IMG/VR virus record: IMGVR_UViG_3300046804_003306
Coordinates: 1 to 40,716 of that record
From: a virus
DNA: 40,716 nt
Strand: one strand, 5' to 3'
In this document: in pieces, positions 1 to 40,716 of the stretch
Position numbering within the stretch: the stretch's first letter is position 1
Layout of the letters: every line of letters starts with the position of its first letter
The notes under the pieces: generated by a model
Told to the model about the DNA's origin: nothing
Database searches by the model: none
What the model saw: the letters and a program-made list of their open reading frames with translations, nothing else
Program-made: the position numbers and the translations under genes

Positions 1-1086
1 GCTGCCACTGAAATTTCAGCACTTCAAGCTAATGCTGTTATAGCAGGTCAAAGTAATAATTTGGCAGGTTCACTGCTAGCCAACGCTAGTGTACTGGGAT
101 TGAGAGAAGTATATTATGATCACGGCACAGTTAGCTCGGGTACACTAACTTACAACTGGTACAATGGCAGTTACCAATTGGTAAATTTGGGCGCAAGTTT
201 AACAGTTACATTTTCTAATTTCAGCAGTGTAACAGATAAAACAATCAGTATTAGATTAGGTGTTGTGGTACCAAATGTTGCCTACACCATTACTTGGCCA
301 GCCAGTGTTAGCCAAAATATCAGCACATTAGATCGCCAGTCTGGACAAGTCACAAGATTTGCAAACACTGGGTATTATGTGTTTGAACTTGTGACAACAG
401 ACGGTGGTACAAGTTGGAGCATAAGTGAAGCTACTCGCAATCGCAATGAGTTCCAAGGTAATGTTAACTTTTATACCACAATTAGTAACACTACAGCTAC
501 TGGTGTAACTATTACAGTAGCCAATGTTGGTGGAGTTGTTAAAGGCAATATCTACGCTAATAACATTATTGTAGATACTTTAGTCAGCAGTGGTAACAGT
601 GCCACTTACACAGGTAATTTAACTGCTAATAATTTAATTGCTAATACAGGCATCTACGGCAATATTCAAACTGCTGTACAATCTGGCATTACCCTAGTTG
701 GTACTTTGACAAGTTTGTCAGTAAGCGGTAATGCCAACGTTGGTAATGCTACTGTAACTGGTATGACCGACATGTGCGGCGGAACAACTTATGGTGTTCA
801 ATACGCTAATGTCACAAATGGCGGATCTACCCAAATTTATAGTAATATTGGTTTTGCACTTTTAAATCCAAATGCTGGAACTATTTCCACACATACAATT
901 ATAATGCCTGCAACTCCAGTTAATGGGCAATCAATTAGGATTGCATTTGCCAATACAATTACAACTTTGACTCAAAGTGGATCCGGCGGCCAAACAGTGA
1001 ACGGTGCATTCAGCACAGGTAATACTACTTTTGGTGGAACTTGGATCTATCACACAAGTACGAATGCTTGGTACAGAGTTGGTTAA
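1..1086 (+). CDS. Tail fibre-like structural protein, 3' end (partial)
   Basis: The reading frame is open from base 1, so the gene begins upstream of the window; 361 residues and the stop are visible. The protein is rich in Asn, Thr, Ser, Gly and Val and almost without Cys, and it carries loosely repeated short blocks around residues 180-255 (TGNLTANN, ANTGIYGN, SGNANVGNA), as is usual in trimeric beta-stranded phage fibres and adhesins. The C-terminal part (TQSGSGGQTVNGAF, then TWIYHTSTNAWYRVG) looks like the closing beta module of such fibres. It is followed by a new promoter, so it is probably the last gene of a structural block. That it is a fibre is inferred from composition and repeats; which fibre, and what it binds, cannot be said. 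Confidence 0.65.
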   Translation, partial: AATEISALQANAVIAGQSNNLAGSLLANASVLGLREVYYDHGTVSSGTLTYNWYNGSYQLVNLGASLTVTFSNFSSVTDKTISIRLGVVVPNVAYTITWPASVSQNISTLDRQSGQVTRFANTGYYVFELVTTDGGTSWSISEATRNRNEFQGNVNFYTTISNTTATGVTITVANVGGVVKGNIYANNIIVDTLVSSGNSATYTGNLTANNLIANTGIYGNIQTAVQSGITLVGTLTSLSVSGNANVGNATVTGMTDMCGGTTYGVQYANVTNGGSTQIYSNIGFALLNPNAGTISTHTIIMPATPVNGQSIRIAFANTITTLTQSGSGGQTVNGAFSTGNTTFGGTWIYHTSTNAWYRVG

Positions 1087-1095
1087 CCAAACTGT

Positions 1096-1124
1096 TTGAT
1101 TTTAACTGGTATAGACTTTATAAT
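1096..1124 (+). promoter_or_regulatory. sigma70-type promoter
   Basis: TTGATT (1096-1101), a 17-base spacer and a perfect TATAAT (1119-1124). It lies in the gap after the fibre-like gene and just upstream of the small gene starting at 1143. Transcription would start near 1131. It is a good match to the bacterial housekeeping consensus and would start the run of genes to about 5333. Confidence 0.7.
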
Positions 1125-1138
1125 ATATGTGAAGTCTA
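1112..1138. repeat. 7-bp inverted repeat flanking the -10 box
   Basis: TAGACTT (1112-1118) and AAGTCTA (1132-1138) are perfect inverted copies separated by 13 bases that contain the TATAAT box and the predicted start point. This placement is typical of a dimeric repressor operator, but it could also form a hairpin at the 5' end of the transcript. Confidence 0.4.
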
Positions 1139-1142
1139 ACAT

Positions 1143-1265
1143 ATGAGCGAAGAACTTTACTTACAATTAACCAAAGTTTGGCAACTGATGGCTTCGGGCA
1201 GAATTTATGCTGCTCGAGAGCTACTAGAAAAACTGTTAGGTCACGACCACAAGGATCGAGCATAA
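1143..1265 (+). CDS. Small hypothetical protein, 40 aa
   Basis: The ATG at 1143 opens a 40-residue frame (begins MSEELYLQLTKVW, ends GHDHKDRA) predicted to be mainly helical. Its TAA shares a base with the next ATG (TAATG, 1263-1267), the coupling style used throughout this genome, which supports it being a real gene. It is the first gene after the promoter at 1096-1124. The family is not recognised. Confidence 0.5.
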   Translation: MSEELYLQLTKVWQLMASGRIYAARELLEKLLGHDHKDRA

Positions 1266-1501
1266 TGCATCCATTAAGTCCAGATTTAAGTCAAATGTCA
1301 GACGCTGATCTGCAAAAGAAGCACGGCGAACTAATGACAAAATTAAACACTGCTTATAGAATGAACAGTGGTCAACTTGTACAACAACTGCAAATGATTT
1401 TAGAAGACTTTACTCAAGAAATCAGTCGCAGACAACAAAAACAACTTGATGACATTCTCAAGAAAAACGATAAGTTTGATAATATAATCGATATAAAGTG
1501 A
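1265..1501 (+). CDS. Hypothetical helical protein, 78 aa
   Basis: I place the start at the ATG at 1265, because AAGGAT lies just upstream and the stop of the previous gene overlaps it; a longer frame from 1178 would run through that previous gene. The product (begins MHPLSPDLSQMSDADL) is charged, Gln-rich and probably a helical hairpin (residues 15-70). Its stop overlaps the GTG of the DNA polymerase III-like gene, so the two are likely translationally coupled. No family is recognised. Confidence 0.6.
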   Translation: MHPLSPDLSQMSDADLQKKHGELMTKLNTAYRMNSGQLVQQLQMILEDFTQEISRRQQKQLDDILKKNDKFDNIIDIK

Positions 1502-2013
1502 AATACAACAGCTACGGCGAATTAATTGTTGACGAGCATGACCTGTTTGATTTGTTATACACAAATCCTGATCTAGATTTGACAAGATTTCAAGTGCAAG
1601 ACCCCACACAGTTTAATTTAGCAATAAAAAATTTACACGCAGAATTTGAAAAACTAAACACATACACGCCAGTAGACTATGCCGGTTTAGAAGATTTTGA
1701 TCGAACTCATCAAAGTAAATGGTCTATGCCTGAAGAATACAAAAACATGGACATTGCAGAGTGGGTATTGGCTCAGTGTACTACAGAAGAACAACTGCAA
1801 CGAACAGGACAAGAGCTATTGATGTTTCAAGATCGTAACTTGTTTGATTTGTTAAAGTTTATGAAGTATTTGGTGGATACTATGCGTAAAAATAATATTG
1901 TTTGGGGCGTGGGTCGTGGATCTAGTGTGGCCAGTTATGTTTTATATTTGATAGGTGTACACAAAATTGACAGTATATATTATCAATTAGACATAGAAGA
2001 ATTTCTTAAATAA
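1498..2013 (+). CDS. DNA polymerase III alpha (DnaE)-like palm fragment, 171 aa
   Basis: Starts at GTG, overlapping the previous stop (GTGA). Residues about 95-171 resemble the start of the bacterial DnaE palm: a helical stretch (QELLMFQDRNLFDLLKFMKY) followed by GVGRGSSVASYVLYLIG (137-153) and KIDSIYYQLDIEEFL. In DnaE the matching GxGRGSxxxS segment is followed within about 20 residues by the PDxDxD loop holding two catalytic aspartates; here the protein stops just before that loop, and the PHP, fingers and tau-binding parts are missing. It therefore cannot be a polymerase alone. The phage has its own family B polymerase at 29692-32355, so this may be a decoy or regulator of the host enzyme, or a repurposed nucleotide or DNA binder. 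The similarity is read by eye; the role is unknown. Confidence 0.6.
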   Translation: MKYNSYGELIVDEHDLFDLLYTNPDLDLTRFQVQDPTQFNLAIKNLHAEFEKLNTYTPVDYAGLEDFDRTHQSKWSMPEEYKNMDIAEWVLAQCTTEEQLQRTGQELLMFQDRNLFDLLKFMKYLVDTMRKNNIVWGVGRGSSVASYVLYLIGVHKIDSIYYQLDIEEFLK

Positions 2014-2033
2014 TAGCACACAAGGATAAAATT

Positions 2034-2255
2034 ATGGCTAAAGGCATTTATAGAACAGCATTAGGCAAAACCGTTAACATGGATCAGCTTAGGCTTCAAC
2101 ATGAAAAGGATCGTGCTGTTGGTAACATGAACGCAAATGCAAGGGGCGATATTGTTGCTCCCGATGGCACAGTGGTAAAAGGGCGTAACCAAAGAATGCA
2201 AGAACACTATCAGCATCGCGCACCTGTTGACTTAACAAAAATTCGTAAGAGGTAA
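2034..2255 (+). CDS. Small basic conserved-type phage protein, 73 aa
   Basis: The start at 2034 is preceded by AAGGAT (ribosome binding site) eight bases upstream. The product is basic and hydrophilic (begins MAKGIYRTALGKTVNM, ends TKIRKR), with no membrane segment or cysteine. It lies directly before the co-chaperonin gene, separated by 6 bases. The function is unknown; composition would suit a nucleic-acid-binding or virion protein, but nothing in the sequence proves either. Confidence 0.6.
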   Translation: MAKGIYRTALGKTVNMDQLRLQHEKDRAVGNMNANARGDIVAPDGTVVKGRNQRMQEHYQHRAPVDLTKIRKR

Positions 2256-2261
2256 ACAAAT

Positions 2262-2684
2262 ATGGCAATGCCAAATCCATTTGACCAAAAGATTGGTTTT
2301 AAATTCACTAATAAAGTAAAAAAGTTAATTCCCTTAAATGATCATGTCTTGGCCACAGACATGAACTTTGGACAAAGAACACTGAGCAGTGGTATTATTT
2401 TAATGGGCGATGATGCTAAAACAGACGGTATTAGACCTCGTTGGTGCAGAGTTTATGCTGTTGGTCCCAAACAAGAAGATGTAGTACCAGGACAGTGGAT
2501 TTTAGTAGAACACGGCCGTTGGACTCGTGGTATTGAAGTTGAAATTGACGGCGTACAATTTACAGTACGCAGAATTGACGCAGCCGCTATTATGATGGTC
2601 AGTGACGAAGAGCCCAGCACAGATGATAACATCAGCACAGCAGTTCATGCAGAAAGAAAGTCGAGAGAATATTATGGAGAATAA
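2262..2684 (+). CDS. GroES-like co-chaperonin (T4 gp31-like role)
   Basis: Residues 18-105 read as a GroES beta-barrel: KKLIPLNDHVLAT matches the start of the GroES signature (PL.DRVLV), followed by SSGIILMG at the mobile-loop position, RVYAVGP and VPGQWILVEHGR. At 140 residues it is longer than GroES (about 97) because of an acidic C-terminal tail. T4 gp31 and related phage proteins cap host GroEL and enlarge the chamber so that the major capsid protein folds. This one probably also works with the host GroEL, in the cytoplasm. An AGG-rich sequence precedes the start. Together with DnaJ and ClpA (11725-14855) it suggests that this phage carries a chaperone kit. Confidence 0.75.
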   Translation: MAMPNPFDQKIGFKFTNKVKKLIPLNDHVLATDMNFGQRTLSSGIILMGDDAKTDGIRPRWCRVYAVGPKQEDVVPGQWILVEHGRWTRGIEVEIDGVQFTVRRIDAAAIMMVSDEEPSTDDNISTAVHAERKSREYYGE

Positions 2685-2847
2685 AACTTGGACACTGACA
2701 GTCGAAGCAGATCCTGAAAGCCCCGAAGACATGATACTGACATTTCCCGATGACTTAATGGAGTCCACAGGATGGCAACCTGGCGATGTTATTACATGGC
2801 AAGATAACCAAGACGGTACTTGGACATTAACGAAAAAACAAAAATAA
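2674..2847 (+). CDS. AbrB/SpoVT-like small protein, 57 aa
   Basis: I choose the ATG at 2674, overlapping the GroES-like gene by 11 bases; a longer frame from 2602 would lie wholly inside that gene. The protein has the swapped-hairpin AbrB pattern: TLTVEADP, MILTFPDDLM, GWQPGDVITWQ, GTWTLTKK. Proteins of this fold are dimeric DNA-binding transition-state regulators or antitoxins; in phages such single-domain forms are small regulators of unknown target. No toxin partner is visible next to it. Confidence 0.55.
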   Translation: MENKTWTLTVEADPESPEDMILTFPDDLMESTGWQPGDVITWQDNQDGTWTLTKKQK

Positions 2848-2848
2848 C

Positions 2849-3100
2849 ATGAGCTTTAGAATTACTTGGGACAGAAAGTTGATTGAAAATCAACTAAGAG
2901 CTATGTCCGCACAAGTTAACAATCACTACAATGATGGATTTACCCAATGGGAAATCAAAAAAGATCTACTAGAGATAAAATATCTATTAGATGAAATTCT
3001 CGAAACCAGTCCCACATTTAGTGGGGAACCAGAATATTTTGAACTACAAGCCAAACGAAAAACTTGGAAAATTTTAAATGAAAAAACAAATAGTCGATAA
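2849..3100 (+). CDS. Hypothetical protein, 83 aa
   Basis: Begins one base after the previous stop (MSFRITWDRKLIENQ). It is charged and mainly helical, with an acidic leucine-rich segment (EIKKDLLEIKYLLDEIL) near residues 35-50. It overlaps the next gene by 23 bases. No family is recognised; gene packing and coding-like composition support it being real. Confidence 0.55.
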   Translation: MSFRITWDRKLIENQLRAMSAQVNNHYNDGFTQWEIKKDLLEIKYLLDEILETSPTFSGEPEYFELQAKRKTWKILNEKTNSR

Positions 3101-3287
3101 CGGTGGGCATGTGACCCATATGGAACTTAAACAATTTAACGACACCACCCACCAAGGGTGGTTAAACTTTAGAATTACCACAACTTACACAGACAGTAAG
3201 AATCCTTTAGAAGAACATGTCAAATACGATGTCTGTTTAGATCCCGAAGCTGTCAAAAATTTAAAGGAATTAATCAATGCAGTTTGA
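3078..3287 (+). CDS. Hypothetical protein, 69 aa
   Basis: A small soluble protein (begins MKKQIVDNGGHVTHM) with alternating polar and hydrophobic residues suggesting a short beta sheet followed by a helix (DPEAVKNLKELINAV). It overlaps both neighbours. No family is recognised. Confidence 0.55.
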   Translation: MKKQIVDNGGHVTHMELKQFNDTTHQGWLNFRITTTYTDSKNPLEEHVKYDVCLDPEAVKNLKELINAV

Positions 3288-3480
3288 TATTCAACCCCGA
3301 GATACCAGCCGCGGACACTTTTATGTCAGCATTGTAAAAAGTGCTATTCGAATTAGTGCAGGTACATTATTAATTGTAGGTTCTATTGTTGAACCGGCAG
3401 GATTTAAATACGCCATTGCAGGCACAGGAGCCTTGCTAATATTGGCTGAAATTTTAGGTGTAGTAGAGGAGTTAGTATAA
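3277..3480 (+). CDS. Small membrane protein, 67 aa
   Basis: After a polar N-terminus with HFYVSIVK, there are two hydrophobic stretches, about residues 22-40 (IRISAGTLLIVGSIVEPAG) and 44-64 (YAIAGTGALLILAEILGVV), so probably two membrane helices. The gene overlaps its upstream neighbour by 11 bases and shares one base with the next start (TAATG). The role is unknown. Confidence 0.55.
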   Translation: MQFDIQPRDTSRGHFYVSIVKSAIRISAGTLLIVGSIVEPAGFKYAIAGTGALLILAEILGVVEELV

Positions 3481-3683
3481 TGCCAACCGTAGAAACTTGT
3501 GTAGAAGTTGATGTAGAATTAACAGACTTTAGCGACGACGATTTAATCGAAGAAATAGAAAGCCGGGGCTTGCAATTGCCCACTGATATTGTCACTGCAA
3601 TTTATTTAAAGCGTAGATCAGGACAAGACTATCAGCGTGAACTAGATGAATTAATTTATTCAACCATTGGTAAGATTGTATGA
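3480..3683 (+). CDS. Acidic hypothetical protein, 67 aa
   Basis: Coupled to the membrane protein by TAATG and overlapping the nucleotidyltransferase gene by four bases (ATGA at 3680). Strongly acidic in residues 7-30 (VEVDVELTDFSDDDLIEEIES), then helical with a basic patch (IYLKRRSGQDY). Possible nucleic-acid mimic or small regulator, but this is only suggested by charge; no family is recognised. Confidence 0.5.
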   Translation: MPTVETCVEVDVELTDFSDDDLIEEIESRGLQLPTDIVTAIYLKRRSGQDYQRELDELIYSTIGKIV

Positions 3684-4141
3684 TATTCAATAAAGTAAGA
3701 GAACTCAAAGACAAAGGTCTTAAGATTGGTATAACTTTTAGCACATTCGATTTGCTACACGCTGGACACATCGCCATGTTGAGTGAATGTAAAAATCACT
3801 GTGATTATTTGATTGCAGGCTTACAGACTGATCCAACCATTGATAGACCCGACAGCAAAAATCCCCCAGTACAGAGCATTGTGGAACGACAGATTCAATT
3901 AAGTGCTACTAGATATGTAGATGAAATTGTTGTTTACCAAACTGAAAAAGATTTGGAAGATATTCTGCTGACACTGCCAATTGATGTTAGAATTTTGGGT
4001 GTAGAATATGCTGACAGAGATTTCACAGGTAAAGAAATTTGTTTTGACAGAGGCATTGAACTTGTGTATAATAAGCGTGATCACAGTTTTAGCAGCAGTA
4101 GTCTGCGTAAACGAGTAGCAGAGGCACAGACAAGAAAATGA
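3680..4141 (+). CDS. Cytidylyltransferase-like nucleotidyltransferase
   Basis: A 153-residue single-domain enzyme of the HIGH-motif nucleotidyltransferase superfamily. ITFSTFDLLHAGHIAML (18-34) carries the HxGH signature (H27, H30), and SFSSSSLRKRV near the end matches the second signature (ISSTxxR-like). Size and sequence resemble glycerol-3-phosphate cytidylyltransferase and the adenylyltransferase half of RfaE/HldE. Such enzymes join a nucleotide to a phosphorylated sugar or polyol for envelope or capsule synthesis. The substrate cannot be read from the sequence. It overlaps both neighbours (ATGA), so it sits inside the 1096-5333 transcription unit. Confidence 0.75.
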   Translation: MIFNKVRELKDKGLKIGITFSTFDLLHAGHIAMLSECKNHCDYLIAGLQTDPTIDRPDSKNPPVQSIVERQIQLSATRYVDEIVVYQTEKDLEDILLTLPIDVRILGVEYADRDFTGKEICFDRGIELVYNKRDHSFSSSSLRKRVAEAQTRK

Positions 4142-4410
4142 GCGACGGCGGCAAAGGTTCTGCACCAAGACCATTCAGTGTAGACCATAATACTTTCAGC
4201 AATAATTGGGACGCTATCTTCGGCAAGAAGAAAGTCTCACAACGACCCTGCAGATGTTATAATTGCATGAAGGACAAAGATCCCCAGTACACAATCACAC
4301 ACATGATTGTGTGTCCAGAATGCGGCAACAAGCGTTGTCCCCGATCAACTGATCATAGATATGAATGCACCGGTTCAAACGAGCCGGGTCAACCAGGAAG
4401 TAGATACTAA
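4138..4410 (+). CDS. Zinc-ribbon-like small protein, 90 aa
   Basis: Residues 37-77 contain a Cys-rich array: CRCYNC, then CPECGNKRCP, then H and C about 10 residues later, enough ligands for one or two zinc sites. The N-terminus (GGKGSAPRPFSVDHNTF) is polar. It ends one base inside the start of the clamp-loader gene (TAATG), suggesting coupled expression with replication genes. Zinc ribbons of this sort often bind nucleic acid or a polymerase, but the partner is not known. Confidence 0.6.
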   Translation: MSDGGKGSAPRPFSVDHNTFSNNWDAIFGKKKVSQRPCRCYNCMKDKDPQYTITHMIVCPECGNKRCPRSTDHRYECTGSNEPGQPGSRY

Positions 4411-5333
4411 TGAAAGAACTTTGGACAGAAACATACAGACCCAAAACAGTAGACGAATATGTGTTTACTGATCAAGCAGTTAAAGAACAAGTAGAAGGTT
4501 GGATTGAAGAAGGTGCTTGTCCACATCTACTGCTGCATGGACCAGCAGGCACTGGCAAGACTACACTGGCCAAAGTCTTGGTCAATCAGTTAGGCATTGA
4601 CGACTATGACTTTTTACAAGTCAACGCCAGTCGAGACAACGGTGTAGACTTTCTTAAAACAAAGATAGAAGGCTTTGTCAGTACACTGCCCTTTGGACAC
4701 TTAAAAATTGTGTTATTAGATGAAGCAGACTATTTGAGTCCTAATGCACAGGGACTGTTGCGTGGCTTAATGGAAACTTATCAAGCACAGGCTAGATTTA
4801 TCCTAACTTGTAATTTGGTACACAAGATCATTACGCCAATCAAAAGTCGCTGCGTAGATCTACAGATTAACAAAACAGATCAAACAGAATTTACGGCAAG
4901 AGCAGCTACAGTACTGGTCACTGAAGAAGTAGAATTTGACTTAGACACACTGGACAGCTATGTCAAAGCAACTTATCCTGATCTTCGTAATTGTTTAAAG
5001 TTGATTCAACAAAACAGCAGTACTGGTAAACTGTTAAGTCCCCGAGAAGAACAAAGCAGTACCGCAGACTATAGACTCACAATGGTAGAACTGTTCAAAC
5101 AGCGAAAGATTCGTGAAGCTAGAAAACTGTTGTGCGAACAAGCTCGCCCTGAAGAAATGGAAGAAATCTTCCGCTGGATGTATGACAACTTGGATTTGTG
5201 GAGCAAAAGCGATGAAGGACGAGACGAAGCTATTATGATTATTCGCAAAGGTATTGTGTGGCACAGTCAGTGCGGTGATCCTGAAATCAACTTGAGTGCT
5301 ACTATCACAGAGCTAGCAGGAATCGACAAATAA
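4410..5333 (+). CDS. Clamp loader AAA+ ATPase (T4 gp44-like)
   Basis: A 307-residue AAA+ protein. The N-terminal WTETYRPKTVDEYV is the classic RFC/gp44 opening; Walker A is GPAGTGKTT (44-52), Walker B is VLLDEADYL (about 100-108), and KSRCVDLQI holds the SRC motif with the arginine finger. The C-terminal third is a helical collar. In T4, gp44 with gp62 opens and loads the gp45 sliding clamp at primer ends; the clamp here is at 33358-34089. No gp62-like partner gene is recognised in the window. Its stop lies inside a late-promoter-like octamer. Confidence 0.85.
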   Translation: MKELWTETYRPKTVDEYVFTDQAVKEQVEGWIEEGACPHLLLHGPAGTGKTTLAKVLVNQLGIDDYDFLQVNASRDNGVDFLKTKIEGFVSTLPFGHLKIVLLDEADYLSPNAQGLLRGLMETYQAQARFILTCNLVHKIITPIKSRCVDLQINKTDQTEFTARAATVLVTEEVEFDLDTLDSYVKATYPDLRNCLKLIQQNSSTGKLLSPREEQSSTADYRLTMVELFKQRKIREARKLLCEQARPEEMEEIFRWMYDNLDLWSKSDEGRDEAIMIIRKGIVWHSQCGDPEINLSATITELAGIDK

Positions 5334-5336
5334 ATA
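5329..5336 (+). promoter_or_regulatory. T4-like late promoter box
   Basis: AATAAATA, one base from the T4 late consensus TATAAATA, overlapping the clamp-loader stop. If read as -13 to -6, the start point would be at 5342, within one base of the ATG at 5341. Confidence 0.4.
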
Positions 5337-5340
5337 CTGT

Positions 5341-5583
5341 ATGATTCCAGGAATGTTTACCCAGAAAAAGAAAAAGGTAGTTGATCCCAACGCACCTCCG
5401 CGTCCTACACTATTAGGACATGAAAAAGAAATGAAAACTTGGCGTGATCAGTTTAAAAAATTAGCTGAAACTAACACCGACCAAGCCCTAGAACTGGCAT
5501 ACCTTCGTAGAAAAATCAACAGACTTGAAAGCCAATTGGAAGCAACAATTGGCGTTGTACAACGACTTCAACAGAGAAAATAA
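5341..5583 (+). CDS. Coiled-coil hypothetical protein, 80 aa
   Basis: Basic proline-containing N-terminus (MFTQKKKKVVDP, then NAPPRPTLLG) followed by a helical region from about residue 30 to the end with heptad-like leucines (LAYLRRKINRLESQLEATIG), so probably a dimeric coiled coil. The start could be 5341 or the in-frame ATG at 5353; neither has a well spaced ribosome site. It is coupled to the next gene by TAATG. No family is recognised. Confidence 0.6.
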   Translation: MIPGMFTQKKKKVVDPNAPPRPTLLGHEKEMKTWRDQFKKLAETNTDQALELAYLRRKINRLESQLEATIGVVQRLQQRK

Positions 5584-6173
5584 TGAAAAACAAAATCATA
5601 CTGACAGATGCCGACGGCGTCTTGTTGGACTGGGAGTATAGTTTTGATGTTTGGATGCGACAACACGGCTTTAACAAAGTTGAAGGCGGACATCTAAAAT
5701 ATAAAACTGGCAGTAGATACGGTATTGACGGTGAACAAGCTACTAAACTAGTCAAGATTTTTAACGAATCAGCACACATAGGTTTTTTACCTCCCCTGCG
5801 TGATGCCATGTATTATGTAAAACGACTACACGAAGAACACGGTTATGTATTTCACTGTATTACTAGTCTAAGTAAAGATGAAAATGCCTGCGAACTCCGC
5901 AGAATGAATCTTCGTAAATTGTTCGGTGAAACTGCATTTGAGAAGTTTATTTTCCTTGAAACCAGTGCAGACAAAGACGATGCATTAGATCCTTACAGAA
6001 ACAGCGGCTATTACTGGATAGAAGACAAAATTATTAATGCTCAGGTTGGTTACAATCTTGGATTAAGAAGTATTCTAATGGAACATGGACATAACATGGA
6101 TGCTGTGCTTCCATTCGCCAAAGTTAAAAATTGGCGTGACATCTACAACATCGTTGTACATAATTTGAAATAA
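5583..6173 (+). CDS. HAD-superfamily phosphatase-like protein, 196 aa
   Basis: HAD motif I is ILTDADGVLLDW (5-16) with the nucleophile D8 and the general acid D10. A threonine/serine motif II is at CITSLS (about 97-102), and the acidic motif appears as YYWIEDKI in the C-terminal half. The size and helical cap pattern resemble 5'(3')-deoxyribonucleotidases and related small phosphatases, which would suit nucleotide salvage during infection. It is the last + strand gene before a hairpin and the reversed phoH gene. The fold is fairly sure; the substrate is inference. Confidence 0.7.
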   Translation: MKNKIILTDADGVLLDWEYSFDVWMRQHGFNKVEGGHLKYKTGSRYGIDGEQATKLVKIFNESAHIGFLPPLRDAMYYVKRLHEEHGYVFHCITSLSKDENACELRRMNLRKLFGETAFEKFIFLETSADKDDALDPYRNSGYYWIEDKIINAQVGYNLGLRSILMEHGHNMDAVLPFAKVKNWRDIYNIVVHNLK

Positions 6174-6195
6174 GTAGTCGGCCGAAGCCGACTAC
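6174..6195. terminator. Bidirectional hairpin with C(UUCG)G loop on the minus strand
   Basis: A perfect 9-bp stem, GTAGTCGGC (6174-6182) with GCCGACTAC (6187-6195), around a 4-base loop. Read on the minus strand the loop is TTCG closed by C-G, the very stable tetraloop common in T4 terminators, and is followed by TTATTTC. It lies between the convergent genes 5583-6173 (+) and phoH (-), so it can end both transcripts. Confidence 0.75.
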
Positions 6196-6202
6196 CCAGA
6201 GT

Positions 6203-6943
6203 TTATATCTCCCGATATACTCTTAACACTTCCTTAACAGCAGGATGCCTTTGGATATCTCTTCCGGTTAATTCTACTCCTGCTATGTACTGACAATTTT
6301 TATAGTCTTCGACCAGTGCCTTAAAGTCTAATAGACCATTGTCAGGGTCTTGGCGGTCCGCTTGACGGGTGTCCCCGGTGACAACCATTTTACTATTTTC
6401 GCCTAAACGAGTTAACAGCATTTTCATCTGATTTGGTGTAGCGTTCTGCATTTCGTCTGCAATTATCCACGCATTTTTAAATGTCCGTCCTCGCATGAAT
6501 GCTAGTGGAGATATCTCTATTATTTGTTCGTCTAGCATTCGGGCTACTTCTTTTTTGTCGTAGTACTCTAATAATACATCAAACAAAGGTCTTGTCCAAG
6601 GTTCCATTTTTTGATTTAGATCCCCGGGCAAGAATCCATGCTGTTCATCATCTACTCCCACAGCGGGTCTTGTAAGAATGATCTTAGTTATACTGCCCTC
6701 TCTCAAGGCTCTTATACCTGCTAACATGGCCAACATGGTTTTGCCTGTACCCGCAGGTCCTGTGGCAAAAATTATTAGCTTGTTGGGATCTGTTAGAAGA
6801 TTTATATAAGTTTCTTGATTGAGTGTTTTGGGTAGTAATTGAACAGCTCGTTTGCGTGTATTATAATAAGTGTTGATACTGACTATATTGTTTTCTACTT
6901 TTTGTTCAGGTTGGTAGAGCAACCTACTCTTACGCTTTGACAA
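6203..6943 (-). CDS. phoH: PhoH-like ATPase
   Basis: The only convincing minus-strand gene. Walker A GPAGTGKT is at about residues 62-69, followed by ILTRPAVGVDDEQHGFLPGD (the PhoH signature), Walker B-like AWIIADEMQNAT and VVTGDTRQ. I start at the TTG at 6943 because GGAGG lies five bases upstream; an in-frame TTG four codons earlier (6955) would put that ribosome site inside the gene. PhoH proteins are cytoplasmic P-loop ATPases, widespread in marine phages and often induced under phosphate stress in bacteria; their activity in phages is unsettled. At 246 residues it has the usual phage length. Reverse orientation suggests its own regulation. Confidence 0.85.
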   Translation of the reverse strand: MSKRKSRLLYQPEQKVENNIVSINTYYNTRKRAVQLLPKTLNQETYINLLTDPNKLIIFATGPAGTGKTMLAMLAGIRALREGSITKIILTRPAVGVDDEQHGFLPGDLNQKMEPWTRPLFDVLLEYYDKKEVARMLDEQIIEISPLAFMRGRTFKNAWIIADEMQNATPNQMKMLLTRLGENSKMVVTGDTRQADRQDPDNGLLDFKALVEDYKNCQYIAGVELTGRDIQRHPAVKEVLRVYREI

Positions 6944-7016
6944 TATATCCTCCAAATGTGTAAGTGTGGAACTAAGCAGCGGACTCTAAACTCAGTGTCC
7001 ACTTAATATTTAAAAA

Positions 7017-7046
7017 TAGACTGTAATAGCAAACCGCTGTTATAAT
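7017..7046 (+). promoter_or_regulatory. Possible sigma70-type promoter
   Basis: A perfect TATAAT (7041-7046) with TAGACT (7017-7022) 18 bases upstream, a 4/6 match to the -35 consensus. It lies in the 130-base gap between divergent phoH and the amidotransferase-like gene and would drive the latter. Starting near 7053, it would give a leader of about 35 bases. TAGACT recurs at 7060-7065. Confidence 0.45.
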
Positions 7047-7086
7047 AAATCTGTATTTTAGACTAAGTATTAGGCTGTTGGTAAAT

Positions 7087-7746
7087 ATGTTGATCAATAA
7101 TATGAAAACCATAGCACTATTTAGAGACAAATCTTCCAAACAAGCAGCAGAATGTGGTGATGGTGTTATTGCTGCACTTAGTCCTTTCTATAACATAAAA
7201 ATTTTTACAGAACAACAATGTACATCTGAAACTTTCAAGGGGGTGGATATGTTAGCATTTCCCGGAGGCGTGGGAGATGCTGATGACTATGACGCTATGT
7301 TTTTAAGAAAAAGAGCCAATGCGGTAGCAGATTTTGTAGCCCAAGGTGGTGCTTATCTAGGCATTTGTGTAGGTGCGTACTGGGCAGGAAAACATTACTT
7401 TGATATACTAGACCAAGTTGATGCAGTACAATACATTAAAAGACCTACAGCAGATATTCGCAGATGCTATGACATAGCCGCAGATGTAACTTGGCTAGGA
7501 CAAGAAGAAAAAATGTTTTTTAGAGATGGCTGTACTTTTACTGGTAACCCAAAAAGTTATACAGTTACTGCAACCTATGCGAATGGTGATCCAATGTGTA
7601 TAGTCCAGGGTAAAGTAGGTGTAATGGGAGCTTGCCCAGACAGCTTAGAATCTTGGTACAATAAAAGCTACACTAAACCCTATTGGCACAAAGGTCGTCA
7701 TCACAAACTTCTGCAAGATTTTGTCAAACAGTTATTGGAAAAATAA
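7087..7746 (+). CDS. Class I glutamine amidotransferase-like protein (BPL_N type)
   Basis: The core has the flavodoxin-like pattern of class I amidotransferases: MLAFPGGVGDADDY, then GGAYLGICVGAYWAG with the nucleophile elbow Cys in GICVGAYW, the form seen in the N-terminal domain of eukaryotic biotin-protein ligase (BPL_N). A histidine-rich C-terminal end (YWHKGRHHKLL) follows. It stands alone without a synthetase domain, so the partner and substrate are unknown. Starts at 7078 (TTG), 7087 (ATG) and 7102 (ATG, giving MKTIALFRD) are all possible; none has a clear ribosome site. It is coupled by TAATG to the next small gene. Confidence 0.65.
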   Translation: MLINNMKTIALFRDKSSKQAAECGDGVIAALSPFYNIKIFTEQQCTSETFKGVDMLAFPGGVGDADDYDAMFLRKRANAVADFVAQGGAYLGICVGAYWAGKHYFDILDQVDAVQYIKRPTADIRRCYDIAADVTWLGQEEKMFFRDGCTFTGNPKSYTVTATYANGDPMCIVQGKVGVMGACPDSLESWYNKSYTKPYWHKGRHHKLLQDFVKQLLEK

Positions 7747-7880
7747 TGATAATTGAATTACTAGTAGCTGGATTTTTTACAGCCATTGGCTGGTGGGGTG
7801 CAAATCACTATGTGATTGAACCTTACTTTCCCGCCCCAATAGAGCGAAAAATAGAACAAAAAGAAGAGCCAAAAGAATAA
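7746..7880 (+). CDS. Small single-span membrane protein, 44 aa
   Basis: The ATG at 7746 overlaps the previous stop (TAATG); a longer frame from 7683 would lie inside the amidotransferase-like gene. There is one hydrophobic helix at the N-terminus (IIELLVAGFFTAIGWWGA) and a charged C-terminal tail (EQKEEPKE). Its function is unknown. Confidence 0.5.
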   Translation: MIIELLVAGFFTAIGWWGANHYVIEPYFPAPIERKIEQKEEPKE

Positions 7881-7888
7881 TAATAGCG

Positions 7889-7896
7889 CATAAATA
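7889..7896 (+). promoter_or_regulatory. T4-like late promoter box
   Basis: CATAAATA, 7/8 to the T4 late consensus. With the box at -13 to -6, +1 is 7902, the A of the ATG of the next gene, so the predicted transcript is leaderless. No ribosome site is visible in the intervening bases. Confidence 0.55.
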
Positions 7897-7901
7897 ATAT
7901 T

Positions 7902-8432
7902 ATGGCCGCGAATATTAAAAAAATACTAGATAACACAAAAGATATCTACATGACTGACAGTAGTTTAGAAACTTTGTTGGACTACGAGCGTGTGCTAGAT
8001 GACTTGGATTTATATGCTTTTGATAACTGGAAAAAAGGCGAACTAGTCGAAGGTCCAGTTTATGAAAAGTATTTTGTAACCTGCACTTTTATGTACGATT
8101 ACAAAAATATGCCAGATCCTGCAGGTGGTGAGCGTTTGCTTAATTATGGCTGCGAAATTACTTACAAAAAAGATATATTAGAATATCCTATTGCAGTTAA
8201 AAGCTACGACGATTTCAAACCAGGCACAAAAATGCCCAGAATGGTCAGCAAGCCTATTTGGTTAGTTACTATAACCATGCCCAAGCAGTTAATGAGCGAT
8301 ATTGAGCAGGGCAGTATTGAACTTGAAAACGGACTGTTAGATCAGGAAGACATCGAGCAGGCCGCAGAAGAAGGTCAAACAGATGATGTATTCCAACAAG
8401 ACATGGAGCAACAAAATGCACCAGCAGTCTAA
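7902..8432 (+). CDS. Acidic hypothetical protein, probably late, 176 aa
   Basis: A soluble protein with an alpha/beta-like centre (ITYKKDILEYPIAVKSY, KPIWLVTITMPK) and a strongly acidic, Gln-rich C-terminal tail from about residue 140. It stands directly behind a late-promoter box and overlaps the next gene by 17 bases; together they look like one late unit. Acidic tails and late timing fit a virion or assembly protein, but no family is recognised with confidence. Confidence 0.6.
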   Translation: MAANIKKILDNTKDIYMTDSSLETLLDYERVLDDLDLYAFDNWKKGELVEGPVYEKYFVTCTFMYDYKNMPDPAGGERLLNYGCEITYKKDILEYPIAVKSYDDFKPGTKMPRMVSKPIWLVTITMPKQLMSDIEQGSIELENGLLDQEDIEQAAEEGQTDDVFQQDMEQQNAPAV

Positions 8433-8976
8433 TATATTCGAAGGCCTAGAACAGGGCGATCTAAAAAGACTAGTAAAATCCGAATTGCACATTGATGAAT
8501 TCAAAAGCAAAATGGGCACCGACGAGGATATCATTGTACTAAGCTTTAAAGTTCGTGAAAAGGAACCTGCTAACTCTCTTATGTCATTCTTTGAAACCGG
8601 ATATGACTTTGTGCTAGACAGTGATGTCAGTTCAGGCGTTATGGATGACGGCGAATACATTGTGTTTGTTGAAATAGAGCGTTCAGTTGATGCAGCTGAT
8701 CGCATTATGCAGTTAGTAGATGACTTACTTAATCTTACAGATCAAGACATAGCTGACTGGAAGTTTCAGTATCGCAAAAACAGTAAACAGTATGATTTAA
8801 GCTTAGATAATGTAGCTAATATTGTACCTTTAACTCCTGAATTTTACAGCAAACAGTATAAAGATTCTGACGAAGAAATCACTGCTATGCAGGAAGCTGC
8901 AAGAGTTCCTATCCGCAGAACTGCTCCTGTAAATGATTGGACTGAGCAGCTGCGAGTAGCAGCAGGCTTAAAATAA
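8416..8976 (+). CDS. Hypothetical protein, probably late, 186 aa
   Basis: I use the ATG at 8416, which has GGAG seven bases upstream inside the previous gene; a longer frame begins at 8383. The protein has a predicted alpha/beta first half (DIIVLSFKVREKEP, YIVFVEIERS) and a second half with YRKNSKQYDLSLDNVANIVP. It overlaps the acidic gene before it. No domain is recognised; position suggests a partner of that protein in virion assembly. Confidence 0.6.
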   Translation: MHQQSNIFEGLEQGDLKRLVKSELHIDEFKSKMGTDEDIIVLSFKVREKEPANSLMSFFETGYDFVLDSDVSSGVMDDGEYIVFVEIERSVDAADRIMQLVDDLLNLTDQDIADWKFQYRKNSKQYDLSLDNVANIVPLTPEFYSKQYKDSDEEITAMQEAARVPIRRTAPVNDWTEQLRVAAGLK

Positions 8977-9003
8977 TCCAAACCTAAAACCACCAGCCAA
9001 AAA

Positions 9004-9011
9004 GCTAAATA
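9004..9011 (+). promoter_or_regulatory. T4-like late promoter box (lysis cassette)
   Basis: GCTAAATA in the 64-base gap before the endolysin gene. Predicted start near 9017, leaving a 24-base leader with CAAGGACA as ribosome site. It is the natural late promoter for the lysis genes 9041-11409. Confidence 0.6.
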
Positions 9012-9040
9012 CTTTGAGATAACTTTTCAAGGACAAAGCA

Positions 9041-9673
9041 ATGGCTGATGGATTCCAATTTGATTTTACAGTAGAAAAACTAGACGAATGCGTACACGGT
9101 AACCCTTATATTCAACAGTGGTACAGCGCATTTTGCAAAATATTACCAGATTATGAAATACACACTATTCCTCGTGTGGCTGCATTTGTAGCACAGACAG
9201 CACACGAATCTGGTGGATTTAAATTTATTACAGAAAACCTTAACTACAAGGCTGCAAGTCTTCGTAAAGTATGGCCCAAGTACTTTCCTGATGATGCCAC
9301 TGCGGCAAGATACGCTAACAAACCAGAAATGATTGCTAACCGTGCTTATGGTGGCAGAATGGGGAATGGTCCCGAAGAGTCAGGTGACGGTTGGCGTTAT
9401 CGTGGTAAGGGACTAATCCAACTTACCGGCAAAGACAACTATACTCGCTATGCCGAAAGTTTAGAAATTTCCGTAGAAGAAGCAGCAGAACATTTACTGA
9501 CCTTTGAAGGTTGCGTACAAAGTGCTTGCTGGTTTTGGGAAGCCAACAACTTGAACCAGTGGGCTGACAAAGGTGATATGTTAACTCTAACAAAACGCAT
9601 AAATGGTGGTACACTGGGATTGGAAGACCGAATCAAGCACTATAAACACGCAATGGAAGTATTTGGTGGATAA
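9041..9673 (+). CDS. Endolysin, glycoside hydrolase family 19-like
   Basis: A 210-residue GH19 (chitinase-type) lysozyme. VAQTAHESGGFKFITENLNY (50-69) contains the likely catalytic glutamate E56, with E66 a candidate for the second. YRGKGLIQLTGKDNY and TKRINGGTLGLEDR are hallmark GH19 segments. GH19 endolysins cut peptidoglycan glycan strands in Gram-negative hosts. There is no signal peptide, so release would need a holin, and a 3-TM holin-like gene lies at 10995-11291. It begins behind a late promoter and its stop overlaps the next start, so it heads the lysis operon. Confidence 0.85.
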   Translation: MADGFQFDFTVEKLDECVHGNPYIQQWYSAFCKILPDYEIHTIPRVAAFVAQTAHESGGFKFITENLNYKAASLRKVWPKYFPDDATAARYANKPEMIANRAYGGRMGNGPEESGDGWRYRGKGLIQLTGKDNYTRYAESLEISVEEAAEHLLTFEGCVQSACWFWEANNLNQWADKGDMLTLTKRINGGTLGLEDRIKHYKHAMEVFGG

Positions 9674-10146
9674 TGTTTCTACTAAGTTTCTTGCCTGACA
9701 GTTTTTTAGAAATGGTAGTCAATGCCATTCTAGTTGCTGGCATTGTCTTGAGCTTTTTAAGTTTCTTTGTTATTAACAAGATCTTAAACAGATGGCCCGG
9801 CATGAGTCCTTACTATCACTTACTGCAATTAGTAAGCGCAGTGCTGTTAATAGCAGGTGTGTATTTTAAGGGCAGTTATGCCACCGAAGCAGAATGGCGT
9901 GCCAAAGTTAAAGCAGCAGAAGAACAAGTTCGCATTGCAGAACAACAGGCCGCTGAAGCTACAGCAAAGGTAGAAACTAAAGTTGTAGAAAAAACAAAAT
10001 TTATCAAAGTGCGTGGTGAAACTATCATTAGAGATGTGGAACGAGAAATAGTCAAGTATAATAATACTTGTGTTATTCCCCCAAAATTTATTGAACTGCA
10101 CAATCAAGCTGCTGAGCCTCCACAGTTTGACAAGGAAAAGAAATGA
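9673..10146 (+). CDS. Inner-membrane spanin-like protein (Rz-like)
   Basis: Two hydrophobic segments near the N-terminus (about 12-36 and 47-65) are followed by a long charged helix with many Ala, Glu and Lys (EAEWRAKVKAAEEQVRIAEQ onward, about 73-125), typical of a periplasmic coiled coil. It lies directly between the endolysin and a lipoprotein gene, the order of Rz/Rz1 spanins, which join and fuse the two membranes at lysis. Classical Rz has one membrane helix, so the second is unusual. It overlaps the next gene by four bases. Confidence 0.6.
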   Translation: MFLLSFLPDSFLEMVVNAILVAGIVLSFLSFFVINKILNRWPGMSPYYHLLQLVSAVLLIAGVYFKGSYATEAEWRAKVKAAEEQVRIAEQQAAEATAKVETKVVEKTKFIKVRGETIIRDVEREIVKYNNTCVIPPKFIELHNQAAEPPQFDKEKK

Positions 10147-10448
10147 TGGATCAAGAACAAAATCGTCGCAGTTCATTGATAGTAACACTGTTGTTTTTGG
10201 CCGCTATTGTTGCTATGTGTGCAGGTTGCACAACACCTCCTGTGCGTCAAAAGTGGCCTGATGCTCCTAAGTTCAGTGAACAGACTTGCCCACAGCTGGA
10301 AAAACTTAAAGAAGGCGCACAGCTCAGTGATGTAGCAAAAACAGTAACAATTAACTATTCAACTTATTATGAGTGTGCAGTAAAAAATGACGCTTGGATT
10401 GAATGGTACAAAATACAAAAATCAATTTACGAAGGCACTTATAAATGA
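10143..10448 (+). CDS. Outer-membrane spanin-like lipoprotein (Rz1-like)
   Basis: The N-terminus has a charged region, a hydrophobic helix (LIVTLLFLAAIVA) and the lipobox MCAGC, making C29 the likely lipidated residue. The mature part is about 70 residues with a proline-containing start (TTPPVRQKWPDAPKF) and two further cysteines. In position and size it fits the outer-membrane spanin that would pair with the gene before it. The start could be 10143 or the next ATG at 10146. A second lipoprotein follows at once. Confidence 0.6.
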   Translation: MMDQEQNRRSSLIVTLLFLAAIVAMCAGCTTPPVRQKWPDAPKFSEQTCPQLEKLKEGAQLSDVAKTVTINYSTYYECAVKNDAWIEWYKIQKSIYEGTYK

Positions 10449-10810
10449 AAAATATCTTATTAGTTATTGGTTTTAGTTTAACATTAAGTTCATGTGCTGT
10501 AGTAGCCACTGTACAAAAATATTGGCCCAGAGATCATGATCCAGTAATGTTTGAAACATTAGTTGTAATTGAACAGGAACTGGATGCAATTGACTGTAAA
10601 AACCCAGACTGGACTAAAGTCCAATACGAAGCTAAAAAATTAGATCGTTATGCTACACTGCGTAATGATCCACAACGAGAAAATTTACAAGGTCTCAATA
10701 AGCATCTAGAAAAATTGAGTTCAAATAAAAATCCTGTATTTTGTGATCTAGGTAAAAAGACTGGCAAACAGAGAATAGACGCAACTTTAAATGCTTGGAA
10801 AGGAAGATAA
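10445..10810 (+). CDS. Second small lipoprotein of the lysis cassette, 121 aa
   Basis: A clear lipoprotein signal: MKNILLVIGFSLTLSSC with LSSC as lipobox and C17 lipidated. The mature part is charged and helical (FETLVVIEQELDAIDC, then LQGLNKHLEKL) with two more cysteines that might form a disulfide. It overlaps its neighbours by ATGA and TAATG. It may be an alternative outer-membrane spanin or a surface-exclusion lipoprotein; the sequence does not decide. Confidence 0.6.
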   Translation: MKNILLVIGFSLTLSSCAVVATVQKYWPRDHDPVMFETLVVIEQELDAIDCKNPDWTKVQYEAKKLDRYATLRNDPQRENLQGLNKHLEKLSSNKNPVFCDLGKKTGKQRIDATLNAWKGR

Positions 10811-10998
10811 TGAACACACTAGAACATGAAATACAAGCTATCACTGAGCAATACCAACTAGGTAATATCAGTGTAGAAGAAAAGAATTACCTGCTACAAG
10901 AAATTAGGGATATTAGAGCTGCACAAGAATGTGCTGGCAATGAAGAAATGTTTAGATACGTGGTGCAGTGTTGCAATGTAGCTATGGCTGTGGTATGA
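10810..10998 (+). CDS. Small helical protein, 62 aa
   Basis: The ATG at 10810 shares a base with the previous stop; a longer frame from 10795 would lie inside the lipoprotein gene. It begins MNTLEHEIQAITEQYQLG and looks like two helices with a turn (LGNISVEEKNYLLQEIRDI), ending with Cys-rich VVQCCNVAMAVV. It is coupled to the holin-like gene by ATGA. Its role in lysis is possible from position only. Confidence 0.5.
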   Translation: MNTLEHEIQAITEQYQLGNISVEEKNYLLQEIRDIRAAQECAGNEEMFRYVVQCCNVAMAVV

Positions 10999-11291
10999 AC
11001 AAACACGAACATTGGACAGATAAAAAATGGCGTCCATATATGGCATGGATGTACATGATTGTCTGCCTACTAGACTTTGCTGTTTTCCCTGTACTATGGA
11101 GTATACTACAGGCCTACTATCGAGGAGAAGTAACTAACCAATGGGATCCTTTAACACTCAAAGGTGCAGGTCTGTTTCATATAGCTATGGGTGCTGTTAT
11201 AGGCGTGACATCTTGGAGTAGAGGTAGGGAAAAAATACAAGGAATGCAAAATGAACTATCGTCTAGCGTGGCTTCAACAGATAAGCCCTAA
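10995..11291 (+). CDS. Holin-like membrane protein (3TM holin type)
   Basis: Using the ATG at 10995 (overlapping the previous stop as ATGA) the protein is 98 residues. It has the layout of the GTA/phage 3TM holin family: KKWRPYMAWMYMIVCLLDF, a long second hydrophobic stretch through PVLWSIL, then LTLKGAGLFHIAMGAVIGVTSW, ending in SRGREKI and a charged tail. Holins form inner-membrane lesions at a set time and let the endolysin out. The last 40 bases overlap the next small gene. Confidence 0.7.
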   Translation: MNKHEHWTDKKWRPYMAWMYMIVCLLDFAVFPVLWSILQAYYRGEVTNQWDPLTLKGAGLFHIAMGAVIGVTSWSRGREKIQGMQNELSSSVASTDKP

Positions 11292-11409
11292 AGATATAGC
11301 ACAGGTTGTGCAGGAATTTATTAAACGAGATTCAACTAATCAGCACAAAGCGGCGTTATTACAAGCAGCACTGGAAGCACACCTTCGTAAAGACAAAAAA
11401 GCTAAGTAA
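11251..11409 (+). CDS. Small hypothetical protein, 52 aa
   Basis: ATG at 11251 with AAGGA seven bases upstream, overlapping the holin-like gene by 41 bases in another frame. The product begins MNYRLAWLQQISPKD and ends basic (HLRKDKKAK); mostly helical. The ribosome site and the fact that it fills the gap after the holin-like gene support it. No family is recognised. Confidence 0.5.
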   Translation: MNYRLAWLQQISPKDIAQVVQEFIKRDSTNQHKAALLQAALEAHLRKDKKAK

Positions 11410-11445
11410 TTATAAGGGCTCAGTGCCTATTAAAAGGAACAAAAT

Positions 11446-11664
11446 ATGAAATTATCAGCAATTATCGTAAGTTTAGCACTAGGTTTTGGCCTAGCAACAC
11501 CTGCACATGCCGAAGCAGAAGTAAAAGAAGTCTGTAAAGATGTAGTAGGCAAAGATGGAAAGACTGTTAAGGACGGCAAGGGAAATCCCGTTCAAAAATG
11601 CAGCAAAGTTAAAGTACACAAAAAGGTTGAAGGCGAAAAAGTACCTGACGGTAAAAAGAAGTAA
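11446..11664 (+). CDS. Small secreted Lys-rich protein, 72 aa
   Basis: Typical signal peptide (MKLSAIIVSLALGFGLATPAHA) with an AHA cleavage site, so the mature product is a 50-residue periplasmic protein rich in Lys, Val, Asp and Gly, containing two cysteines (EVCKD, QKCSK). AAAAGGAAC precedes the start. The strong terminator behind it closes the lysis block. Function unknown; envelope binding is a guess from charge and export. Confidence 0.6.
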   Translation: MKLSAIIVSLALGFGLATPAHAEAEVKEVCKDVVGKDGKTVKDGKGNPVQKCSKVKVHKKVEGEKVPDGKKK

Positions 11665-11677
11665 TTTAATTACTGGC

Positions 11678-11710
11678 AAACCGGACTAGTTGACTCTAGC
11701 CGGTTTTTCT
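11678..11710 (+). terminator. Rho-independent terminator
   Basis: AAACCGG-A-CTAG (11678-11689) pairs with CTAG-CCGGTTT (11696-11706) around a six-base loop, with one bulged A, followed by TTTTTCTTTTA. It ends the lysis operon. Its loop contains the -35 box of the next promoter. Confidence 0.8.
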
Positions 11711-11718
11711 TTTATACT
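11690..11718 (+). promoter_or_regulatory. sigma70-type promoter inside the terminator
   Basis: TTGACT (11690-11695), a 17-base spacer and TATACT (11713-11718). The -35 box is the terminator loop and the spacer is its 3' arm and T run. The start point would be near 11724-11725, at or next to the ATG of dnaJ (11725). Confidence 0.65.
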
Positions 11719-11724
11719 AGATCA

Positions 11725-12552
11725 ATGAGTCATTACGACACTTTAGGCATAACCAAAACAGCCACACCCGAAGAAATAAAAAGAGCATACAGAAAGTTAG
11801 CCAGTCAGCATCATCCTGACAAAGGCGGAGACACGGCCAAATTTCAGGAAATTGAAGAAGCTTATCGAGTACTAAGTGATCCCGAAAAACGAGCACAGTA
11901 CGATAATCTACAACCAAATAATATTCACTTTAATTTTAATCACGGTGATATTAATTTAGATGATATTTTTAGCAGATTTGGTTTTGGTAATCCTTTTGCT
12001 AATCACCCGCACTTTAGACAACAGGAACGACGAAACAAAGACATTAGAGCAGATATACAGTGCCAGCTTCACGAAACACTTAATCCACAGTCCAAAACAC
12101 TTAGAATCAAAACCAGCAACGATCAAGTTCACACTGTGGACATAACTATCCCGGCAGGTATAACTTCGGGCACCACAATCAAGTATCCAGGTTTGGGCGA
12201 TAACATGTTTACCAATCTAACTCGCGGTGACCTGTATATCAATGTTCATGTAATTAACAACAGTGCCTTCGAAGTCAGTGGATTAGATTTGTTAACAACG
12301 TTGACTATCAGCTGCTTTGATGCTATACTAGGCAGTGAGCAAACAGTTGTAGGCTTAGATGGAAAACAATTTTTGATAAGGACACATCCAGGTTGCCAAC
12401 CCGATACCAAACTAAAAATTGCTGGAGAAGGTTTACCGGCATTTCAGAAAGATATCAAAGGCCACTTGTTTGTACGCATCAAAGTTCAAATTCCGACAGA
12501 TCTCAGCGACTCTGCTCTTGAACAAATTCAAAAACTCAAATATAACCAATAA
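11725..12552 (+). CDS. DnaJ/CbpA-like J-domain co-chaperone
   Basis: Residues 1-60 form a J domain ([28 protein letters not shown] with HPD at 30-32, [10 protein letters not shown]). A short Gly/Phe/Asn-rich linker follows, then a DnaJ C-terminal substrate-binding region ([46 protein letters not shown]). The Cys-rich zinc domain of DnaJ is absent, so it is a class B (CbpA-like) protein of 275 residues. J proteins stimulate DnaK and hand it substrates, so this would steer host DnaK. It has no visible ribosome site and probably a leaderless transcript. The ClpA-like gene starts 8 bases after its stop. Confidence 0.85.
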
Positions 12553-12555
12553 ATA
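12548..12555 (+). promoter_or_regulatory. T4-like late promoter box
   Basis: AATAAATA across the dnaJ stop codon, 7/8 to the T4 late consensus. With the box at -13 to -6, +1 is 12561, exactly the A of the ClpA-like ATG, so a leaderless late transcript is predicted in addition to read-through from dnaJ. Confidence 0.5.
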
Positions 12556-12560
12556 TTTTT

Positions 12561-14855
12561 ATGCTTGAATCATCCCCAGAAATTGACAAAATCATCGCAG
12601 CCGCAACAGCAATTGCCGTGGCTAAAAATCACCAGTACAGCACACTGGAGCATTTGGCATTGGCCATGGTTCAAGACGAAGCATTTGGACAATTTTGTAA
12701 AGACTATGGCGCCGATGTTGATGCACTGGCTGCTGACTTAGACAAATTTTTAACTGACCAAACACAGGTTCTATTAGACAAAAATAAAACTGGTACTCCT
12801 AGAAAAACAAGAACACTGGAGCGTGTGTTTAATCGCGCATTTACACAGGTTCTGTTTAGCGGTAGAAACAATCTACAAGTAATTGATTTGTTTTTAAGCG
12901 TAATGGACGAAGAAGCCAGTCATGCTTCGTATTTCTTTAAAAAATACGGATTTGAAAAAGACAAAGTTGTAACTTATTGGAATAAAACATTCAGCAAAAC
13001 CAGTAAAAAGAAATCCGGTAATCAAGTTGATGCTATCTTGAATGAATACTGCACTAACTTAAATGTCAAAGCAGAAAAGAATGAAATTGATCCTGTAATT
13101 GGCCGTGAAACAGAAATTCAAGAAATTGTAGAAGTTTTGGCCAAGAGAAATAAAAGCAACATTCTAATGGTAGGCGATCCCGGCGTAGGTAAAACTGCTA
13201 TTGCCGAAGGCCTAGCTAGAAAGATTGTTGAACAGGAAGTGCCAGAATATTTGTTAGAGCATGTTGTTTATAATTTAGATATCGGCAGTTTGTTGGCTGG
13301 TAGTAAGTATCGCGGCGAATTTGAGGAAAAGTTTAAAGATGTAATGAAAGCTCTGGCCTTAAAAGGCAAGTGTATTTTGTTTATTGATGAAGCGCATACT
13401 ATGCGTGGTGCTGGTTCAGGCAGTAACAGCAGTCTTGATTTCAGTAACATGATTAAACCTGCACTGACAAAAGGTAATATTAAAGTAATTGCCAGCACTA
13501 CTTGGGAAGAATACAGCCAAAGCTTTGAAAAAGATCGCGCACTGATGCGTCGCTTTTATAGAATGACTGTGGAAGAACCTACACCCACTATTGCCAAAGA
13601 TATTCTTCATGGACTTAAGGAATATTTTGAAGAATTCCATAATGGCACTGTCAGTGACGAAGCCATTGAAGCCGCAGTAGATCTAAGTGTTAGATACCAA
13701 ACAGATAAAAGACTGCCTGATAAAGCAATTGATTTGATTGATGCTAGTATGGCAAGATTAAAAATTGCTTCCGCAAACTTTGTACTACGCAAGAGTCACA
13801 TTATTGATAGTCTCAGCAAGTTTACTAAGATTCCTGTTCATCAATTAGATAATGAAACTACTAAGAACTTAGAAAATCTCGAACCTAATATCAAATCGAG
13901 ACTGTTTGGTCAAGATACTGCTGTTGAAAATGTATTAGATAAAATTTATGTAAGCCGAGCAGGTTTGAAAGCACTCAACAAACCTGTAGGTTCGTTCCTG
14001 TTCCTGGGTCCAACAGGCACAGGTAAAACAGAACTGGCAAAATTATTGGCTGAAAATCTCGGGATGAAACTACTTAGATATGATATGAGTGAATACCAAG
14101 AGAAACATTCGGTTGCAAAACTGATTGGAGCTCCCCCCGGGTATGTAGGCTATGATGATGGTAATCTTGGAGGCGGTCTGCTTATCAGCGAAGTTGAAAA
14201 GAATCCTAATTGTATTATCCTATTTGATGAAATTGAAAAAGCACATCCAGATGTCAGTAATCTTCTGCTAAGTTTAATGGACGAAGGCATTGTTACCAGC
14301 AGTAATGGAAAGAAAGCCGACTGTAGAAACAGTATTGTTATCTTAACTAGTAACCTTGGTGCTCAAGACAATGAGCGCAACAGTATTGGCTTTACTAGCC
14401 TGGACAGAGAAGGCGAAGATGACAAGGCTGTTAAAGACTTCTTTAAACCTGAATTCCGTAATCGTTTAGATGGTGTTGTCAAGTTCAATAAACTCAGCAA
14501 ACAACATATTGAACGAATTGTGGACAAGTTTATTAAAGAAATTAACGACTTACTCAGTGACAAACACATCAGTATTAGAGTAAGGCCAGCGGCCATTGAT
14601 GAAATTATTGACAAGGGCTACGACAATAAAATGGGCGCACGACCCTTGTCCCGTAAGATCAATGAATTGATAAAAACTCCTTTAAGTAAAAAGATACTTT
14701 TTGAAAATCTACAAAACTGCACAGTAGACATTGATTATGTTGACGGTGAGTTTGATTTTAATGTTAGGGAAAATGAGTATATTCTTTATCCTACTAACAA
14801 AGCTATAGATGAAAATGGATATGTTGTCTTGGACGAAGTTAACGCCAACCTGTAA
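12561..14855 (+). CDS. ClpA-like AAA+ unfoldase, 764 aa
   Basis: An N-domain (about 1-150) with the Clp-N opening (TAIAVAKNHQYSTLEHLALA), then two AAA+ modules. D1 has Walker A GDPGVGKT (205-212) and Walker B ILFIDEAHTM; D2 has GPTGTGKT (483-490) and IILFDEIEKAHPD. There is no ClpB-type middle coiled coil, and length (ClpA is about 758) and the end MGARPLSRKINELIKTPLSK fit ClpA. In the segment before FFKPEFRNRL the tripeptide IGF (609-611) stands where ClpA carries its ClpP-docking IGL, so it may load host ClpP. ClpA unfolds proteins with ATP in the cytoplasm. Encoded next to DnaJ, it could remodel host factors or virion assemblies. Confidence 0.85.
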   Translation: MLESSPEIDKIIAAATAIAVAKNHQYSTLEHLALAMVQDEAFGQFCKDYGADVDALAADLDKFLTDQTQVLLDKNKTGTPRKTRTLERVFNRAFTQVLFSGRNNLQVIDLFLSVMDEEASHASYFFKKYGFEKDKVVTYWNKTFSKTSKKKSGNQVDAILNEYCTNLNVKAEKNEIDPVIGRETEIQEIVEVLAKRNKSNILMVGDPGVGKTAIAEGLARKIVEQEVPEYLLEHVVYNLDIGSLLAGSKYRGEFEEKFKDVMKALALKGKCILFIDEAHTMRGAGSGSNSSLDFSNMIKPALTKGNIKVIASTTWEEYSQSFEKDRALMRRFYRMTVEEPTPTIAKDILHGLKEYFEEFHNGTVSDEAIEAAVDLSVRYQTDKRLPDKAIDLIDASMARLKIASANFVLRKSHIIDSLSKFTKIPVHQLDNETTKNLENLEPNIKSRLFGQDTAVENVLDKIYVSRAGLKALNKPVGSFLFLGPTGTGKTELAKLLAENLGMKLLRYDMSEYQEKHSVAKLIGAPPGYVGYDDGNLGGGLLISEVEKNPNCIILFDEIEKAHPDVSNLLLSLMDEGIVTSSNGKKADCRNSIVILTSNLGAQDNERNSIGFTSLDREGEDDKAVKDFFKPEFRNRLDGVVKFNKLSKQHIERIVDKFIKEINDLLSDKHISIRVRPAAIDEIIDKGYDNKMGARPLSRKINELIKTPLSKKILFENLQNCTVDIDYVDGEFDFNVRENEYILYPTNKAIDENGYVVLDEVNANL

Positions 14856-14868
14856 GGTTAGGGATACA

Positions 14869-15552
14869 GTGAAACTGTTTTACGGCCAGTACTTGTACAA
14901 GGCTGTGCTGCGTATTCCATTGGCTGGCGTAATTAGACAGGATAAAAATAGCAAGCTAAGTATCGAATCGTTGGTAGACATAAGAAAAACAAATTATCAA
15001 AAATTTAATTTTCATTCAAGTTGGATCTCAAGAAGCACCATTGAGCGTAAAAGTCAGTATGCAGAAGTAGATATTGATCAATTAAAATATTGGCAACAAG
15101 CGTTTGTAGACCATAAAGATCAAATTAAACACAGAATTGAAGAACCCTGGATTCAGGTTTATGGCAATGATGAGCAGTTAATGTTTGATTTAATTAAACA
15201 CAATAAAAATTGTTTAATGGAATTTTATAGACCAAAAAATGATGATTCTAGACAAATTTTACAATCAAATCAAATTATTGTTAAAAAACCAACAGACTAT
15301 CTATATAAAATTTATCTTAAAGAAGGATATGATTTATCAACAGATTTGAGAAATAGTCTTGCACAGTATTTTGATAGTTTGGGTGACGATGTTAAACTTA
15401 CAAAATCTGTGTATCATAATTTGTTTATTAGAAAACTTTGGTTTACAGGTGGATATTTTTATTCCAAAGATGATAAAATAGCAACATTTTTAAGCCTAAT
15501 GGCTCCGGGATTTATTTCAGGAATTTTTCCGTTGGTTTACCAGCCTTCATAA
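14869..15552 (+). CDS. Hypothetical protein, 227 aa
   Basis: I start at the GTG at 14869, which follows AGGG and gives MKLFYGQYLYKAVLRIPLAG; a longer frame from 14809 would overlap the ClpA-like gene. The protein is rich in Tyr, Lys, Asp and Ile with no recognisable motif; the codon choice is more AT-rich than its neighbours (many AAA, ATT, TTA). The N-terminal FYGQYLYK segment resembles an exposed beta-strand start. No family or function is recognised. Confidence 0.55.
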   Translation: MKLFYGQYLYKAVLRIPLAGVIRQDKNSKLSIESLVDIRKTNYQKFNFHSSWISRSTIERKSQYAEVDIDQLKYWQQAFVDHKDQIKHRIEEPWIQVYGNDEQLMFDLIKHNKNCLMEFYRPKNDDSRQILQSNQIIVKKPTDYLYKIYLKEGYDLSTDLRNSLAQYFDSLGDDVKLTKSVYHNLFIRKLWFTGGYFYSKDDKIATFLSLMAPGFISGIFPLVYQPS

Positions 15553-15555
15553 ATA
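15548..15555 (+). promoter_or_regulatory. T4-like late promoter box
   Basis: CATAAATA, 7/8 to consensus, overlapping the stop of the previous gene. Start near 15561, then a 19-base leader with CCAAGGACA before the ATG at 15580. Confidence 0.6.
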
Positions 15556-15579
15556 TCCATATAATCCAAGGACAGCACT

Positions 15580-15744
15580 ATGGCTAAAATTCAAGAACAA
15601 AATATTGTGATTACTGTCAGCAAACTAGTCAAAAACGACGAAGAAGATAAAATGACAATCACACAGGATGTGGCAGATGCACTGGCATCTGTAGCAGAAG
15701 AATTACTTGGCAACGGTGTTGTTGTCGAAGTTAATATAGCTTAA
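15580..15744 (+). CDS. Small acidic protein, 54 aa
   Basis: ATG at 15580 with AAGGAC at good spacing, directly behind a late-promoter box. The product begins MAKIQEQNIVITVSKLV and ends VVVEVNIA: a beta strand, an acidic turn (KNDEEDKM), a helix (QDVADALASVAEELLG) and a final strand, a compact beta-alpha-beta mini-protein. No family is recognised, but the signals around it are among the clearest in the window. Confidence 0.65.
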   Translation: MAKIQEQNIVITVSKLVKNDEEDKMTITQDVADALASVAEELLGNGVVVEVNIA

Positions 15745-15767
15745 TCAACTACTTAAGAAAGAAACTC

Positions 15768-16703
15768 ATGAGCGATTCAAACAAAAAAGTCGAAGCAAAA
15801 GAAATCACTGGCAAAGCAACTGCAACGCCAGTGCCCAAGCTGACCAAAGCAATTATGCCAGTTCCTGACTTGGCTAAAACTGCACCACAGATGCCACAGG
15901 GTAATCAATTTGATTTTAGCAAAGTTCATGTACACTTTGCTGTTCCTTGTTATGGCGGCATGGTCAGTGAACCAACTATGACCAGCTTTTTGCGTTTTAC
16001 ACTGTTAGCGCAGAGAGTAGGCCTTAACTGGAGTTTGGACACCATGGTCAATGAATCATTGGTTACACGAGCAAGAAATAACTTGTGCGCCAAGATGATG
16101 ACCAACGATGCTGCCACTCACTTTATGTTTATTGACGCAGACATTCGTTTTGAACCAGATGCTATTTTTGGTATGATTGCCGCAGACAAGGATGTTATTG
16201 GCGGACTATATCCTAAGAAAAGCCTGCCCATTGACTATGTTATTAACTTAAAAAACGGCGGCCGCATTGAGGGTCCTATCTTCCAAGTAGATACACAAGG
16301 TACAGGTTTCTTGTTGTTTAGAAAGAGTGTTTACCAACAGTTGATCAAAGCACATCCAGAGTGCAAGTATGTGGACGATATTGGACTAGGCAAGCAGTAT
16401 GAGCCTTTCATGTACAGTATTTTTGACACGGTAATTGACGAGCGCGGTCACTACTTGAGCGAAGACTGGACATTCTGCCGTCGTTGGCAAGCATTAGGTG
16501 GAGATATTTGGGCCGATAGTCGTGTACTGTTGAACCACATTGGACACTATGAATTCAAGGGCGACTTGGCTGCACTGGAACGCAAAGGATTGAAGCGTGT
16601 TGATGCTAATAGCGAAGAAGGCAAAGCCGCAATTGAAGCACAAAAGGCAGCGGCTGCTGCTGCTTTAGCAGCAGCTAAAGAAACTGCCAATGAGTCAGTA
16701 TAA
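15768..16703 (+). CDS. GT2/GT-A-like glycosyltransferase
   Basis: After a polar N-terminal tail (1-50), the domain starts with VHVHFAVPCYGGMVSEPTM, then VNESLVTRARNNLCAKM and FMFIDADIRFEPDAI, where D123-x-D125 is the DxD metal/nucleotide-sugar motif. IGGLYPKK and DTQGTGFLLFRKSVY follow, then SEDWTFCRRWQALGG with the acidic base region near the end. This is the pattern of phage and bacterial GT-A transferases that add sugars to protein, DNA or polysaccharide. The C-terminus is an Ala-rich helical tail. The acceptor is unknown; DNA or capsid glycosylation are both possible in T4-like phages. The stop overlaps the next gene. Confidence 0.75.
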   Translation: MSDSNKKVEAKEITGKATATPVPKLTKAIMPVPDLAKTAPQMPQGNQFDFSKVHVHFAVPCYGGMVSEPTMTSFLRFTLLAQRVGLNWSLDTMVNESLVTRARNNLCAKMMTNDAATHFMFIDADIRFEPDAIFGMIAADKDVIGGLYPKKSLPIDYVINLKNGGRIEGPIFQVDTQGTGFLLFRKSVYQQLIKAHPECKYVDDIGLGKQYEPFMYSIFDTVIDERGHYLSEDWTFCRRWQALGGDIWADSRVLLNHIGHYEFKGDLAALERKGLKRVDANSEEGKAAIEAQKAAAAAALAAAKETANESV

Positions 16704-17136
16704 AGAAACACTTAAGTTTCGCATCGGTCTAAGCGGTACTTTTTGGAATAAAGTACCGCTTTTTTCTATTAGAATTGATGGAATAGAGTTAATTGCAGGC
16801 TTTGTATCTACTAAAGAAACTGCATATTATCAATTTGCGGCTGATTTAGAAGAAGACAAACAACATTTATTGGAAATAAGGCTCGAAAATAAAACAGACA
16901 GCGATACTGTACTAAGTGAAGATAATAAAACAATCATAAAGGATATGTTACTTAACATAGACAGTATAGAAATTGATGAAACAGAGTTAGAAGGATTAAA
17001 GTGGTCAATTAGCGAATTTGTGGCTGATGATCCTAATAAACCTGTTCTGAAAAACTGCATTAACTTAGGGTGGAATGGTAGTTATAAATTAGAATTTTCA
17101 AGTCCGTTTTACCTTTGGCTATTAGAAAACATGTAA
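16690..17136 (+). CDS. Beta-rich hypothetical protein, CBM-like, 148 aa
   Basis: Overlaps the glycosyltransferase gene by 14 bases. Alternating hydrophobic strands (PLFSIRIDGIELIAGFVS, YYQFAADLEEDKQHLLEIRL) and an acidic loop resemble small carbohydrate-binding or Ig-like domains that bind through calcium; the gene at 20629-20919 has a similar look. Position after a glycosyltransferase is suggestive but no more. A shorter AT-rich tail ends LWLLENM. Confidence 0.5.
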   Translation: MSQYKETLKFRIGLSGTFWNKVPLFSIRIDGIELIAGFVSTKETAYYQFAADLEEDKQHLLEIRLENKTDSDTVLSEDNKTIIKDMLLNIDSIEIDETELEGLKWSISEFVADDPNKPVLKNCINLGWNGSYKLEFSSPFYLWLLENM

Positions 17137-17137
17137 A

Positions 17138-17145
17138 GCTAAATA
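17138..17145 (+). promoter_or_regulatory. T4-like late promoter box
   Basis: GCTAAATA two bases after the stop of the previous gene; predicted start near 17151 and a short leader without an obvious ribosome site before ATG 17167. It would head the block of giant modular genes. Confidence 0.55.
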
Positions 17146-17166
17146 CTGTATTAGAATTAGTACAGT

Positions 17167-19551
17167 ATGTTTGCACACGAATTATACGAACAAAATAAAC
17201 CCCGTGTTGTTGTCACTTACCCAGGGCGTTTTCAGCCCTTTCACCAAGGACACGCAGGGGTTTTTGCACAACTGCAAAAGAAGTTCGGCGCCGAGAATGT
17301 TTTTGTTTTAACCAGCAATGATACTAGCTCAGCTAAAAGCCCGTTTAACTTTTCCGACAAATATCAGCTTATTACAGCAGCAGGAGTGCCCGGCAATCAT
17401 ATCATTGAAACAAATAAAATGTATGCGTTGCCCGAAGCGTTTGATCCTGTCAAAACAATTTTTGTCACGGCCGTGGGCGCACCAGATGCTGACAGACTAA
17501 ATCCAGACACAGTTACAAAACGAGATCAAAAAGACAAAGACGGTAACATAGTCAAACCTGCAGGCAGTCCCAGCTACTATAAAGTATGGAATGGTGTTAA
17601 AGACGCAGTGACCGCAGACAAACACGGTTATGTAGTTGTAATACCCGAAATTAAAAAATCAATCAAAATCAAAGGCAAGAACTATGATGTTAGCCATGGT
17701 ACAGAATGTAGAATGCTTTGGAATCATATTAGAAAAAATGCCAAGGCTAGACAAGAATTTCTCGGTCAGATGTATGCAAGACCCAGTGCAGAAATTGCTG
17801 CTATCTATGACAAAATTCCCGAAACTGCCAAAGAAGATATACTGCCCGACAATGCCAGCACTACTAGCCCCATTCACGGTAACATAAATGAAATGGGCGG
17901 CGTGGGTGTTATAGCCAGTAAACGACAAGCTAAAGATCCAAGATACAGCATGAGTCTTACAAGAGATGTAAGGCCTGGCGCAGTACAAAAAAGTCTAAGA
18001 GCTCTTAGACTGGCCGAAGATGACAGCGACAACCAAATTGCCCTAGCTGCATTAGACTTTTATAAACATCAAGTTGGATCCGTAGAGCCTGAAAAAGTCG
18101 AAAACTATAACGACAAAGCAAAGCAGTTGCTGGCCAAAGCAGACCCCAGCATTAAGGCACAGGTATTAGATGCACTTAAAAAGGGCAAGGAAAATCCTTA
18201 TCTTCAAGGCGGTATCATTACCACAGTAGCATCATTAATAGCAGGTGGTGTTATTGCAAGTGCTCAACACATGCAGTTAAATCCAACACAAACTAATATT
18301 TTGTTGCAGGCCATTATGAATACCATAGTGCCCACTCTAATATCTAAAATTAATGGTAAGAGTTGGTTAGACACTATCAAGTATACCTTGGCCAGTGCTG
18401 GTATAGGCACAGGCATAGCCGCAGTAGTTGAACAAGTGCCGCCCGTGGCAGGCAGAATACCAATGTTTACTCCGCCTGGTATTAAATCACCGCAACAACA
18501 AGCAGCAGCCCAGTTAGGTTATGGCGAGGAAGAAGAACTACAAGAAAAGTGGACTAAGAAATATAAGAAAAGCATCAACTGTAGTAATCCCAAAGGCTTT
18601 AGCCAAAAGGCGCACTGTGCTGGCCGTCGTGCAAGACAAGCAGGCAAAAAAACTAAAAGTCACAGTATCAGTGAAAACCTAGGTGATTTTGAAATACATA
18701 ATTATAAAAAACTAGACAATGTGCTAGTTAAATTGTGTGAAATGGTTATACAAGGACAACAGTCCGGCAAAGACTATGGTATGGTAGCAGCTTGTGTAAT
18801 CGATCCCGATGACAACATTGTGTTTGGTATCAATGTACCAGGTCAAGATGGTAAACGCATTCATGCAGAACACGATGCAATGGATCGTTATACCAGCAAG
18901 TATGGTACTATACCAGATGGTAGTATTATTGTTACTACTCTAAGTCCTTGCAGTGAACCAATGAGTGAACGAGATGGTGCCAGTTGTACAGATTTAATTA
19001 ATCAAACAGATTGCCACAAAGTCTATGCAGGCTATAGAGATCTTAGTCAGGAATATAGTTTTAAAACTTGGCATTTAGAAATTACAAGAAATAATAAAAT
19101 TCAAGCACTCTGCAAAAAATTTGCAGATACTTTCCTTGACAAGATAACTGAAGACCAAGACACTAGCATCACTGCTGAAGAAATGGAAGACATGATTGAA
19201 AAGTTTTTGCCCTTAGCAGCCAAAGAACTAGCTATAGAAAAACTGCCACACGTTATACTACAAAAAGAATTAACACCACACGACGGACAAGCAACTTTTG
19301 GCCGTTTTGTTGATAAAGAAGAACGCATTTATTTGGGCATAGCCAATAGACATCCTGTAGACATACTGCGTACATTGGCTCATGAATTGGTACACTTCAA
19401 ACAATTTTTAAATGGCGAAATGTATCACGGTGCTGGAGATACAGGCAGTCCAATCGAAAATGAAGCTAATGCAGTAGCAGGCGTGATCATGCGTCACTTT
19501 AATAAAAAATATCCCGATGCTATTAAAAGCAAGCCATTGGAGTTACAATGA
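17167..19551 (+). CDS. Five-part fusion: nucleotidyltransferase, membrane-like, basic module, deaminase-like, metallopeptidase-like
   Basis: 794 residues. Residues 1-200: HIGH nucleotidyltransferase of the NadM/NMNAT type (GRFQPFHQGH at 20-29; SHGTECRMLWN near 177-187). About 345-430: two hydrophobic stretches (ITTVASLIAGGVIA; TLASAGIGTGIAAVV). About 455-505: a basic Cys module (SINCSNPKGFSQKAHCAGRR, then RQAGKKTK). About 518-628: deaminase-like, with HAEHDAMD (H567) and SPCSEPM then SCTDLI, the RibD-like zinc pattern. About 690-790: zincin, LAHELVHFKQ (H739, E740, H743) and ENEANAVAG with a likely third ligand. No family with this whole order is known to me. It starts behind a late promoter, so it is probably a virion-packaged multi-enzyme, comparable in idea to T4 Alt. 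Confidence 0.75.
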   Translation: MFAHELYEQNKPRVVVTYPGRFQPFHQGHAGVFAQLQKKFGAENVFVLTSNDTSSAKSPFNFSDKYQLITAAGVPGNHIIETNKMYALPEAFDPVKTIFVTAVGAPDADRLNPDTVTKRDQKDKDGNIVKPAGSPSYYKVWNGVKDAVTADKHGYVVVIPEIKKSIKIKGKNYDVSHGTECRMLWNHIRKNAKARQEFLGQMYARPSAEIAAIYDKIPETAKEDILPDNASTTSPIHGNINEMGGVGVIASKRQAKDPRYSMSLTRDVRPGAVQKSLRALRLAEDDSDNQIALAALDFYKHQVGSVEPEKVENYNDKAKQLLAKADPSIKAQVLDALKKGKENPYLQGGIITTVASLIAGGVIASAQHMQLNPTQTNILLQAIMNTIVPTLISKINGKSWLDTIKYTLASAGIGTGIAAVVEQVPPVAGRIPMFTPPGIKSPQQQAAAQLGYGEEEELQEKWTKKYKKSINCSNPKGFSQKAHCAGRRARQAGKKTKSHSISENLGDFEIHNYKKLDNVLVKLCEMVIQGQQSGKDYGMVAACVIDPDDNIVFGINVPGQDGKRIHAEHDAMDRYTSKYGTIPDGSIIVTTLSPCSEPMSERDGASCTDLINQTDCHKVYAGYRDLSQEYSFKTWHLEITRNNKIQALCKKFADTFLDKITEDQDTSITAEEMEDMIEKFLPLAAKELAIEKLPHVILQKELTPHDGQATFGRFVDKEERIYLGIANRHPVDILRTLAHELVHFKQFLNGEMYHGAGDTGSPIENEANAVAGVIMRHFNKKYPDAIKSKPLELQ

Positions 19552-20648
19552 GAGCCAGTGAATTTGTTAGAGTTCAACCACAGGGTACACTGACTATATT
19601 TGATATAGACGATACGCTGTTGCATACTACAGCAAAAATCCGTGTGGTAAAAGACGGCAAAATTGTTAAAGAATTAACCAATCAACAGTTCAACAATTAC
19701 AAGTTAGAACCAGGCGAACAATTTGACTTCAGTGAATTTGAAGATGCAGAAAAGTTTTCAAGAGAAAGCACACCAATCAAACCAATGATTCGCGAGTTAA
19801 AGGCGATACTGGCTTATACTCGTGGCCGTGTTATCATGTTGACAGCAAGAGCAGACTTTGATGACCGCGATACTTTTTTAGATACTTTTAAACGACTGGG
19901 CATTGATATGAGCCGTGTGCATGTGCATCGTGCTGGTAACTTACCAGGCAATAGCAATCCTGCTTACAAAAAGGCAGTTTGGGTTCGCAGATACTTGGAC
20001 ACAGGTAAGTATCGTCAAGTAAGTTTGTACGATGACAGCATGACTAATCTTCGTGTGTTCAAAGAGTTGGCAGCAGAATATCCCGATGTTAAGTTTAATG
20101 CTTATTACATAGGATCAAAAGGTTCAGCTACAGAAGTAGAAGAAGATTGGCATCCCAATGATACTCCACCTGGACCTGAATTTAAGCCCACAATGCCTGC
20201 GGGCACTGTAAGGGTAGATGTTAGTGATGTATATGACTGGTATAAACTAGGACAACATATCAGCAACCTTAAAGGTTTAGGACATCATGATTTTGGACAG
20301 GGACCTCCCAGCACTATCTTTAGTTTTGGTAGTGAGGACGAAGAACACAAGTATATTAAAGACTTAGAAAAAACTGGACTTACTACAACAGATATAGATC
20401 CCGTTGATCCTAAACAACCCAAGGGTATGCCCCGTCAAAAAGTAGATCCTACTTACAATGTTGGAGAAAACTTTGCAGATGGTAAAAATCCAGGACGCAA
20501 GGGATTAAGCCAAAGAGTTGGCATTCCTAAAGGTGCTTCAATTGCACAATTAGAAAAATTAAAATCATCATCTGGGGAAAAAGGTCGCATGGCACGGTGG
20601 CAGTTAAATATGCGTAGAGGTAAGAAACGTGCAGGATCTAAGAATTGA
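19548..20648 (+). CDS. HAD phosphatase with basic C-terminal module, 366 aa
   Basis: Overlaps the fusion gene (ATGA). The N-terminal half is a HAD domain: TIFDIDDTLL (motif I, two aspartates), VIMLTAR (motif II), a lysine region YKKAVWVRR, and SLYDDSM (motif IV). This is close to the 3'-phosphatase part of polynucleotide kinase and related enzymes. Residues about 220-290 form a second conserved-looking region (WYKLGQHIS, FGQGPPSTIFSFGSEDEEHK). The C-terminus is basic (GRKGLSQRVGIPKGAS, then MRRGKKRAGSKN), like the basic ends in the other proteins of this block. Probably nucleotide or nucleic-acid phosphatase; possibly packaged in the head. The basic end suggests DNA contact. Confidence 0.7.
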   Translation: MRASEFVRVQPQGTLTIFDIDDTLLHTTAKIRVVKDGKIVKELTNQQFNNYKLEPGEQFDFSEFEDAEKFSRESTPIKPMIRELKAILAYTRGRVIMLTARADFDDRDTFLDTFKRLGIDMSRVHVHRAGNLPGNSNPAYKKAVWVRRYLDTGKYRQVSLYDDSMTNLRVFKELAAEYPDVKFNAYYIGSKGSATEVEEDWHPNDTPPGPEFKPTMPAGTVRVDVSDVYDWYKLGQHISNLKGLGHHDFGQGPPSTIFSFGSEDEEHKYIKDLEKTGLTTTDIDPVDPKQPKGMPRQKVDPTYNVGENFADGKNPGRKGLSQRVGIPKGASIAQLEKLKSSSGEKGRMARWQLNMRRGKKRAGSKN

Positions 20649-20919
20649 AGTTGATGTTTTATGCGACTGGCGGTCTGAACCACCCGCATATCGACTTTAT
20701 ATAAACAACGAATTATTTACTGAGCGAACGTACATATGGGGTAATCCCAACCAATGGGTAAGAGAAATATTGGTAGCAGAATTGGCGCCCGGAACACACA
20801 CAATTAAAGTAGAACCAGTAATAAATCAAGATCCTCAATTTGTTCATACTTTTATCCTGGCAAATTTTTCTGTCAACAACAAGCTTCAACATTTAGAAAA
20901 TGGTAAGTTTACAGTCTAA
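20629..20919 (+). CDS. Beta-rich hypothetical protein, CBM/Ig-like, 96 aa
   Basis: Starts at GTG 20629, overlapping the HAD gene by 20 bases, with AGAGG seven bases upstream. Strand pattern RIEVDVLCDW, AYRLYINNELFTERTYIW, REILVAELAPGTHTIKVEPV fits a small beta sandwich such as a Ca-dependent xylan-binding-like or Ig domain. No cysteine pair, no signal. It might decorate the capsid or tail, but this is only by fold impression. Confidence 0.5.
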   Translation: MQDLRIEVDVLCDWRSEPPAYRLYINNELFTERTYIWGNPNQWVREILVAELAPGTHTIKVEPVINQDPQFVHTFILANFSVNNKLQHLENGKFTV

Positions 20920-20927
20920 ACTAAATA
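20920..20927 (+). promoter_or_regulatory. T4-like late promoter box
   Basis: ACTAAATA, directly after the previous stop; start near 20933 and a 16-base leader containing CCGGGA before the ATG at 20949. Confidence 0.55.
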
Positions 20928-20948
20928 TACAATATCCGGGATATTATT

Positions 20949-21368
20949 ATGAAAAGTTCACATTTTTTAGGCGAAAACTTTGTTGAAGACGCACATTCTG
21001 TGCATCAAGACCACGAAGTGCAAATGGCTCGCGAAGAGCTTTATCATGCAGCAGAATATGCGCTAAGACTGCACAAACTTTTACGCAATGTAGATGAATC
21101 ACAGGGTCTAGAAGGTTGGGTCAGCAGCAAAATTACATTGGCCAATGACTATCTTAAGACAGTTTTAGAATACATGGAATATGAACTAATGACTGCACAA
21201 GATGCGGGCAGTGAACAAGTATTAGCTGTGGCAGAAGACAGCCAACTACAAGAAATGACAGCAGGCAGTGTTGCCACTGTAGTAAATCCTACACCAAAAA
21301 ATAAAGCTAAAACAGGTACACTGTTCGGTGGAACTTATCAGCAAAAAAAGCATAAAGGTAAAAAGTAA
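20949..21368 (+). CDS. Helical hypothetical virion-type protein, 139 aa
   Basis: Begins MKSSHFLGENF, a short hydrophobic-ended opening like the other proteins of this block (MRASEFV). Residues 20-85 are helical and rich in His and Glu (YHAAEYALRLHKLLRNVD, VSSKITLANDYLKTVLEYM). The C-terminal part has QLQEMTAGSVATVVNP and a Lys-rich end (KKHKGKK). Coupled to the next gene by TAATG and behind a late box. No enzyme motif; probably a head-associated structural or cargo protein, by context only. Confidence 0.55.
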   Translation: MKSSHFLGENFVEDAHSVHQDHEVQMAREELYHAAEYALRLHKLLRNVDESQGLEGWVSSKITLANDYLKTVLEYMEYELMTAQDAGSEQVLAVAEDSQLQEMTAGSVATVVNPTPKNKAKTGTLFGGTYQQKKHKGKK

Positions 21369-24352
21369 TGTCTTACAAAGGGTTTTTGGATTATTTGAAA
21401 GAAGCCGAGACAAAACTAGCTGAACTAGTTATGCCTAAGCCAATTCCAAGACCTATCCCACGACCCGGGCCAAGGCCGGTTGAACCAAGGCCTGTTGAAC
21501 CCAAACCTAAAATTGATCAACCAAAACCAGGTGAAGCTCCTACAAGACCTACAGAACCCGTACCCGGTGAACCTATTCCACCGAGACCTGCAGAACCTAA
21601 ACCTGCAGAACCTAAACCTGCAGAACCTAAACCAACGGAACCTTCAAGTATTAAACCTACTCCAGTGCCTGTGCCACATAGTCCTGAAGAGCTTGGCACT
21701 ATGCCCGAACCCCAAGTAGTTCCGAAACCTAAGCCCGACGAAGTTACACCTAAAGAACCAAGCCAAAAGCCGATACCAATTCCCACTGGGGCAGATGACA
21801 AACCTTGGCGTTGGTATAAAGGAACTATATGGCAACCAGGTGGTACCAAATGGTCAGACAAAGTAATTGACTCTGACCTAAAAGAAAGTGATTTTACATA
21901 CATGAGCGACATACAAAAAAGTTTGTTCATAATCGAAACTATGTCCACAGCAGAAAAGAAACCAACTGGTCCAAAGTTTCCTGGTTACTGGAAAGGCACA
22001 GACCCTGCCAGTGCTGCAAAAAATAAAATGGTAGGCGGCAGCGAAGAACAACAAGAAAGTGTACTAGGTGAACTAGACAAGGCCGCAAAAGATTCCGTCA
22101 TTCGCCGTACACTGGAAGAAAAATTTAAAGCTTTCAAAGAACAAGACACAGCAACTAAACCAGTAGAAGGACCTGGAGGAGCAGCATTTGGAGTTTATCC
22201 ACAAGCTATTTCTAAAAAACCAGCAACACCAACAACTATGGATCCGAAAGATATTGATCCTTCAGCTATTGCTATGGCAGTTCCCGGCTCAGTTGGTCTA
22301 GCAGCTCAGTTAGCAACCATATCTCCAGAGTTGAATAAAGGCGAAGAGGAAGCACTTAGAAAAATTCGTCAACAGGCTGGTATTCCTGAACCAAAACCAG
22401 CAACCGCTGCTGATCACATTGCGGCTATTCGCAAAGCAGAAGCAGATCCATATAGTATGACACCGCCCGGAGCTAAAATAGCTGCTAGCGGTCCGTTGAC
22501 TAAAAGTGCAGATGTTGCTGCCAGTACAGGCGCAAGTGCTAAAACAGAACCTGAAGTAAAGACAGCGCCACCAGCAAGTCAAAGTCCAGCAGAACTGCAA
22601 GGACTAGATGTCAGCGGAAGAAAAACTGGAGCAACTGATCCAAGATCGAGTACATATGGTACTACTGCACCAACTGCTGTGCCTGAACCTAAGTCTGCAG
22701 CATCAGCTGCACCTGCAGTAGCAAGACAACCTGTGACACCACCTGCCGGTGAAGGACTTGTAGGCAAAGAACTAGCACAGTATGGTATAAGCAGAACAGC
22801 CAGACGAGATCAATCATTTGTAGACAAAGAATTGGGCGCAGGCTACAAAGCAGGTAGTGCAGAAGCAAATTTAGCATTGCTAGACAAATATCAAAAACAG
22901 TCAGGTAAACCTGCACCAACACCTGCTCAACCTGCAATAGGATCTAGTGCTAGAATTCAGACTACTCCTTCCAATGCTGTAGTTTCAGGATCAGGACAAC
23001 CTGTTACAGATACACAAGGTAGACCCGTTACATCTGGTGGAACGACAGATGCAGATGGCAGGCCAATCCAATTGCCGCCAGCGTTTGCAGCTAAACCACA
23101 AAAACAAACTGCATTCAATCCAGAACAAGATAAAGAATATAGAAAAGGCATGGGTCAAAGAGAAGGACTAGGCCGTTATGACACAACTTTTGGTGATACT
23201 ATAGACAAAGATGGCAATTTAGTGCATAAGTATATGCCGCCACCAAAACCAATTACCGACATGACCATTCAAGAATTGCAAGCATGGCAAAAAGAACGCA
23301 GTGCTAAAGACAAAGGCACTGGCGCAGTGGGTATGTATGGTTTTATGCCCAGTACTATAGATGAATACAGTAAAAAAGCTGGATTAAAACCAACAGACAT
23401 ATTTAATAAAGAAGCACAAGAAAAAATCCAAAGTGCTATCATGGCAGATCAATACAATACACTACAACAAAATGATGTTCCAATCAATGCAGGCACTATG
23501 TATATGGCACACTATCTAGGATCACAGGGTGCAGTAAGGGTAATGAAAAACGCAGACCCAAATCAAACAGTAGTTGATGCTATGATTGATCCAAAGTATA
23601 AATCAAATCCTGAAACTTACCAAGCAGAAAGAAATAAAATCTTACTGAGAAATCCAGAACTGGGAAAAATTAAAGCTGGTGATTTTGAGACAGTTTTGGC
23701 AAATAGAGTAGCACGAGGGCAAATGACAGCTCAGCAAAAACAAGCACAACAAGGAACACAAGTAGCTATGAGAGAATCCGACAATAAAAAAGTTGCTGGT
23801 CGTTACAGTTATGACGAGTTTGATGACATGATTGATAGACTGCGAGTTAAAGCAAAAGAACAAGAAAAGAAACATGGACCAGTCGATCTCGGCAAGTTAA
23901 TGCAACGTTTGCGTGACATTGACGACAAAGACAAAAATGTAAAAGAAGAAGAATCGCCCAATATTGCTACTAATCCAACAATGCAAGCAACAGCTGCGGC
24001 AAGACAAGCCACAAACCCTGCACTACAAGATACACAGGCAGGTATGCAGGCCACCAGTCAAGCAGGCACAGTACAACAGCAGCAACAGAGGCGAGACCAA
24101 GCCATTGACACTAGTACAGCAAGAGGTGTTGCAGATACTATTGCCAGTGTTGCTCCTCCTGGAACTAATCCAGATGTACTTGCACAGGGCATAGTAAATG
24201 CCAACGATGGCAAGCCATTAAATATTCAACAACAAAAGGCTATGAGTACAATAACACCATTAGTACTGAAAGCAGCAGAAACTCCAGTGGCTGCAGGAGC
24301 ACTTAAGACAGCACTGCAACAAGCAGGTATATTAGCCAAGCAAGGAAAGTAA
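21368..24352 (+). CDS. Proline-rich protein with lysozyme-like (transglycosylase) domain, 994 aa
   Basis: Residues 20-140 are a Pro/Glu/Lys stretch (repeated PAEPK, PRPVEP) forming an extended spacer. A Trp-rich spot follows (KPWRWYKGTIWQPGG). A long low-complexity Ala/Pro/Gln region fills about 160-600. Residues about 625-760 look like a lysozyme/transglycosylase fold: GTGAVGMYGFMPSTIDEYSK (651 onward), with E643 a candidate catalytic residue, then AGTMYMAHYLGSQGAVRVM and DPNQTVVDAMIDP. The end is helical and Gln/Ala-rich (about 830-994). Very long spacers and a wall-cutting domain suit a virion protein injected to open a path through the cell wall, as in T7 gp16 or T4 gp5. The fold is moderately supported, the role inferred. 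Confidence 0.65.
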   Translation: MSYKGFLDYLKEAETKLAELVMPKPIPRPIPRPGPRPVEPRPVEPKPKIDQPKPGEAPTRPTEPVPGEPIPPRPAEPKPAEPKPAEPKPTEPSSIKPTPVPVPHSPEELGTMPEPQVVPKPKPDEVTPKEPSQKPIPIPTGADDKPWRWYKGTIWQPGGTKWSDKVIDSDLKESDFTYMSDIQKSLFIIETMSTAEKKPTGPKFPGYWKGTDPASAAKNKMVGGSEEQQESVLGELDKAAKDSVIRRTLEEKFKAFKEQDTATKPVEGPGGAAFGVYPQAISKKPATPTTMDPKDIDPSAIAMAVPGSVGLAAQLATISPELNKGEEEALRKIRQQAGIPEPKPATAADHIAAIRKAEADPYSMTPPGAKIAASGPLTKSADVAASTGASAKTEPEVKTAPPASQSPAELQGLDVSGRKTGATDPRSSTYGTTAPTAVPEPKSAASAAPAVARQPVTPPAGEGLVGKELAQYGISRTARRDQSFVDKELGAGYKAGSAEANLALLDKYQKQSGKPAPTPAQPAIGSSARIQTTPSNAVVSGSGQPVTDTQGRPVTSGGTTDADGRPIQLPPAFAAKPQKQTAFNPEQDKEYRKGMGQREGLGRYDTTFGDTIDKDGNLVHKYMPPPKPITDMTIQELQAWQKERSAKDKGTGAVGMYGFMPSTIDEYSKKAGLKPTDIFNKEAQEKIQSAIMADQYNTLQQNDVPINAGTMYMAHYLGSQGAVRVMKNADPNQTVVDAMIDPKYKSNPETYQAERNKILLRNPELGKIKAGDFETVLANRVARGQMTAQQKQAQQGTQVAMRESDNKKVAGRYSYDEFDDMIDRLRVKAKEQEKKHGPVDLGKLMQRLRDIDDKDKNVKEEESPNIATNPTMQATAAARQATNPALQDTQAGMQATSQAGTVQQQQQRRDQAIDTSTARGVADTIASVAPPGTNPDVLAQGIVNANDGKPLNIQQQKAMSTITPLVLKAAETPVAAGALKTALQQAGILAKQGK
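21587..21631 (+). repeat. Three perfect 15-bp tandem repeats (PAEPK)
   Basis: CCTGCAGAACCTAAA occurs three times in a row, coding for Pro-Ala-Glu-Pro-Lys, then a decayed fourth unit. It lies in the proline-rich spacer of the 994-residue protein and probably arose by slippage, allowing rapid change in spacer length. Confidence 0.8.
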
Positions 24353-24353
24353 A

Positions 24354-27300
24354 ATGTTTTTAGCGGATTTATATAACAACAAGCGACTATCGGAAAATAT
24401 TAGTCCCATTGACTTGGCTGAGATGTTATTTAATGGTTTGATGCAACAGTATCCCGAAGCTGTAAAACGATATGGTCACGAAGTTGTTGGCGATGCTGTC
24501 ATGAACTATGCGGAAGATGCTGAAGACATTCGCAGTATGAGTGATGTTGACATTGCTATACAGGAAATCATGGATGACTTGGCCAACTACCGTGGTGACA
24601 GAACTAATGAACTCGAGCCTGACGGTGAACTGCCCTTACAAGAAGATCTACGCAAGTGGTTTAAAGAAAAGTGGGTTCGTTTTGGACCTGATGGCAAAAT
24701 TCGTGGTGCATGTGCCAGAGGCGATGATAGTGAAGGTAAGCCAAAGTGTTTGCCACAGGCTAAGGCACACGCACTAGGTAAGAAAGGTCGCAAGTATGCG
24801 GCTGCTAAAAAGCGTAGAGAAGATCCCAATCCCGAGCGCAGAGGCCCTGCTAAGAATGTTGCTACAAAGAAAAAGACAAATGAAGGTGTGACGGAAGGCT
24901 CTACCAGTCACGCAGAACTAGCTAAGTTGGCGCACGATGCGTATGTGGCAGCAAGTCGCAAAGGCAATGGTCCAATGGCAGCTCACTATCTTAAACAGTA
25001 CCTGAAACACAAGGATGCTGCTGCTAATGCTGCTAAGGCTGCTAAGGATAAGAAAGGTGTGGCCGAAGGCTCCGATGAACTATATCAACAGGCTATTCGC
25101 AAATATACACAACGAGTTGCTAATGACTATTTAGGCGGTGGCAATGCTCACTTATATGGTGCTAGCAACTTTGAAAGTGAAATGTTCGGAGTAGATCCCA
25201 AACAAGCACAGCAAGACTTTGATAAATTGTTCCCGCAATATCTAAAGAAACTGCAAGGTGGAGAGCAAGGTGTGGCGGAAGGCTTGAATGAAATGGATAA
25301 ATCAGCACCACAACCTGGTCGTGATGGTAAAGTAAGCCACAGCACCTACGGTTCAAGAGACAAGCAAAGTAATGCCGGCGGCGAAGAACACACGGCTAAG
25401 GCTGTTACTGCTAAACAAACCAGCAAGGACGCACTTAATATTCTCAAGAAGCAAGGTGTGGCTGAAGGTCAACTTGACAGTTCAAAGATAATTCGACAAT
25501 TGGCAGGTCCCGAAGTTCCAATTTACAATGATAAAAAGGGCAGTGGTCAAAGACAATACAATGTCATCGGTTGGACCCTAGACCATTACAAAGCAGCAGA
25601 AAAAGCACTGGCCAAAGCTGGATATCAAACCAAAATCTTAGGCCCGTTCAAGGACAGAGGAAATTTATCTACCTATAGAATAAGAATTTTACCCAGTGAA
25701 TCTGTAGCGGAAAATAAAAGTGTAATCCCAACTGAAGATACATTGGCAAATGTTAAAAAACTTTGGCAATTCATCAAAAGAAATTTATACGACCTAACAA
25801 GTGATGCAAGTTTTCAATACGATCATTACAAAAAACCATATGTAGATAAACGTCTTACTAATTTACTTAAAACAGCAGACGGAGCTCCAATTACAATTGC
25901 TTTTGATATTAAATCTGATCTACAGTTAAAAAATGATATTTTATACATTCCAATTGGCCTAATGTGGCAATATCGTGCAGTATTTGATGCTTCGACCTTT
26001 ACTAAAAAGGTAATGGATTTATTAAGCGGGCAACCGGCTGTAACAGAAAATGAACAATCTACAATGCAGGAAAAAACTATGTGCCCCGAGTGTGGTGGTC
26101 CTGCATTCAGTGACCTTATGCTAGCAGAAAAACAAGACGCTTGCTATCACAAAGTAAAGAGTCGTTATAAAGTATGGCCCAGTGCTTATGCATCGGGTGC
26201 GCTAGTACAGTGTCGCAAAAAAGGTGCTGCTAACTGGGGTAAAAAAAAGACTAACGAAGCCAAAGAATCACCCACACAAGACTATCAAAAAATGATGAAC
26301 TTTGTGCAGGCACAGAGACTGTCTGGTGTACCTCCCGAACAACAAGTGGCTGTAGCACTGTTCAAAGAGTTAGAAAAAACCAAAGCGTTCAATAAGGAGT
26401 TAGATGCTGAACTTAAGGCAGCAGAAGAAAGATTGGGCGTTAGTGCTAAACAAGGAGAACTAACTGGTCAAGAACTATCTAAGCATCGCGGCGAGTTAGA
26501 AAAAGAAAAAGCAGCTAGTGCTAAACAGCGTGCTGCAATGGGCGACTTTGAAAAAGTAAGTTATGCGCGTGAACAGGCCAGCAATAGACAACTACAGGGC
26601 TTGACCCAAAAGCTAGAACAGTTAAAAGCAAAACCTGGCATTGATCCTGCGGCCACAGCTGCGTTGGAAAGACAAATTGCTGAGCTTGAACAAAAAATGC
26701 AGGACCGTCAAGGCACAGGCGTTGCAGCTGATAAAATTGCAGAACTGGAACGAGCTATTGCTGATGTACAAAAAGGCGAAACTGTTGATGCTTCAGCTAT
26801 CGAGCGATTAGAACAAGAGTTCAAAGCTGCAGAAACTGCTGCACAGACTGCACAAGCTAAACTTGGACAAGTAAAAGACTATGAAAGTCAAATTGCTAAG
26901 TTAAATGCAGAAGTTGATAATTTAGAAAAAGCTGTTGCAGGCACTTTAAAACCTGAAGTAGATAAACTTGATAAGCAAGTTTTTACTCAGGGTAATTTAT
27001 TAAACCAAGTAATACAAAAAACGAATGTTCCAGCTAACATTAAGAATGCACCAGACTATGCTAGAAATTTGGCAGATGTTGCCAAAAAACAATTGCGTAC
27101 AACCAATCAAAAACCTATTGTGCAGAATCCTCAAATGCAACTGGATCTTCCTGTAGATCAATCAGTTACTGAAACAAGATTCTACTTCAATGCAAAAGCC
27201 ACACTAGCTGAAACACTACGCGGAGATTTCGCAATGACGCAAGACAGCGAGGGTTGGTATTTAACAGCAGCTCAAGGTTCTACTAAATTTCTAGAAGCAC

Positions 27301-27449
27301 AACGAGCATTTGGTATACCTAAGGTAAAACAAGTTAAACTAAAAGAAGTTAGAATTTCGGACTACACAGGTCGTGCCAGTACAATAGGTGATGAAAACGC
27401 TACTAGTCCAATAGGCAGTTTACCACACCAAGGACGCAGACCCGCATAA
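24354..27449 (+). CDS. Giant modular protein with GVAEG linkers, 1031 aa
   Basis: Starts with MFLADLYNNKRLSENIS behind AAGGAAAG. In order: a helical acidic N-domain (about 15-98); basic Cys module 1 (RFGPDGKIRG, then PKCLPQAKAHALGKKGRK, about 105-150); four segments cut by GVTEG (178-182), GVAEG (235-239), GVAEG (306-310) and GVAEG (368-372), with VAEN at 451; a small alpha/beta domain (about 373-450); a Tyr-rich domain (455-560); basic Cys module 2 (CPECGG 577-582, DACYHKVKSRYKVWPSAYAS from 595); a long coiled coil (about 660-880); and a final domain after VTETRFYFN. No catalytic motif is seen. The linkers resemble T4-type prohead-protease sites (hydrophobic-x-Glu, cut before Gly or Ala). 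Probably a head cargo or scaffold-like polyprotein; unrecognised as a whole. Confidence 0.65.
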   Translation: MFLADLYNNKRLSENISPIDLAEMLFNGLMQQYPEAVKRYGHEVVGDAVMNYAEDAEDIRSMSDVDIAIQEIMDDLANYRGDRTNELEPDGELPLQEDLRKWFKEKWVRFGPDGKIRGACARGDDSEGKPKCLPQAKAHALGKKGRKYAAAKKRREDPNPERRGPAKNVATKKKTNEGVTEGSTSHAELAKLAHDAYVAASRKGNGPMAAHYLKQYLKHKDAAANAAKAAKDKKGVAEGSDELYQQAIRKYTQRVANDYLGGGNAHLYGASNFESEMFGVDPKQAQQDFDKLFPQYLKKLQGGEQGVAEGLNEMDKSAPQPGRDGKVSHSTYGSRDKQSNAGGEEHTAKAVTAKQTSKDALNILKKQGVAEGQLDSSKIIRQLAGPEVPIYNDKKGSGQRQYNVIGWTLDHYKAAEKALAKAGYQTKILGPFKDRGNLSTYRIRILPSESVAENKSVIPTEDTLANVKKLWQFIKRNLYDLTSDASFQYDHYKKPYVDKRLTNLLKTADGAPITIAFDIKSDLQLKNDILYIPIGLMWQYRAVFDASTFTKKVMDLLSGQPAVTENEQSTMQEKTMCPECGGPAFSDLMLAEKQDACYHKVKSRYKVWPSAYASGALVQCRKKGAANWGKKKTNEAKESPTQDYQKMMNFVQAQRLSGVPPEQQVAVALFKELEKTKAFNKELDAELKAAEERLGVSAKQGELTGQELSKHRGELEKEKAASAKQRAAMGDFEKVSYAREQASNRQLQGLTQKLEQLKAKPGIDPAATAALERQIAELEQKMQDRQGTGVAADKIAELERAIADVQKGETVDASAIERLEQEFKAAETAAQTAQAKLGQVKDYESQIAKLNAEVDNLEKAVAGTLKPEVDKLDKQVFTQGNLLNQVIQKTNVPANIKNAPDYARNLADVAKKQLRTTNQKPIVQNPQMQLDLPVDQSVTETRFYFNAKATLAETLRGDFAMTQDSEGWYLTAAQGSTKFLEAQRAFGIPKVKQVKLKEVRISDYTGRASTIGDENATSPIGSLPHQGRRPA
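24882..25469 (+). repeat. Dispersed GVAEG-coding repeat, four copies
   Basis: An 18-base near-repeat, consensus RAAGGTGTGRCNGAAGGY, starts at 24882, 25053, 25266 and 25452, all in one frame, coding (E/K/Q)GV(T/A)EG. Spacing is 171, 213 and 186 bases, all multiples of three, so whole modules could be gained or lost by recombination without frameshift. Confidence 0.8.
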
Positions 27450-27452
27450 ATA
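27445..27452 (+). promoter_or_regulatory. T4-like late promoter box
   Basis: CATAAATA, 7/8 to consensus, across the previous stop. Start near 27458; AAGG at 27459-27462 can act as ribosome site for ATG 27472. Confidence 0.55.
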
Positions 27453-27471
27453 TACAATAAGGTATTGAAAA

Positions 27472-27906
27472 ATGGATGAATTAATTAAAGCAATGAAAAT
27501 TGCATTCAGCACAGAATTTAGTTTTTATTTAAAAGCACACTACTTTCACTGGAACGTTGAAGGTTCAGACTTTTTAGAATATCACGATTTATTTGGAAAA
27601 ATCTACGAAGAAGTCTACGGCAGTATTGATCCGTTCGCTGAAAACATTCGTAAGCTAGGCAGTTATACACCTGGCAGCTACACCCGATTCAGTATGCTAA
27701 GTCAAATTGAAGATGAAACCACAGTATTGCCTAAGGACCAAATGGTTGCTGAATTGCTGGCAGACAACAACAAAATCCTTAAAGTAATCAAACTGGTCTA
27801 CGACTTAGCAGAACGCGAAGGCCAACATGGTCTCAGCAACTTTCTGGCTGAACGACTAGATGCACACCAAAAGCACGGTTGGATGCTGAGAGCCAGTCTT
27901 AAATAA
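27472..27906 (+). CDS. Dps-like ferritin
   Basis: 144 residues with the Dps four-helix pattern: AHYFHWNVEGSDFLEYHDLF (22-41) then GSIDPFAENIRKLG (50-63). H26, H38, D53 and E57 stand at the same spacing as the ferroxidase residues of E. coli Dps (H51, H63, D78, E82), so an active intersubunit iron site is expected. Dps 12-mers oxidise Fe(II) with peroxide, store iron and may bind DNA; this one lacks the Lys-rich DNA-binding tail of E. coli Dps. Behind a late promoter and next to the packaged-type proteins, it could protect phage DNA from Fenton damage in the late cell or in the virion. Confidence 0.85.
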   Translation: MDELIKAMKIAFSTEFSFYLKAHYFHWNVEGSDFLEYHDLFGKIYEEVYGSIDPFAENIRKLGSYTPGSYTRFSMLSQIEDETTVLPKDQMVAELLADNNKILKVIKLVYDLAEREGQHGLSNFLAERLDAHQKHGWMLRASLK

Positions 27907-27909
27907 TTA

Positions 27910-29028
27910 ATGAACAGTTATTATTGCAGTGCTGTAGACACAGGTCTATTTGTGTCTGTTGAGGGTGGTGTTGGTGTTTGTTGTAGTGGCGATGGATATT
28001 TCGGATCGGTAAGACAACAACCAGTTAAAGATATTTTCCAACAAAACAAATTTATTCAACTGCAACAAGATTTAAGATCAAATAAACCGAATAATTATTG
28101 TAATGGCTGCTATAAAATCGAAAATACTGCTCCTGGCAGCAGTCAATGGTCAGCATTTAATGATCAATTTCCTTCAGCAAATAATCAAAGAAAACTAAAA
28201 TTAATTGATATAAGATGGAGCAATGTTTGTAACTTAACATGTCGATATTGCAACACGCATGACAGCAGCGAATGGCGTCGATTAAGAAATTTACCAATTG
28301 AATCAGTTAACAGAGATTATACAGAAACATTATTCGATCTAATAGAAGAAAACTTAGATACTATTGAATGTGTTTATTTGTTAGGTGGGGAACCTTTGCT
28401 ACAAAAACATAACATAAGACTGCTAGATATTTTACCCAAACATGTCAAAATAGATATTTTAACTAACGGCAGTGTAGACCTAAATAAAAACAAAGTCTAT
28501 GAAAAATTAAAACAGTTTAAAAACACCTATTGGAATTTAAGTTTTGATAATGTTCAAGATAGATTTGAATATGTAAGAGCAGGCGCAGACTGGAATTTAC
28601 TAAATCAAAATATAGAAATTATGAAAAAAGATTTTACAGCCAACAATGTAACACTCCATCCTGTGTACACAATATGGAACAGTACAAGACTGCGTGAGCT
28701 TTATGATTTTGCAGATCTAAAAGGAAATATGAGAGTCAATTGGCAGTTGGGTTTGGCTACTGAAGATCATATGAATGACGCCACAGACAGCTTTTTAGTA
28801 TTTGGCCACAATAAATCAGTAATTGATTTGGCTCTGCAAGAAATTGACAGTTTAGAATTTGATGATTATTTTTTAACAGGTGTTAAACAAAGTTTATTGG
28901 ACGATGTTGAAGACGCGACAAAAGGTTCGAGATTCGTAGCATGGACTGAACGCAGTGAACAAATTGTTAAACCAAAACACACATTTGCAGAACTTTGGCC
29001 TGAATTAAATAATATATTGAGCAAATAG
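27910..29028 (+). CDS. Radical SAM protein, twitch/SPASM-like N-terminal Cys region
   Basis: SNVCNLTCRYCNTHDS gives the 4Fe-4S/AdoMet motif C107, C111, C114; YLLGGEPLLQ (the GGEP motif) and LTNGS follow as in the radical SAM barrel. Before the core, residues 24-25 (CC) and C64-x2-C67 inside a segment with GSVRQQPVKDIFQQNKF look like a SPASM/twitch auxiliary-cluster module placed N-terminally, as in phage twitch radical SAM proteins. 372 residues. Such enzymes modify peptides or small molecules; no precursor peptide is evident beside it. It starts 3 bases after the Dps stop with no ribosome site. It is not a clear QueE. Confidence 0.75.
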   Translation: MNSYYCSAVDTGLFVSVEGGVGVCCSGDGYFGSVRQQPVKDIFQQNKFIQLQQDLRSNKPNNYCNGCYKIENTAPGSSQWSAFNDQFPSANNQRKLKLIDIRWSNVCNLTCRYCNTHDSSEWRRLRNLPIESVNRDYTETLFDLIEENLDTIECVYLLGGEPLLQKHNIRLLDILPKHVKIDILTNGSVDLNKNKVYEKLKQFKNTYWNLSFDNVQDRFEYVRAGADWNLLNQNIEIMKKDFTANNVTLHPVYTIWNSTRLRELYDFADLKGNMRVNWQLGLATEDHMNDATDSFLVFGHNKSVIDLALQEIDSLEFDDYFLTGVKQSLLDDVEDATKGSRFVAWTERSEQIVKPKHTFAELWPELNNILSK

Positions 29029-29063
29029 ACCTTGGCCTTAGGACCGGGTAGGCGGCTGCTGCC

Positions 29064-29092
29064 TTGACTTATACGATTCGCTACCGTATAAT
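29064..29092 (+). promoter_or_regulatory. Strong sigma70-type promoter (replication block)
   Basis: TTGACT (29064-29069), 17-base spacer, TATAAT (29087-29092). It lies in the 96-base gap before the DsbA-like gene, with start near 29099 and AGGAG at 29116-29120 for ATG 29125. It would transcribe the DsbA-like gene, membrane protein and DNA polymerase. Confidence 0.8.
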
Positions 29093-29124
29093 CTAGAGTG
29101 AGCACTTTTCAATTAGGAGAATCC

Positions 29125-29391
29125 ATGAGTGACTATAATCGCAGCTTTAACGGTGAAGCAAAAATCAAACTTACACAATTGATTTCTGAAGGTATGCAAG
29201 TTTTGCAAGAAGTTGAAGACTTGAACACTGGACTTAACGAAACTATTAAAGCCATTGCTGAAGAACTGGAAATTAAACCAGCCACACTGAAAAAAGCAAT
29301 TAAGATTGCACACAAGGCCAAGTTGGGCGAAACTAATCGTGACCACGACGAGCTTAATACCATTTTAGAAACAGTAGGTAAAACTCTTTGA
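29125..29391 (+). CDS. DsbA-like small double-stranded DNA-binding protein
   Basis: The ATG at 29125 has AGGAG at ideal spacing; a longer frame from 29098 lacks this. 88 residues, all helical: KIKLTQLISEGMQVLQEVE, then NETIKAIAEELEIKPATLKKAIKIAHKAK, then DELNTILETVGKTL. Size and helix order match T4 DsbA (89 residues), which binds DNA and helps late transcription. First gene behind a strong promoter and before the polymerase. The match is by length and pattern, not by a diagnostic motif. Confidence 0.6.
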   Translation: MSDYNRSFNGEAKIKLTQLISEGMQVLQEVEDLNTGLNETIKAIAEELEIKPATLKKAIKIAHKAKLGETNRDHDELNTILETVGKTL

Positions 29392-29705
29392 GTGAAAAGG
29401 TTACTAACTGGTGGTATGGTGCTCGTCAGTTTATTGTAAACGACTGGCACAGTAACCCTGTTCGTTTTGTATTTGAAATGATAGCATGGGCGATCAGCAT
29501 TGGCTGTAGCCTAACCTACGCTATCACAGTACCTAACTTGCCATTTGTACCATTGTATGCTGCTTTTATTTTAGGCTGTGTAATCAGTGCAGGCTGTGCT
29601 TACAGCAGAGGCAGTTTTGGTATCTTTGGTAATTATGTATTGTTGGCCACCATTGACAGTGCGGGCCTAATTAAGTTATTATTACAGACTTATGTCCTAC
29701 ATTGA
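29388..29705 (+). CDS. Three-helix membrane protein, 105 aa
   Basis: Starts at TTG, overlapping the previous stop (TTGA). After NWWYGARQFIVNDWHSNP there are three hydrophobic stretches: about 24-45 (RFVFEMIAWAISIGCSL), 53-72 (FVPLYAAFILGCVISAGC) and 82-100 (NYVLLATIDSAGLIKLLL). It overlaps the polymerase gene by 14 bases. Possibly an inner-membrane anchor, transporter piece or holin-like protein; no family is recognised. Confidence 0.6.
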   Translation: MSEKVTNWWYGARQFIVNDWHSNPVRFVFEMIAWAISIGCSLTYAITVPNLPFVPLYAAFILGCVISAGCAYSRGSFGIFGNYVLLATIDSAGLIKLLLQTYVLH

Positions 29706-32355
29706 CGCATTATTTGACAAACAGCGTGACAGAATTCATGTAGTTGAACGGGTAAATGGTCAAAGACAGTACCAAGAATATCCAGCCAATTACATATTCT
29801 ATTATGACGACCCAAAGGGTAAGCATCGTACTATCTACGGCACTCCAGTAACTAGATTCGCCAGTCGTAACGGCAAAGAGTTTCACAAAGAACTTAAAAT
29901 ACAAAGCGGTAAGCGGGTATGGGAAAGTGACTTCAAGCCTGTGTTTAGATGTCTTGAAGAAAACTATCTCAATGCTGAACCTCCTAAACTACAGACAGCA
30001 TTCTTTGACATTGAAGTAGACTTTGATCCTGAGCGGGGTTTCAGTCCTGTTACTGATCCATTTAATAAGATTACTGCTATCAGTGTATACTTGGATTGGA
30101 TGGACAAGCTGGTAACACTGGCGCTGCCTCCCAAGAACATGAGCTGGCAGACGGCCGAAGAAATTGCAGCCAAGTTTGATGACACTTACATTTTTGAGAG
30201 GGAAGAAGATCTACTAGACACTTTCTTAAACTTGATTGATGACGCAGACATACTATCAGGTTGGAACAGTGAGGGCTATGATATTCCTTACACTGTAGGA
30301 CGCATTACTCGTGTGCTGAGTAAAGACGATACTCGTAGGCTGTGCCTATGGGGACAGTTTCCCAAACAGCGTGAATTTGAACGATTTGGTGCAGTCAATG
30401 TAACCTTTGACTTAATTGGTCGTGTACATTTAGATTACATGCAACTGTATCGCAAGTACACCTATGAAGAACGACACAGCTACAGTTTGGATGCCATTGG
30501 TGAATATGAGCTGGAAGAACGCAAAACTGCTTATGAAGGCACACTGGATCAACTGTACAACAAAGACTTTGAAACTTTCATTACTTACAACAGGCAGGAC
30601 ACTCGCTTGCTGGCGAAACTGGATAGAAAACTTCGTTTTCTAGATTTGGCAAATACCATTGCTCACGATAACACGGTGTTATTGCAGACTACAATGGGTG
30701 CCGTAGCAACTACTGAACAGGCAATTATTAATGAAGCACACAGTCAAGGATTGGTCGTCCCTAACCGGAAAGGTCGAGAAGAAGATGGAGAAACGCAGGC
30801 CGCAGGTGCCTATGTTGCTTATCCCAAAACGGGCATGCACGAATGGATTGGCGCCATCGACATCAACAGTCTCTACCCCTCAGCCATTAGAGCGCTCAAC
30901 ATGGGACCTGAGACTATCGTCGGACAACTAAGACCGATAATGACTGAAAAGTATATTCAAGACAAGATTGCCGCGGGCAGTAGCTTTGCAGCAGCTTGGG
31001 AAGGCTTGTTTGGCAGTCTTGAATATGAAGCAGTAATGCGTGGCGATCCCAGTGTTGAAATTACTATAGACTGGGAACAAGACGGCACAAGTGATATTCT
31101 CAGTGCAGCAGATGTTTGGCGACTGGTATTTGACAGCAACAAGCCCTGGACTATCAGCGCCAATGGTACTATCTTTACCTATGAGCGTAAAGGTATTGTG
31201 CCAGGCTTGCTGGAGCGTTGGTATGCTGAACGAAAACAAATGCAGGCCAGGCTCAAAGAAGCTGCTACACCTGAAGATCAAGAATACTGGGACAAGCGTC
31301 AGTTAGTTAAAAAGATTAACTTGAACAGTCTGTATGGTGCTATTTTGAATCCAGGCTGTAGGTTCTTTGATCAGCGTATTGGTCAAAGTACTACATTGAC
31401 AGGTCGTACTATCGCCAAGCACATGGACAGTTTTGTAAATGAAGCTATCACTGGCAAGTATGATCATGTAGGTGATGCAGTGATATATGGTGACACTGAC
31501 AGTGTGTACTTCAGTGCATGGCCTGCTATAAGGGAAGATGTTGAAGCTGGTCGCATGGAATGGAACAAAGACATTGCTGTGCAGGTCTATGACAACATTG
31601 CTGATCAAGTTAATGAAAGCTTTCCTGCATTCATGGAACGGGCTTGTCATTGTCCCAGAGAAAACGGCGCAATTATTAAAGGCGGTCGTGAAATCGTAGC
31701 CAGTAAAGGCCTATTCATTAAAAAGAAACGCTATGCTGTATTGATATATGACAAAGAAGGCAAGCGTCAAGATACTAAAGGCAATCCTGGTAAAGTAAAG
31801 GCCATGGGACTTGATCTCAAACGCAGCGATACTCCCAAGATTGTTCAGGACTTTTTAAGTGAGATCTTGTTAGATGTACTGACGGGTGCTGACCGTGATG
31901 CTATTGTAGAAAAAGTAAAAGAATTCAAATACAAGTTTCAAGAGCGTCCACCATGGGAAAAAGGTACTCCCAAGCGTGTTAATAACCTGACCAAATATTC
32001 AGCAGAAGAAGCAAGACTGGGTAAAGCCAATATGCCTGGACATGTTCGCGCAGCCATGAACTGGAATAATCTGCGCCGTATGCACAGTGACAACTACAGC
32101 ATGGCCATTGTAGATGGTATGAAGACCATTGTGTGTAAACTAAAAGATAATCCTCTGGGCTACACATCAGTAGGTTATCCCACAGACGAAACACATATTC
32201 CACAGTGGTTCAAAGACTTGCCCTTTGATGACAACGACATGGAAGATACCATTGTTGATCAAAAGATTGATAACTTGCTGGGTGTGCTGTCTTGGAACTT
32301 AAGCGAAGCCACAGATATAAGATCTACTTTTACTTCCTTGTTTAGTTTTGAATAA
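29692..32355 (+). CDS. DNA polymerase, family B (T4 gp43-like)
   Basis: 887 residues. The proofreading exonuclease has Exo I FFDIEVDF (D106, E108), Exo II SGWNSEGYDIPY and Exo III YNRQDTRLLAKLD. The polymerase has motif A DINSLYPSAI (D390 region), motif B KKINLNSLYGA (about 540-550) and motif C YGDTDSVYF (about 599-607) with both metal aspartates. All catalytic residues are present, so it should be the replicative enzyme with proofreading. It would work with the clamp (33358-34089) and clamp loader (4410-5333). About 100 residues between motifs A and B (MTEKYIQDKIAAGSSF onward) are longer than in many family B enzymes. It is transcribed from the promoter at 29064. Confidence 0.92.
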   Translation: MSYIDALFDKQRDRIHVVERVNGQRQYQEYPANYIFYYDDPKGKHRTIYGTPVTRFASRNGKEFHKELKIQSGKRVWESDFKPVFRCLEENYLNAEPPKLQTAFFDIEVDFDPERGFSPVTDPFNKITAISVYLDWMDKLVTLALPPKNMSWQTAEEIAAKFDDTYIFEREEDLLDTFLNLIDDADILSGWNSEGYDIPYTVGRITRVLSKDDTRRLCLWGQFPKQREFERFGAVNVTFDLIGRVHLDYMQLYRKYTYEERHSYSLDAIGEYELEERKTAYEGTLDQLYNKDFETFITYNRQDTRLLAKLDRKLRFLDLANTIAHDNTVLLQTTMGAVATTEQAIINEAHSQGLVVPNRKGREEDGETQAAGAYVAYPKTGMHEWIGAIDINSLYPSAIRALNMGPETIVGQLRPIMTEKYIQDKIAAGSSFAAAWEGLFGSLEYEAVMRGDPSVEITIDWEQDGTSDILSAADVWRLVFDSNKPWTISANGTIFTYERKGIVPGLLERWYAERKQMQARLKEAATPEDQEYWDKRQLVKKINLNSLYGAILNPGCRFFDQRIGQSTTLTGRTIAKHMDSFVNEAITGKYDHVGDAVIYGDTDSVYFSAWPAIREDVEAGRMEWNKDIAVQVYDNIADQVNESFPAFMERACHCPRENGAIIKGGREIVASKGLFIKKKRYAVLIYDKEGKRQDTKGNPGKVKAMGLDLKRSDTPKIVQDFLSEILLDVLTGADRDAIVEKVKEFKYKFQERPPWEKGTPKRVNNLTKYSAEEARLGKANMPGHVRAAMNWNNLRRMHSDNYSMAIVDGMKTIVCKLKDNPLGYTSVGYPTDETHIPQWFKDLPFDDNDMEDTIVDQKIDNLLGVLSWNLSEATDIRSTFTSLFSFE

Positions 32356-32356
32356 A

Positions 32357-33313
32357 ATGAAATTAAGTGAATTAGTTAGATTAAGAAATAATTTAAAAGA
32401 AATCAACTTTGATATCTTAAATCAAAATGTTGAGTTGTTAGACGCCGCACTTAGTAAAAATACTACAATGCCTTTGCATGAAAATTATAAAAATAATTTA
32501 ACAAATCTAATTGATTTTTTAGATAAAACAGAAACAGAAATTAATTTACAGCAAAAATATTTAAATGATCTAATAGAAAATATAGAACAGGAAATTGATG
32601 AAATAACATTTCCTATGAGAAAATTAGGTTATAAGATAAATGAATTTTATGGCTCAGCTTTATCAAACTGTGAACAAGAAAGAACAGAAAGAAAATTAGA
32701 AATTTCTGACGATGAACGAGGAGAAATAGGCACAATTGTAAGGTCCTACACTGATTGGCATTATCCAACATTAGAAATAGGGCCGGGCGATGGTGAATGG
32801 ACAGAAAGTCTTGTAGCCAGTGATCCTTTATACCTTGTAGATAGACATGAAGAATTTTTAAATTCTACACTGTCAAAATTTAACGAAGTTTATAGACGAC
32901 GAGTAAGAGCTTACCAAACTGATGCACATGGGATACCCACTTTTTACTTGGGTATGCTGCCAAAAAATCAGTTTGGCTTTATATTTGCTTGGAATGTAGT
33001 GAACTTTTGGCCCTATGAAGAAACTCGATATGTTTTAGAACAGTGTTACGATTTACTAAGACCCGGTGGATCCATGATGTTTAGTTTTAATAACTGCGAT
33101 GTTGTTCAAGGCGCTGAATATGCCGAAACAGGATTTAAAAGTTACCTTACACCAAAACTTTTGAATACTATATTCCAAGAATTAGGCTTTGTAGTAAAAC
33201 ACTATAGATCAACCAGCGTCAATGTGCATTGGGTGGAAATACGAAAACCCGGTGTGCTTACAACTATAAAACGACATCAAACATTAGGCAGAATTTGTTC
33301 TGTTGGTGCTTGA
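32357..33313 (+). CDS. SAM-dependent methyltransferase with N-terminal coiled coil
   Basis: Start at the ATG at 32357, one base after the polymerase stop; a TTG three codons earlier lies inside the polymerase gene. Residues 1-110 are an AT-rich helical, Leu/Asn/Glu-rich coiled coil (SELVRLRNNLKEINF). Motif I is LEIGPGDGEW (about 139-148), followed by LYLVDRHEEFL (motif II acid), FIFAWNVVNFWPYEE and LLRPGGSMMFSF, the class I methyltransferase order. The substrate is unknown. Its more AT-rich codons than the polymerase suggest separate acquisition. The N-terminal MKLSELV resembles the short openings of the modular block. Confidence 0.75.
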   Translation: MKLSELVRLRNNLKEINFDILNQNVELLDAALSKNTTMPLHENYKNNLTNLIDFLDKTETEINLQQKYLNDLIENIEQEIDEITFPMRKLGYKINEFYGSALSNCEQERTERKLEISDDERGEIGTIVRSYTDWHYPTLEIGPGDGEWTESLVASDPLYLVDRHEEFLNSTLSKFNEVYRRRVRAYQTDAHGIPTFYLGMLPKNQFGFIFAWNVVNFWPYEETRYVLEQCYDLLRPGGSMMFSFNNCDVVQGAEYAETGFKSYLTPKLLNTIFQELGFVVKHYRSTSVNVHWVEIRKPGVLTTIKRHQTLGRICSVGA

Positions 33314-33338
33314 CAAATCTAAATAAACCTTATACACT
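33310..33338 (+). promoter_or_regulatory. sigma70-type promoter with nested late box
   Basis: TTGACA (33310-33315, perfect), 17-base spacer, TACACT (33333-33338, 4/6). Inside the spacer lies TCTAAATA (33318-33325), a late-type box. Both would serve the sliding clamp; GGAG at 33349-33352 is its ribosome site. Confidence 0.55.
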
Positions 33339-33357
33339 TAACCTTATTGGAGAAACT

Positions 33358-34089
33358 ATGAAAGACCATCTATTAGACATCGTACAACATACTCATGGCT
33401 TGGGCGTAATCGACCTTGTTAAAATTGTAGGCACAGACACAGAAACCAAATTGGAAGCCATTGCTGAAGATCGCAGTGTTATTCTACAGGCCAAATTCAA
33501 AGGCGTTGTGGGAGAATTTGTAGGCACATTTGGTATGCCTAACTTGAACAAATTGAACACTATTTTGAACATTCCTGAATATAGAGAAGATGCGGCAATT
33601 ACTGTGAACAAACAAACCAAAGATGAAGAATCAATTCCTGTTGGTGTTCACTTTGAAAATAAAGTGGGTGACTTTAAAAACGACTATCGTTTTATGAGTG
33701 CAGAAATTGTCAACGACAAACTTAAGACTGTAAAAATGAAACCAGTTAACTGGAATGTGGACATTGTGCCTGCCAACGCTAACATTCAGCGATTGAAATT
33801 TCAGGCCAGTGCCAACAGCGAAGAAAACAACTTTATTGCCAAAACTGAAAACGGCGACCTAAAGTTTTACTTTGGTGATCACAGCAGTCACGCTGGTAAC
33901 TTTGTGTTTGCACAGGGCGTTAGCGGTAAACTTACTAAATCTTGGGCGTGGCCTGTGGCTGTTGTTATCAGTATTCTTAGTTTGCCTGGCGACAAGACTT
34001 TTAAGATCAGCGACGAAGGTGCTGCAATGATTACTGTAGACAGTGGCATTGCTGAATACAATTATATCCTTCCTGCACAGACCAAGTAA
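33358..34089 (+). CDS. Sliding clamp (PCNA-like, T4 gp45-like)
   Basis: The ATG at 33358 follows TTGGAG; the long frame from 33229 would run back into the methyltransferase gene. 243 residues with the two-domain clamp pattern: EAIAEDRSVILQAKF, GTFGMPNLNKLNTILNIPEY (a typical gp45 segment), and the end KISDEGAAMITVDSGIAEYN. Length is near T4 gp45 (228). The ring tethers the polymerase to DNA, and in T4 it also activates late promoters, which fits the late boxes here. Coupled to the next gene by TAATG. The clamp loader lies far upstream at 4410, unlike the adjacent T4 order. Confidence 0.8.
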   Translation: MKDHLLDIVQHTHGLGVIDLVKIVGTDTETKLEAIAEDRSVILQAKFKGVVGEFVGTFGMPNLNKLNTILNIPEYREDAAITVNKQTKDEESIPVGVHFENKVGDFKNDYRFMSAEIVNDKLKTVKMKPVNWNVDIVPANANIQRLKFQASANSEENNFIAKTENGDLKFYFGDHSSHAGNFVFAQGVSGKLTKSWAWPVAVVISILSLPGDKTFKISDEGAAMITVDSGIAEYNYILPAQTK

Positions 34090-34424
34090 TGATTAGATCA
34101 CTGACTGGAGGTAGAGGTCTTGTTGTTACCGGCGGATCCGCTGGACAACCTTATATCAATATGAACCAGCCAAGTGCAGGTATGCCACGATATAACGGCC
34201 TTACCAATTATTGGGAAGTGTATGATGGCTCCAATTGGGTTAACATGCCTTCCTATGCTGCTCATATTGAATTAGATGCCGAAATGCAAGCATTAATTGA
34301 CTGGGCTAGGAAAAAACGCGAAGAAGACCTTGAACTAAAAAGTCGCATGGAAAAATCTCCTGCATTAAAAGAAGCGTGGGAAAAGTTCCAAGTAGTTGAT
34401 ATATTAACAAAAGAAAATAAATGA
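34089..34424 (+). CDS. Hypothetical protein, structural-type, 111 aa
   Basis: The N-terminal half (GGRGLVVTGGSAGQPYINM, RYNGLTNYWEVYDGSNWVNM) is Gly/Asn/Tyr-rich like a fibre or decoration domain; the second half is a charged helix (LIDWARKKREEDLELKSRM). It overlaps the DpdA-like gene by four bases (ATGA). A virion role is guessed from composition. Confidence 0.55.
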   Translation: MIRSLTGGRGLVVTGGSAGQPYINMNQPSAGMPRYNGLTNYWEVYDGSNWVNMPSYAAHIELDAEMQALIDWARKKREEDLELKSRMEKSPALKEAWEKFQVVDILTKENK

Positions 34425-35989
34425 CTGGCACCATAGATAATTTAACTGCCAAACAAAATGATTATGCAGTTTTTTTGCCTGCACTAAGTGGCTTTTATGC
34501 TACCTATGTGGGCAAGCAACGACACGATTCAAATTATATTGACAGTGTTCGCATGCCTAAGAAGTTTGATAGAGGTATGGAAGGTCTTAACTGGCTTAAT
34601 CCCAATGAAGCATACTTTCCCTATAAGTGGGCCTTGTACAGTGCAGGCCATGCTAACTTAGATACTAATAAGTTTGATGCCAAAGAGGACATGGTTCGTA
34701 ATCGTGATCCTAACAGCTTTGTACTAGGCGATTCAGGCGGTTTCCAAATTGGTAAGGGTGTATGGGAAGGCAACTGGAAAGATCCCAACTGTCCTAAGGC
34801 ACAAAAAAAGCGTGAGCAAGTGCTGAAGTGGATGGATGCTTATATGGATCGCGGTATGATTCTTGATATCCCTGCGTGGGTAGCTCGCAGTCCTGCTGGA
34901 CAAAAGGCCACAGGTATCAGCACATTCCAAGAAGCTGTACAGGGAACTTATATCAACAACGATTACTTTATGCGTAATCGACAGGGCAAGTGCAAGTTCT
35001 TAAATGTACTGCAAGGTGAAAATCATACTGAAGCAGACATTTGGTATGATCAAATGAAAAAGTATTGTGACCCAAAGCAATATCCTAATGATCACTTTAA
35101 TGGTTGGGCCATGGGTGGTCAAAACATGTGTGATGTGCATCTAACACTCAAGCGCATTGTAGCTTTAAGGTTTGATGGCTTACTGGAGCCGGGTCTACAT
35201 GATTGGATGCACTTCTTGGGTACCAGTAAATTAGAATGGGCATTATTGCTTACTGACATTCAGAGAGCAGTTCGCAAGTATCACAACGAAAACTTTACTA
35301 TCAGCTTTGACTGTGCCAGTCCATTTTTAGCTACTGCCAACGGACAGATTTATTATGATGTAGTAACTCCGGATCGTGCCAAGTGGAGCTATCAAATGCA
35401 ACCAAGCGTTGATAATAAAAAGTACGCTACAGATACACGCAAATTTAAAGATGCTGTGCTACAGGATCGAATCTTTGACACTTTCTTAGAAAGTCCTGTC
35501 AGCGAAAGATTGCAAATTAATGATGTCTGCTACTACAAGCCCGGAGACCTAAATAAGATTGGCAAAGAAGGCAAAACTAGTTGGGACAGTTTTAGTTATA
35601 CACTGCAAATGGGTCATAATGTATGGACACATATCCACGCAGTACAAGAAGCTAATCGTCAATGCGATGCAGGCAAATATCCAGATATGTTGGTGGCTAC
35701 CAGCACAGACAGACGCAATACTAGACTCTACGACCGTAGCTACTTCAGGGACATTGTTGATGATATTTTTGCTACTTCGGACAGGGGTCGTGCAGAACAG
35801 CTAGTAGAACATTATAACAGATATTGGCTAAGTATTGTTGGTACTAGAGGATATACTGGCAAGAAAACCGTTAATGCTAATACTATGTTCAACAGTTTGT
35901 TTGAAGTTGAAGAAGCAGAAGAACATCATATAGATGATTCGGGTCTAGACGAAACTAAACTAGACGCACTGGAGGCACAAAATGTATGA
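34421..35989 (+). CDS. DpdA/TGT-like guanine transglycosylase, 522 aa
   Basis: The tRNA-guanine transglycosylase fold is indicated by SFVLGDSGGFQIGKG (99-113), whose DSGGFQ is the family signature with the first catalytic Asp (D104), and by ISFDCASPF near residue 300, matching the region of the nucleophile Asp. MILDIPAWVARS and GWAMGGQNMC also fit barrel loops. The C-terminal Cys4-type zinc site of bacterial TGT is not evident. Phage and genomic-island members of this kind, DpdA, exchange guanine in DNA for 7-deazaguanines and so block restriction. tRNA as substrate cannot be excluded. Overlaps both neighbours, so it is co-expressed with the small YdcH-like gene. A QueD-like gene lies 3 kb downstream. 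Confidence 0.75.
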   Translation: MTGTIDNLTAKQNDYAVFLPALSGFYATYVGKQRHDSNYIDSVRMPKKFDRGMEGLNWLNPNEAYFPYKWALYSAGHANLDTNKFDAKEDMVRNRDPNSFVLGDSGGFQIGKGVWEGNWKDPNCPKAQKKREQVLKWMDAYMDRGMILDIPAWVARSPAGQKATGISTFQEAVQGTYINNDYFMRNRQGKCKFLNVLQGENHTEADIWYDQMKKYCDPKQYPNDHFNGWAMGGQNMCDVHLTLKRIVALRFDGLLEPGLHDWMHFLGTSKLEWALLLTDIQRAVRKYHNENFTISFDCASPFLATANGQIYYDVVTPDRAKWSYQMQPSVDNKKYATDTRKFKDAVLQDRIFDTFLESPVSERLQINDVCYYKPGDLNKIGKEGKTSWDSFSYTLQMGHNVWTHIHAVQEANRQCDAGKYPDMLVATSTDRRNTRLYDRSYFRDIVDDIFATSDRGRAEQLVEHYNRYWLSIVGTRGYTGKKTVNANTMFNSLFEVEEAEEHHIDDSGLDETKLDALEAQNV

Positions 35990-36191
35990 AAATCGAATCA
36001 AACATTTAAAAGAAATGCATCGTGTTTTGGACGAAAAAATTACCAATCATGAACGGCAACATCCGGGTACAGAACACGCCCAAGTAGTAGAATGGAAAAA
36101 GCAAAAGCTTCAGTTCAAAGACGAAATTAGGCGTTTGGAAAAACTACAGTGGGAACATGATCACGAGTCTGTTGACTTTAACGATCATTAA
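35982..36191 (+). CDS. YdcH/DUF465-like small coiled-coil protein
   Basis: 69 residues, begins MYENRIKHLKEMHRVLDEKI and continues QKLQFKDEIRRLEKLQWEHD, the helical hairpin pattern of the YdcH-like (DUF465) family. It overlaps the DpdA-like gene by 8 bases, with GGAGG upstream of its ATG inside that gene. The biochemical role of the family is unknown. Confidence 0.65.
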   Translation: MYENRIKHLKEMHRVLDEKITNHERQHPGTEHAQVVEWKKQKLQFKDEIRRLEKLQWEHDHESVDFNDH

Positions 36192-36200
36192 TCATATAAT
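36172..36200 (+). promoter_or_regulatory. sigma70-type promoter
   Basis: TTGACT (36172-36177, inside the end of the YdcH-like gene), 17-base spacer, TATAAT (36195-36200). Start near 36207, then ATG at 36219 behind AAGAAAGA. It would drive the membrane and dehydrogenase genes 36219-39590. Confidence 0.75.
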
Positions 36201-36218
36201 AACAAAAAGAAAGATAAC

Positions 36219-36485
36219 ATGGCACTTGAAGGATATGCAACCTTTTTCATTGGCTCAATTTTGGTCTGCTTGTCAATGGCAGTAATTGGCGTACTACTGG
36301 TATTTTTAAATTACATTTTTGTCAAATATTGGAAACCAGTAAACTTTGGTTATTGGAGTCCAAGATGGATGGAACGGCAGGGCGCAAGATTTATGACTGA
36401 AGAAGAATTTGCTGAATACCAAAGGCAATTGGCTGTTCGTGATCGTGAAGAACCACCTAAACTAGAACCTAAACTAGACAAATGA
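36219..36485 (+). CDS. Membrane protein, 88 aa
   Basis: A long hydrophobic N-terminal part (about 8-38, FFIGSILVCLSMAVIGVLLVFLNYIFV) could span the membrane once or as a tight hairpin; the rest is cytoplasmic and charged (FMTEEEFAEYQRQL), ending with a short repeat KLEPKLDK. It overlaps the next gene by four bases. No family is recognised. Confidence 0.55.
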   Translation: MALEGYATFFIGSILVCLSMAVIGVLLVFLNYIFVKYWKPVNFGYWSPRWMERQGARFMTEEEFAEYQRQLAVRDREEPPKLEPKLDK

Positions 36486-36808
36486 AACAACTTGACATTT
36501 TTCTCCCACAGGGTACAATGACTACAAGAGAGTTTTGGCTTACGCAGGCAAAGCTATTAATTATGTTTCTTGTAATATTCGTTATTTCATTGTTCTTTGC
36601 TGGCAAGGCAGGCGAAGGCAGTCCTGTTACGCTGACCATAATGGCCATTGGTTTTGTTTTAATGGCATGGGGCAATTTAATGTCAGTTATCAAAAGATGC
36701 AGGGACGCTGGCATTGATACTTGGTGGACATTGGCAACATTTTTGCCCTATGTTGGTTTGTTAGTAGTTCTAGTTATTAGTTTTCTCAAAACAAAAGAAT
36801 CTGAATGA
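36482..36808 (+). CDS. DUF805-like inner-membrane protein
   Basis: 108 residues with three or four hydrophobic helices and the DUF805-type motif NLMSVIKRCRDAGIDTWW (about 62-79: R.RC.DAG..W). N-terminal TTREFWLTQ also fits the family (usual R..FW). The family is widespread in bacteria with unknown function; in a phage it may alter the membrane. ATGA overlaps on both sides. Confidence 0.6.
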   Translation: MKQLDIFLPQGTMTTREFWLTQAKLLIMFLVIFVISLFFAGKAGEGSPVTLTIMAIGFVLMAWGNLMSVIKRCRDAGIDTWWTLATFLPYVGLLVVLVISFLKTKESE

Positions 36809-37689
36809 AAAGTCTCGTAATAGGTATGGGCATCGGCCAATTGTACAAGGCTGTGTTGACAAATTTAGGCTATGAAGTTGTAACAGTAGACAGTAATCCA
36901 CATGCTGGTGCCGACTACAGTGACTACACACTGGCTTATTTCGATCATCAGAACTTTGATACTGTGCATATCTGCACTCCTAATTTTACACATTTAGGTA
37001 TTGCTAGAAATGTTGCTGGCTTAGGCGCCAAAATAGTATTTGTTGAAAAGCCCGGTGTTGAAAATCACACACTGTGGAAGCAAATGGTCTTAGATTTTCC
37101 CGATACTAGATTTATGATGGTTAAGAACAATCAGTATCGCGACGAGATCACAAAATTTAAAAGCCTTGCAAAACAGTGCAGTCGTGTAAAAATAACATGG
37201 AATAACTATAATCGTATTCCTAGACCCGGCAGTTGGTTTACCACTAAACAACTGTCATTTGGCGGAGTCAGCAGAGATCTTATTCCTCACATGTTAAGCT
37301 ATTACTGTGCTTTAACAGATTACAAAGCTGGCACAAAACTGTTTGCACTGGCAGAACAGCGTTGGGAATTATCCAATATTGACAGCACAGAATATGGCAC
37401 GGTAGATCCAACAGGCACATACGATGTTGATGACTTTTGTGAATTAGAATATAAAAATAACAACTGCAAATATATTTTGTCAGCTAACTGGCGTTCGCTA
37501 AAAGAATCAGATATCAGCATTAGTTTTGACTTGCCCAGCAGTGCTGTTAGATATGAATTAGGTCTCTGTCCTGAAAGTGCTTATCAGCAAATGATCAAAC
37601 AAGCAGTCGAAAACCTAAATAACAATGACTACTGGAATCAACAGTTGGCACAAGATATTTGGATTCACGAACAAATTGAACGACTATGA
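36805..37689 (+). CDS. Gfo/Idh/MocA-like NAD(P) oxidoreductase
   Basis: The N-terminal Rossmann motif is VIGMGIGQLY (5-14) with acid D at the end of strand 2 (VVTVDSN). HICTPNFTHLGIARN and VFVEKPGVEN (the EKP motif with its catalytic-region lysine) are hallmarks of the family. 294 residues, slightly short. These enzymes oxidise or reduce sugars or nucleotide sugars. Overlapping the next dehydrogenase by ATGA, it probably acts in the same small pathway, perhaps making a surface or DNA sugar. Confidence 0.75.
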   Translation: MKSLVIGMGIGQLYKAVLTNLGYEVVTVDSNPHAGADYSDYTLAYFDHQNFDTVHICTPNFTHLGIARNVAGLGAKIVFVEKPGVENHTLWKQMVLDFPDTRFMMVKNNQYRDEITKFKSLAKQCSRVKITWNNYNRIPRPGSWFTTKQLSFGGVSRDLIPHMLSYYCALTDYKAGTKLFALAEQRWELSNIDSTEYGTVDPTGTYDVDDFCELEYKNNNCKYILSANWRSLKESDISISFDLPSSAVRYELGLCPESAYQQMIKQAVENLNNNDYWNQQLAQDIWIHEQIERL

Positions 37690-38618
37690 AAGTAAGAATT
37701 TTACAGACAACTGGTAAAGGCGGCTTTGCTGAAACAGAATACGACTGCCCTGATCAATTTGATGACGGTATCATTGTTCGAGCAGTAATGACTGGTGTCT
37801 GTACCAGTGATGTTGCAATGATGCAGGGTGAGTTTGGCCCATTACCCCTACACATGCAAGGCCACGAAGGACTTGGTCAAGTAATTGCAGTGGGTGCAAA
37901 TGTTAAAACAGCAGTAAAGGTAGGGGACTATGTGGCCACAAGAGGCGAACCTGCCTATGCTGATCAGTATCCAGTGCGTGAAGGTGAATATGTAGTAGTG
38001 CCCGAAGCTGCACCTAAATATATTATTGAACCCGTGGCCTGTGGTGTTAATGTAGTATTGGGTGACCTTGTTGAAATTGACAGCAGAGTTTACGCCAATG
38101 CCAATGCAAAGATTCTGTTAATTGGCTCAGGATTTTTAGCTTATGTTGCTTACAAGACTTTGAAAAATCTTAATATCAATGTGCCAGTAGATGTTATTGG
38201 CAGCAGTAATTGCCACATGTGGCAAGCAGCGGGTGTAGAGCTTAAAAACCAGCCAGATAAAGAATATGATATTGTTATCAATCTTAAAGACAGTCACGCA
38301 TGGTTAGAACAAGCAGACATTATTGCTAACAACGGCTGTTTAATTGATGCTGTTAGCAGATCTATCAGCAAACGAGAAAGTGAAAACTTTTTGTGGCGCA
38401 GCATTACTACTGTAAGGCCAAGTCCTCGAAAAGCCATATTCCATACCTGCATGGAAACAGCAGTAGAATGGATTAAGTCTGGCCAACTTGAAGTTGACAG
38501 TTTTTGGACTATGGGCTATAATAGAAACACTGAATGGCAATCAGCCTTTGGTGATTCACATAACCGTCCCCAGCACTACAGCAGGGGCTACATTTATTGG
38601 GAAAATAATGGCAATTGA
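37686..38618 (+). CDS. Medium-chain (zinc-type) dehydrogenase
   Basis: GroES-like MDR domain: GVCTSDVAMMQG (C39, catalytic zinc ligand region), MQGHEGLGQVIAVG (H60, E61) and VGDYVATRGEPAY. A Rossmann domain follows with ILLIGSGFLAYVA (about 139-151). The structural four-Cys zinc loop of classical alcohol dehydrogenases is absent, and at 310 residues it is shorter than the usual 340-370. Substrate unknown. Coupled to the Gfo/Idh-like gene, so the two likely work in sequence on a sugar or polyol. Confidence 0.75.
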   Translation: MKVRILQTTGKGGFAETEYDCPDQFDDGIIVRAVMTGVCTSDVAMMQGEFGPLPLHMQGHEGLGQVIAVGANVKTAVKVGDYVATRGEPAYADQYPVREGEYVVVPEAAPKYIIEPVACGVNVVLGDLVEIDSRVYANANAKILLIGSGFLAYVAYKTLKNLNINVPVDVIGSSNCHMWQAAGVELKNQPDKEYDIVINLKDSHAWLEQADIIANNGCLIDAVSRSISKRESENFLWRSITTVRPSPRKAIFHTCMETAVEWIKSGQLEVDSFWTMGYNRNTEWQSAFGDSHNRPQHYSRGYIYWENNGN

Positions 38619-39138
38619 CACAGATGGTCGCCAACAAGTAGATTACTTTGTTGGCATTGAAGTAGAAAACACTGTCATGAAAGGTGAACGAACACTTTTT
38701 GTGGTAGGTATTAAACCAGTTGAAGAAATCGTAGAACTGGCATTAGAAAATGATGTTAGGCATTTGTACTTTGGTACCAGTCAAAGTTTCCATCCGCAGA
38801 GTCCCTATGACTGGGCAGCATGGGATGACATGATCAAACCCTTACTGATTAGAGACTTTTGGGTTACACTGGACTTTGGTGTAGAATATGCCAAAGATCT
38901 ACATGAACGATCCTGGTGTGATTACAAAACATTTATTCCCATGATCAGTGTTAAACTGCCCAATATTAGGCTTTACAACTATCACGCTACACTAAAAATC
39001 GACGACAACACATGGGGCGATACCAATACTGGGGTTTGGTGTCATCCCTTAAATGAACTGCTGACTCGCAGTACCTATACTGACTGGAAAGACTATGTAG
39101 GTGATGAAACTGTATATCCCGCTGACAAGGACAAATAA
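38608..39138 (+). CDS. Hypothetical protein, 176 aa, beside QueD-like gene
   Basis: Start at ATG 38608, overlapping the dehydrogenase by 11 bases; the longer frame from 38488 is inside that gene. Alternating strands and helices (YFVGIEVENTVM, RTLFVVGIKPVEEIVELAL, HLYFGTSQSF, DFWVTLDFGVEYAKDL, FIPMISVKLPNIRLY, TLKIDD) suggest a complete or truncated TIM-barrel. There is no radical SAM Cys motif. It is coupled by TAATG to the QueD-like gene, so a role in the same pathway is possible. The family is not recognised. Confidence 0.55.
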   Translation: MAIDTDGRQQVDYFVGIEVENTVMKGERTLFVVGIKPVEEIVELALENDVRHLYFGTSQSFHPQSPYDWAAWDDMIKPLLIRDFWVTLDFGVEYAKDLHERSWCDYKTFIPMISVKLPNIRLYNYHATLKIDDNTWGDTNTGVWCHPLNELLTRSTYTDWKDYVGDETVYPADKDK

Positions 39139-39590
39139 TGCAACAAGTAGAACAAGCAAGACAAGAACAAAGACAACGAATTAAGGATCGCGCTGAGCGT
39201 AAGATTTGGGTTACCTTTCGCAAAGAAGGTATACATAAATACCCAGCAGCCGCAACAGATCCTGCACTAGCAACTGGTGATGAATATGATGTTAGTTTTC
39301 TGGGTGTGGCACATCGCCATATCTTCCATTTTAGAGTATGGATTGATGTCTTCCACAACGACAGAGACATCGAGTTCATCCAATTCAAACGTTGGCTTGA
39401 GAACTTGTACAGAGACGGAACCTTGCAACTTGACTTTAAAAGTTGTGAAATGATGTCGGACGATTTGTATGATCAAATCGCACAAAGGTATCCTGACCGT
39501 GCGGTCTGGATTGAAGTGGCCGAAGATGGTGAAAACGGCGCACTGATTAAGTATGAAACTCACCGCCCTAACCTTTTATTTAAAATTTAA
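39138..39590 (+). CDS. Divergent QueD/PTPS-like protein
   Basis: 150 residues that can be laid on 6-carboxy-tetrahydropterin synthase (QueD): FRKEGIHKYP (H33) for the F.AAHRLP strand, VAHRHIFHFRVWI (H59, H61) for the HGHxYxVxV strand, IEFIQFKRWLENL for the DFxxLK segment, SCEMMSDDLYDQIAQ (E104) for the PTxEN helix, and WIEVAEDGENGALIKYE (E129) for the vxvxET....Y end. The three zinc histidines and the pterin-binding glutamate are thus present; the catalytic Cys before HGH is not, though C103 is near. If real, it makes a precursor of 7-deazaguanine for the DpdA-like enzyme. The alignment is by eye and could be misleading. Confidence 0.5.
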   Translation: MQQVEQARQEQRQRIKDRAERKIWVTFRKEGIHKYPAAATDPALATGDEYDVSFLGVAHRHIFHFRVWIDVFHNDRDIEFIQFKRWLENLYRDGTLQLDFKSCEMMSDDLYDQIAQRYPDRAVWIEVAEDGENGALIKYETHRPNLLFKI

Positions 39591-39592
39591 TT

Positions 39593-40015
39593 ATGAGTGC
39601 CGCCAGAGAAAAACAACAAGCAGACTTTGATCTTGAACGTTTTATTGACATGTTTGATGAAGCGTTAACCAGCAACGACGAGCGTGTAATTAATGCACTA
39701 CGCAGTCTAATGATGATGGTTATTCTTACCAAGCCCGAGGGTCGTAAGGATGTTAGGATTGGTCCTTTGCGTCAACTATACGACGACATGAGTCAATTAC
39801 ATAGACGTATAGATAGAGTAGAAGAACAATACCGCGGTGCCATACGCGGTTATGAAAGATCTATCAAAGAAGAATTCGATCAGTTTGATGCACGAACAGC
39901 GTGGGCACAGACTGCCGCAAAATACCCCACAGACTTAAAAAAGTTAGCTACGCAAATCAATGGCGGCCTGCTATCAAAAGTGACAAAAGAAGGAGAATAC
40001 AATGGCACAACCTAA
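39593..40015 (+). CDS. Helical hypothetical protein, 140 aa
   Basis: Begins two bases after the previous stop (MSAAREKQQADFDLERF). Mostly charged helices, with RVINALRSLMMMVILTK and a likely coiled coil QLHRRIDRVEEQYRGAIRGYE. It overlaps the next gene by 14 bases, with AAGGAGAA for that gene inside its end. No family is recognised. Confidence 0.6.
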   Translation: MSAAREKQQADFDLERFIDMFDEALTSNDERVINALRSLMMMVILTKPEGRKDVRIGPLRQLYDDMSQLHRRIDRVEEQYRGAIRGYERSIKEEFDQFDARTAWAQTAAKYPTDLKKLATQINGGLLSKVTKEGEYNGTT

Positions 40016-40217
40016 ATATATTGAAAAATATCTTCGTATGAAACCAGAAGTCGCTAAGATTTTTGAAGACTTGGAATCTTACAAAGACTATTGTCGTTTG
40101 AACATGCTAAAATTTGACGAAAGGGATCTGTATCGTAGTGAACAGTATCGCCGATTCGAACGTTCAAAAAACGGTGAGCATCAACCTTATTACAAAAAAC
40201 ACTACAGAGCATCTTAA
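40002..40217 (+). CDS. Small conserved-type phage protein, 71 aa
   Basis: ATG at 40002 with AAGGAG nine bases upstream. Begins MAQPKYIEKYLRMKPEVAKI, with KIFEDLESYKDYCRLNML and a basic Tyr/Arg-rich end (YRRFERSKN, YYKKHYRAS). Positively charged and helical; nucleic-acid or protein binding is possible. The function is unknown. Confidence 0.6.
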   Translation: MAQPKYIEKYLRMKPEVAKIFEDLESYKDYCRLNMLKFDERDLYRSEQYRRFERSKNGEHQPYYKKHYRAS

Positions 40218-40225
40218 TCACATTT

Positions 40226-40241
40226 TCAGTCGCGGCTGAAG
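40226..40241 (+). terminator. Weak hairpin between genes
   Basis: TTCAG(T) pairs with (G)CTGAA, 5-6 bp including a T-G wobble, around a 4-base CGCG loop, followed by GAAATAAATTT. Placed in the gap between 40217 and 40255. The T run is short, so this may be a weak terminator or an mRNA 5' structure. Confidence 0.35.
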
Positions 40242-40254
40242 AAATAAATTTATA

Positions 40255-40716
40255 TGATTTACCTAATAGATCTCGAACCTGTTGAAACTCGTTATACAGC
40301 GCAGTGGAAAACTCACGTGCCCGAATTACTCAGAAAGGAAGGCCACAATGTTCAAATTTTATCTGGTCCTACGGACATTCCTACTGCCACTACTCCTGGC
40401 GCCTTTCTTAATTTTGGCGGCACTAATATCTATAAGTCTTGCCAGGTTGAAGGCATGGGTCGTTTATTTTGCTCCGGAGCAGTTAAGCCTGGCGATCATT
40501 TTTTGTTTACTGATGCTTGGCATCCTGGCATCATAAACTTAAAGTACATGAGTGAGCTTCTTGGCATTCCTGTTAAGATTCACGCATTATGGCATGCTGG
40601 TAGTTATGATCCACAAGATTTTTTAGGTCGGTTAATTGGCAATACTCCGTGGGTCAGACACGCCGAAAAGAGTTTCTTTCATGCCATCGACTACAACTAT
40701 TTTGCCACAGACTTTC
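40255..40716 (+). CDS. Glycosyltransferase-like protein, 5' part
   Basis: Runs open to the right edge; 154 residues seen. Begins MIYLIDLEPVETRYTAQW, then HVPELLRKEGHNVQILSG, PGAFLNFGGTNIYKS, DHFLFTDAWHPGIINLKYM, IPVKIHALWHAGSYDP and VRHAEKSFFH. The alternating strand-helix pattern with a Gly-rich first loop and a mid-domain HAGSYD region looks like the N-terminal Rossmann half of a GT-B glycosyltransferase. A frame from 40282 in another phase is only a shadow. The sugar and acceptor are unknown; DNA, capsid or host-surface sugars are all possible. It sits behind AATAAATT, a poor late-box match. Confidence 0.6.

Follow-up and report, generated by a model that had tools for sequence, protein, structure and literature searches.

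The window analyzed here is the whole 40,716-nucleotide stretch of IMG/VR virus record IMGVR_UViG_3300046804_003306. On its plus strand, an ORF at positions 24354–27449 is open throughout and encodes a single giant modular protein of 1031 amino acids, which on the sequence comparisons presented below is probably a head-cargo polyprotein. The same gene is present on another IMG/VR contig, locus L252, with two overlapping stretches of ~12.2 kb that are 99.99% identical; orthologues occur in loci L001 and L002. The protein begins with a capsid-targeting-like N-terminus (MFLADLYNNKRLSE, residues 1–14, positions 24354–24395) and continues with an N-terminal domain (residues 15–177, 24396–24884) that includes a basic Cys module (LRKWFKEKWVRFGPDG...). 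The stretch of residues 1–177 matches 95 fetched loci, many of them retrieved on account of that very stretch. The original prediction reported four in-frame GV[AT]EG linkers, and translation and pattern search of the DNA confirmed them: GVTEG at residue 178 (GGTGTGACGGAAGGC, 24885–24899), and GVAEG at residues 235 (25056–25070), 306 (GGTGTGGCGGAAGGC, the exact consensus, 25269–25283) and 368 (25455–25469). The later variants that it listed are likewise present as degenerate linkers in the translation, namely SVAEN (VAEN at residue 451; 25701–25715), AVTEN (VTEN at residue 563; 26037–26051), whose counterpart in L001 is DVAEA, and SVTET (VTET at residue 938).

The linkers separate several unlike modules. 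Module M1 (52 aa, 24900–25055), between linkers 1 and 2, and module M5 (25716–26036), which follows SVAEN, had no match at E 1e-5 among those fetched loci that were searched. Module M2 (66 aa, 25071–25268) recurs in L253, L254, L255, L256 and L257, while M3 (57 aa, 25284–25454) has relatives in L060, L192 and L194. Module M4 (77 aa, 25470–25700) is a predicted compact alpha/beta domain that was found outside the window only in the near-identical contig. AlphaFold returned a fair model of M4 alone (residues 368–451, mean pLDDT 76), with no structural match at E 0.001, and a poor model of residues 1–571 when run without an alignment (mean pLDDT 43.9). A T4-like Ip7 protein ranked 26th when the M4 model was compared with a viral structure library (E 0.047), which we mention as a curiosity only. 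Downstream of AVTEN lies a conserved Cys domain (...VWPSAYASGALVQCRKKGAANWG..., 26052–26288) that was matched in 95 fetched loci as well as in T4-like cyanophages. The remainder (26289–27449) consists of a coiled-coil-like stretch, common to L001 only, and a conserved C-terminal domain, common to L001 and L002, with SVTET lying in this region. Two Cys-containing domains had been noticed in the sequence and were recovered by PHROG matches at about residues 98–172 and 591–655 (phrog_23735 and phrog_727/3477/38880); their match to DUF5872 scores below that family's cut-off. No enzymatic domain was identified in the window protein by domain and PHROG matching, though several unlike modules are present.

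The linkers are encoded by a dispersed, in-frame DNA word, CAAGGTGTGGCGGAAGGC, which also turns up in T4-like jumbo phage proteins that are otherwise unrelated, with sharp edges and with exact DNA identity common among its copies. Its presence in many other phage proteins lies beyond what a reading of the single sequence could show. Four copies of GGTGTNGCNGARGG with at most one mismatch occur in the window, all of them inside the giant ORF, whereas 100 dinucleotide shuffles of the window averaged 0.11 copies and never exceeded 1. Among 20 phage records, 17 carry 1–7 copies at the same threshold, compared with 0/20 for a reversed-pattern control; the copy number for L002 is unreliable because its contig has an inverted duplication. 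In the homology-found loci and the window together, GVAEG is coded exactly as GGT GTG GCG GAA GGC in 26 of 51 instances against 0.07 expected, with GCG making up 7.6% of Ala codons, so the word is not explicable by codon usage. Of 265 unique copies, 263 had GVAEG in the longest of all six frames (an antisense frame was longer in the other two), and every one of 108 one-mismatch copies was in frame when the three same-strand frames were compared. Chance or codon bias as the origin of the word was rejected by the shuffles, the codon counts and the frame counts. GTDB genomes yielded 26 stretches with the 18-mer, one match each and in loci of 53–74% GC, where the longest same-strand frame was the GVAEG frame in 16 and another frame in 10; these matches were taken as background and a host origin was rejected. 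No full 18-mer was found in 50,697 records of isolated phages (30-base search, E up to 10), exact matches there being of 16–17 bases.

Common identity at the DNA level could also reflect a function as nucleic acid, such as a G-quadruplex, a target for a recombinase or homing endonuclease, or a translational pause, and the word can indeed be read as a two-layer G-quadruplex (GG-TGT-GG-C-GG-AA-GG). We consider this very unlikely. A single reading frame is shared by almost every copy. In decayed copies, the wobble bases on which the GG runs depend rank among the sites altered most often, with 55 third-base changes at Val and 61 at Ala; since the GG runs are so commonly broken in this way, a G-quadruplex requirement is unsupported. 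A gathering search of positions 23500–28500 gave no Rfam match. The 84 neighbouring ORFs match 82 PHROG families, among the 25 commonest of which one endonuclease and no site-specific recombinase are named.

The original prediction had offered the linkers as possible recombination points for swapping modules, and comparison among loci strongly supports this. The window protein and its orthologues in L001 and L002 have a common N-terminal part (shared to residue 183 with L001 and to 204 with L002), Cys domain and C-terminal domain, and differ in the modules between; L001 carries sigma-70 region 4 (E 1.2e-17). In L254, L255, L256 and L257, M2 stands beside unrelated modules, and in L253 it occurs within a small stand-alone ORF; near-identical modules adjoin unrelated sequence in linker proteins. 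Gain or loss of whole modules, which the original prediction proposed looking for among homologues, is seen in L001/L002 (136 aa with linkers) and in L143/L175 (about 100 aa). Where a partner lacked a strict-form linker at the site, its far flank was unrelated in 182/182 left-anchored and 84/85 right-anchored comparisons, only 1 of the 267 places being concordant. Where both partners had a linker, the far flank was unrelated in 42/70 (left) and 60/83 (right), compared with 451/1226 and 820/1799 at control points (p 2e-4 and 3e-6, respectively). Control points in the same ORFs were often discordant too (37–46%). Alignments ended near linkers in both partners 396 times versus 121 expected, of 26,560, a count superseded by the cleaner flank test, and a cluster into which single-linkage clustering had chained 262 segments was left out of all counts. 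Judged by these comparisons, the linkers are module joints at which exchange has taken place.

A word that is dispersed, conserved in DNA and sharp-edged might alternatively be a small mobile element that inserts itself into genes, for which the protein-coding palindromic elements of Rickettsia provide a comparison. However, in the 65 pairs with both flanks homologous, the linker stood at exactly 5 residues in 46, a linker-like stretch lay between the flanks in 8 more, and the remaining 11, with a gap of 2 or less, had negative gaps arising from duplicated or reordered modules. No clean empty site occurred among the 65 pairs; insertion of the linker without a module was accordingly rejected, and of all the explanations weighed here we regard this one as the least credible.

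The linkers are also constrained as protein. In 201 flank-independent decayed linkers, P1 was Glu 194 times and never Asp, P3 was V, M, L or I in 199, and P4, P2 and P1' were more variable than P1 and P3. Wobble changes at the Glu codon included 0 transversions out of 30 (p 8e-4). On these counts the hydrophobic-x-Glu pattern is under protein-level constraint, which lends indirect support to cleavage at the linkers, while the presence of Asp or Glu at P1' in 48/201 (about a quarter) counts against it. With the linkers masked, the excess of [VIL]xE[NSGAT] over shuffled sequence was 1.54 for linker proteins against 1.31 for the other proteins, a small difference and a weak excess overall; the VIL-A-E subset gave 3.38 and 1.29 times shuffled, an excess that probably includes degenerate linkers. 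T4 gp21 is described as cutting after L/I-X-E, with processing inhibited when the IPIII targeting sequence ends in Asp (PMC9026906). The retained hydrophobic-x-Glu fits the idea that the linkers are T4-type protease sites. The two motifs are close but not identical, P3 being Val here and L/I in T4.

This constraint, together with an S77 protease in 9/20 records, would suit a word that is purely a protease site, kept by selection for cleavage in modules that are old fusions with no active trade. Such an account is improbable. The DNA identity lies well above the codon-usage expectation, near-identical modules have unrelated neighbours, which already largely refutes it, and whole modules are gained or lost; taken together, these three observations require recent copying.

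The N-termini of linker proteins may bear on their destination. Predicted cuts fall at LSE|N in the window protein, LFE|N in L001 and VNE|N in L002, and the window N-terminus MFLADLYNNKRLSE|N resembles a T4 capsid-targeting sequence, a resemblance only, with the N-termini of T4 gp24 (MAKINELLREST) and gp22 (MLKEQLIAEA) of similar style. Hydrophobic-x-E-[NSTAGD] appears early in the first 25 residues of 49/90 linker proteins versus 414/1810 others (p 5e-10). For another CTS-like pattern the counts are 44/90 versus 239/1810 (p 4e-15). Both patterns were composed after some of these N-termini had been viewed, and merging was limited to identical N-termini. An S77 (gp21-type) protease and gp23 are encoded together in 9 of the 20 records. 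The window record is one of the 20 and had no protease or capsid match in its 40.7 kb, so the check for a gp21-like protease that the original prediction proposed found none in the window. Linkers with at most one mismatch occur in 8/9 records with S77 and gp23 and in 9/11 without, showing no association in these 20 records. G012 (343 kb) and G015 (262 kb) contain linkers and gave no gp20, gp21 or gp23 match, the records being linear and possibly fragments. An S78 protease was absent from the 11 records searched for it (10 without S77 and gp23, plus G004, which has both).

Among 82 linker proteins, PHROGs named virion structural protein were matched by 4 and by 3. GNAT, ParB-like nuclease and cytidylyltransferase domains are represented among linker proteins. 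A putative cytidylyltransferase has been found in S-SM1 virions (PMC3037559). The N-terminal part of the neighbouring gene at 17167–19551 matched three phage records, one of them infecting Microcystis and none a marine cyanophage, so a relationship of this gene to the S-SM1 protein is unsupported.

The linker could instead be a recombination joint only, a short flexible spacer that serves as a standard crossover point in a polyvalent protein working uncut. Nothing in our data is better supported than the exchange of modules at the linker, linkers are equally common with and without S77, and injection together with the phage DNA has been proposed for polyvalent proteins, which have 2 to 15 domains (PMC5512222); all of this would suit an uncut chain. 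A pure spacer should not, however, protect Glu and a hydrophobic residue two positions earlier while other positions vary, nor does it account for the enrichment of N-termini ending in the same hydrophobic-x-Glu. We treat the uncut chain as a possible but doubtful explanation.

The exchange-joint and protease-site ideas are compatible, and the best reading is that both hold. We put a probability of roughly 0.6 on the ORF product being a head-cargo polyprotein whose linker is at once exchange joint and protease site. The broader proposal is that T4-like jumbo phages have a domain-cassette system, whose dispersed 18–20 bp coding word combines a joint for exchanging head-cargo domains, between genes and between phages, with the code for an in-head protease site; we favour it with slightly less confidence. 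The self-released head cargo originally suggested gains from the S77/gp23 genes in 9/20 records, the targeting-like N-termini and the hydrophobic-x-Glu constraint, all of them indirect support. We infer the following course of packaging, cleavage and ejection. The N-terminus would bring the polyprotein chain into the prohead core, where a prohead protease of the gp21 type (S77) would cleave each linker on the C-terminal side of its Glu, VAE|G, inside the head, and the freed modules would be ejected with the DNA as separate small proteins. Since modules would be freed individually, their order and neighbours would matter little, and they could be gained, lost, duplicated and traded. Because the linker is nearly the same 18–20 bp everywhere and in the same frame, any two copies could recombine into an open chimera with the frame kept, perhaps by a UvsX/UvsY-type or annealing pathway belonging to the phage itself. 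A stretch of about 18 bp is, however, on the short side for homologous recombination.

If this proposal is true, it would explain the way in which large aquatic phages put together and reshuffle the proteins that they inject, with host-takeover and anti-defence payloads that could be loaded, swapped and duplicated like cartridges while the frame is kept automatically. Protein maturation would be linked to domain shuffling, as exchange costs little once a protease separates the domains. GVAEG coded by GGTGTGGCGGAAGGC would also be a simple tag for candidate injected proteins in uncultured phage genomes, most of them without assigned function.

We found no earlier description of such a system in the literature searched, and several known systems share parts of it. 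Integron gene cassettes are also exchangeable and share a standard DNA sequence at their joints, whereas the units here are protein domains within one open frame. The T4 internal head proteins (IPI–III, Alt) likewise have a short N-terminal targeting-like sequence ending in hydrophobic-x-Glu (PMC9026906; PMC9958956; PMC5694885), and some relatives encode the S77 protease and gp23. T4 cargo, however, is described as single proteins trimmed at their ends, Alt at both (PMC5694885), whereas the chain considered here strings together several unrelated modules, its internal site being repeated and also a standard DNA word used for exchange. In the jumbo phages phiKZ and SPN3US, inner-head and ejection proteins are likewise known to be cut after x-x-Glu by a gp21 relative, sometimes in several places (PMC5694885; PMC9026906). 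Those multiple cuts fall in propeptides, with the motif S/A-X-E or A-X-E, and exchangeable modules with a DNA-identical joint do not figure in the portions of these two accounts considered here. Polyvalent proteins of phages and conjugative elements (Iyer et al., 2017; PMC5512222) similarly gather numerous disparate domains into a single phage polypeptide for which injection has been proposed. Their release is described as the work of built-in peptidase domains, and terms beginning "linker" or "shuffl" occur 0 times in the text of that paper. In contrast, the joint described here is a uniform in-frame DNA word whose product resembles a head protease motif.

The 1031-residue open reading frame (ORF) at 24354-27449 on the plus strand carries the linkers that the original prediction described, with GVTEG at residue 178 and GVAEG at residues 235, 306 and 368. 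The window (one IMG/VR virus record, 40,716 bases long) holds four copies of the linker DNA pattern against a mean of 0.11 in shuffles, and the same giant gene is found on a second contig (approximately 12.2 kb at 99.99% identity). We place the window as T4-like because the Cys domain of the giant protein has matches in T4-like cyanophages, because the record contains a DNA polymerase (phrog_262) and two head-and-packaging PHROGs, and because gp23 and an S77 (gp21-type) prohead protease occur in relatives.

Linker copies were gathered from the best 80 of 478 loci by protein homology and from at least 120 stretches retrieved by exact match to CAAGGTGTGGCGGAAGGC, giving 265 unique core copies. 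The GVAEG frame was the longest of the three same-strand frames in all copies of both sets (52 and 221), and the longest of all six in 263 of the 265 copies (140 loci). Conservation drops sharply beyond about 20 bases, although the 18-mer set was itself selected by identity. In the window and the loci reached by protein homology, for which DNA identity played no part in selection, GVAEG was coded GGT GTG GCG GAA GGC in 26/51 cases, against 0.07 predicted from the codon usage of the same loci. Copies were in frame in 108/108 cases at one mismatch, 96/99 at two and 147/174 at three. The reversed word gave no control matches at zero or one mismatch, three at two and 91 at three, so chance copies are present among the three-mismatch set. 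Seventeen of 20 records examined carried one to seven linker copies at no more than one mismatch, and the reversed control none.

Internal modules have a median length of 73 residues (n = 120). We aligned the giant protein with two orthologues, L001 (1215 aa) and L002 (651 aa). The N-terminal alignment covers residues 1-183 (L001) and 1-204 (L002), ending at the first linker or about 20 residues beyond, and resumes at the Cys domain and again at the C-terminal domain; different modules lie between these conserved parts, and a coiled-coil-like stretch is common to the window protein and L001 only. Gain and loss of modules between GVAEG copies, which was to be sought in homologues, was indeed found: at one place L001 and L002 are set apart by a single module and a single linker (136 residues from flank to flank), and in an allelic series with common stretches at 91-97% DNA identity (L143, L175 and L189), L143 is longer by a module of about 100 residues. 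The L001 protein (10001-13645) contains a sigma-70 region 4 domain between linkers (E 1.2e-17), which suggests an injected transcription regulator. Window module M2 (25071-25268) recurs in L253, where it sits in a small separate ORF that opens with a targeting-like N-terminus, and is adjoined by unrelated neighbours in four other loci (L254, L255, L256 and L257). A single 45-residue module occurs twice in contig L133, in distinct ORFs, and also in L087, and a tandem duplication is seen in L168. The L002 record (IMGVR_UViG_3300032288_004815) also has an inverted duplication (locus positions of about 5.1-5.8 kb versus 13.5-14.2 kb), probably an assembly palindrome.

Using 90 bp at one side of each linker to search for partners, we found that the other flank was unrelated in 182/182 (left anchored) and 84/85 (right anchored) comparisons when the partner had no strict-form linker at the corresponding place. 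With a linker in both, the proportions were 42/70 and 60/83, against 451/1226 and 820/1799 at control points taken from those ORFs (p 2e-4 and 3e-6), one more control pair being classed as linker-bearing; near-duplicate contigs were merged by identical context only, so not every comparison is independent. The common 90 bp reached 97-100% identity in the clearest cases. Protein-level homologue pairs at 250 linkers matched at the left flank only in 1032 cases, the right only in 473 and both in 65. Misassembly is an unlikely cause of this pattern, since the 18-base repeat is shorter than the assembler words in common use. These sequence comparisons lend good support to the exchange of modules at a standard in-frame DNA joint.

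Decayed copies (one to three mismatches, AA before the core, and GVAEG as the longest frame of their strand) were thinned from 302 to 201, such that no pair had either 20-residue flank more than 60% alike. Position 4 was Glu in 194, Lys in four, Ala, Gly and Pro in one each and Asp in none, and position 2 held a hydrophobic residue (V, M, L or I) in 199. From position 1 to position 5, the non-synonymous changes numbered 47, 29, 41, 8 and 118. All 30 changes at the Glu wobble base were silent, against 35 transversions among 145 wobble changes in the first three codons (p 8e-4). Judged from these substitutions, the selected protein motif of the linker is hydrophobic-x-Glu. Linker synonymous sites vary freely, which points to recent copying as the reason why many copies are identical at the DNA level and disfavours a required nucleic-acid structure. 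T4 gp21 is described in PMC9026906 as cleaving behind L/I-X-E, with processing inhibited when residue 10 of the IPIII targeting sequence is Asp. The linker constraint is best read as reflecting a head-protease role. Of the two readings originally put forward, module swapping is borne out by the flank test and the orthologues; release by a head protease has indirect support and is unproven.

With protein starts assigned by one rule throughout, hydrophobic-x-E-[NSTAGD] occurred within the first 25 residues of 49/90 linker proteins versus 414/1810 others (146/623 in controls of at least 250 residues), and a second N-terminal pattern in 44/90 versus 239/1810 (114/623); both patterns were composed after sight of some such N-termini, and only identical N-termini were merged. 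The N-termini of the three T4 proteins compared (gp22, gp24 and gp21) are styled similarly. Nine of the 20 records have both S77 protease and gp23, and none has just one of the two; the gp23 N-termini bear recurrent sites, for example LLEG or LLES, ILEN and LKEN/LAES. Among isolates, one of these nine (G004) comes closest to jumbo phages that include Vibrio phage 2.275.O, PA5oct and Paride, at about 66% identity. A gp21-like protease, for which the rest of the genome was to be checked, did not appear in the window: neither S77 protease nor gp23 had a match there or in 10 other records of the 20. Linkers at no more than one mismatch were present in 8/9 records with the protease and 9/11 without, so their presence does not discriminate by protease in these records. 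Linkers also occur in records G012 (343 kb) and G015 (262 kb), neither of which gave a gp20, gp21 or gp23 match; because another record (G017) terminates within gp20, and gp20 to gp23 are clustered together in T4, this region is possibly missing from both.

Pfam matches in 82 of the 90 linker proteins included DUF6321 (7), DUF7230 (4), GP88 (3), DUF5872 (3), GNAT families (up to 2 each), and ParB-like nuclease, 5'-nucleotidase and cytidylyltransferase (1 each). Among 25 of the 47 PHROG families matched, most have no assigned function, and those named virion structural protein account for 4 and 3 members. A module starting YLWHGSRQ or LYHGSTQ (L144, L148, L194 and L065), which by eye resembles ADP-ribosyltransferases, lies between linkers and, in L065, also after a targeting-like N-terminus. 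Window module M4 (25470-25700) is a predicted compact alpha/beta domain whose predicted structure had no significant structural match, a T4-like Ip7 protein standing at BFVD rank 26 (E 0.047).

We scanned 84 of 304 candidate ORFs within 5 kb of linker genes; among 25 of 82 families these included Dps-like (4), UvsX (1), UvsY (2) and single-strand binding (2) proteins. Directly 3' of the giant-protein gene lies a Dps/ferritin-like gene (27472-27906), whose family, phrog_3636, was seen in 4/84 scanned neighbours and may be part of the cargo set. Two neighbours have targeting-like starts: MKSSHFLGE|N at 20949-21368, whose relative in L002 runs on into a linker and a further stretch, and MSYKGFLDYLKE|A at 21368-24352, with a proline-rich N-terminal part and a weak, sub-threshold transglycosylase match (E 0.006). 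The multi-domain protein at 17167-19551 has cytidylyltransferase and deaminase matches and, on visual inspection, a HELVH metalloprotease-like stretch, which makes it a candidate polyvalent protein. It also appears, by eye, to have the KKSINCSNPKGFSQKAHCAG module in common with linker proteins of L256 and L184.

Taken together, we favour, at a probability of roughly 0.62, a linker that serves as both exchange joint and head-protease site. In the mostly open-access literature searched, the sole occurrence of GVAEG concerns HLA-E, and among the papers listed we found no prior account of the linker word in work on the targeting sequence and protease, polyvalent proteins, jumbo virion proteins, domain shuffling, phage polyproteins, cyanophage proteomes or cargo. 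Set against the portions consulted of PMC9958956, PMC5694885, PMC9723584, PMC7824862, PMC5512222, PMC9026906, PMC3037559 and PMC13282480, the nearest known kinds to the linker proteins are T4 internal proteins and polyvalent proteins, relative to which the new feature would be a uniform internal site that doubles as an exchange joint.
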